From Evansella clarkii (GTDB lineage: Bacteria; Bacillota; Bacilli; Bacillales; Salisediminibacteriaceae): a stretch of 64,000 nucleotides of DNA. A program made the position numbers and the translations under genes. This document shows positions 1-64,000 of the stretch, piece by piece. The notes under the pieces were generated by a model. That model did not search any database. It had not been told where the DNA came from and saw only the letters and a program-made list of their open reading frames with translations. Every line of letters starts with the position of its first letter. The first letter of the stretch is position 1. Location of the stretch: positions 170,851-234,850 of the forward strand of contig NZ_MTIV01000022.1 in the NCBI RefSeq assembly GCF_002019695.1, read 5' to 3'.

Positions 1-32
1 TGTTAGAGAAATAGTATTGGGTCAAAATACCT

Positions 33-65
33 ATTGTTTTCGCCGGGAAATCAGCCGAAAACAAT
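33..65 (+). promoter_or_regulatory. Intergenic RNA hairpin upstream of first gene
   Basis: Perfect 10-bp inverted repeat (ATTGTTTTCG / CGAAAACAAT). No T-run follows on the plus strand, so it does not look like an ordinary terminator. It is the first of a series of hairpins lying ahead of genes in the rightward block. It could be an RNA processing or stability element, or a protein-binding site. Confidence 0.5.
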
Positions 66-112
66 CGATCAAACCTATGAGTCTAAATCCATGAAGAAGG
101 AATGATGTAAGG

Positions 113-382
113 ATGGTCAGTGAAAAAGATAACGTTCTAAACGGGCTGACAGATATGTTCTACGAGGTGCAGCCTGATGAGGAGTACTTGGAGGAAGATG
201 AAGATACGGCAGACGACATCCGTCAGGTCCAGAAACTCTCGAATGACAATGCTGCAACAGCCGAGGAGAAAATCAAAGCGCTCGCGGACTTTAACGGTAA
301 GTGGTTCCCAGACGGGCTGTCTGCAATCGAGCAGAAGACCTACCGGTTCCTGCTCGATCAGGCCGAGAAATTAACAGTCTAA
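113..382 (+). CDS. Small acidic hypothetical protein
   Basis: 89-residue protein of unknown function. It is strongly acidic in the first half (residues about 20-40 are rich in Asp and Glu) and predicted mainly helical, with no signal peptide, membrane segment or motif I recognise. It is the first gene of the rightward block and is followed by two hairpins and the MoxR-like ATPase gene. The ATG follows a purine-rich AAGGAATGATGTAAGG stretch that can act as a ribosome binding site. Its position suggests it belongs to the AAA+/VWA group, perhaps as an adaptor, but that is inference from neighbourhood only. Confidence 0.6.
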   Translation: MVSEKDNVLNGLTDMFYEVQPDEEYLEEDEDTADDIRQVQKLSNDNAATAEEKIKALADFNGKWFPDGLSAIEQKTYRFLLDQAEKLTV

Positions 383-410
383 AAGGTCTTACGTCACACT
401 TGAAACCCCT

Positions 411-497
411 GTGATTCCGCTGGTATTGCGAGCGGAATCACCAATAAATCAAAAGAAGGAAGACCCCAGGTTCTATGTGACCCCTCATAGCAGAACC
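411..497 (+). promoter_or_regulatory. Two tandem RNA hairpins in the leader of the MoxR-like gene
   Basis: First hairpin 411-441: 11-bp perfect stem GTGATTCCGCT / AGCGGAATCAC with a 9-nt loop. Second 469-497: GGTTCTATG pairs with CATAG-AGAACC around one bulged C. Neither has a downstream T-run. They lie between the small acidic gene and the AAA+ ATPase gene at 544, so they could be processing sites or could differentially stabilise the two cistrons. Confidence 0.5.
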
Positions 498-543
498 GGT
501 CAAATTCATAAAAAACTAATTATCCGAAAGCGAGGAATCTATT

Positions 544-1866
544 ATGAAATCAGCATTAACATTCTCACAAGTACAACCGTTTATTGAGGCGGACCTAAGA
601 GCAGGGCAGACACCGGCCCTTATGGGACCAGCAGGTATTGGTAAATCCAGTCTGACAGAAGGGTTAGCTCGTACATTCAAGACGATGGTATTCACGCTGC
701 CTGTTAACCAGTTAGCGGACCGTGCCGATCTGACCGGTGTTCGTATGACTCAGTCCGAGAACGGAAAATGGCGCCAGGAGGCTTTCCCGCATTCTATTAT
801 CATGGAGGCTATCGAATACGCAGAGAATCACCCGGACGAAAATCCGATCCTGTTCTTGGACGAATTTAACCGAGCTTCTTCTGACATCACGTCTTCTATC
901 TTGTCGTTCCAGACGTTACGTCGAATCGGTACGATTGACTTCCCGGACAACCTTCGCATGCTCGTTGCTGGAAATGATAAAGGGAATGTGACCAGCCTGG
1001 ACGAAGCTAGTATCTCTCGTTTCTCTGTGTACCATGTCCGCCCGGATCTTGATACGTTCCTGAGTATCCAAACGCTTAACCCGTTTGTCACAGATGTGCT
1101 GACCAAACATCCAGAGGATTTAATGGCCATGGAAGCGGTTGAAAACAGCAGCAAGGATGACGGTGACGACGATGAGGATGAGGATAAAGAAAGTGAAGAA
1201 TACGCATTCTCCCAATTGGAGTTCATGTCTGAAGATACGTTCACGCAAGTAACACGTCCAAGGACGATTACGTATGTGAGTGAGTGGCTGAACAACATGG
1301 GAATCGATAAATCTGGAAGTGACACAGAGCGCGCATTGCTCGGTCAGCTGTTTGCAGACATGACAGAAGCAGATGATTCCAATATCCTTCTTGCTGGTAT
1401 CGAAGCCCACGTTGGAAGTACGACGTTTGCACACCACCTGTTCGATGAAATCAATACGCATTTCAATGCGATGCTAAGCGCTACGCACGTTTCTAACCAG
1501 CCGGTTCTTAACGATCTGCGACCGAAACAGGATATCATCAATGCGCTAAGTCGTTCACAGGACGTACAGGCTGTCGAGCAGCTTATCACCAATATGAGCG
1601 AGAAAGACCGCCTGAACACCCTCGTATGGCTGACAGAGCAATCCAGTACGAAAGAAATTAACAACAATCAGGCTGTGACTGCATTTATGTCTAACGCTCC
1701 GCATCACATCACGCAGTTTGACAACAAAGCCATTCAGAACTTGATGAAGGTCCTTCCTGATTCAACGAAGGTGGCAGAAAGCGCTGTACAAGCCATGCTC
1801 GGCAGCACCGCACCGGTGATGAACCAGTGGAAAGGCATGATTCAGTCCGTGATGGAGCAGGATTAA
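544..1866 (+). CDS. MoxR-like AAA+ ATPase
   Basis: 440-residue AAA+ ATPase of the MoxR/dynein-related (AAA_5) type. Walker A is near residues 28-36 (GPAGIGKSS), Walker B near 100 (ILFLDEFNRA), sensor 1 around 140 (LVAGND), and an SISRF stretch probably holds the arginine finger. An Asp/Glu-rich insert lies near residues 200-220, and the C-terminal 200 residues are helical and unrecognised. MoxR ATPases usually act with a VWA-domain partner to remodel or insert a cofactor into a target protein. Such a partner lies two genes downstream (2560-4353), so I infer a MoxR-VWA pair. The substrate is unknown. A strong terminator follows the gene. The start is supported by GCGAGGAA upstream. Confidence 0.85.
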   Translation: MKSALTFSQVQPFIEADLRAGQTPALMGPAGIGKSSLTEGLARTFKTMVFTLPVNQLADRADLTGVRMTQSENGKWRQEAFPHSIIMEAIEYAENHPDENPILFLDEFNRASSDITSSILSFQTLRRIGTIDFPDNLRMLVAGNDKGNVTSLDEASISRFSVYHVRPDLDTFLSIQTLNPFVTDVLTKHPEDLMAMEAVENSSKDDGDDDEDEDKESEEYAFSQLEFMSEDTFTQVTRPRTITYVSEWLNNMGIDKSGSDTERALLGQLFADMTEADDSNILLAGIEAHVGSTTFAHHLFDEINTHFNAMLSATHVSNQPVLNDLRPKQDIINALSRSQDVQAVEQLITNMSEKDRLNTLVWLTEQSSTKEINNNQAVTAFMSNAPHHITQFDNKAIQNLMKVLPDSTKVAESAVQAMLGSTAPVMNQWKGMIQSVMEQD

Positions 1867-1892
1867 TCGCATAACTTTAAACCTGTACAAAG

Positions 1893-1929
1893 ACCCTCTG
1901 AGGATAGCGCTCAGAGGGTGGTTTTTTAT
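1893..1929 (+). terminator. Rho-independent terminator (copy 1 of a repeated sequence)
   Basis: Stem ACCCTCTGA / TCAGAGGGT followed by a T-rich run, just after the MoxR-like gene. The core from CCCTCTGAGG through CAGAGGG is repeated identically at 2414-2449. Confidence 0.9.
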
Positions 1930-1973
1930 TGTCCGTATTTTACACGGCTTTATTCAGAAAGGAGACTGCCCTT

Positions 1974-2396
1974 ATGGCAAATTATGAATCTCGTATGCGC
2001 ACTTCCTATTTCCAGGTGAAAAATGAGGAAGAGTTCCTCGAAACAATGAATAATCTCAATCTCGATATCAAGATCGTCACAGAAGACAAAGGTATCGTGA
2101 TTTATGGATCGGATTTCACGTATACGACCCAAGAGATCCTGGCCGATAATGGTGATTATATTGGAGAAAAAGAAATAGACGTTTTAGATATTATACAATC
2201 TCACCTGAAGGATGGGGAAACCGTACTTATCAACAGCATTGGCTACGAAAAAATGCGCTATCTTCACAGTACATCTGTGATTATCACATCCAAAGAAATC
2301 CTCAGTGTCAGTGCAGAAGAGGCTGTGAAGGAGCTGGCAGTGAAGCAAGGGTTGCTCACGGAGGAACAGGCTCTAACGTTAGAATGCATTTATTAA
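1974..2396 (+). CDS. Hypothetical protein between MoxR-like and VWA genes
   Basis: 140-residue protein of unknown function. I chose the ATG at 1974 because AAAGGAGA lies 8-12 nt upstream. A longer reading frame from 1929 would start inside the preceding terminator. The protein looks like a compact alpha/beta fold of mixed polarity, with no signal peptide or membrane segment. It contains alternating strand-like segments (near residues 25-45 and 80-105) and a helical C-terminus. It is flanked on both sides by copies of the same terminator, so it is a single-gene transcription unit or its expression depends on read-through. Its place between the AAA+ ATPase and the VWA protein suggests a related role, not proven. 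Confidence 0.65.
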   Translation: MANYESRMRTSYFQVKNEEEFLETMNNLNLDIKIVTEDKGIVIYGSDFTYTTQEILADNGDYIGEKEIDVLDIIQSHLKDGETVLINSIGYEKMRYLHSTSVIITSKEILSVSAEEAVKELAVKQGLLTEEQALTLECIY

Positions 2397-2413
2397 AAAA
2401 GTAATACGTAATA

Positions 2414-2449
2414 ACCCTCTGAGGATAGCGCTCAGAGGGTTATTTTTTA
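2414..2449 (+). terminator. Rho-independent terminator (copy 2)
   Basis: Same stem-loop as at 1893-1929 (AACCCTCTGA / TCAGAGGGTT) with a T-rich tail. Identical terminators on both sides of one gene suggest a duplication or insertion of the 1974-2396 gene. Confidence 0.9.
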
Positions 2450-2473
2450 ATCAACGAAAAACCCAGACCTTCT

Positions 2474-2510
2474 TATCCGAAGCGGGCGGTAACGCGACCC
2501 GCTTCCGATA
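2474..2510 (+). promoter_or_regulatory. RNA hairpin upstream of the VWA gene
   Basis: Stem TATC-c-GAAGCGGG / CCCGCTTC-c-GATA (12 pairs with one mismatch) and no T-run. It lies about 50 nt before the VWA gene start and belongs to the set of leader hairpins in this block. Confidence 0.5.
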
Positions 2511-2559
2511 AAGCAAGCGAAAATCGATTTATTAACCTATTCCGAAAGGGGAATTACAC

Positions 2560-4353
2560 ATGTCAATTAAAATTCGAAATCAAAAACCGGCCGTTTTATA
2601 TCAAGATCCGTTCAATGTTCTGCCGAATATCAACGCCGACAAGGACATAAACGAGTATGGGGACAAAATCACGGACCACATCAAAGACCGCTATATCAAA
2701 CCGATGTACACGCCCATTAACAGCAACCATCCAGTGGTCATTGAAGATAATGCTGGTGGAAATACACAACAAATCGACGAGGATACACTCTTCAACGGTG
2801 TGATGCACCTATGGACGAGTGACACGCTCGATGTGACCCTTCAAGACCAGATCAGCGAAATCTATCGTCAGGGTATTCAATACCTTGCTCCGAACGACTG
2901 GTATTTCGAAGAACAGCTCGGTATCGAGGCGCTTACACGCATGAAACTGCCGGTTCCGTCCCAAAGGGCTGGAAAGATCGTGAAGTACTCCGCTTCAGTG
3001 GATGTGATTCCGACAGCAAAAGCGTTCCTGGCACAGCCAGACGCGACGAACGCCATTAACTGGTTTGCGAACATCGCGGCCTATACGCATGAGCGTCCGT
3101 TTAATAATTACTTACTCATGACGGTGCAGACAGCCGACGTGTTCAACGATCTCAAACAGCAGGTGAAGAACTACGTCCAGGCGTGGCAGACGAAGCAGCC
3201 GATCAGCAAAGACGTGAACAAACTGCTTGCTGACTTCGATAAAATCGATCTGACAAACGACTTATCTGCCGGATTGTTTCTACCAAACGGCGGCGGAGCT
3301 TCCCCAGCGGAGCAGGACGCCTTATCGTTTACCCGCATTGTGCTTTATGTCATGAGCCAATTCGAGAAAAACACAAACAATCCCGGGGCGTTTACGATCC
3401 AGCCGTCGAATCTGCAGCAAGTATACTTCCCGGAAAACCTTATTATTCTGAACCTGGAAAACTACGCGCACGCAAAACCTGCGGATATTAAGAGTGACTG
3501 GGATCAGTTTGAAAAGGCGCTCAACGCCAAAAAGAATCTGCGCTTTATTTCAAACAAAAAGCTGATGACAGCCAAAGCGGTCAACCGAAGTATCGGCGGA
3601 GGCAGTAAATCATCAAGCTCCTCTGGGAAAGGTCGAGGTCTTGAACGGGCGAAAGTGCAGCCATTCAGCGGAAAACCAATCCCGGCACAGCAAATGCTTA
3701 CGATGATGAAGCGCGTAATCGAATCGCAGGTCACAAAACAAGTGACGCAAAACACGTACAAGAGCCAATCCATCTCGTACATGCGACCAAACAGACGTAA
3801 ACCAGATGACATTAACTTGCCGGGTAAGCTGACTACGACGATGTACCGCCCCGACATTCATGTATATCTCGATACATCTGGATCGATTTCTGAATCCCAG
3901 TACAGAGACGCTGTGACAAACCTGATTATGTTGACGAAACGGATTAACTGTAACTTATACATCACTAGTTTCAGTCACTACATCAGCCAGACGTCCCTTC
4001 TCAAAACGAAAGACCGCTCCACGTCTCAGATTTACCAGCAGTTTCTGCGGATTCCGAAAGTGACTGGCGGAACGGACTTTGAACAGGTATGGCGCAAGAT
4101 CGACATGATTGATGAGTTCAACAAAAAGAACAATTACTCGCACCAAATCAACTTCATGATTACCGACTTTGGCTACCACCTTTCTTCCGGCCACCGCTGG
4201 GATCAATCACGGGCGAGTGTGAAGAACACGTATTACGTACCGATGTCCATGAACCCAAATGGATGGCAGCACCTGCGCCAATGGGCAAAAGAGTTTAGAG
4301 AGCAAATGATTAAAGCGGGAGATTACGGCATCAGAAAGCGCATGCTTCTGTAA
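2560..4353 (+). CDS. VWA-domain protein, partner of the MoxR-like ATPase
   Basis: 597-residue protein. The C-terminal third (about residues 430-590) is a von Willebrand factor A domain with a MIDAS metal site: strand VYLDTSGSIS near 437, a later threonine in VTGGTD, and an aspartate in MITDFG. The N-terminal 420 residues are helical and of unknown fold, with a Ser/Gly linker near residue 350 (GGGSKSSSSSGKG). VWA proteins of this class bind MoxR-type AAA+ ATPases and present a substrate through the MIDAS metal, so it most likely forms a complex with the 544-1866 product. The start is supported by GAAAGGGG upstream. Whether the pair serves plasmid maintenance, defence or complex assembly cannot be told from sequence. 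Confidence 0.82.
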   Translation: MSIKIRNQKPAVLYQDPFNVLPNINADKDINEYGDKITDHIKDRYIKPMYTPINSNHPVVIEDNAGGNTQQIDEDTLFNGVMHLWTSDTLDVTLQDQISEIYRQGIQYLAPNDWYFEEQLGIEALTRMKLPVPSQRAGKIVKYSASVDVIPTAKAFLAQPDATNAINWFANIAAYTHERPFNNYLLMTVQTADVFNDLKQQVKNYVQAWQTKQPISKDVNKLLADFDKIDLTNDLSAGLFLPNGGGASPAEQDALSFTRIVLYVMSQFEKNTNNPGAFTIQPSNLQQVYFPENLIILNLENYAHAKPADIKSDWDQFEKALNAKKNLRFISNKKLMTAKAVNRSIGGGSKSSSSSGKGRGLERAKVQPFSGKPIPAQQMLTMMKRVIESQVTKQVTQNTYKSQSISYMRPNRRKPDDINLPGKLTTTMYRPDIHVYLDTSGSISESQYRDAVTNLIMLTKRINCNLYITSFSHYISQTSLLKTKDRSTSQIYQQFLRIPKVTGGTDFEQVWRKIDMIDEFNKKNNYSHQINFMITDFGYHLSSGHRWDQSRASVKNTYYVPMSMNPNGWQHLRQWAKEFREQMIKAGDYGIRKRMLL

Positions 4354-4369
4354 ATCTTTCAGACACATA

Positions 4370-4402
4370 AAAGGGGAGCGGACCTGTCACCGCTCCCCTT
4401 TC
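4370..4402 (+). terminator. Terminator after the VWA gene
   Basis: 11-bp stem AAAGGGGAGCG / CGCTCCCCTTT 16 nt after the VWA stop codon. The T-run is short, but the stem is strong. Confidence 0.75.
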
Positions 4403-4470
4403 ACTATAAAATCTGTGAAGTTGAAAATCTAAGAAACTAAAACTACTAACAACAGGAGGTAACTTATGAG

Positions 4471-5028
4471 ATGGATACAAGAGAGGTGTTACGACCATTT
4501 AAAAGACAGCGATTAGGGTTTGAAGGGGTACTGATCGACATATTTGAACCGAACAAACGAAACGGGTTCAGCTACGGGCTCGTATTTGCGAGCGTATATG
4601 CTCCAAATGAAAGAATTGAGCTGGACCACGTAGTTATCCAGATGAGCGTGGCAGATTTCAAGAGGGCTCAATTAACCCTTTATACGCGTTATTATTTCAC
4701 AGCGTCCATCGAATCGTACTACAAAGTGACAGACATTCTTGGGATTACAGCCAGACGAGAAAGTTTCATGCTCCAAAACATCAGTTTGCACAAGCTGCGG
4801 GAATTGCCTGAATCTCAGCTTGCGCAGCCAACCGCATATGTCATGAAACGAATCAATAACATCATGCTCTGCAAGGCCGGACCGCGACATACCGAAGAGG
4901 AACTGATTGATACGGTGTGCAGAACCGCAAATGACGGGTCGGTCGAACAATTTATAAATGAATATACAGAAAGTTATCAGCAGGTCATCGTAAGTAAACG
5001 TGACGTCGAAGACGCCCTGTACGCCTAA
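4471..5028 (+). CDS. Hypothetical protein
   Basis: 185-residue protein of unknown function. The ATG at 4471 is preceded by AGGAGGT at a 10-nt spacing. Another ATG at 4466 is in a different frame and reaches a stop quickly. The first 100 residues look like a beta-rich small domain (strands near GVLIDIF, GLVFASV and HVVIQMS). The rest is helical with many charged residues. I see no export signal, metal site or catalytic motif. It sits between the VWA gene and the Clp-like AAA+ gene on the same strand, separated from both by hairpins, so it is probably its own unit within one functional block. Confidence 0.65.
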   Translation: MDTREVLRPFKRQRLGFEGVLIDIFEPNKRNGFSYGLVFASVYAPNERIELDHVVIQMSVADFKRAQLTLYTRYYFTASIESYYKVTDILGITARRESFMLQNISLHKLRELPESQLAQPTAYVMKRINNIMLCKAGPRHTEEELIDTVCRTANDGSVEQFINEYTESYQQVIVSKRDVEDALYA

Positions 5029-5044
5029 ACCCTAAAAGCACGGC

Positions 5045-5099
5045 CCGCCTGGTCGGTCCGCAATCAAATCTGGGAAGAAATCGCTGAATGACCAGGCGG
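5045..5099 (+). promoter_or_regulatory. Long-loop RNA hairpin in the leader of the Clp-like gene
   Basis: 10-bp stem CCGCCTGGTC / GACCAGGCGG enclosing a 35-nt loop, ending 28 nt before the start codon and just ahead of the GAGGAG ribosome binding site. It has no T-run. A leader structure affecting translation or processing is plausible. Confidence 0.5.
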
Positions 5100-5127
5100 T
5101 ACAAAATGAAAAGAGGAGTGTTGAAAA

Positions 5128-7095
5128 ATGGAAAAGACAACAAATATCAAAATGGGGAAACACGACACGCTGCGCATGGCATCGATTCATGATTTCGGAA
5201 AGAACGATCAAAATGGTAATGGCTCTGGTACTGGTGCCGGCGCAGGTTCAAGTGCCGTTGTAAGTGTTACGCAGGCCCCGTCTAAATCAAACGGGCAAGG
5301 ACAAGATGACGGGGAGATAGACCTTCTCGTCAATTACAACGAACTTGCTAAAAAAGGGCACTTCTCCGAGGCCTTATTTCGTGATGCCCAAATTATGCAG
5401 GTGTTAAGCGTGCTCGCTTCCAAAAAGAAGCCGAATGCCATTTTAACAGGGGATTCCGGTGTTGGTAAAACGCAAATCGTAGAGGAAATCGCCCGCAGGC
5501 TCGTCAATGACGACCCGATCGTAAACAGCATGTTAAAAGGGATTACCCTGTATGAGCTTCCGCTAGGGAAAATCGTGAGTGGTTCTAGTTTTGTAGGACA
5601 GCTGGAAGAGAAAATCTATCAAGTCATCGACTTCGCACAAAACCCGAAGAACAAAGCAATTATCTTTATCGATGAGATCCACCAGATTATGGGATCGGAA
5701 TCGAACCCGACGTACAATAAGCTCGCTCAGATTTTAAAACCGGCCCTTGGCAGAGGACACCTGCGCGTCATCGGAGCAACAACCACCCAGGAAGCCGTCA
5801 CATTCCTTAGTGACCCGGCATTCTCGCGCCGTTGGTCAGATGTACAAGTTCCTGAATTGAGTCCGGAACAGACGGCTGAGATCGTCCTGAACATCCGGGA
5901 CGCCTTCCAAAAGCACCATAATGTGATCCTGCCGGACAACGTGATTGAGCATGCAGTCGCTATTGGAGATGAATTCAAGCAATACGGCTCCCACCGACCA
6001 GACTCCACGATTACGCTGATCGATAAAGCGATGGCAGACGCCCGCATCAAGCGCGTCAAGCTCAAAGAAGAGGCGAAAGTTAATCCTCATCTGCAGCACA
6101 TCATCGCAGCGCAGCCCCGCCCTATCGTTGGTGTGAAACAGCTCAAACAATCGGCGCTTTCTCTATTAACCGGAGACGAGAAAATGTTCGAACAAAACGC
6201 GGATCTGCTTGAAAATGCGCTTGATGACCGGATCATCGGGCAGGAAACGGCGAAAACAGCCGTCATAGATGCGGTTAAACGTCTCGGTCTTCGCCTGACA
6301 AAACGGAAACGTCCTGTGAGTTTCTTATTTGCCGGACCCTCCGGAACCGGGAAAACGGAAATCGCCAAGCAAATTACCGAGGCGGTCTTCGGCTCCAAAG
6401 AACGCATGGTCTATATCAACATGAGTGAATTCTCGAATCCAGCATCCATGACACGAATCATCGGTTCCTCTGCTGGGTATGTTGGCAGTGACTCCAAACA
6501 GGAGCTTCCGTTTGACACACTGGAGAACAATCCGTATCAGGTCGTATTACTGGATGAATTCGAAAAGGCGCACACGGAGGTCCAGCGCTTCTTCATGCAG
6601 GCTCTCGATGAAGGGGTTGTGAAGACGAACCGCAACAAGGAGATCGACTTCTCCCGTACGATTATTATCGCTACGACAAACGCCGGCGTGATTGACATGT
6701 CTAAGCGTTCCCTGGGATTTGTTCAGGAGGAAGCGCCAAAACGATCGAACGAGGACATTATTCGCATTCTGCAATCGTCGTTTGATACAGAGCTCTTGAA
6801 CCGTTTTGAGAAACTGATCGCCTTCACGCCAATACAAAAAGAAGACTACACGAAGATCCTTGCCGTGAAGTATAACCAGTTGATTGAAGAAGCTCAGGCA
6901 AACCGCAAAGACCTGCTGTTTGCACCAAGCCATATCGATATCGATCAGGCAGTTTCAAACGATAAGTTGTGTGAGCTGGCAGAACAGTCTTATACACCGG
7001 CCTCTAACGGTCGTCCGGCTGAGAGGACGATCCGGGAATACATCGAGAACACCATTCTCGATAACCCGAACGCTACGCAGTTCGACCTTTTGTAA
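5128..7095 (+). CDS. Clp/Hsp100-like protein with two AAA+ domains
   Basis: 655-residue ATPase with two AAA+ modules in the ClpA/ClpB order. The first has Walker A GDSGVGKT near residue 110 and Walker B IIFIDEIHQI near 175. The second has Walker A GPSGTGKT near 402, Walker B VVLLDEFEKA near 475, and the C-terminal small domain typical of ClpB (SLGF and the LNRFEK region). The usual N-domain is replaced by about 65 low-complexity residues rich in Gly, Ser and Asn, and I see no long ClpB-type coiled-coil insert. Hsp100 proteins thread polypeptides and disassemble complexes. A plasmid copy could remodel replication or transfer complexes. A second Clp-like ATPase lies at 35616-37523. The start is supported by AGAGGAG. 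Confidence 0.85.
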   Translation: MEKTTNIKMGKHDTLRMASIHDFGKNDQNGNGSGTGAGAGSSAVVSVTQAPSKSNGQGQDDGEIDLLVNYNELAKKGHFSEALFRDAQIMQVLSVLASKKKPNAILTGDSGVGKTQIVEEIARRLVNDDPIVNSMLKGITLYELPLGKIVSGSSFVGQLEEKIYQVIDFAQNPKNKAIIFIDEIHQIMGSESNPTYNKLAQILKPALGRGHLRVIGATTTQEAVTFLSDPAFSRRWSDVQVPELSPEQTAEIVLNIRDAFQKHHNVILPDNVIEHAVAIGDEFKQYGSHRPDSTITLIDKAMADARIKRVKLKEEAKVNPHLQHIIAAQPRPIVGVKQLKQSALSLLTGDEKMFEQNADLLENALDDRIIGQETAKTAVIDAVKRLGLRLTKRKRPVSFLFAGPSGTGKTEIAKQITEAVFGSKERMVYINMSEFSNPASMTRIIGSSAGYVGSDSKQELPFDTLENNPYQVVLLDEFEKAHTEVQRFFMQALDEGVVKTNRNKEIDFSRTIIIATTNAGVIDMSKRSLGFVQEEAPKRSNEDIIRILQSSFDTELLNRFEKLIAFTPIQKEDYTKILAVKYNQLIEEAQANRKDLLFAPSHIDIDQAVSNDKLCELAEQSYTPASNGRPAERTIREYIENTILDNPNATQFDLL

Positions 7096-7110
7096 AACTT
7101 AAAAAACTGT

Positions 7111-7182
7111 CTTCTGACGAGAGCTAAAAAGCGTTATCAGAAGGCACACGGCCATGTGTACCCAATTGTCGTACACATGGCC
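7111..7182 (+). promoter_or_regulatory. Two hairpins between the Clp-like and helicase genes
   Basis: CTTCTGA (7111-7117) pairs with TCAGAAG (7137-7143), and GGCCATGTGTAC (7150-7161) pairs with GTACACATGGCC (7171-7182), a perfect 12-bp stem. No T-tract follows, only AATTAATTATA. The second is the strongest hairpin in the block. It may be a processing site, or a weak terminator after the Clp-like gene. Confidence 0.55.
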
Positions 7183-7231
7183 AATTAATTATATAGAATC
7201 AAAAATCCATTGAATGAAAGAGGGTATAAGC

Positions 7232-10200
7232 ATGCCAATTACAATCGATACGTCTTCTGATAATCTGAATGAACAGATCACTCAAGTGAACAACACGATC
7301 GCTTTGAACAAACAAGTAGACGCCAAATATTTCTCGAAAAACATGACCGGAAACGGCAAACGTAAAACCGGGCTATTCTCCGTAGATAACGACACAATCA
7401 ATACGTTCATCAAAGAGAGTCGCCGGCTTTTAGACCGCGTTAACCTAAACGAAGCCGCTCACAAGAATCTGGAACGCCACAGCCAGCAAACGTTCGGTAA
7501 CTTCTTTCATCAGAGCACGAAAGAAAAAGACCAGGAGTTCAAGAAATTTGAAAACAACCTGACCTCTATGATTCCACCGGTCATGCTTCTCCCGATTTTA
7601 TCGTCAGCATCTCCTGCGGCACTATCTTTCCCAAAAGATATCGGGATGTATAATCTTAATGCGCTGGAGACGATCTGGACAAAAGTGACCAACGGTACCA
7701 TCGACGGAAAACCCGCGACGACTTATGCACGACCAGTCGTACAATCTATGAGACTGTATTCCAGGGAGAAAAAACACCAATCAAAATCCGGCCATGTTTC
7801 TACGGAATCCCAAGTTACCGGACAGCCGGACATCTATGTGCTGTTTGCAACGGTGCTTGACGATATGGATAAAGACGGAGACATGATTTTTGCGAACTCC
7901 CGCATCAATGGCGGACGCCGTGTTACGGAAAACCAAGGGGTTGTCACGCTCGCAAGTCTGGAAGAGAAATCCAGAACCGAGTACGACTACAACAAATTAA
8001 ACGAGCAGCTGGATAACCACCTGATCGAAGTTATCGGCAACACACAGGTGAACATCCCGGGAATTACAGCTCATCAGCTGTCTCTTACGATTGGTGACGA
8101 ATCCATGAGTGACCTGCTCGAATCGCAGGCGACAACGATCACACACCAGGCCGAGGAAACTCTGCTAAAATTCGTTGAGGTATTCAGCGCACGCATGAAG
8201 GAACTCAAAGCGAAGAATTACCACTATCCGAGCGCACAAAAACATCTTGATAATGCGCTTATCACGTTCGTTCAGCATATTGATTTACTGAATGATATAG
8301 AGGATAACCTGATTACAACCGACCTCCTGGCGTCGATCTATCAGAAGCTGAAAGAGAACCTGGGTGACCAGCGCACGATTAATGACATCGCACGCCACAG
8401 TCTGCGCCTCTTATTGTCTCAGCGACTGCACGAACTGGAGGAGATCCGTGACAACGATGGGCTGTATCGCTTTGAGCCGAACGACCAGATCGTTAACCAG
8501 GCTATGCAACAAAACCCGAACTATTCGATGCAGCAAAAGCGCATCGTTACCACGACTGATCCGCTTGTTATCGGTCAGGCAGGTGCCGGTTCCGGGAAAT
8601 CCCATACACTTATCGGACGAATCAACTTCCTGAAAGACCAGGGTGAAGATTTGAGCAAAGTGCTGGTATTAAGTTTTACAAACGTCGCCGCTATTAACAT
8701 CAACAACCGTTTTCCAGGAGTACGCTCCGAGACGCTTGCGAATATGTTTCATACGATTTATTCCGCGACGCATCCTGCACAAAAACTGTCTCAGCCGTCT
8801 ACCGTGGCTAACTCGATCCGCCTCTTGAACCCAGCAAGCCAGTATTTCCAGGACATGGGCCTTGACGCAGATGAACTACGAGAATTTATCGAAGATTTCG
8901 CCATGAGGCTTGAGCAGTTCGACCAGACAGGATTTAAGCGTGTGAACCTGCAGCAAGAATTAAAACGCCTGTCTAACCTTATCGAAGGAAATCTTGATAT
9001 GTGCAGCTATGTCTTAAACGCTGTGGAACAGACGACGCTGGAGCTGGAACCGATCATCATTCACCATAAGCTCCTTCACGGCGGAGACGACCTGAACATT
9101 CCGGACGCTTACCAGAACCTGAATTATATTATTACGGATGAATCACAGGACATCTCGACATTTGAGTACATCCTGCTGTTAGAGTTGACGCTTCACTATC
9201 GCTCCCAGCTGTTGATTATCGGTGACGGTTCCCAGACATTGTACGAGTTCCGTAACTCCGATCCACGTTATATGAACGCACTGGAAGCATCGAACGTGTT
9301 TACCAGCCACAAACTGGAGACGAATTACCGTTCTAACGAAGAAATTCTAATGTATGCTAACCAGTTCCTGCAGGTCATTGACGCAAATAAATACGCAGGT
9401 ATTCAACTTAAATCTTCTAACTTCAGCTCTCCAACGGAACAGTCCGTGAAAGATGCCATCACGATCGGCGATAATGAAATCTCTGGCGGTACGCTGAAGG
9501 ACTACACGGAAGGCCTGAAAGAGTATTTACAAAACGACAAGCAGTTCGAGAAATGGTTTATCGACCGCGTCAAAAAGGGCGAACAGGTTGCTATTATGGG
9601 CTGGACGAGAAAAGAAGTTATCGAAGCGGGTGAAGTGATTGAGGCTATGCTGAAAGACCACCAGCTTGCTCACATCGAAGTCACAAACATCATGTCTAAC
9701 AACGAGCGTCCGATGACACTATTGTCTCGTTTTGCACGGGCGAAAGCCGAAAGCCTCCGATCTTTCGATCCGACTCATCCGCACTACCTGAAAGAGATCG
9801 AACGTCATGTCGATGAGTTCCTGAACAGGGAATTCAAGCGGGCATCCAGCAAACAGAGTGCGTTTTATTACAACTTCATCATGAGAAACGTAAAATCCGT
9901 AACGCAAAGCCATGAATGGAACGCCTGGGTAGCGGACTACCGCCAAGGGAAAATCAATAGACACCAAATCGGCAGTTTCCTGATTCAGCAGCTCCTTCGC
10001 CTGGAAACACGCAAGAACGCGATGGATCAATTCCTGCGTAAACAAAAAGATGTGCCGAACTACGATAAATGTCCAATCATCCTATCGACGATTCACGGTA
10101 CAAAGGGTCTGGAATTCGACCACACTGTTGTCTTGTTTAACGAAACAAAACGCGGTGCGACCTCACAAGAATCCATGAGAATGATGTTTGTGGCTTTATC

Positions 10201-10372
10201 ACGCGCGAAGAAGTCCGAGTTTATTATCAACTCTCATCGCGCATCGAAAATGCGTACCGTGTCAGATTCCCATGCCGGGATGTTCCAAACACCGGTCAGC
10301 AGTGCCTTTCTCCGCACGATGAACGACGCGGCGAAGCTCCAGCAGGCTCAGCCTGCGACGGCCACACCTTAA
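7232..10372 (+). CDS. UvrD/PcrA-like superfamily 1 helicase with a long N-terminal extension
   Basis: 1046-residue SF1A-type DNA helicase. Motifs in order: Walker A GQAGAGSGKS near residue 448, motif Ia VLVLSFTNVAA, Walker B ITDESQD, motif III GDGSQTLYEFR, motif IV ETNYRS, motif V STIHGTKGLEFD, and motif VI FVALSRAKK. Family members move 3' to 5' on single-stranded DNA. The first roughly 400 residues are not a normal UvrD part and match nothing I recognise, so they may add a nuclease-like, partner-binding or replication-specific function. I chose ATG 7232, just after AAAGAGGG. An in-frame ATG at 7214 lies inside that ribosome binding site. On a plasmid the helicase could serve replication, recombination or transfer. 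A terminator follows. Confidence 0.88.
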   Translation: MPITIDTSSDNLNEQITQVNNTIALNKQVDAKYFSKNMTGNGKRKTGLFSVDNDTINTFIKESRRLLDRVNLNEAAHKNLERHSQQTFGNFFHQSTKEKDQEFKKFENNLTSMIPPVMLLPILSSASPAALSFPKDIGMYNLNALETIWTKVTNGTIDGKPATTYARPVVQSMRLYSREKKHQSKSGHVSTESQVTGQPDIYVLFATVLDDMDKDGDMIFANSRINGGRRVTENQGVVTLASLEEKSRTEYDYNKLNEQLDNHLIEVIGNTQVNIPGITAHQLSLTIGDESMSDLLESQATTITHQAEETLLKFVEVFSARMKELKAKNYHYPSAQKHLDNALITFVQHIDLLNDIEDNLITTDLLASIYQKLKENLGDQRTINDIARHSLRLLLSQRLHELEEIRDNDGLYRFEPNDQIVNQAMQQNPNYSMQQKRIVTTTDPLVIGQAGAGSGKSHTLIGRINFLKDQGEDLSKVLVLSFTNVAAININNRFPGVRSETLANMFHTIYSATHPAQKLSQPSTVANSIRLLNPASQYFQDMGLDADELREFIEDFAMRLEQFDQTGFKRVNLQQELKRLSNLIEGNLDMCSYVLNAVEQTTLELEPIIIHHKLLHGGDDLNIPDAYQNLNYIITDESQDISTFEYILLLELTLHYRSQLLIIGDGSQTLYEFRNSDPRYMNALEASNVFTSHKLETNYRSNEEILMYANQFLQVIDANKYAGIQLKSSNFSSPTEQSVKDAITIGDNEISGGTLKDYTEGLKEYLQNDKQFEKWFIDRVKKGEQVAIMGWTRKEVIEAGEVIEAMLKDHQLAHIEVTNIMSNNERPMTLLSRFARAKAESLRSFDPTHPHYLKEIERHVDEFLNREFKRASSKQSAFYYNFIMRNVKSVTQSHEWNAWVADYRQGKINRHQIGSFLIQQLLRLETRKNAMDQFLRKQKDVPNYDKCPIILSTIHGTKGLEFDHTVVLFNETKRGATSQESMRMMFVALSRAKKSEFIINSHRASKMRTVSDSHAGMFQTPVSSAFLRTMNDAAKLQQAQPATATP

Positions 10373-10380
10373 CATCTATC

Positions 10381-10422
10381 CGACCTCTGGACCCTCATGG
10401 GGTTTCGGAGGTCTTTTTTTTT
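10381..10422 (+). terminator. Terminator after the helicase gene
   Basis: Stem GACCTC...GAGGTC with an inner ACC/GGT stem, followed by a run of T. Ends the first rightward transcription unit. Confidence 0.92.
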
Positions 10423-11180
10423 CTTGCACGATGCCAGGTCACACCCAGTTATTAAAATGCTTTATTTAAGGCGAGTAATGGGCCGTAGAGACGTTTTAGG
10501 ACCTATCGGGGTGTAAAAGTACCAATTTACTGGATAATGGCTCACAGACAATCTCTCAGGGGTAGATATCGCCATTACGGGAGTATTTAACACCTCACCC
10601 CGAGATCACAAAGCAAAAACCGCTTAAAAATCAAAAATGTTCCTTCGTTCCTGGTTTATTTGAGAAAACTTTATATACGTAACACGTATGTATATATTAT
10701 TTTTTTTTATAAGTCTTTACTTAATAAAAAGAGGAACAAAGGAACATAATCGCGTGACCCCTTGGTATGAAAGGATTTAGCTGTTCCTTTTTTGCCTGTG
10801 ACTCCAGGGACATTGGAGGGACATTTCAAGAGAAAAAGGAACAAAACTGCCGAAATTACTTGCATGTATGCAAAATGAGGTGTTTGTTCGTTTAATGTTG
10901 GAACCGCTTACATTTATAAATCTACTTGCATGTACGCAATTTTCACTCAAAAAAAGGAACATTTAGAGCGAAAAAGGAACATTTTGACCCTAAAAAGGAA
11001 CAAAGCAGGAACAAATATAGGGACACCTTTTCGGGGGCATTTAGCAGTATCCCGCCCCTCTTTTTTCTGTGACTTACGGACCGAAGCGTCCGTTTTCGCC
11101 GATGAACAAAACCCTGAGTGTTGTGGTAGGCGGAATGAGAGGAAATAAAAGTGAAAACGCTCTGCATACAGTGGAATAGA
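10423..11180. repeat. Noncoding repeat region 1: GGAACA array and TTGC-N6-GCAA palindromes
   Basis: About 750 bp without a convincing gene. It holds about nine GGAACA/TGTTCC copies, mostly as AAAAAGGAACA (near 10638, 10732, 10741, 10781, 10837, 10953, 10973, 10994, 11007), plus three AGGGACA variants (near 10806, 10817, 11021). Two near-identical palindromes, TTGCATGTATGCAA (10860-10873) and TTGCATGTACGCAA (10926-10939), and an ACGTAACACGT palindrome (about 10674-10690) are also present. CCCTTGGTATGA (about 10759) recurs in the 62-kb repeat region. The arrangement resembles an iteron or regulatory array, such as a replication, partition or incompatibility locus. Which of these it is cannot be settled here. 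Confidence 0.65.
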
Positions 11181-11192
11181 TAAATTATTTCA

Positions 11193-11257
11193 TTGTTAAA
11201 CAAATAGGCATATGCTATAATGGAAATAGATGGAAAACACTGTACGTCCAACGTTTT
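11193..11257 (+). promoter_or_regulatory. Promoter with a downstream 24-bp palindromic operator (site A)
   Basis: The -35 TTGTTA (11193-11198), a 17-nt spacer and TATAAT (11216-11221) with an extended TG form a strong promoter for the 11327 gene. Twelve nt after the -10 lies AAAACACTG-TACGTC-CAACGTTTT (11234-11257), a perfect match to the palindrome found at five other promoters in the window. The position over the early transcribed region fits a repressor site. Confidence 0.8.
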
Positions 11258-11326
11258 AGTTATAAATTATGCTTATTTTGCACCCCACCATGAAAAAAAG
11301 GGACTAAAAAACAGGAGGTTTTATTG

Positions 11327-12577
11327 ATGATCGAGGAAATGAAAAAGATAAACGGCCAGGCTGAGCAAGACAATCAGACAGGCATTCAACCGATCCAGAC
11401 AGCTATCGCCGAAGTGAATATCGTACCGGCTATCACGGAAACATCCAATTTTCAAATTGTGCTGCAGGAAATCCCGCTCCGGGTGCAGGAAGCAAACAAA
11501 CTGCTTGAAGATTACCGCGAAAATCCCGACGCGTTTCTTGAAACCATCGACGATGCTACCCTGGATGGCCAATTAAAAGAAATGGCGCAGGTGTCAGGGT
11601 TTGTCAGAGACGTGGAGAAATCACGTAAGGACATTAAGGCATATATGAATGGCGTCCGGGATCAGCTGCTCAACACGCTCGATAAGCGCCTGGAAGGAGC
11701 GTCGTTTCGCGAGTTGGAGCGGGCCCAATCGGATATTAAACAATTAAAGAAAGATGTGGACGCTGACCGACGCGCAAAGCGCTGGGAGGAAATCAGAGTG
11801 ACGTTTGAAGCGAATGTGAACCGTTATCCGTTGCTCGGAGAATTCACCCCGGAACTTGCGGACTTCAGCCGGTTCAAGCTCTTGTTTCCGAAACTGATCT
11901 CTGGGGCGAAAACACGTAAAGTGAAAGAGGCGGATCACACAACCGTAAACGAGACACTCTATGCGTGGAATACCGCGGTGGAACTCATAAAAGAAAACGA
12001 ATGGGGATTGTCGCCGCAGGATTTGAACCAGCTGCTTACGATGTTCAAACAAAATCCTTCCGTAGAACTGGTTCAGCGGGAAGGCCGACAGCTTAGAATT
12101 AACGCCGAAGCCCGAGAGAAAGCTCGCCAAGAAGCAGAAGCCCGCCGTATCGCACAAGAGCGTCAGGCCAAAATCGCTGAGCAGCAACGCCAGGAAGAAC
12201 TGGCACGCATTCAGGAGCAGGAGCGTCAGGCTAAGTTAAAACAGGACGCTGAAGCGCAAAGGAGAGCGGAGCAAGAACGGCAGGCGCTCGAAGAACGCTC
12301 TCGTCTGATGGCGGAACAGGAACGCCAGCGGAAAGCGGAATACGCCAACTTCGGCGGGCAGTATAAAACGATTTTCAAAGAATCGTTCCCGCGTTTTATA
12401 GAGTACCTGTTTAACAACCCGGCATATCACGATGTCCATTCCAGTGCGCAGACCAAAGCATCTGTCATTTATGACATCATGCGCCAGGTAGAGCGTCCGG
12501 ACTCCGTGGTCACAAGGGAAACTGCGAAAGATCCACAGAAGGTGCTGGATCTTGTCCGATATATTCTGGATGCGTAA
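11327..12577 (+). CDS. DUF1351-like coiled-coil protein
   Basis: 416-residue protein. Residues about 40-200 resemble DUF1351, a family found in phages and mobile elements, often beside single-strand annealing recombinases. The signs are helical charged segments with RKDIKAYMNG followed by a long helix. Residues about 255-345 are an almost continuous Arg/Glu/Gln/Ala coiled coil, and the last 80 residues form a separate helical tail (YKTIFKESFPRF onward). No catalytic motif is visible. It has its own promoter with operator site A and a good AGGAGG ribosome binding site, and it ends at a bidirectional terminator. A role in DNA processing is suggested only by the family's usual neighbours. DUF1351 membership is judged by eye. 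Confidence 0.7.
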   Translation: MIEEMKKINGQAEQDNQTGIQPIQTAIAEVNIVPAITETSNFQIVLQEIPLRVQEANKLLEDYRENPDAFLETIDDATLDGQLKEMAQVSGFVRDVEKSRKDIKAYMNGVRDQLLNTLDKRLEGASFRELERAQSDIKQLKKDVDADRRAKRWEEIRVTFEANVNRYPLLGEFTPELADFSRFKLLFPKLISGAKTRKVKEADHTTVNETLYAWNTAVELIKENEWGLSPQDLNQLLTMFKQNPSVELVQREGRQLRINAEAREKARQEAEARRIAQERQAKIAEQQRQEELARIQEQERQAKLKQDAEAQRRAEQERQALEERSRLMAEQERQRKAEYANFGGQYKTIFKESFPRFIEYLFNNPAYHDVHSSAQTKASVIYDIMRQVERPDSVVTRETAKDPQKVLDLVRYILDA

Positions 12578-12595
12578 ATCGCACAGCTGAACGGG

Positions 12596-12637
12596 AAAAA
12601 GGGTCCGGGGGTTATCCCCGGACCCTTTATTTTTTGG
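12596..12637. terminator. Bidirectional terminator between converging genes
   Basis: Stem AAAGGGTCCGGGG / CCCCGGACCCTTT with A-run on one side and T-run on the other. It serves the rightward 11327 gene and the leftward GIY-YIG gene, whose stop codon lies inside it. Confidence 0.92.
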
Positions 12638-13844
12638 CTTTTAATGCGAGTGCTTTTTCACGGCGCTCTTTGAATTTAATTAATTTCGCCCCGTCAATGT
12701 TTAAACGATCAATAGCCTCATCAAGAATAGCGATTTCATTGTCGTAATCTTTAAGTTTTCGATAAGCCATGGCATATGAATCATATAAGACGGGTGCGTC
12801 GTAGCCGTTGTAACGGGCCTTATCGAATAATTCAATGGCTCGCTCAATATTACCATCTTTTCGTTCCCTGTCGCCTTTTTCCCAGTACGGCATCCCTTCG
12901 GCGAAGCCTTTATGGGAGTCATTCGAATTCTTAATTTTATTTAGCGCGACTCGGTTATGGACAGGGTTGATCGATAGTTCTTCTGTAACAGCCACCTCTA
13001 CTTCGCCATACTTTTCTTTTAACAGCAACCAAACATCTATTAAATGGTAGGTCGGTATATTCCGACCGAGTTTCTCTAATGCTTGGTCTTGATCCGACTC
13101 ATAATTAGTGACGTAATCATCCCCGATGTATATCCACGCAGTAATTGATTTTGCATATTTGCTTTTCATGATTTTGCTTTTATTAGACAGCAATAACGTT
13201 TTTGTTTCACTGATATATTTGTCCAAATTCCCACCGTAGATGACATCGATCTCATCCCGCATATTCCGATCAATGAAGACGACGTTTTTTAGATTTTCAT
13301 ATACCACGCCATCAAAGGAGCGATGCTTTATCCCAAAGTAATGTTCTTCTATTTCACTTGGGTATAGACAAGGAGCTTTTTCAAACTGGAGTGCAGGTGT
13401 GCCAGGGCTTCGATCATATCCGTTATCTCTGTTAGTCAACAATGGGATGATTCGATTTGTTAACCTATCATTTGTTTCATTTAGTATTCTGGTCATTTCT
13501 TGCGTTTCTAACGCGATCGCCTCGTCTTCGGTCAACCCCTCCCCGACAAAACGAACACCGGTGTCGTACATGTTGCGGATTTTTTCAGCCTCATAGGCCC
13601 GTTCGTGAAACTCTTTATAGCGGTCTTTTCGCCCTTTTCCCACATAGAAGGTTTCACCCGTCTCTTTAATAAACCACGCATACACATAGAAATCTTTCGC
13701 GGTGCTTCCAGTTGAAACACCTACATCTGATGAAGAAATAGAGACGTTATGATTTTCATCAAATGAAATCCCCACAGACATATCCATAGATTGTTTCTTT
13801 TCTTTCTCTTTTTTCTTTCCAAAAAGTTTGCCCAACAGCCCCAT
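12627..13844 (-). CDS. GIY-YIG-like domain protein with C-terminal TPR repeats
   Basis: 405-residue protein. Residues about 52-140 form a GIY-YIG-like nuclease module: YVYAW and YVGKGRKDRY stand for the GIY and YIG strands, with the expected Arg/Tyr-rich helix and a later Glu. The C-terminal 130 residues look like tetratricopeptide repeats (a GNIERAIELFDKARYNG-type helix pair and DYDNEIAILDEAIDRLN). The first 20 residues are a Lys-rich amphipathic stretch (MGLLGKLFGKKK), like the N-termini of two other leftward genes here. I chose the ATG at 13844 because GAGGAGGAGT precedes it. Function is unknown. It might be a structure-specific nuclease tethered by protein contacts. Active-site completeness is uncertain. 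Confidence 0.7.
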   Translation of the reverse strand: MGLLGKLFGKKKEKEKKQSMDMSVGISFDENHNVSISSSDVGVSTGSTAKDFYVYAWFIKETGETFYVGKGRKDRYKEFHERAYEAEKIRNMYDTGVRFVGEGLTEDEAIALETQEMTRILNETNDRLTNRIIPLLTNRDNGYDRSPGTPALQFEKAPCLYPSEIEEHYFGIKHRSFDGVVYENLKNVVFIDRNMRDEIDVIYGGNLDKYISETKTLLLSNKSKIMKSKYAKSITAWIYIGDDYVTNYESDQDQALEKLGRNIPTYHLIDVWLLLKEKYGEVEVAVTEELSINPVHNRVALNKIKNSNDSHKGFAEGMPYWEKGDRERKDGNIERAIELFDKARYNGYDAPVLYDSYAMAYRKLKDYDNEIAILDEAIDRLNIDGAKLIKFKERREKALALKAKK

Positions 13845-13975
13845 TAGTACTCCTCCTCTTTGATTTGATGGTGTGAGAAGTCTTACCAAGATGTCTAACC
13901 AGATTTTGCTTATAGTTTAACATAAATATCCAAACCCCTCCTATCGATCTTTTCAGACCAACACGTGAAACGAAA

Positions 13976-14006
13976 AACACCACCCCTTTTATAAAGGAGT
14001 GGTGTC
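13976..14006 (-). terminator. Terminator of the first exported-protein cassette
   Basis: On the minus strand a GC-rich stem (ACACCACTCCTTT / AAAGGGGTGGTGT) ends in TTTTTCG. It lies downstream of the 14118 gene. A closely similar copy with matching flanks lies at 16654-16686. Confidence 0.85.
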
Positions 14007-14117
14007 GTGAAGTTGTTCATTTTCTCTGTATCCATTTTCCCTTTTTAAACTTCAACGGGACCGACAGTTATATAGTTACATTCAATTATTGAAACAACTA
14101 TTGGCTTTCTAATATAT

Positions 14118-14687
14118 TTAAAAATTTTCGATCATGGTGTTAAATCTATTATACGCTAAATAATTATATATATTTTCATTAATAATGTTGTTGAAGTTGT
14201 AATGATTAAGCTCAGGATTAAAGGAAGAGGGGTTATCTGGGTCTGCCAGCAGATCGTGGGTATCTTCCATCATCTTCAAAAATTCACTTAGGAATTCTTT
14301 CTCAGAGGGGGTTAGTTCAAGCTCTTCGTAAAATGGGTTAATATCAGGATCAATAAGCCCGTTACTCAGTATATGTGACACTCTAAAAAAATAGGATGAA
14401 CCACCTGAAACATCTTTGATATACATAGAAGTCTCTGCCAGAAGATTATCCAAAGCATCGAGGTCCGACTTTAGATTCATGAGAGCATTTACGAATTCTT
14501 CACCAACTGGATCATTATGAATGAAGCCCTGAGTACGTGTGATCGTTTTATGTAATTGTTGGACAAATCTGTCGCTAAAAATCTCAAAGTGTCTTTTTTC
14601 TTCCTGATATGTTCGCAGATATTGGTAATTAAACACCGTGCTGATTAATAGTAAAATGCTTAATGTTATTACAAGATTTTTATTCAT
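14118..14687 (-). CDS. Membrane-anchored or exported hypothetical protein
   Basis: 189 residues from the ATG at 14687, chosen because AAGGTGG lies upstream. Residues 5-22 form one hydrophobic segment (NLVITLSILLLISTVF), either a signal anchor or an uncleaved signal peptide, and the remainder is helical and faces outward. There is no lipobox cysteine and no family I recognise. The gene and its neighbour at 14775 are clearly more AT-rich than the surrounding transfer genes and are bracketed by duplicated terminators, so this pair looks like an acquired cassette. Start-to-stop spacing with the upstream 14775 gene suggests co-transcription. Confidence 0.6.
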   Translation of the reverse strand: MNKNLVITLSILLLISTVFNYQYLRTYQEEKRHFEIFSDRFVQQLHKTITRTQGFIHNDPVGEEFVNALMNLKSDLDALDNLLAETSMYIKDVSGGSSYFFRVSHILSNGLIDPDINPFYEELELTPSEKEFLSEFLKMMEDTHDLLADPDNPSSFNPELNHYNFNNIINENIYNYLAYNRFNTMIENF

Positions 14688-14774
14688 ACTAACCACCTTA
14701 TCTTTCAGAATGCACCTGAGTTTATTATAACTCAGGTACATCTTTATAAAAGAGTTTCATACAATGTTACTCTT

Positions 14775-16244
14775 TTATTCTGGAACAAATAAGTTTGTTC
14801 TTACATCCGTTTTATAGTAATTGCTAGGTCTGAAAAATAGATTACCTGTAGGTATATGAGCAATACCTGTTAATTTAGCATGTGCGTTTTCTGCTCTTAG
14901 GATATTGTTTCCCAGGTTTCCGGATACAGCTCTTACTACAGTTCCATTATAGTCTATTTGGTCATCATAATTGGGACCAAAAAAGGATTCAGTTCTTAAT
15001 TCTTTTACCTCGTATGGTGTAAGTGCTTCCCATAAATCTATTACTCTTTCCCCGTGTGGAAGGCGAGAAACAAAGTATCTTATCGGCTGATTTGTCTGCT
15101 CTAAATCTTGCCCATCCAATATACTTGATATAAAGACATTCCTGCTCGTATGACTAAATTGAGATATTCCTATTTCAAAGTTTTCAAAACTTATACCTCC
15201 GTTATAGTACACAACACTTAAATCTTTTGTTAACTCGTTATATTCAACCAATGCACCATGGAGGACTTCGTAGACAGCGTGTTGGTGATAAATACCTTCA
15301 CCATCAATACCAGTATGGTAACCTGTTGGAATTATCATCGATAGTTGTGTTAGTGTATTATATCCTTGCTCACTACTATAGGCATAATAATCATAGCTTG
15401 TACCAGACTGAGCTCGCCACCGCTTCCATCCTTCTCCTTTAAAAAGATCCTCCACGTAAATTCCACCGTAAAAGTTCTTCTCTTCCAAGTTGATGCTATT
15501 CGTTGGAGACTCTTTTAGGTCACGAAACAGTTGGTCTAAACGATCATACCTTATATTAATATCTTCCCAATTATCACTCTCGGAAGGGTTAGTCCCGTAT
15601 ATAGAGAACTCAGGCTCCTTAACTACATTATTACCTTCATCGTCAATGATTGTCTCTGGTGAAGTCGTTTCATTAGTAATCTCAACTTCATCTTTGAATT
15701 GAGATTTATTATTAATGTTTAGCAACGGGATAATCTTATCAGCTAGTTCAAAATGGTCATACCCTTCTACCTCTATAAAATTCACTGAGGATTGATATAA
15801 TCTCTCAAACGTATTTTCATCAATTTCTTGTTCAAAACTAATCCACTCCCCATTATCTTTATGTTCTAACACAAATGAGAGAGTAGTATTATCCATATTC
15901 TCTACTCTGAACTGTAATACGTTAAAATCGTCAGAGTCAATGTCACCTACAACTAAATTTTCAGCATAGTGCCCGTTATCAATCGGATAGATTTCACCAG
16001 CAAAGGCCAGATCAAAGTTTTGACCATTGATAGAAATTAATCCATCACCATTAACTTCCCCGTTCTCCTCTTGAATGACAAATTGACTTAGGGAGTATGT
16101 ATTGTCAGCAGCGTCATTCTGAATGATCTCCCCATCCACATGGTCCATTGGAATTATTAACGTATCTGCATCTGAAGCTAAAGTCTGATTGGTAAATATA
16201 GCAGAAAGTAAGACTAAAAGAACAAAAGGTATTAGTTTCTTCAT
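14775..16244 (-). CDS. Secreted hypothetical protein
   Basis: 489-residue protein with a classic signal peptide: a KK start, the hydrophobic core LIPFVLLVLLSAIF and a probable cut after TLAS near residue 25. The ATG at 16244 follows GGGAGG. The mature part is acidic. It seems to have a beta-rich N-terminal half and a C-terminal half rich in Tyr and Gly with little low complexity, and I see no lipobox, LPXTG anchor or enzyme motif. It is AT-rich compared with the plasmid backbone and sits in a cassette with the membrane protein at 14118. A role at the cell surface (adhesion, surface interaction or bacteriocin-like activity) is possible, but nothing in the sequence picks one. Confidence 0.62.
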   Translation of the reverse strand: MKKLIPFVLLVLLSAIFTNQTLASDADTLIIPMDHVDGEIIQNDAADNTYSLSQFVIQEENGEVNGDGLISINGQNFDLAFAGEIYPIDNGHYAENLVVGDIDSDDFNVLQFRVENMDNTTLSFVLEHKDNGEWISFEQEIDENTFERLYQSSVNFIEVEGYDHFELADKIIPLLNINNKSQFKDEVEITNETTSPETIIDDEGNNVVKEPEFSIYGTNPSESDNWEDINIRYDRLDQLFRDLKESPTNSINLEEKNFYGGIYVEDLFKGEGWKRWRAQSGTSYDYYAYSSEQGYNTLTQLSMIIPTGYHTGIDGEGIYHQHAVYEVLHGALVEYNELTKDLSVVYYNGGISFENFEIGISQFSHTSRNVFISSILDGQDLEQTNQPIRYFVSRLPHGERVIDLWEALTPYEVKELRTESFFGPNYDDQIDYNGTVVRAVSGNLGNNILRAENAHAKLTGIAHIPTGNLFFRPSNYYKTDVRTNLFVPE

Positions 16245-16653
16245 CAATAAACCTCCCAAATATTCAATTTTTTGCTATCAATCTTTTTAAATGCATACAA
16301 CATGACAACCGCTTGTCTGAGCATCACCACCATTTTGTGAGAAAATATTAAAAATTAAGATTACTAAACTTGCAATCTTAGACTATATTAAAAGGAAAAA
16401 AAATGAAAATATGATTTTCCTGTAAATTTCAAATTAATTTAGCAATAAATGGTATAGAATACAAATAAATACCATATTCTCACAAATGTTAAATGTTTCT
16501 ATATAAATGTCGTTTATGCAAATAATGCAAAATAAAACCATATATGTTATAGGGTAGGAGGAGCGAAATACCCCTCCTTCGCCTTATACCTCTCGAAACG
16601 TACGAGGTAGAACATTTCAGACCCTTACATTTTAAGTTCCAGACCTAAACGAA
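16245..16653. other. AT-rich intergenic region of the exported-protein cassette
   Basis: About 400 bp with no gene. It contains an inverted pair TTTTGTGAGAAAAT (about 16332) and ATTCTCACAAA (about 16483), roughly 140 bp apart, which may flank the promoter of the secreted-protein gene. A GGAGGAGCG...CCCCTCCTTC imperfect hairpin lies near 16556-16580. Nothing else is recognisable. Confidence 0.4.
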
Positions 16654-16686
16654 AAACACCGCCCCTTTTAAAAAGGAGCGGTGCCA
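16654..16686 (-). terminator. Terminator after the HU-like gene
   Basis: Minus-strand stem GGCACCGCTCC / GGGGCGGTG ending in TTTTTCG, immediately downstream of the 16696 gene. It is a near-duplicate of the terminator at 13976-14006, with similarity extending some 10-15 bp on each side. Confidence 0.88.
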
Positions 16687-16695
16687 TGAGTTTGT

Positions 16696-17094
16696 TTATT
16701 CAGATGGTGCTTCTCTATTCATTCGCTGTTTGGCTATTTCCTTACGACGCTCGCGCAGCCGTTTTGCATACGCAGGACTTGTTCGAAACGCCATCGCTTC
16801 TCGCTCCGGCACGTCGTATTCCTCTCCGGTAACGGGGTTTCTGCCGACACGGGGGGATCTCCTTGATAAGTACCAACTACCCTTCCCGTGCATTTTTACC
16901 TCATTCCCGTTTTCAAGTTCCTCACATATGCTGTCCCACATGGCATCGAACGCGACCTTGATCGTATCTTTATGAATACCTGAGCGCTCTGAGGCCCGTT
17001 CTTCGATGTAATTTTGATTGCGCACATGGCCGCCATCATCTACGAATGGTTTTTCATCACTCTTTTGGGTGTTCTCTCTCTCTTCTGCACTCAT
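16696..17094 (-). CDS. HU/IHF-like DNA-binding protein
   Basis: 132-residue protein whose residues about 30-120 match the HU/IHF fold: an N-terminal helical part (EERASERSGIHKDTIKVAFD), the strand EVKMHGKGSWYL, and the DNA-binding arm with the conserved GRNPVTGEEYDVP followed by AFRTSPAYAKRL. The arm sequence is close to the family consensus. I chose the ATG at 17094 because AAAGGAGGG precedes it. HU proteins bend and compact DNA and assist replication, recombination and relaxosome assembly. It probably shares a leftward transcript with the 248-residue gene and perhaps the RNA polymerase-like gene upstream, so it may act in the same DNA transaction. That last point is inference. Confidence 0.83.
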   Translation of the reverse strand: MSAEERENTQKSDEKPFVDDGGHVRNQNYIEERASERSGIHKDTIKVAFDAMWDSICEELENGNEVKMHGKGSWYLSRRSPRVGRNPVTGEEYDVPEREAMAFRTSPAYAKRLRERRKEIAKQRMNREAPSE

Positions 17095-17119
17095 GTGCAC
17101 CACCCTCCTTTCAGCTATA

Positions 17120-17866
17120 TCATAGTTCCGGACCATCGTCTTCCAGTTCGACATCCCGCTCATCGAACCCGTAATCATCCCCGGCAGTTGTCTTTTGATA
17201 CGACTGACCTCGACCTCGGATGTACGTATCATAGGACTTGTCGTAGTTGTTACCTTTCATTTCTTGCGCTGCCAATTCTTCTTGCTTCACTTGCTGATAC
17301 GAGCGGCGAGTAGGCGTTGTCACCGGTGCGTGTCCTGCGTAGGACAATCCAGCGGCTTTCATTTCCCCTTCCCGACTGAATTGCTTTAAGAGGTCACGCT
17401 GCATCACATTCAGGTCTGCCTCGGTAGGCTCTGTCTGAAGTGGATTCACTCCATCATTGTCCTGTACCATACGGTCATAATCGGCGTGAAAATCGACCGT
17501 TTCCCCTTCATACTTACTTTCAAACGAATCAAACGTTTTTGTATAAAACGAAGGATGATTGGCGGTAAACGCATCGAAATTGCGAACAAGGTTTTTCTCC
17601 CTATCCGGAGAAAGGCTTTCCCCGCCCAGTTCTTTCGTCGATTGTTTGTATGCGTCCAGCATAATATCACGAAGGACGGTATGATCCGGATTGTCCGCGA
17701 GGATGACTCCTCTGCGCCGGAACGAATGCTGGATCTCATCTTTTAGGATTCCGTCGGATTCAGGATCGCCTGACTGTGCCCGGTAATACATAGACTCGTA
17801 ACTGTTTTTAATACGACCTTCCGCTGACAACTGTTCAATTTGTTCTTTTCGCATCATCTTCACCAT
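17120..17866 (-). CDS. Hypothetical acidic protein with EDDGPEL C-terminus
   Basis: 248-residue charged, helical protein of unknown function. The start at 17866 (MVKMMRKEQ) is preceded by AAAGGAGTGG. A longer frame up to 17980 has no good ribosome binding site. There is no signal peptide or membrane segment. Its last residues, LEDDGPEL, are nearly the same as those of the unrelated acidic protein ending at 41215 (SEDDGPEL). A shared C-terminal tail on otherwise different proteins of a conjugative plasmid might be a recognition or secretion signal. It lies between the HU-like gene and the RNA polymerase-like gene, 26 bp upstream of the former's start, so it is very likely co-transcribed with it. 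Confidence 0.65.
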   Translation of the reverse strand: MVKMMRKEQIEQLSAEGRIKNSYESMYYRAQSGDPESDGILKDEIQHSFRRRGVILADNPDHTVLRDIMLDAYKQSTKELGGESLSPDREKNLVRNFDAFTANHPSFYTKTFDSFESKYEGETVDFHADYDRMVQDNDGVNPLQTEPTEADLNVMQRDLLKQFSREGEMKAAGLSYAGHAPVTTPTRRSYQQVKQEELAAQEMKGNNYDKSYDTYIRGRGQSYQKTTAGDDYGFDERDVELEDDGPEL

Positions 17867-18087
17867 AAGACACGCCACTCCTTTAGTATGAGGTATATTA
17901 AAGAAATAAGCTATTGTTCGTGTGCCAAATGGGAAGAGTCGAAAAAAACACCTCCCATTCAGTATATCACGAACAAACACTTACATACACAGCAATTTGC
18001 CAATTTTTTTGATAACTTTTTCTATTTGTTTTACTGGTTTTGAAATCCGTCTCATTTCCTTTAATGTATAATTTTACCAGTGGTTAG

Positions 18088-18122
18088 GTAAAAAAAAGAA
18101 GGTCGGTCCCCCCACCTTCTTT
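18088..18122 (-). terminator. Terminator of the RNA polymerase-like gene
   Basis: Minus strand: stem AAGAAGGTGGGG / ACCTTCTT followed by a run of T, starting 10 bp after the stop codon at 18132. It separates this gene from the 17866 gene. Confidence 0.88.
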
Positions 18123-18131
18123 TTAGTTGGA

Positions 18132-21100
18132 TTAAAGAGCGATCCCCGCATCTTCTTCTACAGAGGCTGGAACTGGTTGGGCCAGACCTTCTGTTTTCTC
18201 AGGTGACGCTTTTACAGGTTCTATGATACGCTGCGTATCTTTCTTCGCGAGCTTGGTCTGCTCTGTCGCTTGGCGCATGGTAAACGGAGCAAATCGTTTG
18301 TTCTGCTCCCCTTCCAGAAGAGACTCCCCGTTAATCGCGAGTTTCGTAAGTTCATCATAACCGCCCCCGTAGGCCACGCGGTCCATCGGAGATCCTTTGA
18401 TCGCCATCGCATCTTTCAGCGGGAGGATCTGCCCGTTATGGGTCAGCGTCTCGGTTACCGAATCAATGAATTTCTCATTGACATCGACCCGCATCTTGTT
18501 CTCCATGATGTCGGAGAGCTGTGTTTTGAACGTATGCGGTGTGAGCGAGCGCTTCGGGTTATTCACGTCTTTCCCGCGGAACGTTTTGTTCATATCATCC
18601 GTTAGGATTTCATTCACTGTACGAGCATGATCCGCGTCGTGCTTAATCTGGAGCGTACCCTGCGTGAGCGGATACATCGATTCCAGTGCCGCTGTGATAT
18701 CCTGGTTACGCATCGTCGAGACGAGCTTCTGGCTGAACGCTCCTGCAAGACCAGTATCATCGGACTTAACGCCTGTGGCGTACTGAATTTCCCGGGCGTC
18801 ATGCTCGGTCTTCTTGCCTGTATGATACTCTTTGTAGTCGTCTAGCTTTTTCGGACTACCTTTCGCCCCGTTATCCACCATTTGCTTAAATGAATTGAAT
18901 ACCGCCTCGTCATTTTTGAACGAAACGAAATCTCCGCCAAAACCGTGCTCTCGGAACAGCTTGTGGCTGTATGCGTTTAAATCACGCTGAGACTGCTTTA
19001 AGAGTTTTGGATTCGAGCTCTTTGCGTTCTTCTCGGCTTTTTCATACAGCTTTTTCGGGCTGTCATCCCCGAGCTTCTCCGCTCTCGCTTCGGCACTCGC
19101 TAAGTCCATTCCTGTCTGGAAGTACAGCTCGTCTTTTCCTGAACCTTTATCGATCATGTTCGCCCAGTGAGAGAATTTCTCGACCAGGTCTTTATTGGCT
19201 GCTTTCGAATCGAACTTCATGATACCCATGGTGTCTCCATCGAAATCCATATCGTGTGACTTATCCGCAATCGGGTTAATTGCAATCCCGTGAACCGAAT
19301 CGTCTTTCACGACTGTCATAGCACGGATCGCCCCATCTCGCCATACCGGATCACGGAACGCCATGACAACGTCGCCTTCTTTAGCATCCAGCGCATCCAT
19401 CATGTCCTGATTCATCCCCGCTTCCCCGATGTTCAGTCTCGGGTCTACAACCGCTACTCCTGTAGCAGAATGATTCATACGTTTCCCCATGATCTTGTCA
19501 CGGATAAAGCTGTGTTTACCGTTATGGCCGCCGTCAAATTGCCGATCAATGATGGTGGACTGGATCTTATCGAAATGGTCTTGCGCTTTCGCCTGCGCTT
19601 TCTCCTTGGCTTCGTCCGTGTCGGCTGTTGTATAGTCATAGACGGCATCGTAGATGTTCGCGTAATGGTTCGTGAAATCCGATCGTCTCATGGAGCCGTC
19701 CACCAATTCTACGTTCTGGCGAAGTGACGCCGATAAAACCGGAATTTCATTGGTTGTTCTACCATTTTTAAACTCTACTTCAAATGGCACGTCCAGGAAG
19801 CCGCCCTGGTCTTTAATTTGATCTAAAAACTCACCAGAGTCCACGTCCGGATCATACGTAAAGTGGTGTCTCTCCTCATCGGCATGAGGGGTATACTCAT
19901 TCATGATGGTGCCATCCGCTTTCATATCCAGACCAGTTGCGATCAGGTATTCACGGTACGTACTCCAAGCAGAATCGTTTCGGCCATAAATTTCATCCAG
20001 GATGCCGTTCGCTTGCTTAGATTGCAGCGCCCAGGCAAGCTGACCGCTTGCTTTACGACCTTTTCCTTCAAGAACGTCCTCTCGGGTATACGCGTGGGTC
20101 TTGTCATCCACTTTCATATCAGTGACGATGATGTTCAGCTGACCCATGGCTCCTTCGAATGTCTCCCCGGTATCCGGATCGACAAGGTCTTTCACTTCAC
20201 CGTCCATGAGCTCTTTTACCACTCCGGCATTGTGGCGGGAGAGCATGGAATACGGCGCACTCACCACATCAAGCTCAGGATTCGCTTTCATGAAGCGTAC
20301 TTCTTTATCAAGCCCCTGCTTTTTCGCTTCAGCAGGGTCCATGTCACGGTCAATGACAATCCCGATTGTTCCTTTGTTACCACCGAAGTCAGAGAGCTTA
20401 TCTCCACGCTGCAGCGGGCGGAAGCGACCGTGTTCTTCCAGGAACGACTCCATGGCTTCGCCCGCTCTTGCACGGCTGCTACTGTCTGTCACACCTGTCC
20501 ACGCGTTATATAAATCAACACCTTTGTCCAATAGTTCCCGGGACCACAACATTCCACTACCTTTTAAGAGCATTGCCGGGTCTTGGTCTGGGTCGACCGC
20601 CAGCTTCTTAATCGTGCTGTCCAGTACAGCCATGGATTCTTCGTTTGGTTTGTGGCCAAAGACTTTGTTACGCTCAGCAAATTCTTTTGAAACGGCGTAG
20701 CTGTCATCGAATGTCCAGCCGCCAAATGCCATCAGTGCTGTATTGACGTTTTCATCGACTTTTAGAGCGGTCATCAACTGGTTAGATGACATTTGGTTAC
20801 GATCCCACGCGTTGAATGACTTTTTATCAAAGTACGGAAGTTTTTGAAGCGCCGTTTTATCCGGTGCGTACGTTCCGTCTTCCTGTAAAATCCCCTTAGA
20901 TGGGGTCACGCTTCCGTCTTTGTGGACCTCGGCGCCATCTGTTAAGTACCAGATCAACCCTTGTGTCTTACCGGTCCCTGTCATGGTTGTGTCCGCATAG
21001 TTCTCAATATCTTTATCCAGCACCCGCATATTCGTCTCTCCGGCCACTTTCCAGTAGCTGAATGCGGATGTGTCATCTTGGTTGCCATACTCCCGGTTTG

Positions 21101-23429
21101 CTGCTGTTTCCGCACTGGTTGTCGCATAATCAGAGAACTGGTTATCGAAACGCACACGGTTGGAAAGTGTCTGTAGTATCGCACTTTTTGTAGCAGTATC
21201 TAACTGGTTTGTTTCCATGAAATCCAATTCAATACGCTTGCCGTATACATCCCCGTGATACAGACCATTAATACCGCTCGCATCAAGCACTGTCGGTATT
21301 GTACCGATCGCAGGGTCGAGCGGGCGAGTCATCTGGTGCGTCACTTTCGCACGCAGCTGCTCCGTTAAGTGCTGTTCAAACCCTTTGGCACGAAAACGAT
21401 TCATACGATCGTCGTAATCCCCTTCAAACGAGAAGTAGCCAGTATATCCCGGAACGATCCCGTAGTTGTTACCACCCTGGAACTGCGTGGCGATAATTCC
21501 GTTTTCATCCGGTACCATAACCTGTCCGATTTCTCCGTTTACTTTTTGCCACATCTGGTCTTTTTTCTTGGAACCAGTTCGGCGGTTTCCTTCCCAGCGA
21601 ATAACGCCGTTCTCATCGATTTTTACGTCCGGATTGGAGCCGAACCCATCTTCCCCGACAAACCCGCCGGATTTCAGCGTGTCCTGCACAGTTGTTAGAG
21701 CCTGCTTCAGCATTGGATGTTCTATCTCGTCGATAGACTTTGCCGTTTTCGGATCAAATGCAATCAGGCGTTCTCTCATGGCATTGACTGCAAAGTCATT
21801 TCCTTTGATTTTGTCCAGATCATATTTGACGGTTTTTAGAGCCGCCATCATCGCATCCCGTTCGTTACCTCTACCGGTTTGCTGCATATGATCGATAACA
21901 AATGCCGGATTGAACCCTCTCTCGTAATCCCCTGTGATGGAATTCTGTACGGTATTCAGGTAACCCATTCCGCCATCCTCGCTGTGAATGGCCATTTGTG
22001 CAGCACGCTCTTGCGCTTCACGGATAATATCATCATTGGAATATAACTTCTCCAGCTCCGCCTGGAATTCCGGACCGGTAATCAGCACGTCTTCGTTATC
22101 CAGTCCTGAGTCGATTAAGGCTTGCAGTTCTTCGGCCTTGAATTGGTCCGTTACAACCGCCTGAGCATCCCCGATCGCTGTTTCGATGTACTCTTTTGCT
22201 TCTGCTTCGCCGGCAAAAACAAGAGAGCGATAACGGCCTTTTATAGGCTGTACCTGGAGGGATTTCTGACGATCCACCCCATCCAGCTGAACACGGCTGG
22301 ATTCACGGCTGACGGATTTCACGACTTTTCCTGTCTTGTTTCCTGTCACGTAATCCAAGAGCGCAATGGAGTCACTAGCTTCGAACTTCGTATTTTCTTT
22401 TACGGATTTAGAACCCATTACGTTAAAGTAATACGCATTATACGCATCGTATACACGACCGATGTAGCTACCGTTAGCCTCGGAATCGAAAACGCGGACA
22501 TTAATGTTCTCCCCGGCATTCATGCGAACTTCGATCTGATTTGGATTCCCGTTTTCACGAACGTTGAAGTCATAGCCGTTTGAGCGCATATGCTTGAGCA
22601 GCTCGACGCTGTTTTCTGCAAGTTCGTAATCGAAAAGCTGATCTTCCCCGATATTTTTCGCTACAGCCTCCGCGTCGGCTTTTGTGAGGTAAGCACCCAT
22701 CACATGAGAAAGACCTCGATATTCCTTCCCATCGTATTTACCTCCGTTCCAGCCGAGCAGCTGTTCGTTGGATATAATAACGGCATCTTCGGATTCCGCA
22801 GGCTCATTCTGATTTTCTGGCCCATTCGCCCCAGCCGGAGTGGAAACAGCTGCCTGGTTGAACCCTGCCCGCTCGTTTTGTGCTACACCTGCTACACCTG
22901 CTGCAGCAACCGTAGATTTGAACGTGAAATCCGCATCCGTACGATCATGAAAAGTCACCGCATCTCCAGGATTTAACTCACGCGCCGACTTTTCTTTATG
23001 GACGAAAAACGCTTTTCGCATTGGTTCGTCGGCCTGATTTAAGATGTTATCCCGGATGACCGGATCAGTGACAACATGCAGGTAATTTCCTTCTTGCGCA
23101 TGTTTATCGTATTCGCTCCGGGAGAGCGCCCACATTTCTGCGACCCCTTTATCTAAAGACTCGTATTCATCCAGCTTCCCGAACGAGGTCGCCCCGGTAG
23201 AACGAAGCAATCGAACGAAATCGCTCGGCTTGGCCTTCATTGTGGCAAAGTCCATCGGCTGCCCATCGCGTTCCCATTTGTCACGGAATTCCTGCATGAG
23301 AGAAGGTGTTACTCTTATTCCTTGCTTTTTCAAATCACCCATCGTCTGTGAGAGCATAACCATCGTGGCATACTCAGCGATGTCCTGGTATCGGGTATCC
23401 GTCGTCTGTTTTTCTATTGTCCCCAACAT
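18132..23429 (-). CDS. Single-chain RNA polymerase-like protein with both catalytic double-psi barrels
   Basis: 1765-residue protein with the two catalytic barrels of cellular RNA polymerase on one chain. Near residue 1009, GDKLSDFGGNKG matches the beta-subunit motif GDK-x6-GNKG. Lysines 1011 and 1019 keep the 8-residue spacing of the bacterial active-site lysines, and DVVSAPYSMLSRHNAGVV follows, as in beta. Residues 1317-1400 follow the beta-prime pattern: RMNHSATGVAVVDPRL, then the metal-binding DFDGD at 1395-1399 with its three aspartates. SDDTGLAGAFSQKLVS near 1556-1570 resembles a trigger loop. The known family parallel is phage single-chain polymerases such as SP-beta YonO. The N-terminal 950 residues are unrecognised. 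I start at ATG 23429, behind AAAGGGG; an in-frame ATG at 23474 lacks a good site. It lies directly downstream of the coupling-protein gene, behind that gene's terminator. DNA-dependent RNA synthesis or primer making is inferred. Confidence 0.82.
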   Translation of the reverse strand: MLGTIEKQTTDTRYQDIAEYATMVMLSQTMGDLKKQGIRVTPSLMQEFRDKWERDGQPMDFATMKAKPSDFVRLLRSTGATSFGKLDEYESLDKGVAEMWALSRSEYDKHAQEGNYLHVVTDPVIRDNILNQADEPMRKAFFVHKEKSARELNPGDAVTFHDRTDADFTFKSTVAAAGVAGVAQNERAGFNQAAVSTPAGANGPENQNEPAESEDAVIISNEQLLGWNGGKYDGKEYRGLSHVMGAYLTKADAEAVAKNIGEDQLFDYELAENSVELLKHMRSNGYDFNVRENGNPNQIEVRMNAGENINVRVFDSEANGSYIGRVYDAYNAYYFNVMGSKSVKENTKFEASDSIALLDYVTGNKTGKVVKSVSRESSRVQLDGVDRQKSLQVQPIKGRYRSLVFAGEAEAKEYIETAIGDAQAVVTDQFKAEELQALIDSGLDNEDVLITGPEFQAELEKLYSNDDIIREAQERAAQMAIHSEDGGMGYLNTVQNSITGDYERGFNPAFVIDHMQQTGRGNERDAMMAALKTVKYDLDKIKGNDFAVNAMRERLIAFDPKTAKSIDEIEHPMLKQALTTVQDTLKSGGFVGEDGFGSNPDVKIDENGVIRWEGNRRTGSKKKDQMWQKVNGEIGQVMVPDENGIIATQFQGGNNYGIVPGYTGYFSFEGDYDDRMNRFRAKGFEQHLTEQLRAKVTHQMTRPLDPAIGTIPTVLDASGINGLYHGDVYGKRIELDFMETNQLDTATKSAILQTLSNRVRFDNQFSDYATTSAETAANREYGNQDDTSAFSYWKVAGETNMRVLDKDIENYADTTMTGTGKTQGLIWYLTDGAEVHKDGSVTPSKGILQEDGTYAPDKTALQKLPYFDKKSFNAWDRNQMSSNQLMTALKVDENVNTALMAFGGWTFDDSYAVSKEFAERNKVFGHKPNEESMAVLDSTIKKLAVDPDQDPAMLLKGSGMLWSRELLDKGVDLYNAWTGVTDSSSRARAGEAMESFLEEHGRFRPLQRGDKLSDFGGNKGTIGIVIDRDMDPAEAKKQGLDKEVRFMKANPELDVVSAPYSMLSRHNAGVVKELMDGEVKDLVDPDTGETFEGAMGQLNIIVTDMKVDDKTHAYTREDVLEGKGRKASGQLAWALQSKQANGILDEIYGRNDSAWSTYREYLIATGLDMKADGTIMNEYTPHADEERHHFTYDPDVDSGEFLDQIKDQGGFLDVPFEVEFKNGRTTNEIPVLSASLRQNVELVDGSMRRSDFTNHYANIYDAVYDYTTADTDEAKEKAQAKAQDHFDKIQSTIIDRQFDGGHNGKHSFIRDKIMGKRMNHSATGVAVVDPRLNIGEAGMNQDMMDALDAKEGDVVMAFRDPVWRDGAIRAMTVVKDDSVHGIAINPIADKSHDMDFDGDTMGIMKFDSKAANKDLVEKFSHWANMIDKGSGKDELYFQTGMDLASAEARAEKLGDDSPKKLYEKAEKNAKSSNPKLLKQSQRDLNAYSHKLFREHGFGGDFVSFKNDEAVFNSFKQMVDNGAKGSPKKLDDYKEYHTGKKTEHDAREIQYATGVKSDDTGLAGAFSQKLVSTMRNQDITAALESMYPLTQGTLQIKHDADHARTVNEILTDDMNKTFRGKDVNNPKRSLTPHTFKTQLSDIMENKMRVDVNEKFIDSVTETLTHNGQILPLKDAMAIKGSPMDRVAYGGGYDELTKLAINGESLLEGEQNKRFAPFTMRQATEQTKLAKKDTQRIIEPVKASPEKTEGLAQPVPASVEEDAGIAL

Positions 23430-23514
23430 GTCGTCAAAACCCCTTTCATTTTGCTCTGTACACAGCGTTTTCATATCGTTTTAAAAACAATTTACATAGC
23501 TTAATTATACCATA

Positions 23515-23540
23515 GAAAAAAGAGGCCGAAGCCTCTTTGG
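23515..23540 (-). terminator. Terminator after the coupling-protein gene
   Basis: Perfect 8-bp stem AAAGAGGC / GCCTCTTT with a CGAA/TTCG loop, followed on the minus strand by a T-run. It lies 80 bp beyond the virD4-like stop and upstream of the RNA polymerase-like gene, which then needs its own promoter (TGGTATAAT at about 23504-23512, minus strand). Confidence 0.88.
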
Positions 23541-23619
23541 TGGGGTGATTTGTTAAACATTCCAGCATATTCCTGAAACAAAACAGCAGTTTTACCCCTT
23601 GTATATTTTCTTTTGTGTG

Positions 23620-24791
23620 TTAGTTTTGCATTTTCAGCTGATACGCCCGTTTCGCTCCCTGTTCAAATCGGCCACCGGCAAGGTCCCGCCACGATTCCAA
23701 CTCCGCCAGAAACTTGATGAATTCATCCGTGACTTCATAGAATACTTCATTGGTGTCTCCTTCGCCGTACACGCGCGTCTCGGCGTCCATCTCGGCGTTT
23801 TCCAGTGACTGGATGTCTTCCCGGTCAGCGCCCTTACTTGTCCGCACGTACATCACACCGGTATCGCTGGTGAGCTCTCCGTTGTCATTGACACGGAACC
23901 CCGGGGCGTCTTCGAAGTATTTCTGTGATTCGGCATATGCCTCAGCCAAGACCTTATCGAGCTGACGGTTCACCTGTCCGCCAATCGCAACTAAGTCCTC
24001 CCGGCTGATAAGACCACCCGCATACCGTTTTTGCTGATGCGTCTCCTGCTGGCTCTGTGCTTTTGCCGCTTCCTGAACCACCTCGGTGTTTTCCTCGGCA
24101 GCATCCAGGATATTGCCGAATTCATCCATGTCCGGTACGCCTTCCATATCTTCCGCGAGGTTTTCCCCGGCCGGGCGGTGTTTGATATTGTACATCTGTG
24201 AGTTTATTGCATGCATAATATCATCTGCGACAACGTTTTGGTCAAGACGGATTAGATCCGTCTCTGAAAGCTCATACGCATCCAGGTACGCCTGTTTCAT
24301 CATACCTGCCATCTTCGCCTGTTCCAGACGGCGCTCCAGCATATTAAAGAAGTCCGGCTGGTTTTTACGTACGTCGAAATCCTTCGCGCTGGAGTTTGTC
24401 GGAATCGTCTGCAAGCTAAATTTCTTACCTGGCAGATTAATTTGATTCTGAAATAATCTCCAACTCATCGGATATGCTGTTTCATTACGATTCCAAATCG
24501 GGCTTACACCTGCTTTAATCACGATGGAATTACGCTGCTCAATAAACATGAAGTCATTGAACTGGATAACCGGGCGCTCTTTTGTCGCCATCGTATAGCT
24601 GATTTTTCCTTCGTTTTTATACCAAAGCCGTTCATTGTCACGCGTGACGGTCTTCTGATCCACACGCGCTTCGTGCGTGGTACCTGACATTTTCACCAGG
24701 GTGTCGATCATGGAATCATCCGTGGACTTTAAGAACACGATATTCTCGGTGTTACCTTGGATTATCTTATCTACTGATTCGCCGTAAACAT
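23620..24791 (-). CDS. Coupling protein exon 5 (C-terminal part)
   Basis: Encodes the C-terminal 390 residues of the coupling protein, from DVYGESVDK through the conserved IVFLKSTDDSM region to a variable acidic tail. Alone it has no start codon with a ribosome binding site; a TTG inside the preceding intron would be needed. The 5' edge could move by a few bases because GA[C/T]GTT occurs on both sides of the intron. Confidence 0.8.
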
Positions 24792-27700
24792 CGGATGTTT
24801 TATTTAGGCGCAACCCTAAACTCTATGTCAATTCATAGCACCCTCATTACAAGGCGTGACCTGACTATATGTCAATCTGCCCGTAAAGGCAGACCATCTA
24901 TTTTTCGAGGTGTCATTCGCTTACACCCCTACGGGGACACCATCCCCTAGTCGATGAACGTTCTCCATCACACGTATGTGTGACTGCGGAGATTCGTAAC
25001 CAAACAGACCCTTGTTGTCAGCGATTAGGAACCGTATCTGACGGCTTTTGTTTCATCCTTTCGCCATCCCGCCATGCGATGATCGCACTCTTAACTTCTT
25101 TCTGCTCTCGCTCCTTCACGCTTGCCTTTTCAAGCTACGTTGTGGCGTGCGGGCTCTTTAGGTCGTTCAAGGTATTTAACTGATGTAATGGTACGCACCC
25201 ATTACGGATACGCAGAGATATTGTCAGGCGACGACAACGTCTTCTCTGAGCTGCTGTAAAGTTTGGAGAATAAGCGTAAATTGCTGTTCCTGGCCAAGGC
25301 CTATACTCAGCATCGTCTGCAATGCAGGTATGCCGTTTCCTTCCGACTGCAAATTGCCCACTTCGTCCAGCATATACCTTGTTTTATACAGCGGTTTCTG
25401 GTTTTCTTTTGTGAGATACGAGCTCTCGAAATTCACATCTACCATCTGTTTAATTAAAATCAAGATCAATTTCGCATAACTCATAAGGTGAGGTGGCGTG
25501 ATAAAAAATATTGCTTTCGGACGTTCCGTATACTTCACAGTCTTCTGGCTGAACGCCGGAATCTCGACGATTTCTTGTTTCCTGTTTTCATCAAGTAAGT
25601 CGTAATACCGGCGCTTTACGACCGTGTCGCGGTACTCGAACTTGTTCTTCTTTTTGTTAAACCGAAGCTCCCGGAGCGCCCCGTCTTTTATGATTTTCTT
25701 GTTGAGCACAGGGTCTTTCACGTACCGGCGTCCGGACAGGTCTGTTTTAAAGGTAAGCTCCAATTCAAAATAAAACGTCTTGACGAGCAATCCTGTCTTC
25801 GGATTCTTGATCTGCAGCTTGATATAACTCTTACGCTTTTTGAACTTCCCATCAAAGAAGTAGCGGGCCCATCCTTCCCGGTCAATCGTTTGTGTGTGGC
25901 CGAATGTTTTTTTATCGAGCTGATTTTCAAATGCCGGGTCTTCATAAGCGGTCCAGACAGACTGCAAACCGACCAATTTATATTTCTCAAGATACTCGGA
26001 CGCAAATCTCACCCCGATCCTTCGTGGGAACGACAGGCCTTTCGCATCGAAATTCTGTGACGGTTTCCCGGATGTTAATGTAGATATTGTTGGGTCTGTA
26101 AAGAATGACATGGCTGTCACTTTTGCATTCATACAGAGTCGCTACACTCTATACCGCTTAAAAATCAAGCCGCTTGTGCTTTCACACAAGAATAGACTAT
26201 ATCAAACACTCAGAGAGTGTCCCCCCGTTTCCCCCACCAATCGCTTGTGGAGTACGCCTATCATACATAGGACTTATTAGTCGTTGAAGCCTTTATCTTA
26301 TAGAATAAGATAACTTGCCTGCTGATTACCCATTGTGGTATCTGTTTCATTTTCAAACCGTCACGCTTATCGTCACCGATTACGTTGTGGTTGAAACAGC
26401 TTTAGGGTTTCCCAGCAATTAGAGGGGTTTCGATTATGTGTCTCCACATAAAAGCCCTAATCAATAAGGCGATGCCATATACAATAGTGATAGGTAAGAT
26501 TTTGATGCGATCTCCATCTTTTCCCCCACTCCACACCGTGCATGCGACTTTCATCGCACACGGCGTTCCATCAAAATAGCAAACTGTTCAGATTTATTAT
26601 TTTGAAATAGACCGCTCATAAAAACTAACGCTAATGGCTGGTAGCGATAACCTTATGACAACTTCCACATAGCACCTAGTTCAACCGAATCTGCTTCAAA
26701 TGCTTGCATCATTTCGTAGCACCGCCACCTTTACGTTGTAAGTTGGACACATTATCAATCTATTATCCAGGAATACTCTTTATCATAGTCTTTAGCATCG
26801 GGCATTCCTTCATCCACCCACATATAAAAATCAAGCAAATCTGCATCCCAAAACACGACATAGTTCAATTTATTATCTCTAGCCATTTCGCGTTTGCGCA
26901 CATCACGAACTGTCCATGTTTGAATGGCATTATCGTAATAAGGAGAATTCTTATTTTGCCAAGATTCCACTAAATCCTCGTCCATCATCCCATCTGAACC
27001 ATACCAATGTTTACCGTGTGTCCATGCGGCATTTAACTCAATAAATAAATCACGACTTTTAATATAAAAGTCACACATGAATGGATAGCGACTGTCTTTA
27101 TATTGTCTAACGACATCTGCTCCAAAAGTATTATATAGCGATTGATACATGAATTCTTCGGGCTTCGACGTATTAAATGTGTTATTCTTCCGTTTTGTTT
27201 CATTATTTCGCTCTATCATTACAGGTAATGCCTCACGAAAACTCTCACTCTGGGAATAATGTTTCGCACCGTATTTCTTTAGTTGTGTGATCTCACTTTT
27301 CTTCAAAATTTCGGGCAAACGACTTTGGTATTCTTCCGATTGTGCATAATTCGGTACACCGTATCGTTTTAATAAAGTTATTTCATTTTTATCCCTAAAT
27401 TCATCTGTTTGACTATAATGACTCACACCGTATTTCGCTAACATTGATGTTTTATATTTATCTCGGTATTCATCCGTCTGCGTATAGTTATCAACGCCAT
27501 ATCGGTCACGCACCGTATTTACCAATTTATCTTTAAACGCATCTACGTACATAACATTATCCACACCATATCGCTCACGTACCGTCTTTTTAATACCATC
27601 CACCCTCGTTGGGTGATTAGTTACAGCAATAGAGCGTATGGCATTGGCACATTCTGGACAACCAGAACCTTGAATGTGTGAATTAGCTTCTTGTTCAAAC

Positions 27701-30700
27701 GCTCCATGCTCTCCACATTTAATAATCACTTTGTCGCGATTTCTGGTAAACTTTGTTTCACTATAATCATATTTATTATTATGTTTCTCATTTGCTTTTT
27801 TAATAAACGATGACAGTGTCATTCGTGCATTAGGTGCGCATTTCGGGCAACCTTTACCTTTGGTGTGGTTTCCTGCAATTTGTTCAAAAACACCATGAAC
27901 CGCACAAATGATTTTTACTTTAGAATCTCTATTTTTATAATCAACTAAACTATAATCATATCTCTCACCATGATTTGCTTTCGCGCGCTTAATCCATTCA
28001 TCTGTTGACAACTTAATCGCCATTTTACCACCTGCTATGTTTTCATGTTATACATTAATTATAACATGAAAACACTGACAGCCCAACGTTTTGCATTATA
28101 AACAAAGGTTTTAACCCTTGTTTATCTGAACAGTTTGCTATTTTGACTTGTGGCCATTGCTCCCACCCTCATTACAAGGATTATCAACGCTTCGACCACT
28201 ACTTTTCAGCACCCATTCATCTGCTTATCATTCTTCGTCAGATTCCTAAACGGTGAGTACCTTTCGCTGTTCCGTATAATCTATCTGTACATATATAGCC
28301 GTAGGTTCCCACTTTGACTATTAAAACCACAAGTATACCTGTAATATACTATGGGAGTTCATTTACGCCACATTACTACCCCACAATTCCAATAGTCGTT
28401 CATTCGCAGGTTCGTCAGTTTGATTTAACAAACATTCTAACCATAGCTATTTTATAGACTCCCGACTTATAAAAAAGCCGACTTCACCGAGCTTCGCACA
28501 TACTACGTTTCCGCCATGTATGCACGTCGGAGATTAGAGAGCGCATTTCAAGACGTTACCCTATCATTCTGCGCTTCGATTATACAGTTTACCAAGCAAA
28601 TCAAGCCGCTTGGTAGCCTATCTTTTCAATAGACAACAACTCGCACGACGCAATTGTTTTATCCGAGCCAGCCATAGCCCGTAATGCATTATCCGTGTTT
28701 TGAACGAGCTTTCTCATTTCATTTTGTGGCAGCTTCGCCGTAGCATCAAAGAACAGTGTCAGAAAGTCTTTTTCTTTCACGTTTTCATCTTCGTCGATTT
28801 TGATGACAGACGGATCGGTCGATTTCTTGGCCGACAGGACAACGAATAACTGGTAGGCATTATACAGCGTGACTTTCCCCCACATGTCATCCAGTTCCTG
28901 CATGAGTACCTTCTCCGGTTTCCCATCGATCTCCGCCTGCTTACGCACGCGTTTTTCTTCTTCCAGATAGAAATCAATCAAGCCGAAAGCGGAACGCTTA
29001 AAGGCGTTGTTCGCGGCGTTAGGCCACATGGGATCATCAGCACCTTCTTTCGGGAAGAAGATATCCCCGATGTTTTCGATATACGAAGCGGCTTTAGTGA
29101 AATCCCCTTCACGTGCGGACTCCGCCGCAAATCCTAACGATGTCGATAGGTAAGTCTTTGATGTTATCTCCAACTTTTCCCCCGACCCACACCGTGCGTG
29201 AGAGTTTCCCCTCACACGGCGTTCCATCAAAACACATTGTTTACATTATTGGTGAATTACTAACTAGATTTCGAAGTTTGTTCAATGTATCTATTTGTTT
29301 CTTAGTCATATTCAACTTCAATTTATATGCGTTAATTGTCGTTGAATCCGTAGCGTGTATAAGTATGTGTATGTCATGTGACACCCATACTAAGTTCTTA
29401 AATTCATCTGTACCACCATCAATGCGTTGTATTCTGTGATGGCAGTCCATTTCTGCGGGGTGGAATCGAACACCCAACACGCCACATTTACCACGCTGTG
29501 CTACGTATTTAGAAATCCGATTATCTCGGAAATCCACTCTATTGTTAGAACGACTTCTATTTCTGTGAATATAAGTGATATACGCACTTGGTATCGCTTC
29601 GGTTTTACTTTTCTTATTCAGTAATTCCCTACCGCTTTTAGTATATAAGTTGATACCCTGTGAAAAGTTCATCGGTTTCTTTGTGCGAATTGCATATAGT
29701 GTTTCCAAAGGAGTGTCGGTAATTTTCAATATCTGCGTATTAGGCTTCATGCCTACGTTTCGCTTTTTATAATCCGCGTCTAATGTTTGATATGTCCCCC
29801 ATTCACCTCTATCGGACAGTCTGCTTTTGATTGTTCGATAGATTAATATACTTGAAAGGTTGCTCGCAACATTCGTCGCGTACTGATAATACGACTTAAC
29901 ACCTTGCACATACGAGTTATAATGTATAGCACTTTCGGGTGAATCCGAACTGTATCTAATACGCTTTATGATGTCACGACTTTCCTTTTTGATTCTTGTT
30001 ATCGCACCATCAGATATGTCAGTCTTAGCGACATATCCGTATCGTGTACCACCTTTTGGTATCACTTTAATCTTGAAACCTAAGAATTCTACACTTTTCT
30101 CACGCATGTCTACGACGCTGCACTTTTCTTCACTTACATCTAACTTTAGACGATGTTTTAGGAAATCACATATTGCGTGATAAAACCTTATTGCGTGGTC
30201 GTATGTTCGACACATGATTTTAAAATCATCAGCGTATCTCACAATGTAACCACTCTTTAGGTTTGTATTTCGCGCTTTCAAGTTCAAGAAATTAACTGTT
30301 GATTTATAACTTGAAGGGAAGTCCACCCATTGACTAGCGACCCATTTATCTAGTTCATCCAAATAGATGTTTGCTAGTAGTGGTGATAAGATACCACCTT
30401 GCGGAACACCTTTATTTTGTACCCCTTCACCCTCAACAGGAGCATCTAGCATTTTAGAGATAAGGGATAGAACTTGTTTATCCCTAATACCACTTGACCA
30501 CAGTTGGCGTTTTAATTTATCATGGTTCACATTATCGAAAAATCCTTTAATGTCAATGCTCACACAGAAGTATTGTTTACCCACGTTTATCAATGATACC
30601 AACCTCGATAATGCGTGACTTGCATTGCGATTATCTCTGAAACCATAACTATGCTCATAGAATTTGGCTTCATATATGGGTGACAATACTTGCATAATAC

Positions 30701-32888
30701 ATTGTTGCACCAATCTATCACTAATGGTCGGTATACCTAGCGGTCTTAATTTACCATTACCTTTTGGTATATAGACCCTACGCACAGCCTGTGGTTGATA
30801 TTTCGCTAATTTCCCTTGAACCATTTCGACTAATTCATCGTCAGTCAGCTCATTGAGTTCGTTAATGTTTTTACCATCAACACCCACTGTATCTCGCCCG
30901 CTGTTATTCCTAATTCTTCGATACGCTAACAGTATATTGTTACGGGACTTTATAATAGGATATAACTTTTTGAAGTTATCACCGTTTTTACTGTTCGCAT
31001 ATAGCGTATCAAATGTTTCTTGCATCTCATACATTTCGAAATCTCTTAATTTATCACTCATGCTATCTGCATCCCCTTCCTAGTAGGAATTTGATACATC
31101 TAATGTTCTTAATCGAATTAGCATGATTTCACCTAATATAAACAATACATTCTGACTTGAGGTCTTCCCTCCACAGCTTATTATCACTGCTTCACTGGTA
31201 CTACACCTCTACTGCCACCCTTATTAAGTCACGTTATGAATTTCGCAACAACATCTCAAACGGTTCCCACCTTGACGTTAAGGGCTTCACACGTTCCAAT
31301 GATACTATCCATTTAGACGTAACTTAGGTGCTTTCTCTGAACCTGTCACCTTGATACTGCCTGTAACAGTATATGGGCTTTCATAACAACCAATCTTACT
31401 CACCCACAGTAACACGCGATTCCGCGCCCGACGTTTTCACGTCGTTCATCATTCTAGGTCCGTACATTCGAAAGTTCGTCAGACATCTATGTCATTCTCA
31501 CCATATTACGCTTTTGGACACCCGACCTATCTATTCACATATCTTGTGAACAAGACTTAGCGATATTCAGCCGACTTCACCGAGCTTATAACATACATCT
31601 TTGGATTTAAGACGTATGCTATTCGGAGTATCAGTGAGCAAGTTTCAGGGCGTTACTCCGTCATTCCTTGCTTCGTATCATCAGTTCTCATAATTTATGC
31701 TACTAAATCATGGCGATAGCTTTTCACTATCGAACGTGTCGCACGATTATAAATATCTGTATTTAATGGATTAATCAGGTTGAACTGCACGATTTCGTAC
31801 CCCCGGATCGTGGCGGGAACAAAAAACTTAACGAGCAACTCCCCCTTTGGGTCATTGACTACCATGTTGTTTTTACGCTTTTCGCGCGTCCACATGTCTA
31901 GGGTAGGCTCAATCACAGTCTGGCCTTTCCCGGCTCTGGTAATAGCCAACACCATGGTGTTAACCGGTGCGGTATCTACGAGATACGCCCCCGCCGGTCG
32001 TTGCACTTCGTATTCTGGAAACTCCCAATCTTTATTAATTAACTCGGCAACGGTGTCATACGGGAGTTTGTCACGGTCTTTGCGATTCCCTGTATCATCG
32101 ACCGGATTATACTCGATTCCCCGTACATCAATCGGGGTACGAATGTCTTTTTCACTGACGGGAATCCCACTTGCTGTGAACAATTCCTGACCGAACTTTT
32201 CATCGATTAAAGGCTTTTTCGAGCGAACAGCCTCCCCTTTATCGTTATAGACGACCTCGCCTTTGTAGGTAACAACCTCGCCATTCTCTTTCACATCTTT
32301 TTTGTGCCGCTCGGTCACATCCACCCGTTTTAAGCCCTTTTTATCAAGCATCATGTGAGAAAGCATACTGGACACCTGCACACTGGAATGAGCTCCGGTA
32401 TCCGGGAACCAATCATACATGCGCTGCATTTCTTCCGGGAGCATGATGTGCTGGTCGTTTTCGTATGTGTTGATATCTGTGGAATCAACCATACTGTTTT
32501 TCGAACGCCAGCTCGCCATCATTCTTTCATTGGCGATCAGCCACGCCATCAGGAATACGAAGCCTGTCCAGGCGTAAATCTGCCATCCGGAAGTCACTTC
32601 AATTTGGCTCATGTCAAATTCCAGGAACGACGAACCTTCTGAGTTCGATACGAACTGGAAAAAACCTAAGACGATGGTGACAAAAGCGCCAAGTAAAAAA
32701 CCTAAAAAGGCGAATATAGCTGCAATGAACACGGCGACTATCCGTTCTTTGATCGGTTTATCCACCTCACCGCGCTCTCCGCGTTCCATCATCTGATTGG
32801 AGTGAACTTCCCGGTTTTTCACCCGCTCTTTATAGTCCTGGTTCTTGAGCATCTCCCAGTTCTTCGCTTTCTTTTTCAATAAACCCAC
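23620..32888 (-). CDS. virD4: VirD4/TraG type IV coupling protein, split gene of five exons
   Basis: Joining 32888-31745, 29139-28647, 26483-26467, 26119-25244 and 24791-23620 gives one frame of 1233 residues. Coupling proteins are hexameric inner-membrane ATPases that hand relaxase-DNA to the T4SS channel. Two membrane segments lie near residues 45-75 and 100-120. A Walker A-like AITRAGKGQT and VVNDPKGEL lie in exon 1, Walker B YMLDEVGNL in exon 4, and the IVFLKSTDDSM stretch typical of Gram-positive VirD4 in exon 5. The rebuilt junctions read DIYN-PLGFAAESAREGDF, TIAS-VYGIAL-TAMSFF and QQLR-DVYGESVDK, which is how uninterrupted family members read from memory. Without splicing no full protein can be made. 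The promoter region carries operator site C. The exon 4/5 junction is the least certain. Confidence 0.85.
24792..25243 (-). ncRNA. Group I intron without ORF (intron 4)
   Basis: About 452 nt between exons 4 and 5 of the coupling-protein gene. On the minus strand the core elements occur in order: a Q-like GAATCTCCGCAG, R with TTCATCGACTAG (about 24944-24957), a P8 stem GGTGTC/GACACC, and S with GACATATAGTC (24863-24873). GACTA of R pairs with TAGTC of S to form P7. The proposed 3' end is a G, as expected. I could not find a convincing P1 with a U-G pair, so the 5' splice site is inferred from protein continuity (QQLR-DVYGE). An in-frame stop lies about 20 nt into the intron. Confidence 0.72.
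25244..26119 (-). CDS. Coupling protein exon 4
   Basis: Encodes about 292 residues from TAMSFFTDPTIST to the QQLR junction, including Walker B (YMLDEVGNL) and the NFDAKGLSFPRRIGVRF segment. Reading from exon 3 the codon TTG (Leu) is completed across the intron (T plus TG). As a stand-alone frame it has no recognisable start. Confidence 0.83.
26120..26466 (-). ncRNA. Group I intron without ORF (intron 3)
   Basis: 347 nt. On the minus strand the core is textbook: P element TAATTGCTGGGAAACCC (about 26405-26421), Q GGTAATCAGCAGGCAAG, R TTCAACGACTAATAAG (26273-26288), and S GATATAGTC (26195-26203) with ACTA/TAGT pairing in P7. P1 is clear: exon GCCU pairs with intron sequence in the hairpin GCCUUA-UUGAU-UAGGGC, placing the conserved U-G pair exactly at the splice site. 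The intron ends in G. Both edges restore the reading frame GIA-L-TAMS. Confidence 0.9.
26467..26483 (-). other. 17-nt micro-exon (exon 3) of the coupling-protein gene
   Basis: Minus strand TGTATATGGCATCGCCT lies between the 3' end of a group II intron and the 5' splice site of a group I intron. It supplies the last base of a Ser codon, then VYGIA, then the first base of a Leu codon, giving TIAS-VYGIAL-TAMSFF as in uninterrupted homologues. Confidence 0.85.
26755..28023 (-). CDS. EDxHD (Vsr-like) homing endonuclease inside group II intron 2
   Basis: 422 residues. Two N-terminal treble-clef-like modules of the DUF723 type end in CPKC (near residue 55) and CPEC (near 120). Then come five or six repeats of about 22 residues built on RYGV-x6-Q, like the DNA-binding repeats of phage homing endonucleases. 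The C-terminal domain has CDFYIKSRDLFIELNAAWTHG, matching the active-site region of the EDxHD family (I-Bth0305I, Vsr). It would cut an intronless allele and promote intron spread. EDxHD enzymes are known from group I introns and phages, so presence in a group II intron is odd. Its own promoter carries operator site B. GC is lower than that of the host gene. Confidence 0.8.
   Translation of the reverse strand: MAIKLSTDEWIKRAKANHGERYDYSLVDYKNRDSKVKIICAVHGVFEQIAGNHTKGKGCPKCAPNARMTLSSFIKKANEKHNNKYDYSETKFTRNRDKVIIKCGEHGAFEQEANSHIQGSGCPECANAIRSIAVTNHPTRVDGIKKTVRERYGVDNVMYVDAFKDKLVNTVRDRYGVDNYTQTDEYRDKYKTSMLAKYGVSHYSQTDEFRDKNEITLLKRYGVPNYAQSEEYQSRLPEILKKSEITQLKKYGAKHYSQSESFREALPVMIERNNETKRKNNTFNTSKPEEFMYQSLYNTFGADVVRQYKDSRYPFMCDFYIKSRDLFIELNAAWTHGKHWYGSDGMMDEDLVESWQNKNSPYYDNAIQTWTVRDVRKREMARDNKLNYVVFWDADLLDFYMWVDEGMPDAKDYDKEYSWIID
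28058..28092 (-). promoter_or_regulatory. Promoter of the homing-endonuclease gene with operator site B
   Basis: Minus strand TTGGGC (28081-28086), 17-nt spacer, TATAAT (28058-28063) with an extended TG. The 24-bp palindrome AAAACACTG-ACAGCC-CAACGTTTT (28069-28092) overlaps the -35 and spacer and is a perfect match to the consensus. It lies inside intron 2, 46 bp before the ORF. Confidence 0.78.
28647..29139 (-). CDS. Coupling protein exon 2
   Basis: 493 nt encoding about 164 residues from PLGFAAESAREGDF to SDKTIAS, the central part of the VirD4 ATPase domain. It begins and ends in the middle of codons that are completed only by splicing. The frame that continues into intron 2 (CELLSIEKIG...) ends after some 15 intron-encoded residues. 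Confidence 0.85.
29140..31744 (-). mobile_element. Group II intron with LtrA-type maturase (intron 1)
   Basis: 2605 nt. It begins GTGCGACACG at 31744 (minus) and ends in GACAT at 29140. Domain V is at 29189-29224: CGCCGTGTGAG-GGGAAAC-CTCACGCACGG. EBS1 GGTTGT (31386-31391) pairs 6 of 6, with wobble, with exon ATAATC just before the splice site. Domain I lies at 31062-31744, and domain IV holds the reverse transcriptase at 29241-31061. Splicing joins AATC to CGTTAGG, restoring DIYN-P-LGFAA. It appears complete and potentially mobile. Confidence 0.92.
29241..31061 (-). CDS. ltrA: Group II intron reverse transcriptase/maturase with HNH endonuclease
   Basis: 606-residue intron-encoded protein. 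The reverse transcriptase domain (about residues 60-330) has the metal-binding YADDF in IVRYADDFKIM and the GVPQGGILSPLLANIYLDELD block. A maturase (X) domain follows. The C-terminus carries an HNH nuclease: CGVLGVRFHPAEMDCHHRI...GGTDEF..LVWV..DIH. It would help its intron fold and splice and, as an RNP, reverse-splice into DNA. The start follows AAGGGG at suitable spacing. All core motifs look intact and no frameshift is seen. It may also serve intron 2, whose RNA is closely related. Confidence 0.95.
   Translation of the reverse strand: MSDKLRDFEMYEMQETFDTLYANSKNGDNFKKLYPIIKSRNNILLAYRRIRNNSGRDTVGVDGKNINELNELTDDELVEMVQGKLAKYQPQAVRRVYIPKGNGKLRPLGIPTISDRLVQQCIMQVLSPIYEAKFYEHSYGFRDNRNASHALSRLVSLINVGKQYFCVSIDIKGFFDNVNHDKLKRQLWSSGIRDKQVLSLISKMLDAPVEGEGVQNKGVPQGGILSPLLANIYLDELDKWVASQWVDFPSSYKSTVNFLNLKARNTNLKSGYIVRYADDFKIMCRTYDHAIRFYHAICDFLKHRLKLDVSEEKCSVVDMREKSVEFLGFKIKVIPKGGTRYGYVAKTDISDGAITRIKKESRDIIKRIRYSSDSPESAIHYNSYVQGVKSYYQYATNVASNLSSILIYRTIKSRLSDRGEWGTYQTLDADYKKRNVGMKPNTQILKITDTPLETLYAIRTKKPMNFSQGINLYTKSGRELLNKKSKTEAIPSAYITYIHRNRSRSNNRVDFRDNRISKYVAQRGKCGVLGVRFHPAEMDCHHRIQRIDGGTDEFKNLVWVSHDIHILIHATDSTTINAYKLKLNMTKKQIDTLNKLRNLVSNSPIM
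31745..32888 (-). CDS. Coupling protein exon 1 (N-terminal part)
   Basis: Encodes 381 residues plus one base, from MGLLKKKAKNWEML to DIYN. It includes a basic N-terminus, two membrane segments and the Walker A-like AITRAGKGQT. The ATG follows AAAGGGTGG. Read without splicing it would continue only some 16 residues into the intron. Confidence 0.87.
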
Positions 32889-32930
32889 CGAACCACCCTT
32901 TCTCTTTAATTATCATTTAAAGTTATATTA

Positions 32931-32971
32931 AAAACGCTGAATGCACAACGTTTTGAATTAATTTTATTATA
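32931..32971 (-). promoter_or_regulatory. Promoter of the coupling-protein gene with operator site C
   Basis: Minus strand extended -10 TGCTATAAT (-10 at 32966-32971). Eleven nt further downstream is AAAACGCTG-AATGCA-CAACGTTTT (32931-32954, plus-strand reading), a perfect 9-6-9 palindrome. The geometry (-10, about 11 nt, operator) matches sites A and F. Confidence 0.75.
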
Positions 32972-33069
32972 GCACACTTCCTGGAATACTGGAATATTTT
33001 ACCAAAATAAAAGAGACGGAAAATCCCTTTTTAAAGGAGATTCCATCTCTTTATCTGGTGGTTTTACCG

Positions 33070-35343
33070 CTAGGCGGCGATATCTACGTCGAATACCTTC
33101 ACGATTTCTGCTGATGATTCATCAAGGAATGAAACCACGTCTTCTTGTGGGACCGACTGTGCTTCGCCTGGTGCCAGCTGTACGGTATTGGCGCCGAACA
33201 GGAATCCGGCAATAATACCGAACGCAAGTGTTACCGTGGCTACCGCTCCAAGTACGAAACGCATTGGCTTTTGGGCTTTGTTCGCACGTTCGTTGGCATA
33301 CTCAAGTTCTTTTTCTTTCGCTTCAAGAGCATCTTTATACATATTCATGCGATGTTCCACCTCCTTATCTTTCTGCTCACCAATCTTACTGTTACTTGCA
33401 TTCGCATCCTGGAGCATTTCGCGGAGATTCTGATTCTCTCGTTGTTCACGCTCGATACGACGCTCATAATCTTTTTGGACGTGATTGATTTGCTCTTTAT
33501 GGTTATCTTCCAGCTGACGGATCGCTTCCCTGGACTGTTTATCCGTTTCTTCGATCTGGCGCGCTTTCGTTAGAAGCATCTGCTCGTAATCCCTACGCAC
33601 ACGTTCTGCTTCGTGGGATTGTTTCAGCTTTTCCGCTTCGGCTTTCGCTCTCAGTACTTCGTCAGCGAAGTGTTTACGCAGATACACATCCATACTTTTA
33701 CGGAACGCATCATACATTTGCAATTCTTTTTGTGAAATAGTCTGGTACTCTTCCTGCAAATGCTGTAAGAGAGCTGTCATTGCCTTATCAAACAGGCGCT
33801 GAGCCACGGTGCGTCGATCGCTGTATAATTCGCCAAGCTCTGTGTCACGGTTTGTTTTCAGTTCAGACTGGACATTATCCTTAACGTTTTCGATCTTACG
33901 GTTGCGCTCATCACGGTAACGGCTGTCATAAGTAGCCATCGCTTCTCGCTTCGCATTTTCCGCATATTCTTCACGGGCTTCGTTGTACTGGGTATTGATT
34001 TGTTGGATTTCCCCGGCAACCTGACGATCCAGATCATCCATCGCGTCTTCGTAATTCGCTTCTATTTCATGATGGCGACGACCATAGGTAGTATTTTCGT
34101 CTTTGTGGTCAAGTGACTCTACCAGCTTATTGTGAATGTTCCGCATGCTCGTTGTGAACTTGTTTCGGAGCGACTGGACGTTATCCTGATGAAATCGCTC
34201 CAGCTCCACATTTGCATCCTGGCGCAGTTTTGACAGAACGTTTTGCAGTTCGCTGTCATCCGCACGCGTTGTATCGAATTGAGCGATAGACACAGAATTG
34301 AAATAATCATCAAATTTCGTCATGTCAATGCTAAGATCCAATTCCGTGTTATTAAACCCGTGAGAAACTACCCGGGAGATCGCTTCTTTAGACTCTTCAG
34401 CAGTGAGACCTTCTTCTTCTTCGTATTCGAGGTCCATATCATCATCCATGTCTTCAAACTCAGGATCGGATGCAAGCTCCTCATCCACGCCGTTATCTTC
34501 AAACGCTTCTTCCTCATAAGAAGGATCTTCAAAATTATTGTCAAAATCTTCATCGAACGCCTCGTCCGGTGCGTCATCAAATTCAGCATCCGGGCCGTCT
34601 GCGTCTTCCAATTCGTCCGGCTCCTCTACCCCGCCGGCATCAAGCTCCTCATCATCAAATGATTCTTCTTCATCGAACCCGTGGTCAAACCCGTCGTCTT
34701 CTACACCGTCCGCTTCAACCGGAACGTGTGACGCCTGATAACCGTCTCCCTCTGTTTCGATGACCTCACCATTCTTAATGCTGAGCTGGATGTTTTGATT
34801 ATTCGCAATTTCGACTAAGCGCTCGATGTGTATGTCTGAATCCAGGACTGTCAGTCTGTCGTCATCGCTCAGATCAAACGGAACGAGTGCCCATCGAAAA
34901 GCCATATCATGCGCAAAATCAAATTCATCTAATGAAACTAATGTCTCCTGTGATGGGATAATCCCAATCACACCTGCAGCTAAATCATCCGCAAGCGCAA
35001 TCGACTCGATTGTTTCTGAGCGTAACGCCTGGGCGAAAGAGCCAAATTCCTCACCGGCCGGGTCCAGCCCCGCTTCTTCGAGCATTTCGTTAGTGACAGC
35101 GACAATTAGGAGTCCCTCATCCAGTTCTCTTACCGCTGAATCACCGAACTCTGCTAATTCCTGGACGACATCCAAGGAAGCCGCTGCGACCGACTCTTCG
35201 AGCTGCATACGTTCTAACAGTGTTACTTCTTTTTTCTTACCGCCGAACAGGGATTTTTTCTCTTTCCCTCTCTTCTTAGGTTTCACCTCTGACTGCTTGT
35301 TTTCTTTTGATTTACCACCGGTAATTTTGCTTAAAAATCCCAT
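33070..35343 (-). CDS. Tail-anchored coiled-coil protein
   Basis: 757-residue protein of unknown family. It has a Lys-rich N-terminus (MGFLSKITGGKSKENKQSE onward), a folded region of about 170 residues, and then a very acidic stretch near residues 215-320. A long coiled coil follows at about 380-680 (repeats of Glu, Arg, Gln, Lys), and one membrane segment near 695-720 (FVLGAVATVTLAFGIIAGFLF) is followed by a short outer tail. It could be a scaffold tethered to the membrane near the coupling protein. The start follows AAGGGAGG, and the gene lies about 180 bp upstream of the coupling-protein gene. No catalytic motif is seen. Confidence 0.65.
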   Translation of the reverse strand: MGFLSKITGGKSKENKQSEVKPKKRGKEKKSLFGGKKKEVTLLERMQLEESVAAASLDVVQELAEFGDSAVRELDEGLLIVAVTNEMLEEAGLDPAGEEFGSFAQALRSETIESIALADDLAAGVIGIIPSQETLVSLDEFDFAHDMAFRWALVPFDLSDDDRLTVLDSDIHIERLVEIANNQNIQLSIKNGEVIETEGDGYQASHVPVEADGVEDDGFDHGFDEEESFDDEELDAGGVEEPDELEDADGPDAEFDDAPDEAFDEDFDNNFEDPSYEEEAFEDNGVDEELASDPEFEDMDDDMDLEYEEEEGLTAEESKEAISRVVSHGFNNTELDLSIDMTKFDDYFNSVSIAQFDTTRADDSELQNVLSKLRQDANVELERFHQDNVQSLRNKFTTSMRNIHNKLVESLDHKDENTTYGRRHHEIEANYEDAMDDLDRQVAGEIQQINTQYNEAREEYAENAKREAMATYDSRYRDERNRKIENVKDNVQSELKTNRDTELGELYSDRRTVAQRLFDKAMTALLQHLQEEYQTISQKELQMYDAFRKSMDVYLRKHFADEVLRAKAEAEKLKQSHEAERVRRDYEQMLLTKARQIEETDKQSREAIRQLEDNHKEQINHVQKDYERRIEREQRENQNLREMLQDANASNSKIGEQKDKEVEHRMNMYKDALEAKEKELEYANERANKAQKPMRFVLGAVATVTLAFGIIAGFLFGANTVQLAPGEAQSVPQEDVVSFLDESSAEIVKVFDVDIAA

Positions 35344-35570
35344 GAATGGAATCCTCCCTTTCCTCTACCTATTAAAGCTAAAGTGATAAGCTGTGGGCTT
35401 TGTTATCCAATATTTTCCATTTTTTAACCTAAGATCATTCTATCACATAAATTTTCCATATACAATATTTATTTCGCTGTACGGACAGCATTTTTAACAA
35501 TTTTTCAAAGTTGTTTAACCAGTAAAATAGGACGGCAATTAAAGCGCCGTCCCATTTCTTTTCTATATAT

Positions 35571-35605
35571 TTACGTAATATATTTTTAATTACGTATTAC
35601 GTAAT
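35571..35605. promoter_or_regulatory. ATTACGT-N3-ACGTAAT palindrome (site 2 of a family)
   Basis: ATTACGTATTACGTAAT at 35589-35605, with an extra TTACGTAATA just before it. Related sites occur at 45202-45218 (ATTACGT-AAC-ACGTAAT) and near 10676-10688 (TACGT-AAC-ACGTA). It lies 240 bp upstream of the coiled-coil gene and directly after the Clp-like gene. Likely a protein-binding site. Confidence 0.55.
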
Positions 35606-35615
35606 AGTATTTCGT

Positions 35616-37523
35616 TTATTTCGATCTGCGGGCCCGTTTTTTATCCACTGTTCCCACTTCGATGTACGCGTCGGATTTACGGATGTCTTTATTCCTGCAC
35701 GCCATTTCTCCATTGACGTGAATCCCGACATGTTTTACTTCCGGATATTTATTAATATACCGAGAAAGCGGGGAGAGAACCTCCGTGTCCATACGGGCCA
35801 CAAGACCACGGGCGCCACCAGTGTTTGTGTCGACATCATTGTTCTCATGAACCAGATAAACCACCACGTCCGGATGGATCATCACCTGCACCCCGTGAAT
35901 CTGGTACACATCCTGTTGTAAACGTAACAACTTGTTAAAGATGATTTTCTCATAGGTTTTAACCCCAAGCGGCTGAAACGGAATGATGGCGTTCATCCGG
36001 TTAATGATCTCCGGAGCAAAGGAATCGCTATTAATCAACGATCGGCGGATAACTTTCTGGTATTCCGCCAGCCCATTCGCTCCTTCCTCGTCCTGGGAAT
36101 AGTGGGCGATATTCTCATAAACCTCGGAACCGGCATTCGTTGTCAGAACGATGTACGTGTTCAGGAAGCTCACCTCACGCCCCTGGGCATTAGATAGACG
36201 ACCGTCATCCAGCACCTGTAATAATAATCGTGTGATCGCAGGGTTCGCTTTTTCAATCTCGTCAAACAGCAGGATGCTGTGGGATTTGTTCCACACTTTC
36301 ATCGTCAGTTCTTCCCGGAAGCGGTCGAGGGAAGATTCCAATGCGTATTCAGACATATCAAAGCGGATCATCGCCCGCTCATCTCCGAATAACAGCGCAG
36401 CCAACCCTTTCACCGTTTCCGTTTTACCAGTACCTGTCGGGCCTGTGAATAAAAAGCTCGATATGGGACGGGATTTATCATGTAAATCCGCCACGGCAAT
36501 CTGTAAGCGCTGCTCCAGGGTTTTCATGGCGAACGTCTGGGAGAATACCCGCTCGTTCATCTTGCGCTCGATGTACCGCCCGTCGATTTCAAAGGTGACT
36601 TGCACGCCTGTACTGTCAAAGATCACTTCGGCAAGCAAATGCCGATCCATCTTGTATTCTTGTGGGTATGTGCGATACCAGCCGATCATGGAATCGAGCA
36701 TGAGTATGCTTTTACGCGGCTGAGAGTCTGCCGGCACATAACGGTTACTGTATTCGTAAATCAAATCAAACAGTTGATGGTCATAGACGTCATTAAGGAC
36801 GCCGTGAGATTTTGCAATCGATTTTAGGATTGATACAACCGTTGCTTTTTCAGGCTCCCGAATGTTAATACGCTGAAGACGCTGCATGAGCGCCTGATCT
36901 TTCTCTACGAATTCATGAAACTCGGCAAATGTGGTAGCTGCAATGATCTTAATCCCGCGGCGTCCACTCTCCGCGAGAATCGGCTTGATCGCCTGCGCTG
37001 CCGCCGAAGACAACTGGACGAGTAAATGGAACTCATCGATAAACATCACCAGTTCCGGGGCTTTTACTTGTTGTTTTTGGCGACCGTTCCCTTTCGTTGC
37101 CGCTTCTTCTTCCTGAATCATCTGCATATCCTGCTTAAATTGGAGTGCATCATCAAAGAGAGCTTTCACGCGGGAAGCCATCTGTACGGCGCCATCCTCT
37201 CCGTTTTCACTGGCCGCCATCTTCGCAAGATCCACCTCGACATAAATGCGCCCCGTATCCTTCTCAGACGTTCCTTGTACGAGCATCGTCTTACCAGAAC
37301 CGGCATCTCCTAATAGAAAGGCGTTCGATAATTCTGCCCTGTTCAGGGAAGCGAGCAGTCGGCGCATTTCCCGATCTCTGCCGATAACCGGACGGCTTGG
37401 CGGTGGCATGAATACGGCGTACTCTGCCAAATACGGATATTTATCTTTATCGAATGTCCACGTTTTTATCTTTGTCTCTGATTCTGTATGGGGTTTCGGT
37501 CGCTCCATTGTTGCACTACTCAT
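35616..37523 (-). CDS. Second Clp/Hsp100-like double AAA+ ATPase
   Basis: 635-residue protein with two AAA+ modules. First: Walker A GDAGSGKT near residue 75 and Walker B VMFIDEFHLL. Second: Walker A GPTGTGKT near 365, Walker B ILLFDEIEKA and sensor LTTNAGS. It lacks the Clp N-domain. The overall plan matches the 5128-7095 protein, but sequence similarity outside the motifs is modest, so these are two separate Clp-like machines. The start at 37523 has AAGGAGG 9 nt upstream. The gene overlaps the end of the 97-residue gene by 8 bp, which suggests translational coupling. Its place beside the relaxase and coupling genes hints at a role in unfolding or remodelling transfer proteins. Confidence 0.83.
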   Translation of the reverse strand: MSSATMERPKPHTESETKIKTWTFDKDKYPYLAEYAVFMPPPSRPVIGRDREMRRLLASLNRAELSNAFLLGDAGSGKTMLVQGTSEKDTGRIYVEVDLAKMAASENGEDGAVQMASRVKALFDDALQFKQDMQMIQEEEAATKGNGRQKQQVKAPELVMFIDEFHLLVQLSSAAAQAIKPILAESGRRGIKIIAATTFAEFHEFVEKDQALMQRLQRINIREPEKATVVSILKSIAKSHGVLNDVYDHQLFDLIYEYSNRYVPADSQPRKSILMLDSMIGWYRTYPQEYKMDRHLLAEVIFDSTGVQVTFEIDGRYIERKMNERVFSQTFAMKTLEQRLQIAVADLHDKSRPISSFLFTGPTGTGKTETVKGLAALLFGDERAMIRFDMSEYALESSLDRFREELTMKVWNKSHSILLFDEIEKANPAITRLLLQVLDDGRLSNAQGREVSFLNTYIVLTTNAGSEVYENIAHYSQDEEGANGLAEYQKVIRRSLINSDSFAPEIINRMNAIIPFQPLGVKTYEKIIFNKLLRLQQDVYQIHGVQVMIHPDVVVYLVHENNDVDTNTGGARGLVARMDTEVLSPLSRYINKYPEVKHVGIHVNGEMACRNKDIRKSDAYIEVGTVDKKRARRSK

Positions 37524-37809
37524 CGTCAACATCCTCCTTCTCTGTTTCTGTGACTTTACTTACTTTATGAATCTCATTCAATGACACCCGCTCGATTTCC
37601 TTGTCAATCAGACTGGAGATGTCATCAATATCTCCCAGGTCACTAACTTCAATCGATGTCCCCGACCGGTACAGAAAATCAGTCACGTCAATATCTGTTC
37701 CGCGTTGGGAGAGTGCCCCTTCCCGCTCCACTACTGTTTTGACATCGGCTATTTGTGTGGGGTTTTCATCGATGTGGATGGATGGTTCTTTTTTGTTCGA
37801 AAAACCCAT
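37516..37809 (-). CDS. Small acidic protein with PTQIA/GTDIDV motif (paralogue A)
   Basis: 97-residue acidic protein of unknown function. Its core (NPTQIADVKTVVER...GTDIDVTDFLYRSG) is clearly related to the C-terminal part of the upstream neighbour at 37853-38776 (DPTQIAGVETAVER...GTDIDVSTFLYQSE), so the two are paralogues, possibly from a local duplication. The start MGFSNKKEP is the best supported ATG. The frame could begin at a TTG nine bases earlier. It overlaps the start of the Clp-like gene, so it may be an adaptor for that ATPase, an inference from coupling alone. Confidence 0.6.
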   Translation of the reverse strand: MGFSNKKEPSIHIDENPTQIADVKTVVEREGALSQRGTDIDVTDFLYRSGTSIEVSDLGDIDDISSLIDKEIERVSLNEIHKVSKVTETEKEDVDDE

Positions 37810-37852
37810 GGCTATCAAAACCCTTCGCTAGTTATGTGTCATGTTGAAAACC

Positions 37853-38776
37853 CTATCCTTCATTCACGGTTTCGGCTTCCTGTGGAGCGTGAAGCTGTTC
37901 GATATCGTCGCGAATTAAATCATCGACGACAGCCGGCTCTGATTGATAAAGGAAGGTAGACACATCAATGTCCGTCCCTTGGCGGGCATTCTCTCCGTAT
38001 CGTTCCACAGCTGTCTCTACTCCGGCAATCTGTGTCGGATCATTATCCACCCGAACATTATCCACCGTGTGATCCAGGTAATTATAGTTCGTTGCGGAAA
38101 ACTCCCCGTCAGCGGCTTCGTTTTGATCTTCGTCTTCCTCGTATGTCTGCTCCCCCTCATGTGGGAGTACATTTGCAGGAACTTCTTCTTCTGGAAGGTA
38201 CGAAGCAATATCCCGTTCAGATGTCTCACTGTACTCACTCAGGGCCTGCTCGGCGCGGTATCTCGACATCACATCGTTCACGCTCAATGATAAATCATCA
38301 GAGTACTGAACAGATTCCGTATCTTTATCCGCGAGCCACGCCTCGTACGAATCGTACCCTTCGGATTGCCATACCGGCTCATCCGGATCGTCCGCTTCTT
38401 TTGATTCAGGTTCAGGTTCAGCTATAGTCGTGACACGTTCATCGAATGGCGGCTGTTCATCCGTTACAGTTTCTTCTTCGTCTTCCGTCACTTCAGGTAT
38501 AAAGGATACTTCCGGCTCCTCCTCGATCGTAAGCAGCTCCGTTTCCGGGTCGTGTATGACGTAACGATTAAACAGCTTGGAGGAAGGGCTGTCAGCAAGA
38601 CTTGCAAACAAGTCATTCAAGGCGTCAACTAATTCATTATGGTGATCTACTTTCTTTTTAAACAGTGAAAGTGAAATTCGCTCATTCTCAGCCATCCTAT
38701 TCAAATTATAATTTTCCCGGGATAAATGGTTTTCCAGTCGTCGCGCAGCATTCAGCATGGCAAAATGTTTGGACAT
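37853..38776 (-). CDS. Acidic protein with C-terminal PTQIA/GTDIDV motif (paralogue B)
   Basis: 307 residues from MSKHFAML at 38776 (AAAGG 12 nt upstream). A longer frame to 38848 runs into the operator F region. The N-terminal 75 residues are basic and helical, and the middle is very acidic with many Glu/Asp pairs. The end repeats the motif of the next gene (DPTQIAGV..., GTDIDVSTFLYQS). No membrane segment or catalytic motif. It is preceded by a TGGTATAAT promoter with operator site F and is probably the first gene of a unit that continues with the 97-residue protein and the Clp-like ATPase. Confidence 0.58.
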   Translation of the reverse strand: MSKHFAMLNAARRLENHLSRENYNLNRMAENERISLSLFKKKVDHHNELVDALNDLFASLADSPSSKLFNRYVIHDPETELLTIEEEPEVSFIPEVTEDEEETVTDEQPPFDERVTTIAEPEPESKEADDPDEPVWQSEGYDSYEAWLADKDTESVQYSDDLSLSVNDVMSRYRAEQALSEYSETSERDIASYLPEEEVPANVLPHEGEQTYEEDEDQNEAADGEFSATNYNYLDHTVDNVRVDNDPTQIAGVETAVERYGENARQGTDIDVSTFLYQSEPAVVDDLIRDDIEQLHAPQEAETVNEG

Positions 38777-38834
38777 ACGGCATGTCATCCTTTCTCTTTT
38801 CAATTGGTGTGAAACAACGGCGGAGGTTTTCTCT

Positions 38835-38873
38835 AAAACGCTCACCACTCAACGATATTCCGCTTTTATTATA
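38835..38873 (-). promoter_or_regulatory. Promoter with operator site F
   Basis: Minus strand extended -10 TGGTATAAT (TATAAT 38868-38873). Nine nt downstream lies AAAACGCTC-ACCACT-CAACGATAT (38835-38858), matching 15 of 18 conserved positions of the 9-6-9 palindrome. Confidence 0.6.
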
Positions 38874-38938
38874 CCATAATTTTACATTAATGGTATTTTA
38901 TTTTAATTATTTTTAACGATAAATGCAGAACGTGGTGT

Positions 38939-41152
38939 TTACTCCAGTTCTTCTTCCTCATCCATCTGCTGGACGGTTTCAATATGTTCGAGCGTCGTTC
39001 TGACCTGCTTTGTCACATCGACCGAACGATCGAGAGGTATGGTATAAAGCTGACGACGATCCCCTTCATCCAGATATGTCAGATCATCAATGGTGACAGT
39101 ATGAATTAGTCCTTCTTCTACTGCTTTCTCTACGACAGATTCCATCGAGTCAATATCCGCTTCCGAACGGTCCAGCGTCGGAAATTCCTGACCGGTGGCT
39201 TTGACATACATTCGGGCAGCGTCGGCCCGTTGCTTGCGCCCCTGCCACGCATCGGCAAACCGGCGGGCATTGGCTGCATCGATTCTCGCATCAGGGTGAT
39301 TGTAATAATCAAGGCCCAAATGATGGACATCCAGTGCCTTAACCTGAATGAAATGTACATCGTTTAAGTTTTCCTCCCGGGTTTTCGGACGTACCGGCAG
39401 GACAAATCGGGTGTCGATAGTTCCTGCCTCCGTATTGTAATCCGTGATGGCATCCCATTCTTTCAGGGAAGCGACCCCTTTATCGAAACACTCAAAGGTG
39501 TATGCGCGGAGATCCTGCATGTATGCCTTCCTGTCCTCATAAAGCGTGAGCCCCGTCTCGGCTTCATCGCTTTGAATCGTCTGGAATCGAGTCACCAGGT
39601 CTTGGTACAGGGGGTGCATGGCGTTTACACTTTCACGATCTTTCGGATAGTGGAAAGCTAAAAACTTACGATACTTGTCGGTGAGCCCCATGTGGTACCG
39701 CTGTTCTTCTTCATAGTAGAGACGCATCACATGAGCGGTATCATCTACCAATCCTTGCTCTTTTGCTGCATCGTATTCCGTAGCCATTTCGTAATGATCC
39801 CGGGCGCTTTTTATATGAACTTCCTGGCGCTTACTGTACCCGCGCACACGCAGGGTGAACGCAGCAGGATCAAAACCACCTTTCTCAGATGATTTTGCCT
39901 TTAGTGCATTCGCCAGCTCCTCATCGGAGCTCGACTGGATGTCAGTCATGGTTGTCCGCACACGGAGTGACGCCGGGTCGAACCTTTTGAGTGAGGTATA
40001 CAGCCCGTTCACACTCCGCTCCACAATGCGTTCTCGTCCTTCGGATACTAATACCTGGCGTTCTTCTCTGGTGAGCTTATTTTTAGCTGCGGATTCATCG
40101 GCATAGGTATGTACCGCTTGCATAGCTTCTCTAAACCCGCTTTGTTCCGGTTCTGTTTCAAATACACGCTCCACGATCCCTTTGGCAATCATGTTCGGAT
40201 GCTTCATGGACGTACGATTTGTCCCATACCGCCAATATCGGCGCTCTTTCGGTAGAGCAGCAACGAGCAGCTGCATGGGGGTGTTTTCACTCAATGTGCT
40301 GTACGCATAATCTTTAACGAAGGCCACGACATTCTGTCTTTCCAAAGATGTCTGCCTATGGAATGATTTCAATGATTTCATATCCTCCAGGCTAAAATGA
40401 ACCCCTTTACGAAACATCGTCTTCTCACGCTCATTGATTTTACCTCTGTCCGCTCCGTCATCCCTCATACGGGAGGCCGAGAATTCTTTATCGACAAGGG
40501 CAAGATGTGCATGAACATGGCTCGTATCGAGCTGAATGGTTCCGACCCATTCGGGATCAGAAAAACGACCCGTTTTCGTCATGCGATTCACCCCGTCCGT
40601 GATTGCCTGGCGCAGCTTTAATTGATCGATGTGACCTTTATACGATCCACGACCTTTATGTTTAAATGCCGGGTCTAATACACCTGTTTCTCGCAGGTAA
40701 TCTTCGGTGAAGCTAACAACGATTTTCTGTACGGAATGTCCGGCATCAAATGCCTGCTGAATCTCCTTGGACGCGTCTTCCAGCTGTTGGTGTGACAAAC
40801 TGATTCCACGGGTCCCGAAGGCACGGCCAGACTGTTTATCCAGTTTCCTAAACTTATGTTTAAGTACCAGCGGGGACCCGTACGCATCCGCCTCCTGCAG
40901 ATCCTCATCCTGTTTGGACTTTAATTGCTCTGTGGCTTCGCTCCTCGCCATATAACGCATAAATCCCGCACTGTCATATCCGCTTGAACCTACGTCCAGT
41001 TTTACCGGAGCCAATACTTCCGTAGCGTCTTCTCTCGCCATGTAACGCATAACATACTGACCCGGTGACGCCCCGCGAGATCCCCTGCCTGGAGCACTCC
41101 GGGCATTGTTGGTATATTCGCTCTTGACTACGATGTCCTGCTTTAACCCCAT
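38939..41152 (-). CDS. Conjugative relaxase, MOBL-like
   Basis: 737-residue protein. The histidine triad of HUH relaxases appears as LDTSHVHAHLALVDK near residue 215, the likely metal-binding site. A Tyr for strand cleavage should lie in the N-terminal 180 residues but cannot be pinned down by eye. The size and the N-terminal part with two RYMAR repeats (QYVMRYMARED and GFMRYMARSE) resemble MOBL relaxases, the family of the Bacillus plasmid pLS20 enzyme. It would nick the transfer origin and lead the strand through the T4SS. I chose ATG 41152, after AAAGGAGTG. The C-terminal 400 residues are helical and may bind DNA or partners. The tail is acidic (EEEELE). Confidence 0.8.
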   Translation of the reverse strand: MGLKQDIVVKSEYTNNARSAPGRGSRGASPGQYVMRYMAREDATEVLAPVKLDVGSSGYDSAGFMRYMARSEATEQLKSKQDEDLQEADAYGSPLVLKHKFRKLDKQSGRAFGTRGISLSHQQLEDASKEIQQAFDAGHSVQKIVVSFTEDYLRETGVLDPAFKHKGRGSYKGHIDQLKLRQAITDGVNRMTKTGRFSDPEWVGTIQLDTSHVHAHLALVDKEFSASRMRDDGADRGKINEREKTMFRKGVHFSLEDMKSLKSFHRQTSLERQNVVAFVKDYAYSTLSENTPMQLLVAALPKERRYWRYGTNRTSMKHPNMIAKGIVERVFETEPEQSGFREAMQAVHTYADESAAKNKLTREERQVLVSEGRERIVERSVNGLYTSLKRFDPASLRVRTTMTDIQSSSDEELANALKAKSSEKGGFDPAAFTLRVRGYSKRQEVHIKSARDHYEMATEYDAAKEQGLVDDTAHVMRLYYEEEQRYHMGLTDKYRKFLAFHYPKDRESVNAMHPLYQDLVTRFQTIQSDEAETGLTLYEDRKAYMQDLRAYTFECFDKGVASLKEWDAITDYNTEAGTIDTRFVLPVRPKTREENLNDVHFIQVKALDVHHLGLDYYNHPDARIDAANARRFADAWQGRKQRADAARMYVKATGQEFPTLDRSEADIDSMESVVEKAVEEGLIHTVTIDDLTYLDEGDRRQLYTIPLDRSVDVTKQVRTTLEHIETVQQMDEEEELE

Positions 41153-41214
41153 ACCGCTCACTCCTTTTTACAGAAAAGCGATAAGGGGCTAAACCCTTAT
41201 CGCTCACGCATGCC

Positions 41215-42279
41215 TTATAGTTCTGGACCGTCATCCTCTGATTCATGGGTGAAGTCACCCAAATCCTTATCGAAAATATCTGCATCCAATACCTTCGATG
41301 CCTCTTTTGTTTTAGCAGAAGATTTTTGTTTTCCCTTCATATGGAGAGGATCGTTTCCGGATGCCTTATCCAATTCAGGTTCAGGTTCAGGTTCAGGGTC
41401 ACCATCATACTCTGAATCGTAGTGATCGCGTTCTTTTAAATCACGAATGCGATCATCTTCGTTCGTGTAATCAAACGTAAGACTTCCTTTTAGCTCGTCG
41501 GTCACATCGATCTCTTCATCCAAAAGCTCAGAAGAAGCAGTAAACGACTCATCGACCGCCTTCTTTTGTTCTTCCTCTTCTTTTTGGGCAATCACATCAC
41601 GGAACGTTTCCGTCAGAAACACTTCCCGATCCTGTTCCGGTTCCGGTGTGTGTACCAGCTCCTCTGTTCTTACACCTTCTTTTTGCAGTTCAATCGCAAG
41701 ACGGGCCGAACGTCTTACCAGATTCGCTATGTTTGTCTGCTCCGACGGATCATGTCCTTCATGAACAACTGTAACTGGGTCCGCCAGGAGTACTGGTATA
41801 TTTTGTTGGGAATGAGCATCCGCCACATTCAGGTATGTCAGGTTCATGTCCGCTTCGGCATCGAAAACCTCGCCGGACATGAGTTTATTCATCAGCTCCT
41901 CGAACCGCTCCTCCCTGTACAGACCAGCATCAATAAGCAACTTGACCGTCTCATCTTCTAATGGCTGCACATACGAAAGTGGGAGCTCTTGATCGTCATG
42001 CGTGAAATCAAGAGTGGATATCCCCTCGGCAAATTCACCCCACGCCATTTCCACATCGGCTTCTACGCTGATTTGCGGGCGTTTTAAACCGGACAGATTG
42101 CTTGAAAACAGAAAGCCGATCTTGTTTACACGGCACTGCGTCACAGCCGGGACCTCGTAAGATTGAAATGATTTGGGTGGGTTTGAAGCATCGAGCTTTC
42201 CTTTGTTGAACTGTGCATCCAACAATCGGAACAGTCGTCGCCCTTCAGTACTCGCCCGGTTATACGGGTAGGTCTTCAT
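41215..42279 (-). CDS. Acidic hypothetical protein with EDDGPEL C-terminus
   Basis: 354-residue acidic protein of unknown function. It lies 62 bp upstream of the relaxase gene on the same strand, so co-transcription is likely and a relaxosome accessory role is possible. The first 190 residues seem folded, with strands and helices. The remainder is mostly charged and probably disordered, with a run of alternating Glu-Pro near residue 295. The last residues (SEDDGPEL) match those of the 17120-17866 product. The promoter on the minus strand is TGCTATAAT near 42345. I see no signal peptide, membrane segment or catalytic motif. Confidence 0.62.
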   Translation of the reverse strand: MKTYPYNRASTEGRRLFRLLDAQFNKGKLDASNPPKSFQSYEVPAVTQCRVNKIGFLFSSNLSGLKRPQISVEADVEMAWGEFAEGISTLDFTHDDQELPLSYVQPLEDETVKLLIDAGLYREERFEELMNKLMSGEVFDAEADMNLTYLNVADAHSQQNIPVLLADPVTVVHEGHDPSEQTNIANLVRRSARLAIELQKEGVRTEELVHTPEPEQDREVFLTETFRDVIAQKEEEEQKKAVDESFTASSELLDEEIDVTDELKGSLTFDYTNEDDRIRDLKERDHYDSEYDGDPEPEPEPELDKASGNDPLHMKGKQKSSAKTKEASKVLDADIFDKDLGDFTHESEDDGPEL

Positions 42280-42447
42280 AGCGCTATCATCCCTTCTCGG
42301 TTTCTATAATTCTCTGATTCTCTCAAAATGGAAAATTCTTCCTTTATTATAGCACGCCTGTTTCAAAGAGTACAAGTGAAATTGAGATAAAACAACTGTA
42401 CTGGTAGCCATTTAAAAGAATTTTGTTACACGGTACACGTTCACAGG

Positions 42448-42482
42448 CACAAAAAAAGATGCTGAAACATCAGCATCTTTTC
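42448..42482 (-). terminator. Terminator of the second exported-protein cassette
   Basis: Stem GATGCTGA / TCAGCATC with an A-run (T-run on the minus strand). A near-copy with matching flanks (CGGTACAC..., ...CTTTTCGTAT) lies at 43640-43672. Confidence 0.88.
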
Positions 42483-42512
42483 GTATAGGGGGGATTGCTA
42501 GATACACTTTGA

Positions 42513-43082
42513 TTATGGACGTTCATAATATAAGGTTCCACTTCTAAAATCGGCGGCACCACTACCCATATTTACTAGTTGAACGGAGCGCATACAATTA
42601 CAACCGGACTGCAAAGGAATACTTAACCCCCCATACCATCCGCCAGGAACATATATGCTATGCGTTGTCCTACCACCAACACCGACTCTGAGATTTACCC
42701 TTATATCATTAGCTGCCTGTAAATCCGTATTTAATACCAAGGTCCTCGGATTGTAAAAATAATCTCCGCTTTTAAGGTACATATTGTTAGTAAACCACAT
42801 TCTTGTAAAAGGATAAGTACGTAAACTCGATGCGATAACACTATCATTTAAACTGTCAGTGGCGTAACTAATATCTGAATAATCCCTCTTTTGAAAAGCT
42901 ATTAATTCTTCATCTGTATAAGGGTAATAACGCTCCCCATTTTCATCATAAAATTCGATCATGGTTGCTGCCTCTTCAATAGATATTGTTCCATTCTCTT
43001 CCGCATTAGCCATTCCTGGTGTAAATAAGAAACCTAACCCTAAAAGCATAACAAAACCAGTTACCCAAAATTTGATTTTCAT
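42513..43082 (-). CDS. Secreted hypothetical protein
   Basis: 189 residues with a signal peptide (KIKFWVTGFVMLLGLGFLF, likely cut after MANA near residue 27). The mature domain of about 160 residues is Tyr- and Gly-rich and probably all-beta, with two close cysteines (GCNC) near the C-terminus that could form a disulphide or bind metal. No lipobox or wall anchor. It is more AT-rich than its surroundings and lies in a short cassette with the divergently placed 43244 gene, between two copies of a terminator. Surface exclusion, toxin or adhesion roles are all possible, and none is supported by a recognised family. Confidence 0.62.
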   Translation of the reverse strand: MKIKFWVTGFVMLLGLGFLFTPGMANAEENGTISIEEAATMIEFYDENGERYYPYTDEELIAFQKRDYSDISYATDSLNDSVIASSLRTYPFTRMWFTNNMYLKSGDYFYNPRTLVLNTDLQAANDIRVNLRVGVGGRTTHSIYVPGGWYGGLSIPLQSGCNCMRSVQLVNMGSGAADFRSGTLYYERP

Positions 43083-43243
43083 ACTAACTACCTCTCCTTT
43101 TCCTTATTATTCTATATTTGTTATTCTATTACATCCTAATATAAATTGTTATCTAGTTCAACTATTTTTAAAATTTTCTAACTTTTTGGTTTCTTGAAAT
43201 ATTTTCTAATTGTGTGGTATGCTTTATTCAAGGGGTGATTTCC

Positions 43244-43546
43244 ATGAAAAAATTGCTGTTCTCACTATTTGCTTTTCTCTTACTCTCTTCGGCTTTGGTT
43301 TTCTCTATCTCCTTTGCAAATCAACAAGATGAAAATGACCCATTACTTGAAATTTTAGAGACCACTAGGGAACAATATGATGTTGAAGCTCATATGGTTC
43401 AAACAGAGGACGCAACACTGTATTTTGTAATTGGGGAAGAAGAAGATAGAACTGATGTTAGAAATTTTGTAGAATTAAACCTTAAATCAAATGATTTAGA
43501 GGAATATTCCATAATTATTGAGAAAGAAAGCGACTACGAATTTTAA
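43244..43546 (+). CDS. Small exported hypothetical protein
   Basis: 100 residues from ATG 43244, preceded by AGGGGTG. A typical signal peptide (KKLLFSLFAFLLLSSALVFS) is followed by an acidic mature part of about 75 residues. It is transcribed against the direction of the transfer genes, divergently from the secreted-protein gene at 42513, and has its own terminator. The pairing of two small exported proteins in divergent orientation could be a toxin/immunity or regulator/effector arrangement, but I have no family evidence. Confidence 0.6.
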   Translation: MKKLLFSLFAFLLLSSALVFSISFANQQDENDPLLEILETTREQYDVEAHMVQTEDATLYFVIGEEEDRTDVRNFVELNLKSNDLEEYSIIIEKESDYEF

Positions 43547-43557
43547 ATCGTTTTAAT

Positions 43558-43592
43558 TACCCCTAATGCTTTAAAGTATTAGGGGTTTTACT
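43558..43592 (+). terminator. Terminator after the small exported protein gene
   Basis: Stem CCCCTAATG / TATTAGGGG followed by TTTTA, 12 bp after the stop codon at 43546. Confidence 0.9.
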
Positions 43593-43639
43593 TTGATCTA
43601 ATTATCTTTAAAGACGGTACACAGTCACATATACAATCA

Positions 43640-43672
43640 AAAAAAGGTGCTGAATCATCAGCACCTTTTCGT
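43640..43672 (-). terminator. Terminator after the 43691 gene
   Basis: Stem GGTGCTGA / TCAGCACC with an A-run on the plus strand. It is a diverged duplicate of 42448-42482, including flanking bases on both sides. Confidence 0.88.
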
Positions 43673-43690
43673 ATGGGTAATCACTTTCTA

Positions 43691-44155
43691 TCAGGCTTCA
43701 AGAGCCGCTTCAGGTTGAGCTTGCTGTTCCTGGCGAGCTGCTTTCTTCGCATCACGGACTGCAACCGTGTTTTCACGGTGTTTGGTCATATCGAACGCAT
43801 TCTCCGGCGTTTTAAGGGAATTCGTATTCACGATCAACCCTTTGCCTCGGGTGTTTGGGAACAAGTCCGCTTCCACCACCATCGCATCGCCGTCCTTGTT
43901 TGCGGCCTGTTCGATAGCCTCCCACTGCTTCGCTGAATAGCTCGCCGTATAGGTGTCCTTTTCTTTTCCTTCTTTATCTGTATACTTATCGTACACAAGC
44001 ATTGGGTTCGTGATAACATCCTCCGGTTCGCGTGTGTCATTCGAAATACTGAATGCCACGTTTTTTCCTGTCATCCCTGGACCCTTTTGATCGAAAACTC
44101 CGCTCACATGTACGCGCTGTCCTTTAAAGCTTTGCCCTTTTTTGAATGTAGCCAT
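43691..44155 (-). CDS. Hypothetical protein, possibly OB-fold or DNA-associated
   Basis: 154 residues from MATFKKGQ, preceded by AAAGGAGAT. The first 120 residues alternate short strands and turns (GQRVHVSGVF, NVAFSIS, DAMVVEADLFP, KGLIVNTNSL), consistent with a small beta-barrel such as an OB-fold, but no family is clear. The C-terminal 30 residues are Ala/Gln/Glu-rich and probably disordered, as in many single-strand binding proteins. No export signal. It has its own promoter (TTGTCG-16-TATAAT, minus strand, -10 at 44211-44216). The single-stranded DNA-binding idea is inference only. Confidence 0.55.
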   Translation of the reverse strand: MATFKKGQSFKGQRVHVSGVFDQKGPGMTGKNVAFSISNDTREPEDVITNPMLVYDKYTDKEGKEKDTYTASYSAKQWEAIEQAANKDGDAMVVEADLFPNTRGKGLIVNTNSLKTPENAFDMTKHRENTVAVRDAKKAARQEQQAQPEAALEA

Positions 44156-44478
44156 TTCGCATCCATCTCCTTTAAATTACCATTTTTTGTTAATTTATCT
44201 TATAAGTCCATTATACGTGAAATCCCTTGAGCGACAAGCGGTTTCATGTAACAATGATCGTCTGTTGTTAAACAATCGTGCAAAATAACGACGGACAAAC
44301 AAGCTAAAAATGCGATAACGAATAAGATGGAATTAAGGGAATCGGGCGCAATCACTGGCAAGACAAAAGGTTTATTGTTTGAGGGGATTTCTAAGTGGTG
44401 TTAAACTTTATGCAAGGAAATTATGCAAAGTAATTCCATAAATGGAAAAAAATTAAGATATAAAAAGGAGAGGTTGTC
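44156..44478. other. Divergent promoter region (43691 gene and abrB-like gene)
   Basis: About 320 bp with no gene. It holds the leftward promoter with -10 TATAAT at 44211-44216 and -35 TTGTCG at 44233-44238, and, before the abrB-like gene, a ribosome binding site AAAAGGAGAGG. Several GTTAAACAATCGTGC-like AT-rich stretches could bind the AbrB-like protein, but I see no clear repeat. Confidence 0.5.
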
Positions 44479-44763
44479 ATGAAAAGTACAGGGATCATAC
44501 GAAAAGTCGATGATTTAGGAAGGATCGTTATTCCAAAAGAGTTGCGTACTGTACTAGATATTAAAATCAAAGACGCGTTAGAAATCTTTGTAGAAGATGA
44601 AAAGATCATCTTAAAAAAATATAAAGCAAACATGGAATGCAGTGTGACAGGAGAAATTAGCGATGAGAACGAATCATTTCTAAACGGGAATCTCGTATTA
44701 AGCCCAAAAGGAAAGGAATTGCTATTAAAGGAATTAAGTGAAAAGGTAGGACTAGCAGAATAA
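44479..44763 (+). CDS. AbrB-family transcription regulator
   Basis: 94-residue AbrB-type regulator. The N-terminal swapped-hairpin DNA-binding domain is close to consensus: STGIIRKVDDLGRIVIPKEL, then R-x-LDIK and a short EIFVEDEKIILKKY strand pair. The C-terminal 40 residues differ from B. subtilis AbrB and carry no cysteine pair. AbrB proteins bind AT-rich promoters and repress genes during growth. Plasmid and phage copies often control the element or tune host transition-state genes. It is transcribed against its neighbours and ends at a bidirectional terminator. It is one of two plausible regulators of the transfer operators in this window, the other being the XRE protein at 61622. Confidence 0.9.
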   Translation: MKSTGIIRKVDDLGRIVIPKELRTVLDIKIKDALEIFVEDEKIILKKYKANMECSVTGEISDENESFLNGNLVLSPKGKELLLKELSEKVGLAE

Positions 44764-44773
44764 ATGGACGAAA

Positions 44774-44813
44774 AAAAACACGCCATTGACTACATCAATG
44801 AGCGTGTTTCTCT
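44774..44813. terminator. Bidirectional terminator (abrB-like and 44795 genes)
   Basis: Stem AAACACGC / GCGTGTTT with an inner CATTGA/TCAATG stem, A-run on the left. It overlaps the stop codon of the leftward gene at 44795. Confidence 0.85.
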
Positions 44814-45151
44814 TTGTTCTTGAATAGCGAAAATAACGGCTTCGGGTTCGTGATAAACCGACCCCAAATGAATTTTATCCAAACAATAAATACATATATA
44901 GCAAGCACCATCATCGTGACACTGGTAAGAAGCCACACCATAGTATCTATCCCCCCGACCGTGGCATCCGCCGGAATACCCAAATACGCAGCGATAAATA
45001 CGAACATGAGTGGAATTCCCTGCATGAACATCGACCCGCTCACCAATAAGAGGAGCGCACCGAACATTCGTGTTAGAAGGTGCTTCTTTGGTTTTGGTAG
45101 AGCTGTAGTTTCAGCGGGTTTAAGGGTTTGTACTTTCTTTGCCGTCATCAT
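44795..45151 (-). CDS. Small membrane protein with two transmembrane segments
   Basis: 118-residue protein with a basic N-terminus and two or three hydrophobic segments, near residues 28-55 (RMFGALLLLVSGSMFMQGIP and continuing) and 65-90 (VWLLTSVTMMVLAIYVFIVW), and a basic C-terminal tail. It has no recognised family. It is the last gene of the leftward run that also encodes the two VirB8-like proteins, so it may be a small membrane subunit of the mating channel. An ATTACGT-N3-ACGTAAT palindrome lies about 50 bp upstream of its start. Confidence 0.6.
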   Translation of the reverse strand: MMTAKKVQTLKPAETTALPKPKKHLLTRMFGALLLLVSGSMFMQGIPLMFVFIAAYLGIPADATVGGIDTMVWLLTSVTMMVLAIYVFIVWIKFIWGRFITNPKPLFSLFKNKEKHAH

Positions 45152-45201
45152 ATATTATCCAACTCCTTTAATAGTTAATAGTCATGTGATTGCATACTTC
45201 T

Positions 45202-45218
45202 ATTACGTAACACGTAAT
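45202..45218. promoter_or_regulatory. ATTACGT-N3-ACGTAAT palindrome (site 3 of a family)
   Basis: Perfect 7-3-7 inverted repeat ATTACGT-AAC-ACGTAAT between the 45223 and 44795 genes. Compare 35589-35605 and about 10676-10688. Probably a binding site of a dimeric regulator. Confidence 0.6.
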
Positions 45219-45222
45219 TGTT

Positions 45223-45900
45223 TTACTCCGAGTTTGAATGAAACCCTGCCCGAGCGGTTACTTCTGTGACCCAGCGCTCACCTTCACTACCCGCTGCTGT
45301 AAACTCAATAATCGCCTGGCTTCTTTCAAGCGCCTCCGTGTTTACCAGGTCATTATTTGTCTGGTGCATAAAATAGTGGACAAAAGCCACATAACGAATA
45401 CGATCACCCTCTGCAGTCATCGGTACGACAAATATGTCACCCATTGATGCTTTAATATTTTTAAAATCAATATAAGAGATTAGATCGTCTTCTGTCTCTA
45501 CCTTCGTATCAGGTGGCAGGTATGTTTCTGTGAACAAATTATCCTCTCCGAGTGATTCTATATACCGTTTTCTGGCCTCATCGTAATCGCTTCCGGATTT
45601 CCAGTTAAATGCCGGTTCGAAATAGGCTTTGGCTGCTTCGGTATCTATTTGTATCAGGTCGGGATCAAGGCCTGTCGCCTTTTTGATCGTGGATTTTTTC
45701 TCCACATCAAGATCCGCCTGCCGTTCTGCGATATTCATCTCTACGGCATGTAGTTCGTTTGCTAAGGAAGCCTGTTTTTCTTCCAGTTCTTTTTTTTCTG
45801 AAATCTGACTCCACAGAGAAAATCCAACCAGGACAAACATAACGGCTCCTCCAACCACCGAAATCAAAAGCGAGCGGTTATTTTTCATGTATTCAATCAT
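45223..45900 (-). CDS. VirB8-like bitopic membrane protein (A)
   Basis: 225 residues. One membrane segment near residues 10-30 (SLLISVVGGAVMFVLVGFSLW) is followed by a coiled coil (about 33-70) and a C-terminal domain of about 130 residues with the look of an NTF2-like fold (WKSGSDYDEARKRYIE, FVVPMTAEGDRIRYVAFVHY). This plan fits VirB8/TcpC-type T4SS subunits that sit in the membrane and face outward. No sequence motif proves it. The next upstream gene (45903) has the same architecture, and the two are only 2 bp apart, so they are probably a co-transcribed pair, perhaps from duplication. Confidence 0.6.
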   Translation of the reverse strand: MIEYMKNNRSLLISVVGGAVMFVLVGFSLWSQISEKKELEEKQASLANELHAVEMNIAERQADLDVEKKSTIKKATGLDPDLIQIDTEAAKAYFEPAFNWKSGSDYDEARKRYIESLGEDNLFTETYLPPDTKVETEDDLISYIDFKNIKASMGDIFVVPMTAEGDRIRYVAFVHYFMHQTNNDLVNTEALERSQAIIEFTAAGSEGERWVTEVTARAGFHSNSE

Positions 45901-45902
45901 AT

Positions 45903-46538
45903 CTATATTCCCCCCACATCGGCTTCGTCCCGCAACCCGTCTATTGTGTAATGGCGGTTAATGCTACTCAATCTGTGGTCGCTCACGTTATAAATAGCAT
46001 GTACTAAACCAGCAAGTTTTCCATCCTTTGTTTTCATCTTAAACACGACAGGAAAACGCTCCGTATCCTGGTACGTAATAACCGACTCCAGTTCAAGTGA
46101 CCATTCCGGATTCAATTGCCATGTCTTGATGTGGTCAGCCTCCCCGGCACCGGTAAGCTCCGTATTTTTCGCTTGAGCTTCCTCCAGCTCTGCAAAAAGC
46201 GCATCCCTTTCGTCTTCGTCTTCAGGAAGTGATTCATGCGTCTTATAAAAGGCGGTTAATACATCATCGACTTTGACCATCTCTTTACCGATCTGTGTGG
46301 CAGAAACGGTGCGTTGTTCCATTTCCTCCATGAATTCATCTGCATCGAATTCTTTTTCGAGATCCGAGCTGATCTTTTCCGAATCCGCAATCAGCTCCTT
46401 CGTTCTCTCAATAGCCGCTTCTAATTCCGCAATATCTTCCTTATGACCTGGTATGAACGATAACATGATGACCACCGCTATTCCCAGGATAACGGCAATC
46501 CAATACGTCTTTAATATATGCAGACATTTTAAAAGCAT
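45903..46538 (-). CDS. VirB8-like bitopic membrane protein (B)
   Basis: 211 residues from ATG 46538, with AGGAGG well placed upstream. An open frame up to 46658 would start inside the promoter and cross a terminator hairpin, so I reject it. The plan is a membrane segment near residues 10-30, a coiled coil to about 65, and a C-terminal domain with TWQLNPEWSLELESVITYQ and VVFKMKTKDGKLAGLVHAIY strands, like the next gene. It is likely a channel subunit of the VirB8 class, by architecture only. Expression is probably controlled by the operator-bearing promoter and hairpin at 46603-46685. Confidence 0.6.
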   Translation of the reverse strand: MLLKCLHILKTYWIAVILGIAVVIMLSFIPGHKEDIAELEAAIERTKELIADSEKISSDLEKEFDADEFMEEMEQRTVSATQIGKEMVKVDDVLTAFYKTHESLPEDEDERDALFAELEEAQAKNTELTGAGEADHIKTWQLNPEWSLELESVITYQDTERFPVVFKMKTKDGKLAGLVHAIYNVSDHRLSSINRHYTIDGLRDEADVGGI

Positions 46539-46602
46539 CAATTGGCCTCCTGTCCATTTATTGTTATTAATTACAAAAATGCCTATATTTTCCAGTGGTG
46601 AG

Positions 46603-46643
46603 CAAAAAAAAAAGAAGGTGTCACCAGAAGCGACACCTTTCTC
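46603..46643 (-). terminator. Terminator hairpin between promoter D and the 46538 gene
   Basis: Minus strand: AAGGTGTC-GCTTCTGGT-GACACCTT followed by ten T. It could end the upstream 46693 gene. However, promoter D lies between that gene's stop and this hairpin, so transcripts from D would meet the terminator within about 15 nt, as in attenuation. Confidence 0.85.
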
Positions 46644-46656
46644 TTCCGCTATGTCC

Positions 46657-46685
46657 ATTATACTGTACGCTCAGCGTTTTGACAA
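46657..46685 (-). promoter_or_regulatory. Promoter D with embedded operator half-sites
   Basis: Minus strand TTGTCA (46680-46685), exact 17-nt spacer, TATAAT (46657-46662). The spacer carries AAACGCTGAGCGTACAG. The right half CAGCGTTTT (46672-46680, plus-strand reading) matches the consensus fully and the left half matches 6 of 9. Confidence 0.7.
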
Positions 46686-46692
46686 GTTTTTA

Positions 46693-49101
46693 TTAAAGTC
46701 TTTCCTGCACCCAACGCGGTTCAGCATCTATTGGTTTGAAGAACTCCCAGTTGTTGTCCTCATAGCGATCTTTCGTTATGACACGCCAGCTCCAGGAATA
46801 GCTCATACCGCCATTTCTACCGGAAACACCGCGGATATTCTGCTCATTTATCAAAATATCTCCATTGGCAAATACATGCTGAACGATTCCGGCGTGACCA
46901 TATACACTGGTCGTCGCATCACTAAATACCGCGCCGGCTGTCGGATAACTCACCGTTTGTTCCCCGTAATGATTAGCCCATAACTCGGCGAGGACTCCCC
47001 CGTCTCCAAATGGTCGTGTAGTACCCCGGCCGTTTTTATTCCAATCGGGATACAGCTGCATGAAATAACTGTGAGCAAGCGCCGCACATTGATCGGCAAT
47101 AATACCGTTCGCCCATCCGGACTCATTCCCCCATGCAAGCCCTGCATCTTCCGGATTCTTTGCGAACTCCTCTAACGAAGACGGCAGAGTTTCCCTTGAC
47201 CACGGAACGAGTGTAAGATCAGATGGTACCTCTCCCGTTCCATCTGCGGCCTGGTTTCGGTAGTGAGCTAAGATTGGATCGCCACACCCATCATCTTGAT
47301 GGTATGCCGCTGCGGCATTATTACCTTGAGAGCGGTTGACGTTTATCCCGCTTAGAATACTCTCCGCATAGTCTGTATCTGCTGTTGCGCGCTCTAATAC
47401 AAACAGGAAATCGATGGCACTACCCTGGCGGTTACTAAGAGACGCGTTCGGTGATGAAAGGCCGATCCAGGAGTTCATAAATCGTTCTGTTTCACTATCC
47501 ACGGTCCCGCCATCATCAGTTAAGAAGTCTGTTAATTGATTCTGGCGGTACGACTCATCCCCATCTAACATAAAGCGTACTTGTGTATCAAATTCGTACC
47601 AGTTAACATCGTGATCTTCCGCATATTCAATGAGGAGGCGGTTCCGGCCGTTCGTCCACTGCGCAAGCCCAATTCCAGCATACTCAATCGCTGGAAAATC
47701 GGCAGCGTAGGACGAATTTATCGCTGAAATCTTGAAATCGTTTTGGATAGCGGCCTGCTTGCGCTCCCCAATGATGAACTCCTCATTCGTAATCGTCTCG
47801 ACAGCTGTCGGGTCGAGGGAACTCTCGTATTTCAAGTTTCCGAGTACCGCTGCCGTCTGCTCTTTCGAACCGCCAAGCTCTGAATACACCGACCAGAGTT
47901 TCACGGCGTTATCCTCCCTGATGGCGTCAATATCCCCCGATTCGAGATATTCTTGAGATGCTTCCGATACGGCCGTCCATTCTGGTTGGCAGTCAGCCAT
48001 AGCCTCGTCAATTTTCTTCAACTCCTGGTTGATTCCGTACATAACTGTACCAAAGCCGATAATGAACATCATCGCGGCACCTATGGCTATGCCTTGTCCG
48101 ATACCTAACCCCACGCCAAGAAGACCTGAAAAGAGAGAACCGACGGCTCCAAATATCGAACTAAAGAGCCCGGCGATTTTCCCAAGGACGGCAAGCGCAA
48201 CCCCTTTAATCATTTTAAGTGCTTGTATCGCAAGCATACCCATTAGTCCGAGCTTAGCTGCACCACTGGCAATACTGGCACCCGCAATTATTTTTGTCCC
48301 CTTGATTCCCGCGTCGACACCCTTGTCCATCGCTTGTTCTGCTTTGTCTGTGATGTCCTCTTTATCTCTACCCGCGTTCTTTTTAGCTTTGTTGAAATCT
48401 TTTAATGCTCTGCGGGCACTGTTGAATGCATTGAGCCCTGGAGTTGCATCCATCGCAGCATCCGCCGCCTGGTGTTCAAGTTGATCTTTCAACCCTTTGT
48501 CACTATAATCTATTCCCGTAGCATTGGAAGAAGCATCTTTCGCCTGATCCCCCAGTTTTTTGGAACTTCCTTGTGAATCTCCGCCAGCCTCCTTGGAATC
48601 CTTTCCGGAATCCCCTTTATCTTTGTTGTCTGCATCATCCTTTTTCCCGTTATCGTCTTTATCATCTTTATTTTTACTATCACCTTTGTTCTCTTTATCG
48701 TCTTTATTCTCTTTACTTCCGCTATCCTTACTTTTCCCGTTATTTTCCTTATCCTTGCTGTTACCTTTACTATCTTTGCCGTCCGTACTGTTTCCGGCAT
48801 TTTTGTTTTCTTTATTGCTGGCATCCGACAATCCGGATGATGGGGCGACCCCATCATCGGAAGCATCTTTTCCAGATGTTTTTTGTGAACCATTTGGTGG
48901 TGATGAATTCGACGATCCTGGCCCGCTTCTCACCCCGTCCGCCAGGCGGGATTTCGAACCGCTATCCCCGCCGGCTCCACCCGAATCTCCCGACGGGGTA
49001 TCGGGCGAAACATCTGGTTTCGATCCCCTTGTAGAACGCCTGCGGCCAAGGTCTACCCCTTCTAGCGGCGGTATATTATTGCCGTTTTTCCCATCAATCA
49101 T
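46693..49101 (-). CDS. Bifunctional cell-wall hydrolase of the T4SS (lysozyme-like plus CHAP)
   Basis: 802-residue protein. The N-terminal 230 residues are low-complexity, rich in Lys, Asp, Ser, Gly and Asn. A hydrophobic stretch of about 90 residues (two or three membrane segments around 270-370) follows. Next comes a lysozyme-like domain of the phage tail type (AVLGNLKYESSLDP with its catalytic Glu, GLAQWTNGRNRLL). The C-terminus is a CHAP amidase/peptidase with Cys in IADQCAALAHSYF and His in YGHAGIVQHV. Gram-positive T4SSs use such two-domain enzymes (Tn916 Orf14, PrgK, TcpG types) to open peptidoglycan for the channel. I chose ATG 49101 because AAAGGAGG precedes it. The membrane segments keep it anchored at the channel base. 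Confidence 0.85.
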   Translation of the reverse strand: MIDGKNGNNIPPLEGVDLGRRRSTRGSKPDVSPDTPSGDSGGAGGDSGSKSRLADGVRSGPGSSNSSPPNGSQKTSGKDASDDGVAPSSGLSDASNKENKNAGNSTDGKDSKGNSKDKENNGKSKDSGSKENKDDKENKGDSKNKDDKDDNGKKDDADNKDKGDSGKDSKEAGGDSQGSSKKLGDQAKDASSNATGIDYSDKGLKDQLEHQAADAAMDATPGLNAFNSARRALKDFNKAKKNAGRDKEDITDKAEQAMDKGVDAGIKGTKIIAGASIASGAAKLGLMGMLAIQALKMIKGVALAVLGKIAGLFSSIFGAVGSLFSGLLGVGLGIGQGIAIGAAMMFIIGFGTVMYGINQELKKIDEAMADCQPEWTAVSEASQEYLESGDIDAIREDNAVKLWSVYSELGGSKEQTAAVLGNLKYESSLDPTAVETITNEEFIIGERKQAAIQNDFKISAINSSYAADFPAIEYAGIGLAQWTNGRNRLLIEYAEDHDVNWYEFDTQVRFMLDGDESYRQNQLTDFLTDDGGTVDSETERFMNSWIGLSSPNASLSNRQGSAIDFLFVLERATADTDYAESILSGINVNRSQGNNAAAAYHQDDGCGDPILAHYRNQAADGTGEVPSDLTLVPWSRETLPSSLEEFAKNPEDAGLAWGNESGWANGIIADQCAALAHSYFMQLYPDWNKNGRGTTRPFGDGGVLAELWANHYGEQTVSYPTAGAVFSDATTSVYGHAGIVQHVFANGDILINEQNIRGVSGRNGGMSYSWSWRVITKDRYEDNNWEFFKPIDAEPRWVQERL

Positions 49102-49193
49102 ATTGCATTCCTCCTTTGCATTTACCTGTGAAACTGGAATGTATGAAGTAGTGAAACTTTGAATCTTGAAATCTACATGAAAGAAAGACAAAA

Positions 49194-49228
49194 GGGTCCC
49201 GTCACAGCTAATAGTGGAAGGGACCCTG
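49194..49228 (-). terminator. Terminator after the 49239 gene
   Basis: Stem AGGGTCCC / GGGACCCT followed on the minus strand by TTTTG, 11 bp beyond the stop codon. Confidence 0.88.
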
Positions 49229-49238
49229 CTTCGCAAGA

Positions 49239-50570
49239 TTAATAGAATATCACAGCGTCTTCATCCGATTGAATGGAATATGAGGACGCCTGAGACTGGA
49301 TATCGGCATCCAGAACGAGTAATTGACGCATCAGATCCCGCTGTAATTTCGACTTGGTATTGAGATACGTGCGCCATGTCGCTTGTAAAGACTCCACGGA
49401 ATCCTTCGCAGCTACCTGAGCAGACGGGCTTGAACCGGTTGACACTGTTGTTAAATCCAGCACGGAGCCATCCTCATGATTCAGTGTTTGAACGCGATCC
49501 ACCTGCTCGGACCTGCCATCCCTGTCCTTCGTGTCTTCTGCGGCTTCCTTCATATAGGTGTCAAAGGATGACAAATCACTCATAACCTGGTTGATGTAAC
49601 CATCCCGAATGGATGTAGTCGAATAATCAAGGACGTGCGCACCAGCCACGTTCTGAGCGGCTACAAATACACCTTCGTCATCGATGTAATCTCCACCGAC
49701 GAACCACGGCGTTTCCGGAGGTTCATAACCACCGGCAATCAGGCGGTTCGTATATTCCTGCCCACGGTTAAGTAATTGTGCGAGCCCCTCGGTCTCTTTA
49801 GCGATATTTTCACGAATTTCTTCATCCAGCGGCTCAGCAATCAATGCCGTATATAGTGTAATCGGATCTTCCTCCCCGGTTTTCAGCCAATCAAGTGTCT
49901 CTACGTCTTCCGCGCCGGGATTGACAAACAATTTTCCCTGGTCATATTCCGCGAAGGAACCATCTGTTGAGTCGCTATCTCCGGAAGAACCAGAACCTGT
50001 CTGTGCTGACAGTTCCGTATTTGAGCGGATCGTAATATCGACCACTTCTTGCGGGATCGATCCTTCGTCCTGGAAACGGATGATGCCGTACCCGGTGGAG
50101 CCAAATAAAGAAAACGTTACATCCGGTTCATACGATAGCGAACTTCTCGCCCCCGTAATAAACAACTCATAATTGTTCGCATTCATGCTCATATTTCTCG
50201 GGTTCTGCATGCGTAAAAGAATCATCACATCCGTTTTGTCTTCATTTCCAAACACCCCTTCTACGTGCACCCTTTCATTGGACAACGAAAAGTTAAAGTC
50301 CTTGGTGTAAACGGCTTGTGCAGACACGCTCTGGGCCACATCGGTCCGGTGGTTCGCAAAAGAAAAGATTGAAAACATAAGTAGGAACGACAGGGTCACT
50401 CCGAGCATTGCCGTGAATCGCTCCATTTTATGATGGGAACCGAGTTTCAACTTATCTCTCAGTCCTTCGAACCGTTTGTTAAACGATGACTTTTCCGGCT
50501 CGTTCAACCCATCATCCTTCTCCTTGGTCTCTTTGTTATTTTTCAGACCCTTCATGTCATGTCTAGCCAT
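49239..50570 (-). CDS. Membrane-anchored T4SS-associated protein
   Basis: 443 residues from ATG 50570 (GAGGGGGAA upstream). A charged cytoplasmic N-terminus of about 55 residues is followed by one membrane segment (FTAMLGVTLSFLLMFSIFSF) and a large outer domain of mixed strands, then helices after residue 190. No lipobox or catalytic motif. It lies upstream of the wall hydrolase gene and probably works with it in the channel. Its promoter region carries operator site E and an extended -10 TGCTATAAT. I do not recognise a VirB counterpart. It occupies the position of bitopic channel subunits in other Gram-positive systems. Confidence 0.6.
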   Translation of the reverse strand: MARHDMKGLKNNKETKEKDDGLNEPEKSSFNKRFEGLRDKLKLGSHHKMERFTAMLGVTLSFLLMFSIFSFANHRTDVAQSVSAQAVYTKDFNFSLSNERVHVEGVFGNEDKTDVMILLRMQNPRNMSMNANNYELFITGARSSLSYEPDVTFSLFGSTGYGIIRFQDEGSIPQEVVDITIRSNTELSAQTGSGSSGDSDSTDGSFAEYDQGKLFVNPGAEDVETLDWLKTGEEDPITLYTALIAEPLDEEIRENIAKETEGLAQLLNRGQEYTNRLIAGGYEPPETPWFVGGDYIDDEGVFVAAQNVAGAHVLDYSTTSIRDGYINQVMSDLSSFDTYMKEAAEDTKDRDGRSEQVDRVQTLNHEDGSVLDLTTVSTGSSPSAQVAAKDSVESLQATWRTYLNTKSKLQRDLMRQLLVLDADIQSQASSYSIQSDEDAVIFY

Positions 50571-50609
50571 ATGTGAATTCCCCCTCCCTCTTCCAATTAA
50601 AATTTGTTT

Positions 50610-50657
50610 ATAACACTGTGCTGTCAATGTTTTCACAGATAACTAAGACCAATTATA
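50610..50657 (-). promoter_or_regulatory. Promoter with operator site E
   Basis: Minus strand TGCTATAAT (TATAAT 50652-50657), then ATAACACTG-TGCTGT-CAATGTTTT at 50610-50633 (plus-strand reading), 17 of 18 conserved positions of the 9-6-9 palindrome. Confidence 0.68.
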
Positions 50658-50727
50658 GCATAAATTTACTGGAATATATAGGAAATAATTGAAGTTCCTT
50701 CCTGTTGTACGGAACATTTGTGCCACA

Positions 50728-50760
50728 AAAAAAAAGAAGGTGTGAAGACACCCTCTCTTT
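50728..50760 (-). terminator. Terminator-like hairpin upstream of the 49239 operon
   Basis: Minus strand GGTGT-CTTC-ACACC followed by TTCTTTTTTTTT. It would end leftward transcripts coming from the IS110 side. Confidence 0.75.
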
Positions 50761-50810
50761 TCTTACCTTTAGTCAACGCATTTTTGTTAATTTCTTTTAC
50801 ATTTCATTTT

Positions 50811-50850
50811 TGGGTGTAGGAGGAAGGGGGACCCCGTCCTCCTACACCCA
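50811..50850. repeat. 14-bp perfect hairpin near the IS110 element
   Basis: TGGGTGTAGGAGGA (50811-50824) and TCCTCCTACACCCA (50837-50850) with further GGGG/CCCC pairing in the loop. It has no long T-run on either side. It lies 78 bp beyond the transposase stop, near the expected right end of the IS element. Confidence 0.65.
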
Positions 50851-50927
50851 AGTTTTTGTATCACAAAAAGACCTTACGCTTTCCTGTTTTTCGAAAGGTC
50901 AATGTGCTATAGTTGAATCAAACTTCG

Positions 50928-52175
50928 TTACGATCTTTGAGCTGGTAGTGCGGACTCATAATCGTACAATATGCCGTGTGTGATAAGTTGAAACGTCACT
51001 TTCAGGAACTTATTCATACACGCCACAACAGCGACCTTATGAGGCTTACTCTGAGGTTGCTTTTTTAATTTGTAATAATAGTCCACGAAGTGATTAGGTT
51101 TTCCTTTTGCCATAAGCATTGAACAAATCATAAAAAATAAAATTTTCCGCAGCTTCTTATTACCTCTTTTATTTATTCGATCACGATATTGCATATTACC
51201 GGATTGATAGCGCATGATATCAATGCCCGCGTAAGCGTTTAACTGTTTGGCGTTTTTAAAACGGCGGATATCCCCTAGTTCGCCAATCAGTCGACACGCT
51301 GTTGAATCTCCGATTCCTGGAAATGAACGCAAGACCTTATATTCTTTTCTCCCTTCTGAGATAGTTACCATTTGTTTGACGAGCTGAACCTTTTTCTCCA
51401 TCAAATCCGCAATACGTCGAGCATAATCCCTTGCTTGATCACAACGAATGTCCGACGGATCAATAGCTGGATACGAATTTTCGGCAGCTTTCAATAATAC
51501 AATGGCTTTCTCCTCTGCGCGTTTTAAAGATAAATTCTTTCGGGTGTTCTCTTTCAAACGGTTTTTAATAATCGTTTTTGAAAGTGCTCGTAATTGTGCC
51601 GAATGGGGATAGAGCTGTACGAGATTTAAAAATAACGCGGAACTTGGTGTAATGAGCTGTTCCAATTCCGGAAATGATAGATGTAAAATCGCATGCATTC
51701 TACTGCGTAAGAGGATCATCTCTTCATCAATTTCATCATAGTAACGTGTAATCGCCCGCATTTGTTCAAAGTAGTCATCTTGTTGGTATGTCGCTTCGCG
51801 AGCCATACTAAAGTGTGTTTTCGCAAGCTCGTGGGCATCGCTAATATCTGTTTTATGACGACGCATCTTAGCCATTTGTAAATTCGCTTCCAATGGATTC
51901 ATACGGCAGTATGTATGGCCTTTAGTCGCCAGGAACTTTTCCAGTGGTTTTGAGTAAATACCTGTTGCTTCAAACACAATTTCGGGGGCTTGTTTATCCA
52001 AAACCGTCATTTCTTCAATTCTGTGATGAAGCCGTTCAAAATCAATCCGAGTATGAGTTAATTCCCCTTCCAATTCACATTGTTTATACCGGTCATAAAT
52101 AGCAAAAGTACTTTTTCCTTTACTGACATCAAGTGCGATGACATGCTTCAAACGAACCTTCTCCTTTTTAGCCAA
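50928..52175 (-). CDS. IS110-family transposase (DEDD type)
   Basis: 415-residue transposase. The N-terminal RuvC-like DEDD domain starts with IALDVSKGKSTFAIYD, continues with IVFEATGIYSKPLEKFL, and holds RHKTDISDAHELAK. The C-terminal Transposase_20 domain includes LRSFPGIGDSTACRLIGELG, the catalytic serine region. It appears full length without frameshift. IS110 enzymes recombine DNA using a bridge RNA encoded in the element's noncoding end, and the 52176-52330 segment is the natural place for it here. The start has AAGGAGAAGG upstream. Confidence 0.94.
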   Translation of the reverse strand: MAKKEKVRLKHVIALDVSKGKSTFAIYDRYKQCELEGELTHTRIDFERLHHRIEEMTVLDKQAPEIVFEATGIYSKPLEKFLATKGHTYCRMNPLEANLQMAKMRRHKTDISDAHELAKTHFSMAREATYQQDDYFEQMRAITRYYDEIDEEMILLRSRMHAILHLSFPELEQLITPSSALFLNLVQLYPHSAQLRALSKTIIKNRLKENTRKNLSLKRAEEKAIVLLKAAENSYPAIDPSDIRCDQARDYARRIADLMEKKVQLVKQMVTISEGRKEYKVLRSFPGIGDSTACRLIGELGDIRRFKNAKQLNAYAGIDIMRYQSGNMQYRDRINKRGNKKLRKILFFMICSMLMAKGKPNHFVDYYYKLKKQPQSKPHKVAVVACMNKFLKVTFQLITHGILYDYESALPAQRS

Positions 52176-52330
52176 TCATAGAAGTCTTCACAGCGCCTTA
52201 TTGATTCCATTTTCTTATACACGATCTCTTGGACCCAACATACTAAACTGATTCAAACAAGGGTGTGAAGTTGGCCGGTTTTTTGATACGGACTCTTATC
52301 TTGGTCCCAGAGGGTGTTCGGCCTTTCTTC
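52176..52330 (-). ncRNA. Candidate bridge RNA region of the IS110 element
   Basis: About 155 nt of noncoding DNA directly upstream of the transposase, where IS110 elements of the IS621 type encode their bridge RNA. Minus-strand segments can pair locally (for example AAAGGCCG with CCGGCC), suggesting structure. Loop guides cannot be assigned without the exact element ends. Confidence 0.4.
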
Positions 52331-52340
52331 ACTTCTACTA

Positions 52341-52384
52341 TAAAAAAATAGTAGCACAGACCATGGCCTTGGTCTGTGCTACTA
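52341..52384 (-). terminator. Terminator after the VirB2-like gene
   Basis: 13-bp stem AGTAGCACAGACC / GGTCTGTGCTACT, followed on the minus strand by ATTTTTTTA. It ends the leftward channel operon just before the IS element. Confidence 0.92.
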
Positions 52385-52415
52385 ATGTTAGTATGTTTTT
52401 CTTGATTCCCGTTGT

Positions 52416-52772
52416 TTAAGGCAGGAACGTTTTCGCGAAATGGAACAGCGTGATCGTTTGCCCACCTAAATCTTCGATCGTACGACGTCCACCGCCTGCG
52501 ATGTCCTGTACGAATTGGAAACCGGTTGTCATGGACAATGTCCCTCCGACAAGTAATAGAATGATTGCAACAGCCCAGTTCGTCTGCTTTTTACCTTGAG
52601 ACATTAGACCCGAAGTGATCTGCCAAATGGCGTACCCTACTGCGACTATACCAAGGATCATTACGGCTAGGGAGATCCACTCCCCCAGTGTTGAAAACGA
52701 GTTTTCCAAGAAGTTCCGCAGATCCCATCCACCGCTACCTGCCAGTGGCTCAATAGTGCTAAAACTAAACAT
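52416..52772 (-). CDS. Small two-TM protein, VirB2/TcpD-like
   Basis: 118 residues with two membrane segments (WISLAVMILGIVAVGYAIW near 33-52 and WAVAIILLLVGGTLSMTTGF near 67-88) separated by a short basic loop (SQGKKQTN). The first 30 residues are short and polar, with no cleavable signal peptide. Size and layout match the VirB2/TrbC-like small subunits of Gram-positive conjugation systems. It lies directly downstream of the VirB6-like gene, as expected in such an operon. A promoter TTGTTT-17-TATAAT (minus) is placed upstream. The assignment rests on architecture and context. Confidence 0.65.
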   Translation of the reverse strand: MFSFSTIEPLAGSGGWDLRNFLENSFSTLGEWISLAVMILGIVAVGYAIWQITSGLMSQGKKQTNWAVAIILLLVGGTLSMTTGFQFVQDIAGGGRRTIEDLGGQTITLFHFAKTFLP

Positions 52773-52962
52773 GAACGTTTTCCCCCTTTATCTGTGAGCG
52801 AATCCGGTTAAAGTTCTACCAAACCACTGACTGCTCAGCAATTTAAATTATGGAATTATTATATCACACGCTTTATGTCAAAACAATACATATTATACAA
52901 AATTTGGTAAACAATGTGCAAAATGTAAACATTCAATCAACCTACCCCCAGAAGGGGAGGGG

Positions 52963-55900
52963 TCATTCGTCACTTTTACCGTTAACGAATGATTCCCATG
53001 ATTGCTGCATGTGCTTGGTGCTTTGAACGATTCCAGCGTGATCCTGAAGACTATCCTCCCGAATACCGGAGCGGGTCAGGTCGAGCTTCATCTGGTTAAG
53101 ACGAGTCCCCAGCGTTTTCATCTGCTTCTGCCCGGCTTCTGTGATAGTACCGTTCTTCTGCTGGAATTCAAGTTTGTCGTACATCGACTGCGACTGGCTC
53201 ATATGAATCATCTGATTGATAATTGCCTGTCCGTTTTTACGAATCGGTCGGCTTGCCACTACCGGTTGGAAGTTACTGTTTTTAAGCAAGCCCTGGGCGT
53301 TATCCTTCAGTGTTTTCACCTGAGTTTTTGAGACATCCACGTTGGTCTGCAGCGAGGCTACCTGTTTTTCCGCCTGTTTAACAATCTGTGGCGGTCGGTT
53401 GCTCGCGCGGAGCGTTTTCAGACGTTGCTCGGCCTGCTCCAGTTTCGACTGGCTGTTTTTCAAATCGGTCGTATGTTTCAATAACTGCGTCTGGTAATCG
53501 CTATAATTGCTCACACCGGAAGTGGTAAGCGTTGCATAACTCTTACTTGCCGATTGGTTAGGGACCGCCTTTGTCTGTGGTACACTTCGAGCTTTACTTC
53601 GCCAACCCGGTGGATCTAAGACTTGCTGCTTTGCAGTTTGTGCTTTATTCATTTGCCGTTCCGCCTGCGCCTGATGTTTAAGCGCTTTATTCATCTCCCG
53701 GGTCGTCGGCTTATTCGGCGACTTTCTCATGGTATCCACCGTGTTTGTTGCCTGTTCGTAATTCGCTTTCGCTTTATCGTATTGCGCTGTGGCCCGGTCG
53801 ATCTGCTGCGGCGTACCGCTCGGCTTTTCTGATACACGGGACATACTGGCTTGCGCGTTAGATAAAACTTTCGACGCTTGATTCATCCTCTGTTCACGCT
53901 TTTGTACAACGTGTCCCGGCTGACCGCTTGCAACCGCTTGAGCATGAGCATTCTGTGCTTTTTGATATACCCGTTCTGCACTTTCCACGCGAGTACGAGC
54001 ACTGCTGACCTCGTTATAAGAACGCCCGGCATCTTTCGCCGTCCGCAGATCCTGTTCCACATTGGCCGACTCCTGAACGGCCTTGCGCTGAGCTTCCACT
54101 TTCCCTGACTGTCTAGCGATCATGGCAGGTGAAGCCCCGTCATTTTTCATCTGTTCTAACTTCTGGACGCTTTCATCCAGAGTCGATTTTTGAGCAGTTG
54201 CGTGACGAGCGGCGCTTGCTACATGCTCCTCTGTGACTGGTTGACGACCAGTAGCGGAACTTGCCTTCCCTTCGCTTCGCATCGCTTGATTAAAGGCTTG
54301 CTGAGCTGTATTTGCGTTTTTATTCGCCTTATCGGCATAACGCTGCGCTTGCATAATTGCGTAAGGTGGCGCACCATTTGCTTTTAATTCTTCCACCCGC
54401 TCATTTGCCCGTTTTGCCACTTCATTGGCCTTATTAGACTGTTTTGCAAGGGAAGTTAGGTTTTTACTTCCCGGTGTGCCTTTCCCTGGCTCTGCCGCAG
54501 GTACCGCGCCGTTTTTCATCGCCGCATCACCTTTGTGCTGCAGGACTTTCTCACCTGTATCTTCATCTTCAACGACTTCGAACCCTCGTTCATCTAACGA
54601 TCCCTGAATGTCGCTGGCAGCTACACGGTTGCCATTCGCATCCGTTACGAAACCTTGGTCATCAAGACTTAGAGGTTCGCTCGATCCGTTCATACGAAGC
54701 GCTTCTCCGTCAGTTCCAACCACATTGCCGTCTATATCCAAACCGTAGTGTGAGGAATCCTGTTCGTTTTTCATCGCTTTGTACTTGTCGGTGTCAAAAC
54801 GCATATCGTCGAGCTTCTTCGCTTCTTTCAAGGCAGAAACCGGTTTTCCATTGTGCCCTGGAATTGCTCCTACAGGCTGGAGAGTTCCGTCTTTATCAAG
54901 AGCCACAAAGTTACCTTTTTCATCGACCAGCTGGCCTTTTTTGTTTTGATAGAAGGTATTACCCATTTCATCGGTGTACGCATTACCGTCCCCATCCATG
55001 AGCGCCCCGTCTTTGCCAGTCATCGCGCGCATACCCGCCATCCCCAATGGAGAGCTTGAACTGATCTGATTTCCATTAGCATCTAGTGCGTTGCCGTGCG
55101 CATCTTTGACGATTTCTCCGTTTTTATCGACAGCTTGGCCATTACTGGTTGTACGGTTGGAATTGATTTCGTCCTTATCATTATCGTTATCTGTGAAGTT
55201 TGAACTTGTGACTTTACCTAGCGCAGTAGCATCACCGTAACGCATTGATTGGATACCGGCATTCTTCGCTTCCAACTCACGTTCGTAAGACTTACCTTTA
55301 ACACCAACGGCACCCTTCATGGCGTCTGTCGTTTTTGCATTAGCGAGGTCTTTCGCCGTTTTGAATCTGGCTTTCGCCTTCTCCCCAATAGAGCGACCTT
55401 CCATACCTCGTTCAGCAGCCATTGCTTCACGCCTTGCCTCCAGACCATGGGCTGCACCCATAAGGCCCATAACTCCACTATCCGCATCTTTCGCGTCCTG
55501 CGTAAGTTTTCCATCCTGACCAATACGACCGCCAGACATTTTAGTTGCATCAAGACCCTGACCGCCCGTACCTGTATCAAGCGCACCCATCACGCGATTA
55601 ATACTGTTCGTTACGACTTCCTCCATCATTTCTCGGAAGACGGCCATGTTTTTAATCATGAACACCGTCAAAACAGCTGTAATCACGGTAATCAGGAAGC
55701 TGGTCAGGAAATCAAGAATGAGTCCACTGCCGAAATAACTTCCACCTGTATCGACTAATGAATTGAAGTTCAAGAGCAAGGTCATAAGAATACTTTCACT
55801 CAACGAGTAAAGAAAGATCATTCCGAGCACTTGAATAATAAGTACCGCCGTGGAAATCAATAATTTTGTCGTAAACGCTATCGAGCCAAGCGCTGTCCCG

Positions 55901-57816
55901 AACACACCGCTTAGGATACGCGGGATGCTCTTGATGGCCACGCTAATCATCATGACACCATAAGCGATGGATAGTACCGACAAACTGAGCATAACCGTCA
56001 CGTTCTCCACCCAGCGTGTAAAAGAAGAAATACCTGTTCCCCCAAAAGTAACGGATGCATATGCATCGCGGGAAAGGTCGCTACCTGTCCGTAGCGGGGA
56101 ATACACGGTGAGCCCCGTACTCGAAAACGTCGTATTCAAAAAGTTATACATCGCAATTGGTGATAAACCACCAACGGCACCGGATGAGCCAGCCCCAATC
56201 GGAGCAAGCGGTTCCGTTACAACATCGGCTACATTCTCAGATACATACCCGTTAGATACCGAATAAGTCAAATCACCTGCGTTATAAATGTGCGTTGAAT
56301 ATTCCCCGAAAATAAACATATCGTCTTCCGCCGCCCCTTGGGTGAATAACCCTTTCGCATCAGTCCAATCCGCGGCCTCCAACCATACAGCTTCATCGGA
56401 AAAATAATTCACCCTGTCAATCCACGTCCGGTTGTCATTCGCAGAAAGAGAGAACATATGCACAATTGCTTCCTCGGTTTCAATGCTTTGGTCCGCCGCA
56501 CGTATTTTTTGAATTTGACCGGAAACCTCCCCGTCGTAATCCGACCCTGTAAATGCCGTAGCCGTCATGTGACGAGAAAGAATGCTGTAGACCTGACTGA
56601 AGCTGCTTTTCTCCGCATGACTTCTAGTCCGAGTATCAATATCCCTTCTACCTCCACCTTCATTGAGGATTTCTCCAATATCAGAGGTGGCGGAATACCG
56701 ATCTTTAAGCGCGTCCGCCCGCGTGTTATTTGCACGGGTTCCATTCACGGCCAGAATCAACTCCCTGTTACTGAGCGTTCGTTCCTCATCTTCACCAAGG
56801 CGTGGATTCATAATCTTGCCACCCTCCGGCGGAGCCAACCGGGAATACCGTACCCAGTTTTCAAAGTCTACATAGGAAGATAAAATCAGGTAATCCGCAT
56901 ATTCCGATCCGACAGCCACATTCGACTCCAAATCATTAATTAAGCCCGTGTAGGTAGCTCCGATCAGCGGAAGTCCCGCAAACAGCATGAACACCCGGAC
57001 GGCGTACCTGGCAAAGCGCTTCATGGCCGAACCTTTACGGATAACCAGCGCACTAAACACTGTCATGGCGAGTAGCGCCGGGAATAAAAGCACAATCGAG
57101 AAGTCTTGTATCGTCGTATAAAGAGCTCCGACGTTTTCCGCAACACCGGAAATGATGCCAAGGTCGGCACTTGCGGTTCCGTTAATTGCAGTCTCAAACA
57201 ATCGGAACGGGTTTAACGTTATTAAAATCATAAGCGCACCCCGGAACAATAATGGCGCCACATTTGCCAGCAAATACACCAACACGACAATACCGGTGCC
57301 AGCCATACGTCCCAATCCTCCGATCCCCGGCCGGAGTGTTGAAATTAGACCCATATCCGTCAATACTTCCCCATACCCCGCATACTGATAGAACGGATTA
57401 AAGAGACCTGCTAATAGAGCACTGTCACTACTGTTATCGATGATGTGCATCAGCTGGTCATACGTAATATTCGCTGATGACGCTGTGTACGAGTTCATCA
57501 ACCAACCGACAATGCCGGAATCATCGGATAAAATTTCTGCATATCCGAGAAGCGCTCCTGCGTTTCCTGCCGGAAGAAGATCGTCGCTGTCGTTGTCTTC
57601 AATCATGGTTAGCTCGTCAACACCAGATCCTGGTGCGATAGCTGTGGCGAATTCCCTCGTTAATTCACTCGCCCGCTGGTGTAAAGATAAATCGGATACA
57701 CCATCGTCATCGGCAAGAGCAAAGTGACCGACGGATAAAAGGCCGGTCAGCATCACAAGGAGTGCTAAGCACCCCATGAAAGCGGCGCGTGGAATCCTTG
57801 TTTGTAAAAATCGCAT
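52963..57816 (-). CDS. Giant VirB6-like polytopic channel protein with long cytoplasmic tail
   Basis: 1617 residues. It opens with a signal peptide-like segment (FMGCLALLVMLTGLLSVGHF) and an outer domain, and then has several membrane segments near residues 170-290 and 600-760 that resemble the VirB6/TrbL core (TcpH/PrgH type). From about 790 on it is hydrophilic. One part has repeated D-x-x-G-N turns (DANGNQI, DGDGNAY, DEKGNFV, DIDGNVV) that look like beta-hairpin repeats. The last 500 residues are a long Ala/Gln/Lys coiled coil. VirB6 proteins build the inner-membrane pore. The repeated tail is far longer than usual and may reach for ATPases or substrates. Confidence 0.75.
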   Translation of the reverse strand: MRFLQTRIPRAAFMGCLALLVMLTGLLSVGHFALADDDGVSDLSLHQRASELTREFATAIAPGSGVDELTMIEDNDSDDLLPAGNAGALLGYAEILSDDSGIVGWLMNSYTASSANITYDQLMHIIDNSSDSALLAGLFNPFYQYAGYGEVLTDMGLISTLRPGIGGLGRMAGTGIVVLVYLLANVAPLLFRGALMILITLNPFRLFETAINGTASADLGIISGVAENVGALYTTIQDFSIVLLFPALLAMTVFSALVIRKGSAMKRFARYAVRVFMLFAGLPLIGATYTGLINDLESNVAVGSEYADYLILSSYVDFENWVRYSRLAPPEGGKIMNPRLGEDEERTLSNRELILAVNGTRANNTRADALKDRYSATSDIGEILNEGGGRRDIDTRTRSHAEKSSFSQVYSILSRHMTATAFTGSDYDGEVSGQIQKIRAADQSIETEEAIVHMFSLSANDNRTWIDRVNYFSDEAVWLEAADWTDAKGLFTQGAAEDDMFIFGEYSTHIYNAGDLTYSVSNGYVSENVADVVTEPLAPIGAGSSGAVGGLSPIAMYNFLNTTFSSTGLTVYSPLRTGSDLSRDAYASVTFGGTGISSFTRWVENVTVMLSLSVLSIAYGVMMISVAIKSIPRILSGVFGTALGSIAFTTKLLISTAVLIIQVLGMIFLYSLSESILMTLLLNFNSLVDTGGSYFGSGLILDFLTSFLITVITAVLTVFMIKNMAVFREMMEEVVTNSINRVMGALDTGTGGQGLDATKMSGGRIGQDGKLTQDAKDADSGVMGLMGAAHGLEARREAMAAERGMEGRSIGEKAKARFKTAKDLANAKTTDAMKGAVGVKGKSYERELEAKNAGIQSMRYGDATALGKVTSSNFTDNDNDKDEINSNRTTSNGQAVDKNGEIVKDAHGNALDANGNQISSSSPLGMAGMRAMTGKDGALMDGDGNAYTDEMGNTFYQNKKGQLVDEKGNFVALDKDGTLQPVGAIPGHNGKPVSALKEAKKLDDMRFDTDKYKAMKNEQDSSHYGLDIDGNVVGTDGEALRMNGSSEPLSLDDQGFVTDANGNRVAASDIQGSLDERGFEVVEDEDTGEKVLQHKGDAAMKNGAVPAAEPGKGTPGSKNLTSLAKQSNKANEVAKRANERVEELKANGAPPYAIMQAQRYADKANKNANTAQQAFNQAMRSEGKASSATGRQPVTEEHVASAARHATAQKSTLDESVQKLEQMKNDGASPAMIARQSGKVEAQRKAVQESANVEQDLRTAKDAGRSYNEVSSARTRVESAERVYQKAQNAHAQAVASGQPGHVVQKREQRMNQASKVLSNAQASMSRVSEKPSGTPQQIDRATAQYDKAKANYEQATNTVDTMRKSPNKPTTREMNKALKHQAQAERQMNKAQTAKQQVLDPPGWRSKARSVPQTKAVPNQSASKSYATLTTSGVSNYSDYQTQLLKHTTDLKNSQSKLEQAEQRLKTLRASNRPPQIVKQAEKQVASLQTNVDVSKTQVKTLKDNAQGLLKNSNFQPVVASRPIRKNGQAIINQMIHMSQSQSMYDKLEFQQKNGTITEAGQKQMKTLGTRLNQMKLDLTRSGIREDSLQDHAGIVQSTKHMQQSWESFVNGKSDE

Positions 57817-57884
57817 AACGCCCCACTCTCCTTCCCCTTTAAATTTTGGTTTTTATATAAGATAAGGTTTAACTTCAGCGTTTT

Positions 57885-59801
57885 CTAACGGTTAAACCCC
57901 ATCTGAATATCGCATGCAAATACGACGTTATCGAACCCTCGCCGCAAATAGTACCGATATCGCTCCTTATGTTCGAGCATGGTTTTCAGTGCGATCGGCA
58001 CTTCTTGTTTAAGGATCTGTTCGTAATCAGCGATTGTCGACTTTGTCATTCCACCAAGGAGCGTATAGTCGGCACTTTCAAATTGATTGAGTGTGCGGTC
58101 CTGGAGCATGCGCTCCACGCTGTTATAAATGTGAACCACCCGAACTCCATTATCATTAAGCTGGTCGAACTGATCCCGGACATACTGTTTGATACCAGGT
58201 GCTAGTTGTTCTACACCATGTAAGATCACAACATCTCCTTGCGAGAGGTTACCTACTGCGAAACCGAGTGCGTTGACGAACTGAGCCATCATAACACCCC
58301 GACTTCTTCTCAAAAGCGAGCTGAAATCGTAGATTACCCGGTTGGAGACGGCAGCACGGTCGATTTTCGTGGAGGTTGTGGTGTTGAACAGATCCCCGTT
58401 CGAATCCATCATGTCCCTGAATGCCGTCTGTAGAAACCCGTATGCGTTCATGACCTCCGGGTCCTTGTTTCTGGCCTGCACCTGAGCGTTGTATTCCATA
58501 TCCAGGTAAGCCTGGAACTCCGGAAGTTTCGGAACCTGATTGTGCGGTATACCCACAAGGCGTAAAAGGTGGCGGTTGTCCTGCGCGTTCCTTGCCCACA
58601 TCCGCTTATCTACATAGAAATCATTCAGGACTTTTAGGAGCGCCCCTTTAATTCGGGGTCGCTTCTCATCCGTCATTGGCTGCAGCTGCTCAAGCATGAG
58701 TGCCAGTTTTTCCAGATGTGCCGGGAATACGCTCAATTCATGCTCTTTATCCCCGAAAAGCTCGAACGGGTTAATATCCCCTCTTGTCATGTCCACGTTG
58801 GATGTGACATCGGATAAATCTACGCCGATTTCATCCACGTTCGCACGGTTCAAAACCAGATGTACCACACGTTTGTTACGAAGGAGGGCATTCATGCCGA
58901 GCTTCACACCCCATACGTCCACGCCCCGCTCCCCTTTGAAATCCCAGTTACTGAGCGTTTGTGCTTCGGCTTTTCCGGCAATGACGACGTGAGAATCGTA
59001 ATTGTCAATGTCCATGAGTACCGCAGAGTTATTCACATCCCCTTCCATCTGGCCGATGTACTCCCCTTGCGGGTCCTCAATCCCTCTTGTGACAAGGCTG
59101 TAATTCCCGGCGAATTCCGCCGAGGTGAACATGAAGTTCCGCCCCATCTTGTCTTCCACTTTATTAAAGAGATTTGAAAGCTCCCGTTTTTGCTCCCCGA
59201 TGTACGGAGCAGCAAACACCGTATCGAAACGATCTTTGTACTGGCGATTGATTTTATTCACCGCATCGTCGAGACGCTCCAAGGTCGGTGCTTTGACAAG
59301 CAGACGCATTGCCACACGGAGATAGCTCGACCCGTTCATTAAGTCATTCGCAATGTCCACAAGCTGCTGCTGTTTCTTGCTGAGCTTCTGACGGGCTGTC
59401 AGTGAGCCATCCCTTTCTGTCTCATTCGCCTGGTTATTGAGGAGTCCCTCGGCTCGCCCCTGGTGCTGATCGATCCAGGATTCACTCATGCGTCCGACAT
59501 GTTCAATGCGTCGGACACTCACATCGTAACCGATGTTTCTCGGTATGAGGTTGATCCCCCAGAAATACCCGAGGTTGTCATCTGACTCGCTGTGGTGAAG
59601 GATCGTCAAGATTGTCGCGTAAGACCCGTCCACTTGAAAATAAACTGAACGGAACAAGAATTTAGATTTCGGCTTAATAGATCTAAACAGGGGATAATCG
59701 CGAATTCTTGCATAATCTTTCTGCTTTGTGTCCACCTCTTTTTCCTTACGCTTATTTTTTGTCACCAGATTGCTCAACCCTCTTGCTGGTGCTTTACTCA
59801 T
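57885..59801 (-). CDS. VirB4-like protein with degenerate Walker motifs
   Basis: 638 residues resembling the C-terminal part of VirB4/TraE ATPases (TcpF/PrgJ/ConE type) by length, position and pattern (DIDNYDSHVVIAG, GDINPFELFGD, NRVIYDFSSLLRRSRG). The P-loop expected after HVVIAG reads GKAEAQTLSN, with no GxxGxGK[ST], and the Walker B position reads VVILHGVEQL instead of a run ending in DE. ATP binding and hydrolysis are therefore probably lost. No other VirB4 lies in the window. The upstream gene (59826) supplies the VirB3 and VirB4 N-terminal part, 24 bp away. It may be a structural channel subunit powered by another ATPase. Confidence 0.72.
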   Translation of the reverse strand: MSKAPARGLSNLVTKNKRKEKEVDTKQKDYARIRDYPLFRSIKPKSKFLFRSVYFQVDGSYATILTILHHSESDDNLGYFWGINLIPRNIGYDVSVRRIEHVGRMSESWIDQHQGRAEGLLNNQANETERDGSLTARQKLSKKQQQLVDIANDLMNGSSYLRVAMRLLVKAPTLERLDDAVNKINRQYKDRFDTVFAAPYIGEQKRELSNLFNKVEDKMGRNFMFTSAEFAGNYSLVTRGIEDPQGEYIGQMEGDVNNSAVLMDIDNYDSHVVIAGKAEAQTLSNWDFKGERGVDVWGVKLGMNALLRNKRVVHLVLNRANVDEIGVDLSDVTSNVDMTRGDINPFELFGDKEHELSVFPAHLEKLALMLEQLQPMTDEKRPRIKGALLKVLNDFYVDKRMWARNAQDNRHLLRLVGIPHNQVPKLPEFQAYLDMEYNAQVQARNKDPEVMNAYGFLQTAFRDMMDSNGDLFNTTTSTKIDRAAVSNRVIYDFSSLLRRSRGVMMAQFVNALGFAVGNLSQGDVVILHGVEQLAPGIKQYVRDQFDQLNDNGVRVVHIYNSVERMLQDRTLNQFESADYTLLGGMTKSTIADYEQILKQEVPIALKTMLEHKERYRYYLRRGFDNVVFACDIQMGFNR

Positions 59802-59825
59802 CGTCTGGTCCCCCTCTCTCTGTCA

Positions 59826-60707
59826 TTATTTCTGAGCTCCAAGTAGTGATTTTAAGTAACGCTCCATTTCCTTATAATTCAAGGTCTTCGCGAGACGGAA
59901 CATCATACCGTCCGCTTCCACATCACCAATTAAGAGGTTTTCAAATTCCGTAAGCGCTGCTTCTGACGGTGCCCTCACCACAAGATATTGATGTAAAGAC
60001 GTAAGGCCTTGATTGTTGTTAATAGCGTATTTCAAGATGTCATGCTGCTCTTTGAGCAGGGTATTTAATCCTTTGGACTTCACGTTTAATTCTTTTTTCG
60101 TTCGTCTCACTGCCTCCAGCTGTTCATCGACGCTATGGCCTTCATAGACGGTATCGTAAATGACTTCCACACCCACAGGTAGTTTGCGATAGAACGAATC
60201 AACCTTGTCCAGAATAATCTGCTTATCCTGCTCAAACATCAGGGCGGATGCCGATCCGACGACGTGGTAGCAATAACCGATCTGACCGTCCAAATAATGA
60301 ATGCGCCCGTCTTCCGGATCGACAGTCTTAATATTTAGAAGGTGCTGGAGCGGATAGACCGCGTCTGACATTCGGACAGGGACGTAACGTCCGCTTTTTG
60401 GTAAGTAATTAATCATGGAAAACACCAGTTCCAAACCTGTCCGGTTCGTTTTATCCGCCTTGACAAGCAATACTGATAAAGCGACCCATGCTATCGTAAA
60501 CCCGATAATGAGCGGAACGCCTCCCTTTCCAATAAATGTCTGGAAAATTAGATAAAACCAGCCAAACGCGGCGAGAAGGGCGAACAAGATCACTTTCGCC
60601 GACACGGGCCGGTTTATCCCCACGCCGTTCTTTGACTTAACGTTGAATTCCATATCAAAATACGAAACGTCCAGCGTTGCGGGTATTTTGAATCGTTGTT
60701 TCGCCAT
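59826..60707 (-). CDS. VirB3/VirB4 N-terminal-like membrane protein
   Basis: 293 residues from ATG 60707 (AAAGGAGGAG upstream). Two membrane segments (VILFALLAAFGWFYLIFQTF and PLIIGFTIAWVALSVLLV) are arranged like PrgI/VirB3. They are followed by a cytoplasmic domain like the N-terminal CagE part of VirB4 (GRIHYLDGQIGYCYHVVG, a YRKLPVGVEVIYDTVYEG strand pair). So VirB3 and the start of VirB4 seem fused here, while the VirB4 ATPase part is encoded by the next gene (57885). It probably heads the channel operon. Some systems do join VirB3 to VirB4, but the split after the N-domain is unusual. Confidence 0.68.
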   Translation of the reverse strand: MAKQRFKIPATLDVSYFDMEFNVKSKNGVGINRPVSAKVILFALLAAFGWFYLIFQTFIGKGGVPLIIGFTIAWVALSVLLVKADKTNRTGLELVFSMINYLPKSGRYVPVRMSDAVYPLQHLLNIKTVDPEDGRIHYLDGQIGYCYHVVGSASALMFEQDKQIILDKVDSFYRKLPVGVEVIYDTVYEGHSVDEQLEAVRRTKKELNVKSKGLNTLLKEQHDILKYAINNNQGLTSLHQYLVVRAPSEAALTEFENLLIGDVEADGMMFRLAKTLNYKEMERYLKSLLGAQK

Positions 60708-60860
60708 AACGGGGCTCCTCCTTTCTCTAACCACCCGTACGATTGTAGGTGATGTATGGTAATTATGGTAATATATGGAAATAGTATATCATAAACAAAT
60801 CGCTGAGTATACAGCGATTTTTCAACAATTTGCACCTGGAAGAATACCTTCTTCTTTCTC

Positions 60861-61568
60861 TTAAAAATTCGGGGTCAGGCGCCACCTGCTAGTTGTTTCA
60901 TCAAGCTCCAGGGTGAGACGGCATCGAAACGGGCGTCCGTTTCGGCTAAGACCGGAAAACGGCACCGATTTCCCCTTACGTAACTGCTCGATATCCCTAA
61001 GCGGGAGCGTCTTCCCGCTGAAGATCGGAAGAAACACACAGGTTTCCCGTGTGAAATCCTCGGCTGGCTGGTCGAACTCCTCAAAATGAGGGATGATCCC
61101 CCATCTTGCCGGATACGGCCCGTTCTCCGGAATGAATCCGAAAGAGACATTCACAGCGTACGGGGTAAGGCTTCGATTCGATTGACACACAAGGAGGAGC
61201 TTTTCCCCTCGGCGCAATAATTGCTGTTCTTCTTCTGTAAAGTTGTGACCATTCCACTGAATGGGAAACGGGGCGTCCTTTCGATCATGGCCTGCAGCAT
61301 CCCACGGCGCAAACCCGAAATATTCGTGACCATTGTGTTCCTGCCATTCGAGCGATCCGGTAATTCCGTCTGTATAAGCGGTCTTAATCCGGATGTCATA
61401 ACCAGCGATCAGCAACTCAATCTCACGGTCTGTGAACCGGTAACCGGACCACACCCGTTTAAAGCGAACCGCTTCTCCGTTCGGCAGGCACATATGAACA
61501 TATTCCGCATCATAATTGTCCGGTTCGCTGGTACCAGATGACTGTTGGGTCGGTAGTAAAAATGTCAT
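60861..61568 (-). CDS. DUF3945-like repeat protein
   Basis: 235 residues made of three imperfect copies of a module of about 55-60 residues. Each starts with an aromatic/Gly strand, F-T-x-x-E-x-x-L-L-x-G and a basic strand: WSGYRFTDREIELLIAG, WNGHNFTEEEQQLLRRG, and FSGKTLPLRDIEQLRKG. The pattern resembles DUF3945/TOPRIM-associated repeats seen beside DNA-processing proteins of mobile elements. No catalytic residues stand out. It lies between the XRE regulator and the T4SS operon and may bind DNA or a DNA-bound partner. The family name is my reading by eye. Confidence 0.58.
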   Translation of the reverse strand: MTFLLPTQQSSGTSEPDNYDAEYVHMCLPNGEAVRFKRVWSGYRFTDREIELLIAGYDIRIKTAYTDGITGSLEWQEHNGHEYFGFAPWDAAGHDRKDAPFPIQWNGHNFTEEEQQLLRRGEKLLLVCQSNRSLTPYAVNVSFGFIPENGPYPARWGIIPHFEEFDQPAEDFTRETCVFLPIFSGKTLPLRDIEQLRKGKSVPFSGLSRNGRPFRCRLTLELDETTSRWRLTPNF

Positions 61569-61621
61569 GTTACTCCGCCTCCTTTTCTGAGATTCGTCGC
61601 TTTTATTGGGGTGAAAAAAGA

Positions 61622-61993
61622 CTAATTGCCTTTCCTTTGGCCTGCCAACTCACACAATTGCTCCCGCTTCACGTCATCGAATAACGGCAGATGTTCAGCA
61701 ATCATTTCAATGAGCCGTTTGTCCGCATCTGTCAGGTGCGAAATATCCAGCTTGTTATACGCTCGGGATTCCGCCACGGCTTTCTTCATGCATTCGACTG
61801 CTTCAAAGGACAGGTCGTACGCCTCCTGCAGCCGGCCAACCCACTCGTATGGCGCATTTCGTTGCCCACGCTCCACAGCAGATAAATACGCTGGGCTGAC
61901 ACCCAGGTGCAATGCCATGTCTTTTAAATACTCATCATGCTCGATACGAAGTTTACGGGTGATTCTCCCAAACACGGTCAATGTCGAAGACAT
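61622..61993 (-). CDS. XRE-family helix-turn-helix regulator
   Basis: 123 residues. Residues about 8-65 form an XRE/Cro-type helix-turn-helix: RITRKLRIEHDEYLKDMALHLGVSPAYLSAVERGQ is close to the family pattern, with the recognition helix in SPAYLSAVE. The C-terminal half is helical and may dimerise. Its promoter is TGGTATAAT near 62055 (minus). Lying between the putative origin and the transfer genes, it is the natural candidate for the regulator of the 24-bp palindromes or of the origin repeats, an inference to be tested. I see none of the 9-6-9 sites at its own promoter. Confidence 0.88.
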   Translation of the reverse strand: MSSTLTVFGRITRKLRIEHDEYLKDMALHLGVSPAYLSAVERGQRNAPYEWVGRLQEAYDLSFEAVECMKKAVAESRAYNKLDISHLTDADKRLIEMIAEHLPLFDDVKREQLCELAGQRKGN

Positions 61994-62099
61994 ATCGGCT
62001 AACCCCCTTTCTCTATAGACTTTTCTTCGGACAGATCGCTTGTAGTCTAATTATACCAATATATGTAAATTATATCTACTAAATAAAGTAAAAAATTAC

Positions 62100-62800
62100 A
62101 ATAAATGGAACAATAGAAGTCACAGAAAAAAAAAATAGGACCTCGCCAGAGTGTCCCAGATTCAAACCACCAAAACTTTTATTTATTTTGCTCCCTTATC
62201 CACAGGTTATCCACAGTTAAATATACAGGAGCAGAGCATTCCTTTATAACTTTTTAAAATTTAGTTGGGACATATTAAAAAAAAGTTCTATAATCCTTGA
62301 TCTAATGGGATTTAGCTGTCCCAGATTCGAAAAAAATGTCCCAGATTTAATACCAGATGTCCCAGATTACGCGTGATTTGTCCCAGAAAAATGCGAAATG
62401 TCCCAGAAAAAACGCCGATTTCTGGGACAAACGGTTGATTTCTGTGATTTAAGTCCAAAACTGCGTGTGTATTTATGCGAATCTATGTATAAAAAATACA
62501 TCACCCTTGCATACACGCAAGGGATTTTGGCAAAAAAGTTGGGACACGCTGGGACACTAAAAACTCGAAAGTAAACCACGCAAACCCTTGGTATGACTGA
62601 CTTCTGAGCCGATTTCTTGTGAAAAATACAGTAAATTAGCAAAACCGAATCTGGGACACTCCAAAAACCACTCAATCCCTTGGTGCGCCTGGTTTTTTCC
62701 GCATTTTTGCGATTTTAAAAAAGACCTGTGTCCCAACTTTGAAAACCGAATCTGGGACACTCTTAAAAAGTCCTCACAACCCTTGGTGCGACTGCATTTC
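62100..62800. repeat. Noncoding repeat region 2: putative replication origin with DnaA boxes and TGTCCCA iterons
   Basis: About 700 AT-rich bp with no credible gene. Two perfect DnaA boxes TTATCCACA lie at 62196-62204 and 62207-62215 (11-bp phase). About 13 copies of TGTCCCA/TGGGACA, most as TGTCCCAGATT or CTGGGACACT, occur from 62152 to 62760 on both strands. A TTGC-N6-GCAA palindrome (62507-62520) matches those in region 1. CCCTTGGTRYGMYTG occurs three times (near 62584, 62679, 62779) and once in region 1. This is how iteron plasmid origins look, although no replication initiator gene is recognisable in the window. Confidence 0.68.
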
Positions 62801-62815
62801 TATCAAAAATAATAC

Positions 62816-63646
62816 CTATGAAGGCTCTTTGTTATTCTTTACCCATTGTTGGTAAAGAACGTACCCAACCACGTTTAAAGTGACCACTATTAACACCCAT
62901 ATGGGTGTTAAATGGTTTCTTTGATAAAGCGTAATGACTCCCCAAATAGTGAACAAGATCCAGTAAACTACAATACCGAAGAGTAAAACCACACTTGATA
63001 AAGGGGAATTATTAATAATTTCTCTTACGACATGTGAGTTTCCTTCGGAAATGGTTGTCGTTCCAATCTCCATAAACGCTGTCTTTTCTAATAATTCTTT
63101 ATTTTCGTAGTGATAGTCGGGGTCATTATTGGTGGTATAGGAGAAAATTAAATCGCGATCGAATGACTCAACATCTAACTCACTTATATAATAATACTTA
63201 TACGAAGTGGTGTATTGAGTTTCAGCCAGCATTGAATCAATTACTTTCTTTAGGTCATCCGTTATAATTTCTTGATCTTCTAAGATGGTCAAGACCTCTG
63301 CGTGAATTTCCGCATCCGCCTCTTTTGCCGTATTGCCAGACAGTGCGATCATTTCACTCAAAACAAATGATAATAACAGAGCAGCAATACCAACAACCAA
63401 AACTATTTTTGAGAAGACTTTTTGGGTATTAAAAATCTTTCCTACGACAGACACTTTTACTTTTTCCCCTCCGAACCTCTCTATAGCTATTTGTACCGCC
63501 TCTCTTTCTGATTTCCCTTCACTTTTTAATTCTTCCACCCCTTCCATTAAATGATTTCTCATTTCTTCTTTTAGTTCTTCAATTTCCTCTTTATCTCCAG
63601 TAGCGTGTTTATAGATAAAATTTACGTATTCGTCTATTTTCTTCAT
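62816..63646 (-). CDS. HAAS-domain membrane protein, PadR partner
   Basis: 276 residues. The N-terminal about 65 residues are a HAAS-type domain (IEELKEEMRNHLMEGVEELK, then SEREAVQIAIERFGG), found in Bacillaceae proteins encoded next to PadR regulators. A membrane segment follows near 75-95 (SKIVLVVGIAALLLSFVLS), then an outer domain of about 100 residues, and two C-terminal membrane segments. It is thought to sense or anchor, and the exact function is unknown. It lies 1 bp downstream of the PadR gene, so the two are translationally linked. The gene pair is AT-rich and may be an accessory or host-like module. Confidence 0.82.
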   Translation of the reverse strand: MKKIDEYVNFIYKHATGDKEEIEELKEEMRNHLMEGVEELKSEGKSEREAVQIAIERFGGEKVKVSVVGKIFNTQKVFSKIVLVVGIAALLLSFVLSEMIALSGNTAKEADAEIHAEVLTILEDQEIITDDLKKVIDSMLAETQYTTSYKYYYISELDVESFDRDLIFSYTTNNDPDYHYENKELLEKTAFMEIGTTTISEGNSHVVREIINNSPLSSVVLLFGIVVYWILFTIWGVITLYQRNHLTPIWVLIVVTLNVVGYVLYQQWVKNNKEPS

Positions 63647-63647
63647 T

Positions 63648-63983
63648 CTAGTTTCTCCCTTCTAAAAAATACTCCATTATTTCTTTTAAAAACCTCCATT
63701 CAACTTGCATAGCGTCAAATTTCTCCCTTCCAGCATCTGTGATTTTATAATATTTCCTTCTTCCGCCAGGTCCTTGGTCTGCACCCCAATAAGACTCAAT
63801 TAATTCACTTTTTTCCAGTCTTTTTAATGAAAGGTACAGTGTGGCCTCTTTAATATCGAAGTTGTTGTGACTCGTTTCTCGGATTGTTTTTGCTATTTGG
63901 TAACCGTACAAGTCCTCCCTGTGAAGGAGAGACATGATAATTAAATCTATATGACCTTTCAGCACCTCTTTGTTAATTTGCAA
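63648..63983 (-). CDS. PadR-family transcription regulator
   Basis: 111 residues with a complete PadR winged helix: LLHREDLYGYQIAKTI, ATLYLSLKRLEKSELIESYW, GPGGRRKYYKITDAG. PadR proteins repress nearby genes, here most likely its own operon with the HAAS membrane protein. The last 25 residues form the dimerisation helix. The start ATG at 63983 lies just below the end of the window; the ribosome binding site would fall in the terminal C-run, so the true upstream sequence is not visible. Confidence 0.92.
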   Translation of the reverse strand: MQINKEVLKGHIDLIIMSLLHREDLYGYQIAKTIRETSHNNFDIKEATLYLSLKRLEKSELIESYWGADQGPGGRRKYYKITDAGREKFDAMQVEWRFLKEIMEYFLEGRN

Positions 63984-63989
63984 ATATAT

Positions 63990-64000
63990 CCCCCCCCCCC
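63990..64000. other. Poly-C run at the window end
   Basis: The last 11 bases are almost all C, right before the PadR start codon. This could be a real homopolymer, but a contig-end artefact is as likely. Confidence 0.5.

What the first reader, a model, noticed from the sequence alone, without database searches (positions are those of the whole stretch)
18132..23429. Single-chain RNA polymerase encoded next to conjugation genes
The 1765-residue protein carries both double-psi barrels of cellular RNA polymerase in one chain. The beta motif GDK-x6-GNKG near residue 1009 keeps the 8-residue lysine spacing. DFDGD lies at 1395-1399 inside a beta-prime-like context (RMNHSATG...VVDPRL...DFDGDTMG), and a trigger-loop-like segment lies near 1560. 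Single-chain polymerases of this fold are known from phages (YonO), whereas this gene sits directly beside the coupling-protein gene in a conjugation region. It might transcribe plasmid genes independently of the host, make primers on the transferred single strand, or be delivered to the recipient. The N-terminal 950 residues are new to me.
Basis: partly seen in the sequence, partly recalled or inferred. Interest (0 to 1): 0.95.

Follow-up and report, generated by a model that had tools for sequence, protein, structure and literature searches.

The report
Conjugative plasmid's own RNA polymerase
A family of plasmids that move between bacteria encodes, beside the gate protein that exports their DNA, a one-chain relative of the cell's own RNA polymerase that is likely sent along with the DNA and would begin reading it in the new cell.

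The parts
18132..23429 (-). single-chain two-barrel RNA polymerase gene (1,765 aa from the likely start; 1,780 aa from ATG 23474)
20370..20405 (-). beta-type barrel loop GDKLSDFGGNKG (K1026, K1034)
   Evidence: coordinates checked; identical lysines in 114 of 114; aligned on GDKMAGRHGNKG of the host RpoB
19233..19247 (-). DFDGD, predicted catalytic metal-binding aspartates (1410-1414)
   Evidence: 114 of 114; aligned on ADFDGD of beta-prime
18855..18866 (-). AKGS, aligned with the beta-prime SGARGS segment at the bridge-helix region
   Evidence: the name bridge helix is recalled
18705..18779 (-). trigger-loop-like segment (residues 1566-1590)
   Evidence: conserved T1574, G1575, G1578, Q1582; the assignment is inferred
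18135..18158 (-). C-terminal tail EEDAGIAL, candidate docking or transfer signal
17120..17866 (-). 248-aa protein directly downstream of the polymerase, ends LEDDGPEL
   Evidence: no Pfam hit
16696..17232 (-). HU-like DNA-binding protein (ORF as listed; its start overlaps the gene before it)
   Evidence: Pfam PF00216 E 1.2e-16
41215..42279 (-). 354-aa protein next to the relaxase gene, ends SEDDGPEL
38939..41161 (-). MobL relaxase
   Evidence: Pfam PF18555 E 3.4e-44
31746..32888 (-). coupling-protein (T4CP) gene, piece 1 (residues 1-381 of the L002 protein)
28613..29155 (-). T4CP gene, piece 2 (residues 377-557)
25242..26120 (-). T4CP gene, piece 3 (residues 552-844)
   Evidence: T4SS-DNA_transf
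23632..24807 (-). T4CP gene, piece 4 (residues 839-1230)
   Evidence: weak TraG-D_C match
23516..23535 (-). terminator-like hairpin GAGGCTTCGGCCTC plus T run between the T4CP and polymerase genes
   Evidence: read directly; similar sequence in L002-L005
23504..23509 (-). TATAAT of the predicted promoter of the polymerase gene
   Evidence: read directly
23448..23471 (-). 24-bp operator-like palindrome before the polymerase gene
   Evidence: 19.9 bits; matches at the same place in L002-L005, the L003 one weak
33070..35343 (-). 757-aa protein conserved upstream of the T4CP gene (hydrophobic stretch near its end, read as membrane protein)
35616..37532 (-). ClpB-like AAA ATPase conserved upstream in the block
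   Evidence: Pfam AAA_2 E 2.4e-38; synteny
32931..32954 (.). palindrome before T4CP piece 1
   Evidence: 30.3 bits
35471..35494 (.). palindrome before the 757-aa protein gene
   Evidence: 24.1 bits
60797..60820 (.). palindrome before the gene at 59826-60734
   Evidence: 28.5 bits

Best explanation
This gene encodes a single-chain relative of cellular RNA polymerase (a beta-like part followed by a beta-prime-like part) that is predicted to be an active RNA polymerase, is likely recruited by the neighbouring coupling protein through a short acidic C-terminal tail, and would enter the recipient with the single-stranded plasmid to transcribe or prime it there. Shown here: motif conservation, the predicted beta-prime fold, the conserved gene pair with the coupling protein, and the tail shared with two other proteins of the conjugation region. 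Inferred: catalysis, docking by the tail, passage through the secretion channel, and action on the incoming strand. It would do for a conjugative plasmid what virion RNA polymerases do for some phages: bring a polymerase in with the DNA so that first expression does not depend on the new host's enzyme recognising plasmid promoters.
Against: No activity, transfer or promoter was shown. The strict tail is missing from 59 of 114 polymerases and from the one staphylococcal (RKDVEMEMS) and one lactococcal plasmid member read (VEIEMEV); 18 of 54 representatives below 60% identity have it. The tail could instead be a protein-interaction tip like that of SSB, or a tag for the ClpB-like AAA protein. 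A protein of about 200 kDa is large cargo. Eight of 48 loci show no coupling-protein match; in two of these (L027, L046) the contig begins inside the polymerase gene. MOB-suite of the 13 plasmid records non-mobilizable.
Confidence: 0.48

Rival explanations
1. The polymerase is recruited to the coupling protein but works in the donor, for example making RNA on the displaced or replacement strand during transfer; the tail is a docking signal, not an export signal.
For: The same gene pairing and tail data fit docking without export; in F plasmids relaxosome proteins dock on the coupling protein (PMC8406263, passages).
Against: The conjugative primases named in PMC5512222 (passages) act after transfer; I found no donor-side precedent in the papers seen.
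Confidence: 0.2
2. It is a dedicated transcriptase for a subset of plasmid genes in the established cell, as YonO is for SPbeta late genes.
For: YonO and the P23-45 polymerases transcribe phage genes (PMC5467207, passages; PMC10770324, sections). A second repeated sequence, TATTACGTAATATGTAATATATTTA, lies before several plasmid genes and has no explanation.
Against: Several conjugation genes carry TATAAT-type boxes with a common palindrome; the second repeat is built of palindromic units, and TTACGTAA is absent from the stretches L002-L006.
Confidence: 0.17
3. Its main product is a primer for complementary-strand synthesis in the recipient, that is, a primase made from an RNA polymerase.
For: In the own genome the DnaG zinc-ribbon family matches only the chromosome and Prim-Pol matches nothing; the F single-strand promoter was described both for transcription and for primer synthesis (title of reference 55 in PMC9849209, seen).
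Against: pGKT2 carries both the polymerase and an annotated P4-family primase; only two primase families were searched.
Confidence: 0.12
4. The catalytic core is retained but the protein is mainly a regulator or structural relaxosome component; transcription is not its role.
For: The N-terminal 600 residues have no convincing PDB match; no promoter is known.
Against: All five catalytic residues are kept in 114 of 114 proteins down to about 28% identity.
Confidence: 0.03

Closest known systems
P23-45 virion RNA polymerase gp96 (tape-measure fusion) and gp64, PMC10770324
   Same: Single chain with two barrels; best single PDB sequence match (8h2n_A, E 0.0015) and the only hit among 50,697 phage records at E 0.01 (E 0.008); proposed to act while DNA enters the cell
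   Different: Fused to a phage tail protein; this one is a plasmid-type protein beside a coupling-protein gene, with matches to cellular beta and beta-prime well beyond the DxDxD region
YonO of SPbeta, PMC5467207
   Same: Single-chain, two-barrel; an HU-like gene lies nearby in both
   Different: No detectable sequence relation (E 0.48); 839 aa against 1,765; phage late-gene transcriptase
Cellular RNA polymerase beta and beta-prime subunits
   Same: Profile matches to the host's RpoB and RpoC around both catalytic motifs; fold of the RPB1/beta-prime subunit over 509 residues
   Different: One chain; in the model the stretch before the GDK loop holds helices and only two two-residue bridges, so the sigma-docking flap seems absent (inferred; the flap's role is recalled)
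N4 virion RNA polymerase and the polyvalent proteins, PMC5512222
   Same: Polymerase delivered with DNA; conjugative elements send primases across
'Plasmid single subunit RNAPs' in the dendrogram text of PMC10770324
   Same: Possibly covers relatives of this kind; the text gives no plasmid names
   Different: No coupling-protein linkage, tail or conjugation role in sections 11-13, which I read; 'conjugat' does not occur in the main text

Membership tests
Two-barrel (double-psi) RNA polymerase superfamily | DxDxD motif of the beta-prime-type barrel | tested here: met
   D1410, D1412, D1414 in 114 of 114; aligned on beta-prime ADFDGD
Two-barrel (double-psi) RNA polymerase superfamily | Two lysines eight residues apart in the beta-type barrel | tested here: met
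   K1026 and K1034 in 114 of 114; aligned on host RpoB GDKMAGRHGNKG, E 5.8e-8
Two-barrel (double-psi) RNA polymerase superfamily | beta-prime/RPB1 fold around the motif | tested here: met
Two-barrel (double-psi) RNA polymerase superfamily | The two barrels face each other and form one active site | not testable with these tools
   Model coordinates are not returned
Two-barrel (double-psi) RNA polymerase superfamily | NTP polymerisation | not testable with these tools
   Needs purified protein
YonO-like single-chain polymerases | Detectable sequence relation to YonO | tested here: not met
   hhalign of the family profile to the single YonO sequence E 0.48; the same profile gives 1e-7 for P23-45 gp96
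YonO-like single-chain polymerases | No SBHM (flap) insert in the beta-type barrel | tested here: inconclusive
   Helices and two two-residue bridges between the strands at about 905-929 and 1026-1041 in the model; no direct superposition
Virion RNA polymerases of phages | Encoded in a phage among virion genes | tested here: not met
   MobL relaxase, T4CP and conjugation genes around it; one weak phage hit
Virion RNA polymerases of phages | Delivered into the cell with the DNA | not testable with these tools
   Suggested by the shared tail; needs a transfer assay
Cellular multisubunit RNA polymerase | beta and beta-prime as separate chains | tested here: not met
   One chain; the host has its own rpoB and rpoC
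Cellular multisubunit RNA polymerase | Sites for alpha, omega and sigma | not tested
   No superposition on a holoenzyme was possible
MobL-type conjugative element | MobL relaxase plus coupling protein | tested here: met
   PF18555 E 3.4e-44; T4CP in four pieces. Whether the interrupted T4CP gene works was not tested
Type IV secretion substrates | C-terminal signal shared with other substrates | tested here: inconclusive
   Shared tail found, but none of its bearers is a proven substrate

The most novel reading that the evidence does not exclude
Conjugative plasmids of Gram-positive bacteria ship their own RNA polymerase to the recipient: a one-chain cellular-type enzyme, marked for the coupling protein by a C-terminal acidic GPEL-like tag shared with other cargo, rides in with the single strand and transcribes it at once. 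It would be the plasmid counterpart of phage virion RNA polymerases, and the tag would be a new secretion signal.
Probability: 0.42. Interest if true: 0.95.

Novelty: new variant of a known kind. Interest (0 to 1): 0.84.

Why it matters
Plasmids are generally thought to depend on the host's RNA polymerase from the moment they enter a cell (established knowledge, recalled). A plasmid polymerase tied to the DNA-export gate across two bacterial phyla would offer a host-independent start and might help transfer between distant species. The shared tail gives a simple, testable candidate for a cargo signal in Gram-positive conjugation. The family also adds a well-sampled branch (112 database proteins besides the window's own) of cellular-type polymerases fused into one chain.

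Tried and rejected

Results against the reading or the novelty, repeated here: 59 of 114 polymerases lack the strict tail; 8 of 48 loci lack a T4CP match; pGKT2 has its own primase annotation; the SSB proteins near the polymerase in pGKT2 and pGS01 end in EPPF-type tips, so an SSB-like reading of the tail is possible; at least two database entries of the family already bear the automatic name 'DNA-directed RNA polymerase' (P0005, P0028).

Full report
What is there. The gene lies on the minus strand at 18132-23429 (1,765 aa; 1,780 aa from an upstream ATG, the numbering used here). It sits on contig C2 of a 5.48-Mb genome. C2 is 234,850 bp long beside a 5.22-Mb contig, so it is probably a plasmid, though its ends do not overlap. 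Only 1 of 35 genomes of the host's family, the host itself, has the gene, as expected of a mobile element.

It is tied to DNA export. A scan of GTDB genomes returned 48 loci in Bacillales, Clostridia, Lactococcus, many Actinomycetes and one MAG labelled Muribaculaceae. A match to the coupling protein (T4CP) lies upstream on the same strand in 40 of 48 (one of the 40, L034, is weak and at a contig edge). Of the eight without (L027, L030, L032, L035, L040, L044, L046, L047), L027 and L046 begin inside the polymerase gene. The block AAA ATPase - 757-aa protein - T4CP - polymerase is shared from Bacillales to Streptomyces. Among 72,556 plasmid records 13 hold the polymerase. The 12 records with the closest coupling proteins (435 bits or more) are all among these 13; the next listed records score 171 bits or less (60 of 85 records listed) and are not among them. 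The thirteenth, pJM4A, is not among the coupling-protein hits listed, and the genus tally leaves no room for it. The relatives include pGKT2 of Gordonia, which was transferred between species in the laboratory (PMC5640721, passages only).

A shared C-terminal tail. The polymerase ends EEDAGIAL. On C2 only 3 of 283 predicted genes end D.G..[LIVMF]: the polymerase, the next gene (17120-17866, LEDDGPEL) and a gene beside the relaxase (41215-42279, SEDDGPEL). Database searches with the two other proteins show that the tail is kept: 55 of 114 polymerases, 50 of 76 and 27 of 29, or 53 of 112, 49 of 75 and 26 of 28 without the window's own copies. Reading the motif one residue earlier gives 1, 0 and 0; at the seven larger offsets tried (2 to 40) it gives none. 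Hexamer windows of all these proteins, tails included, match in 478 of 244,225 cases. Among 54 polymerases below 60% identity to each other, 18 have it. The exact string EDDGPEL ends 3 of 112, 17 of 75 and 19 of 28 of these relatives. Actinomycete polymerases often end in forms such as DDDYGMGY (24 of 31 loci fit a looser pattern that I wrote after seeing them). On pGKT2 I looked for GP-x-hydrophobic in the last nine residues, again a pattern written after seeing some of its tails: 8 of 781 ORFs of 100 codons or more have it (first 6 kb not scanned, ORFs cut by stretch borders missed). Comparing coordinates with the gene tables, five of the eight are annotated genes, four of them beside mobL and one two genes after the polymerase; the other three are not in PLSDB's gene table, which is incomplete. 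A short, terminal, acidic-to-hydrophobic motif shared by unrelated proteins of one transfer region is what a docking or export signal would look like. That step is inference. The staphylococcal and lactococcal plasmid members that I read lack it.

Control of expression. A 24-bp palindrome (consensus AAAACGCTGTGCGCACAGCGTTTT) occurs 28 times on C2 at 18.1 bits or more, 24 of them within 250 bp of a predicted gene start. It precedes the polymerase gene, the T4CP gene and several other conjugation-region genes, often with TATAAT-type boxes close by at varying distance, and it recurs at the polymerase gene of L002-L005 (the L003 match is weak, 15.0 bits), but not in nine other stretches scanned. 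I read it as the operator of a plasmid regulator at host-type promoters. It ties the polymerase to the conjugation genes and suggests that these genes do not need the plasmid polymerase for their own expression in the donor.

Mechanism. I favour delivery: recruited at the coupling protein, sent with the strand, active on it in the recipient. Conjugation systems do transfer proteins (PMC8406263, passages), and F-plasmid leading genes are transcribed from single-stranded promoters in the recipient (PMC9849209, passages). P23-45 is proposed to transcribe phage DNA during entry with a fused polymerase (PMC10770324, sections 11-13). Rivals are donor-side action, a dedicated transcriptase in the established cell, and primer synthesis. 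For the last, the own genome shows the DnaG family only on the chromosome and no Prim-Pol match, but pGKT2 has an annotated primase.

Novelty. [quoted passage not shown] I found no paper on the coupling-protein linkage or on the tail, within a library that lacks many subscription papers. I therefore call it a new variant of a known kind, with a novel reading of real weight.

Noticed in passing
window 23632-32888: The coupling-protein gene is broken three times. One gap holds a group II intron (29140-31689) with a reverse-transcriptase-like ORF. The second holds a group II intron (26484-28592) directly followed by a group I intron match (26173-26476). The third (24807-25242) has no Rfam match at gathering score. 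L003 also has the gene in pieces.
   Followed up: partly
window 28069-28092: The plasmid-wide palindrome also stands, with a TATAAT, before the ORF 26755-28023 inside the intron, so the intron ORF may be under the plasmid's regulator.
   Followed up: no
G000:C2, 20 sites at up to 3 mismatches, e.g. C2:169627 and window 35571: A second repeat, TATTACGTAATATGTAATATATTTA, iteron-like and mostly intergenic, function unknown; TTACGTAA is absent from the stretches L002-L006.
   Followed up: partly
window 16696-17232; L056:4764-5042; L057:4580-4870; L069:21173-21571: HU-like or DNA-binding genes lie just after the polymerase region here, in a Streptomyces plasmid, and after yonO in SPbeta and phage Perkons.
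   Followed up: no
window 544-10372: A divergent module (AAA proteins, a VWA-like protein, a UvrD-type helicase) recurs in part near the polymerase in several other loci, among them L009, L033, L046 and L030.
   Followed up: no
L030: The locus labelled Muribaculaceae MAG has the polymerase and the UvrD/AAA module but no coupling-protein match in the 8 kb upstream; possible misbinning.
   Followed up: no
L051, L052: Staphylococcal and lactococcal plasmids carry divergent members (1,739 and 2,382 aa) annotated as hypothetical proteins.
   Followed up: partly
L055:1104-4011: yonO of phage phi3T is annotated as two separate genes with a gap, as if interrupted.
   Followed up: no
PDB 8h2n_A: Deposited as 'Tape tail measure protein'; its matched segment ends in the DFDGD motif that lies in the P23-45 virion RNA polymerase region.
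   Followed up: partly
window 50928-52175: A transposase-like ORF (IS110-type by eye, from its sequence) lies between conjugation genes.
   Followed up: no
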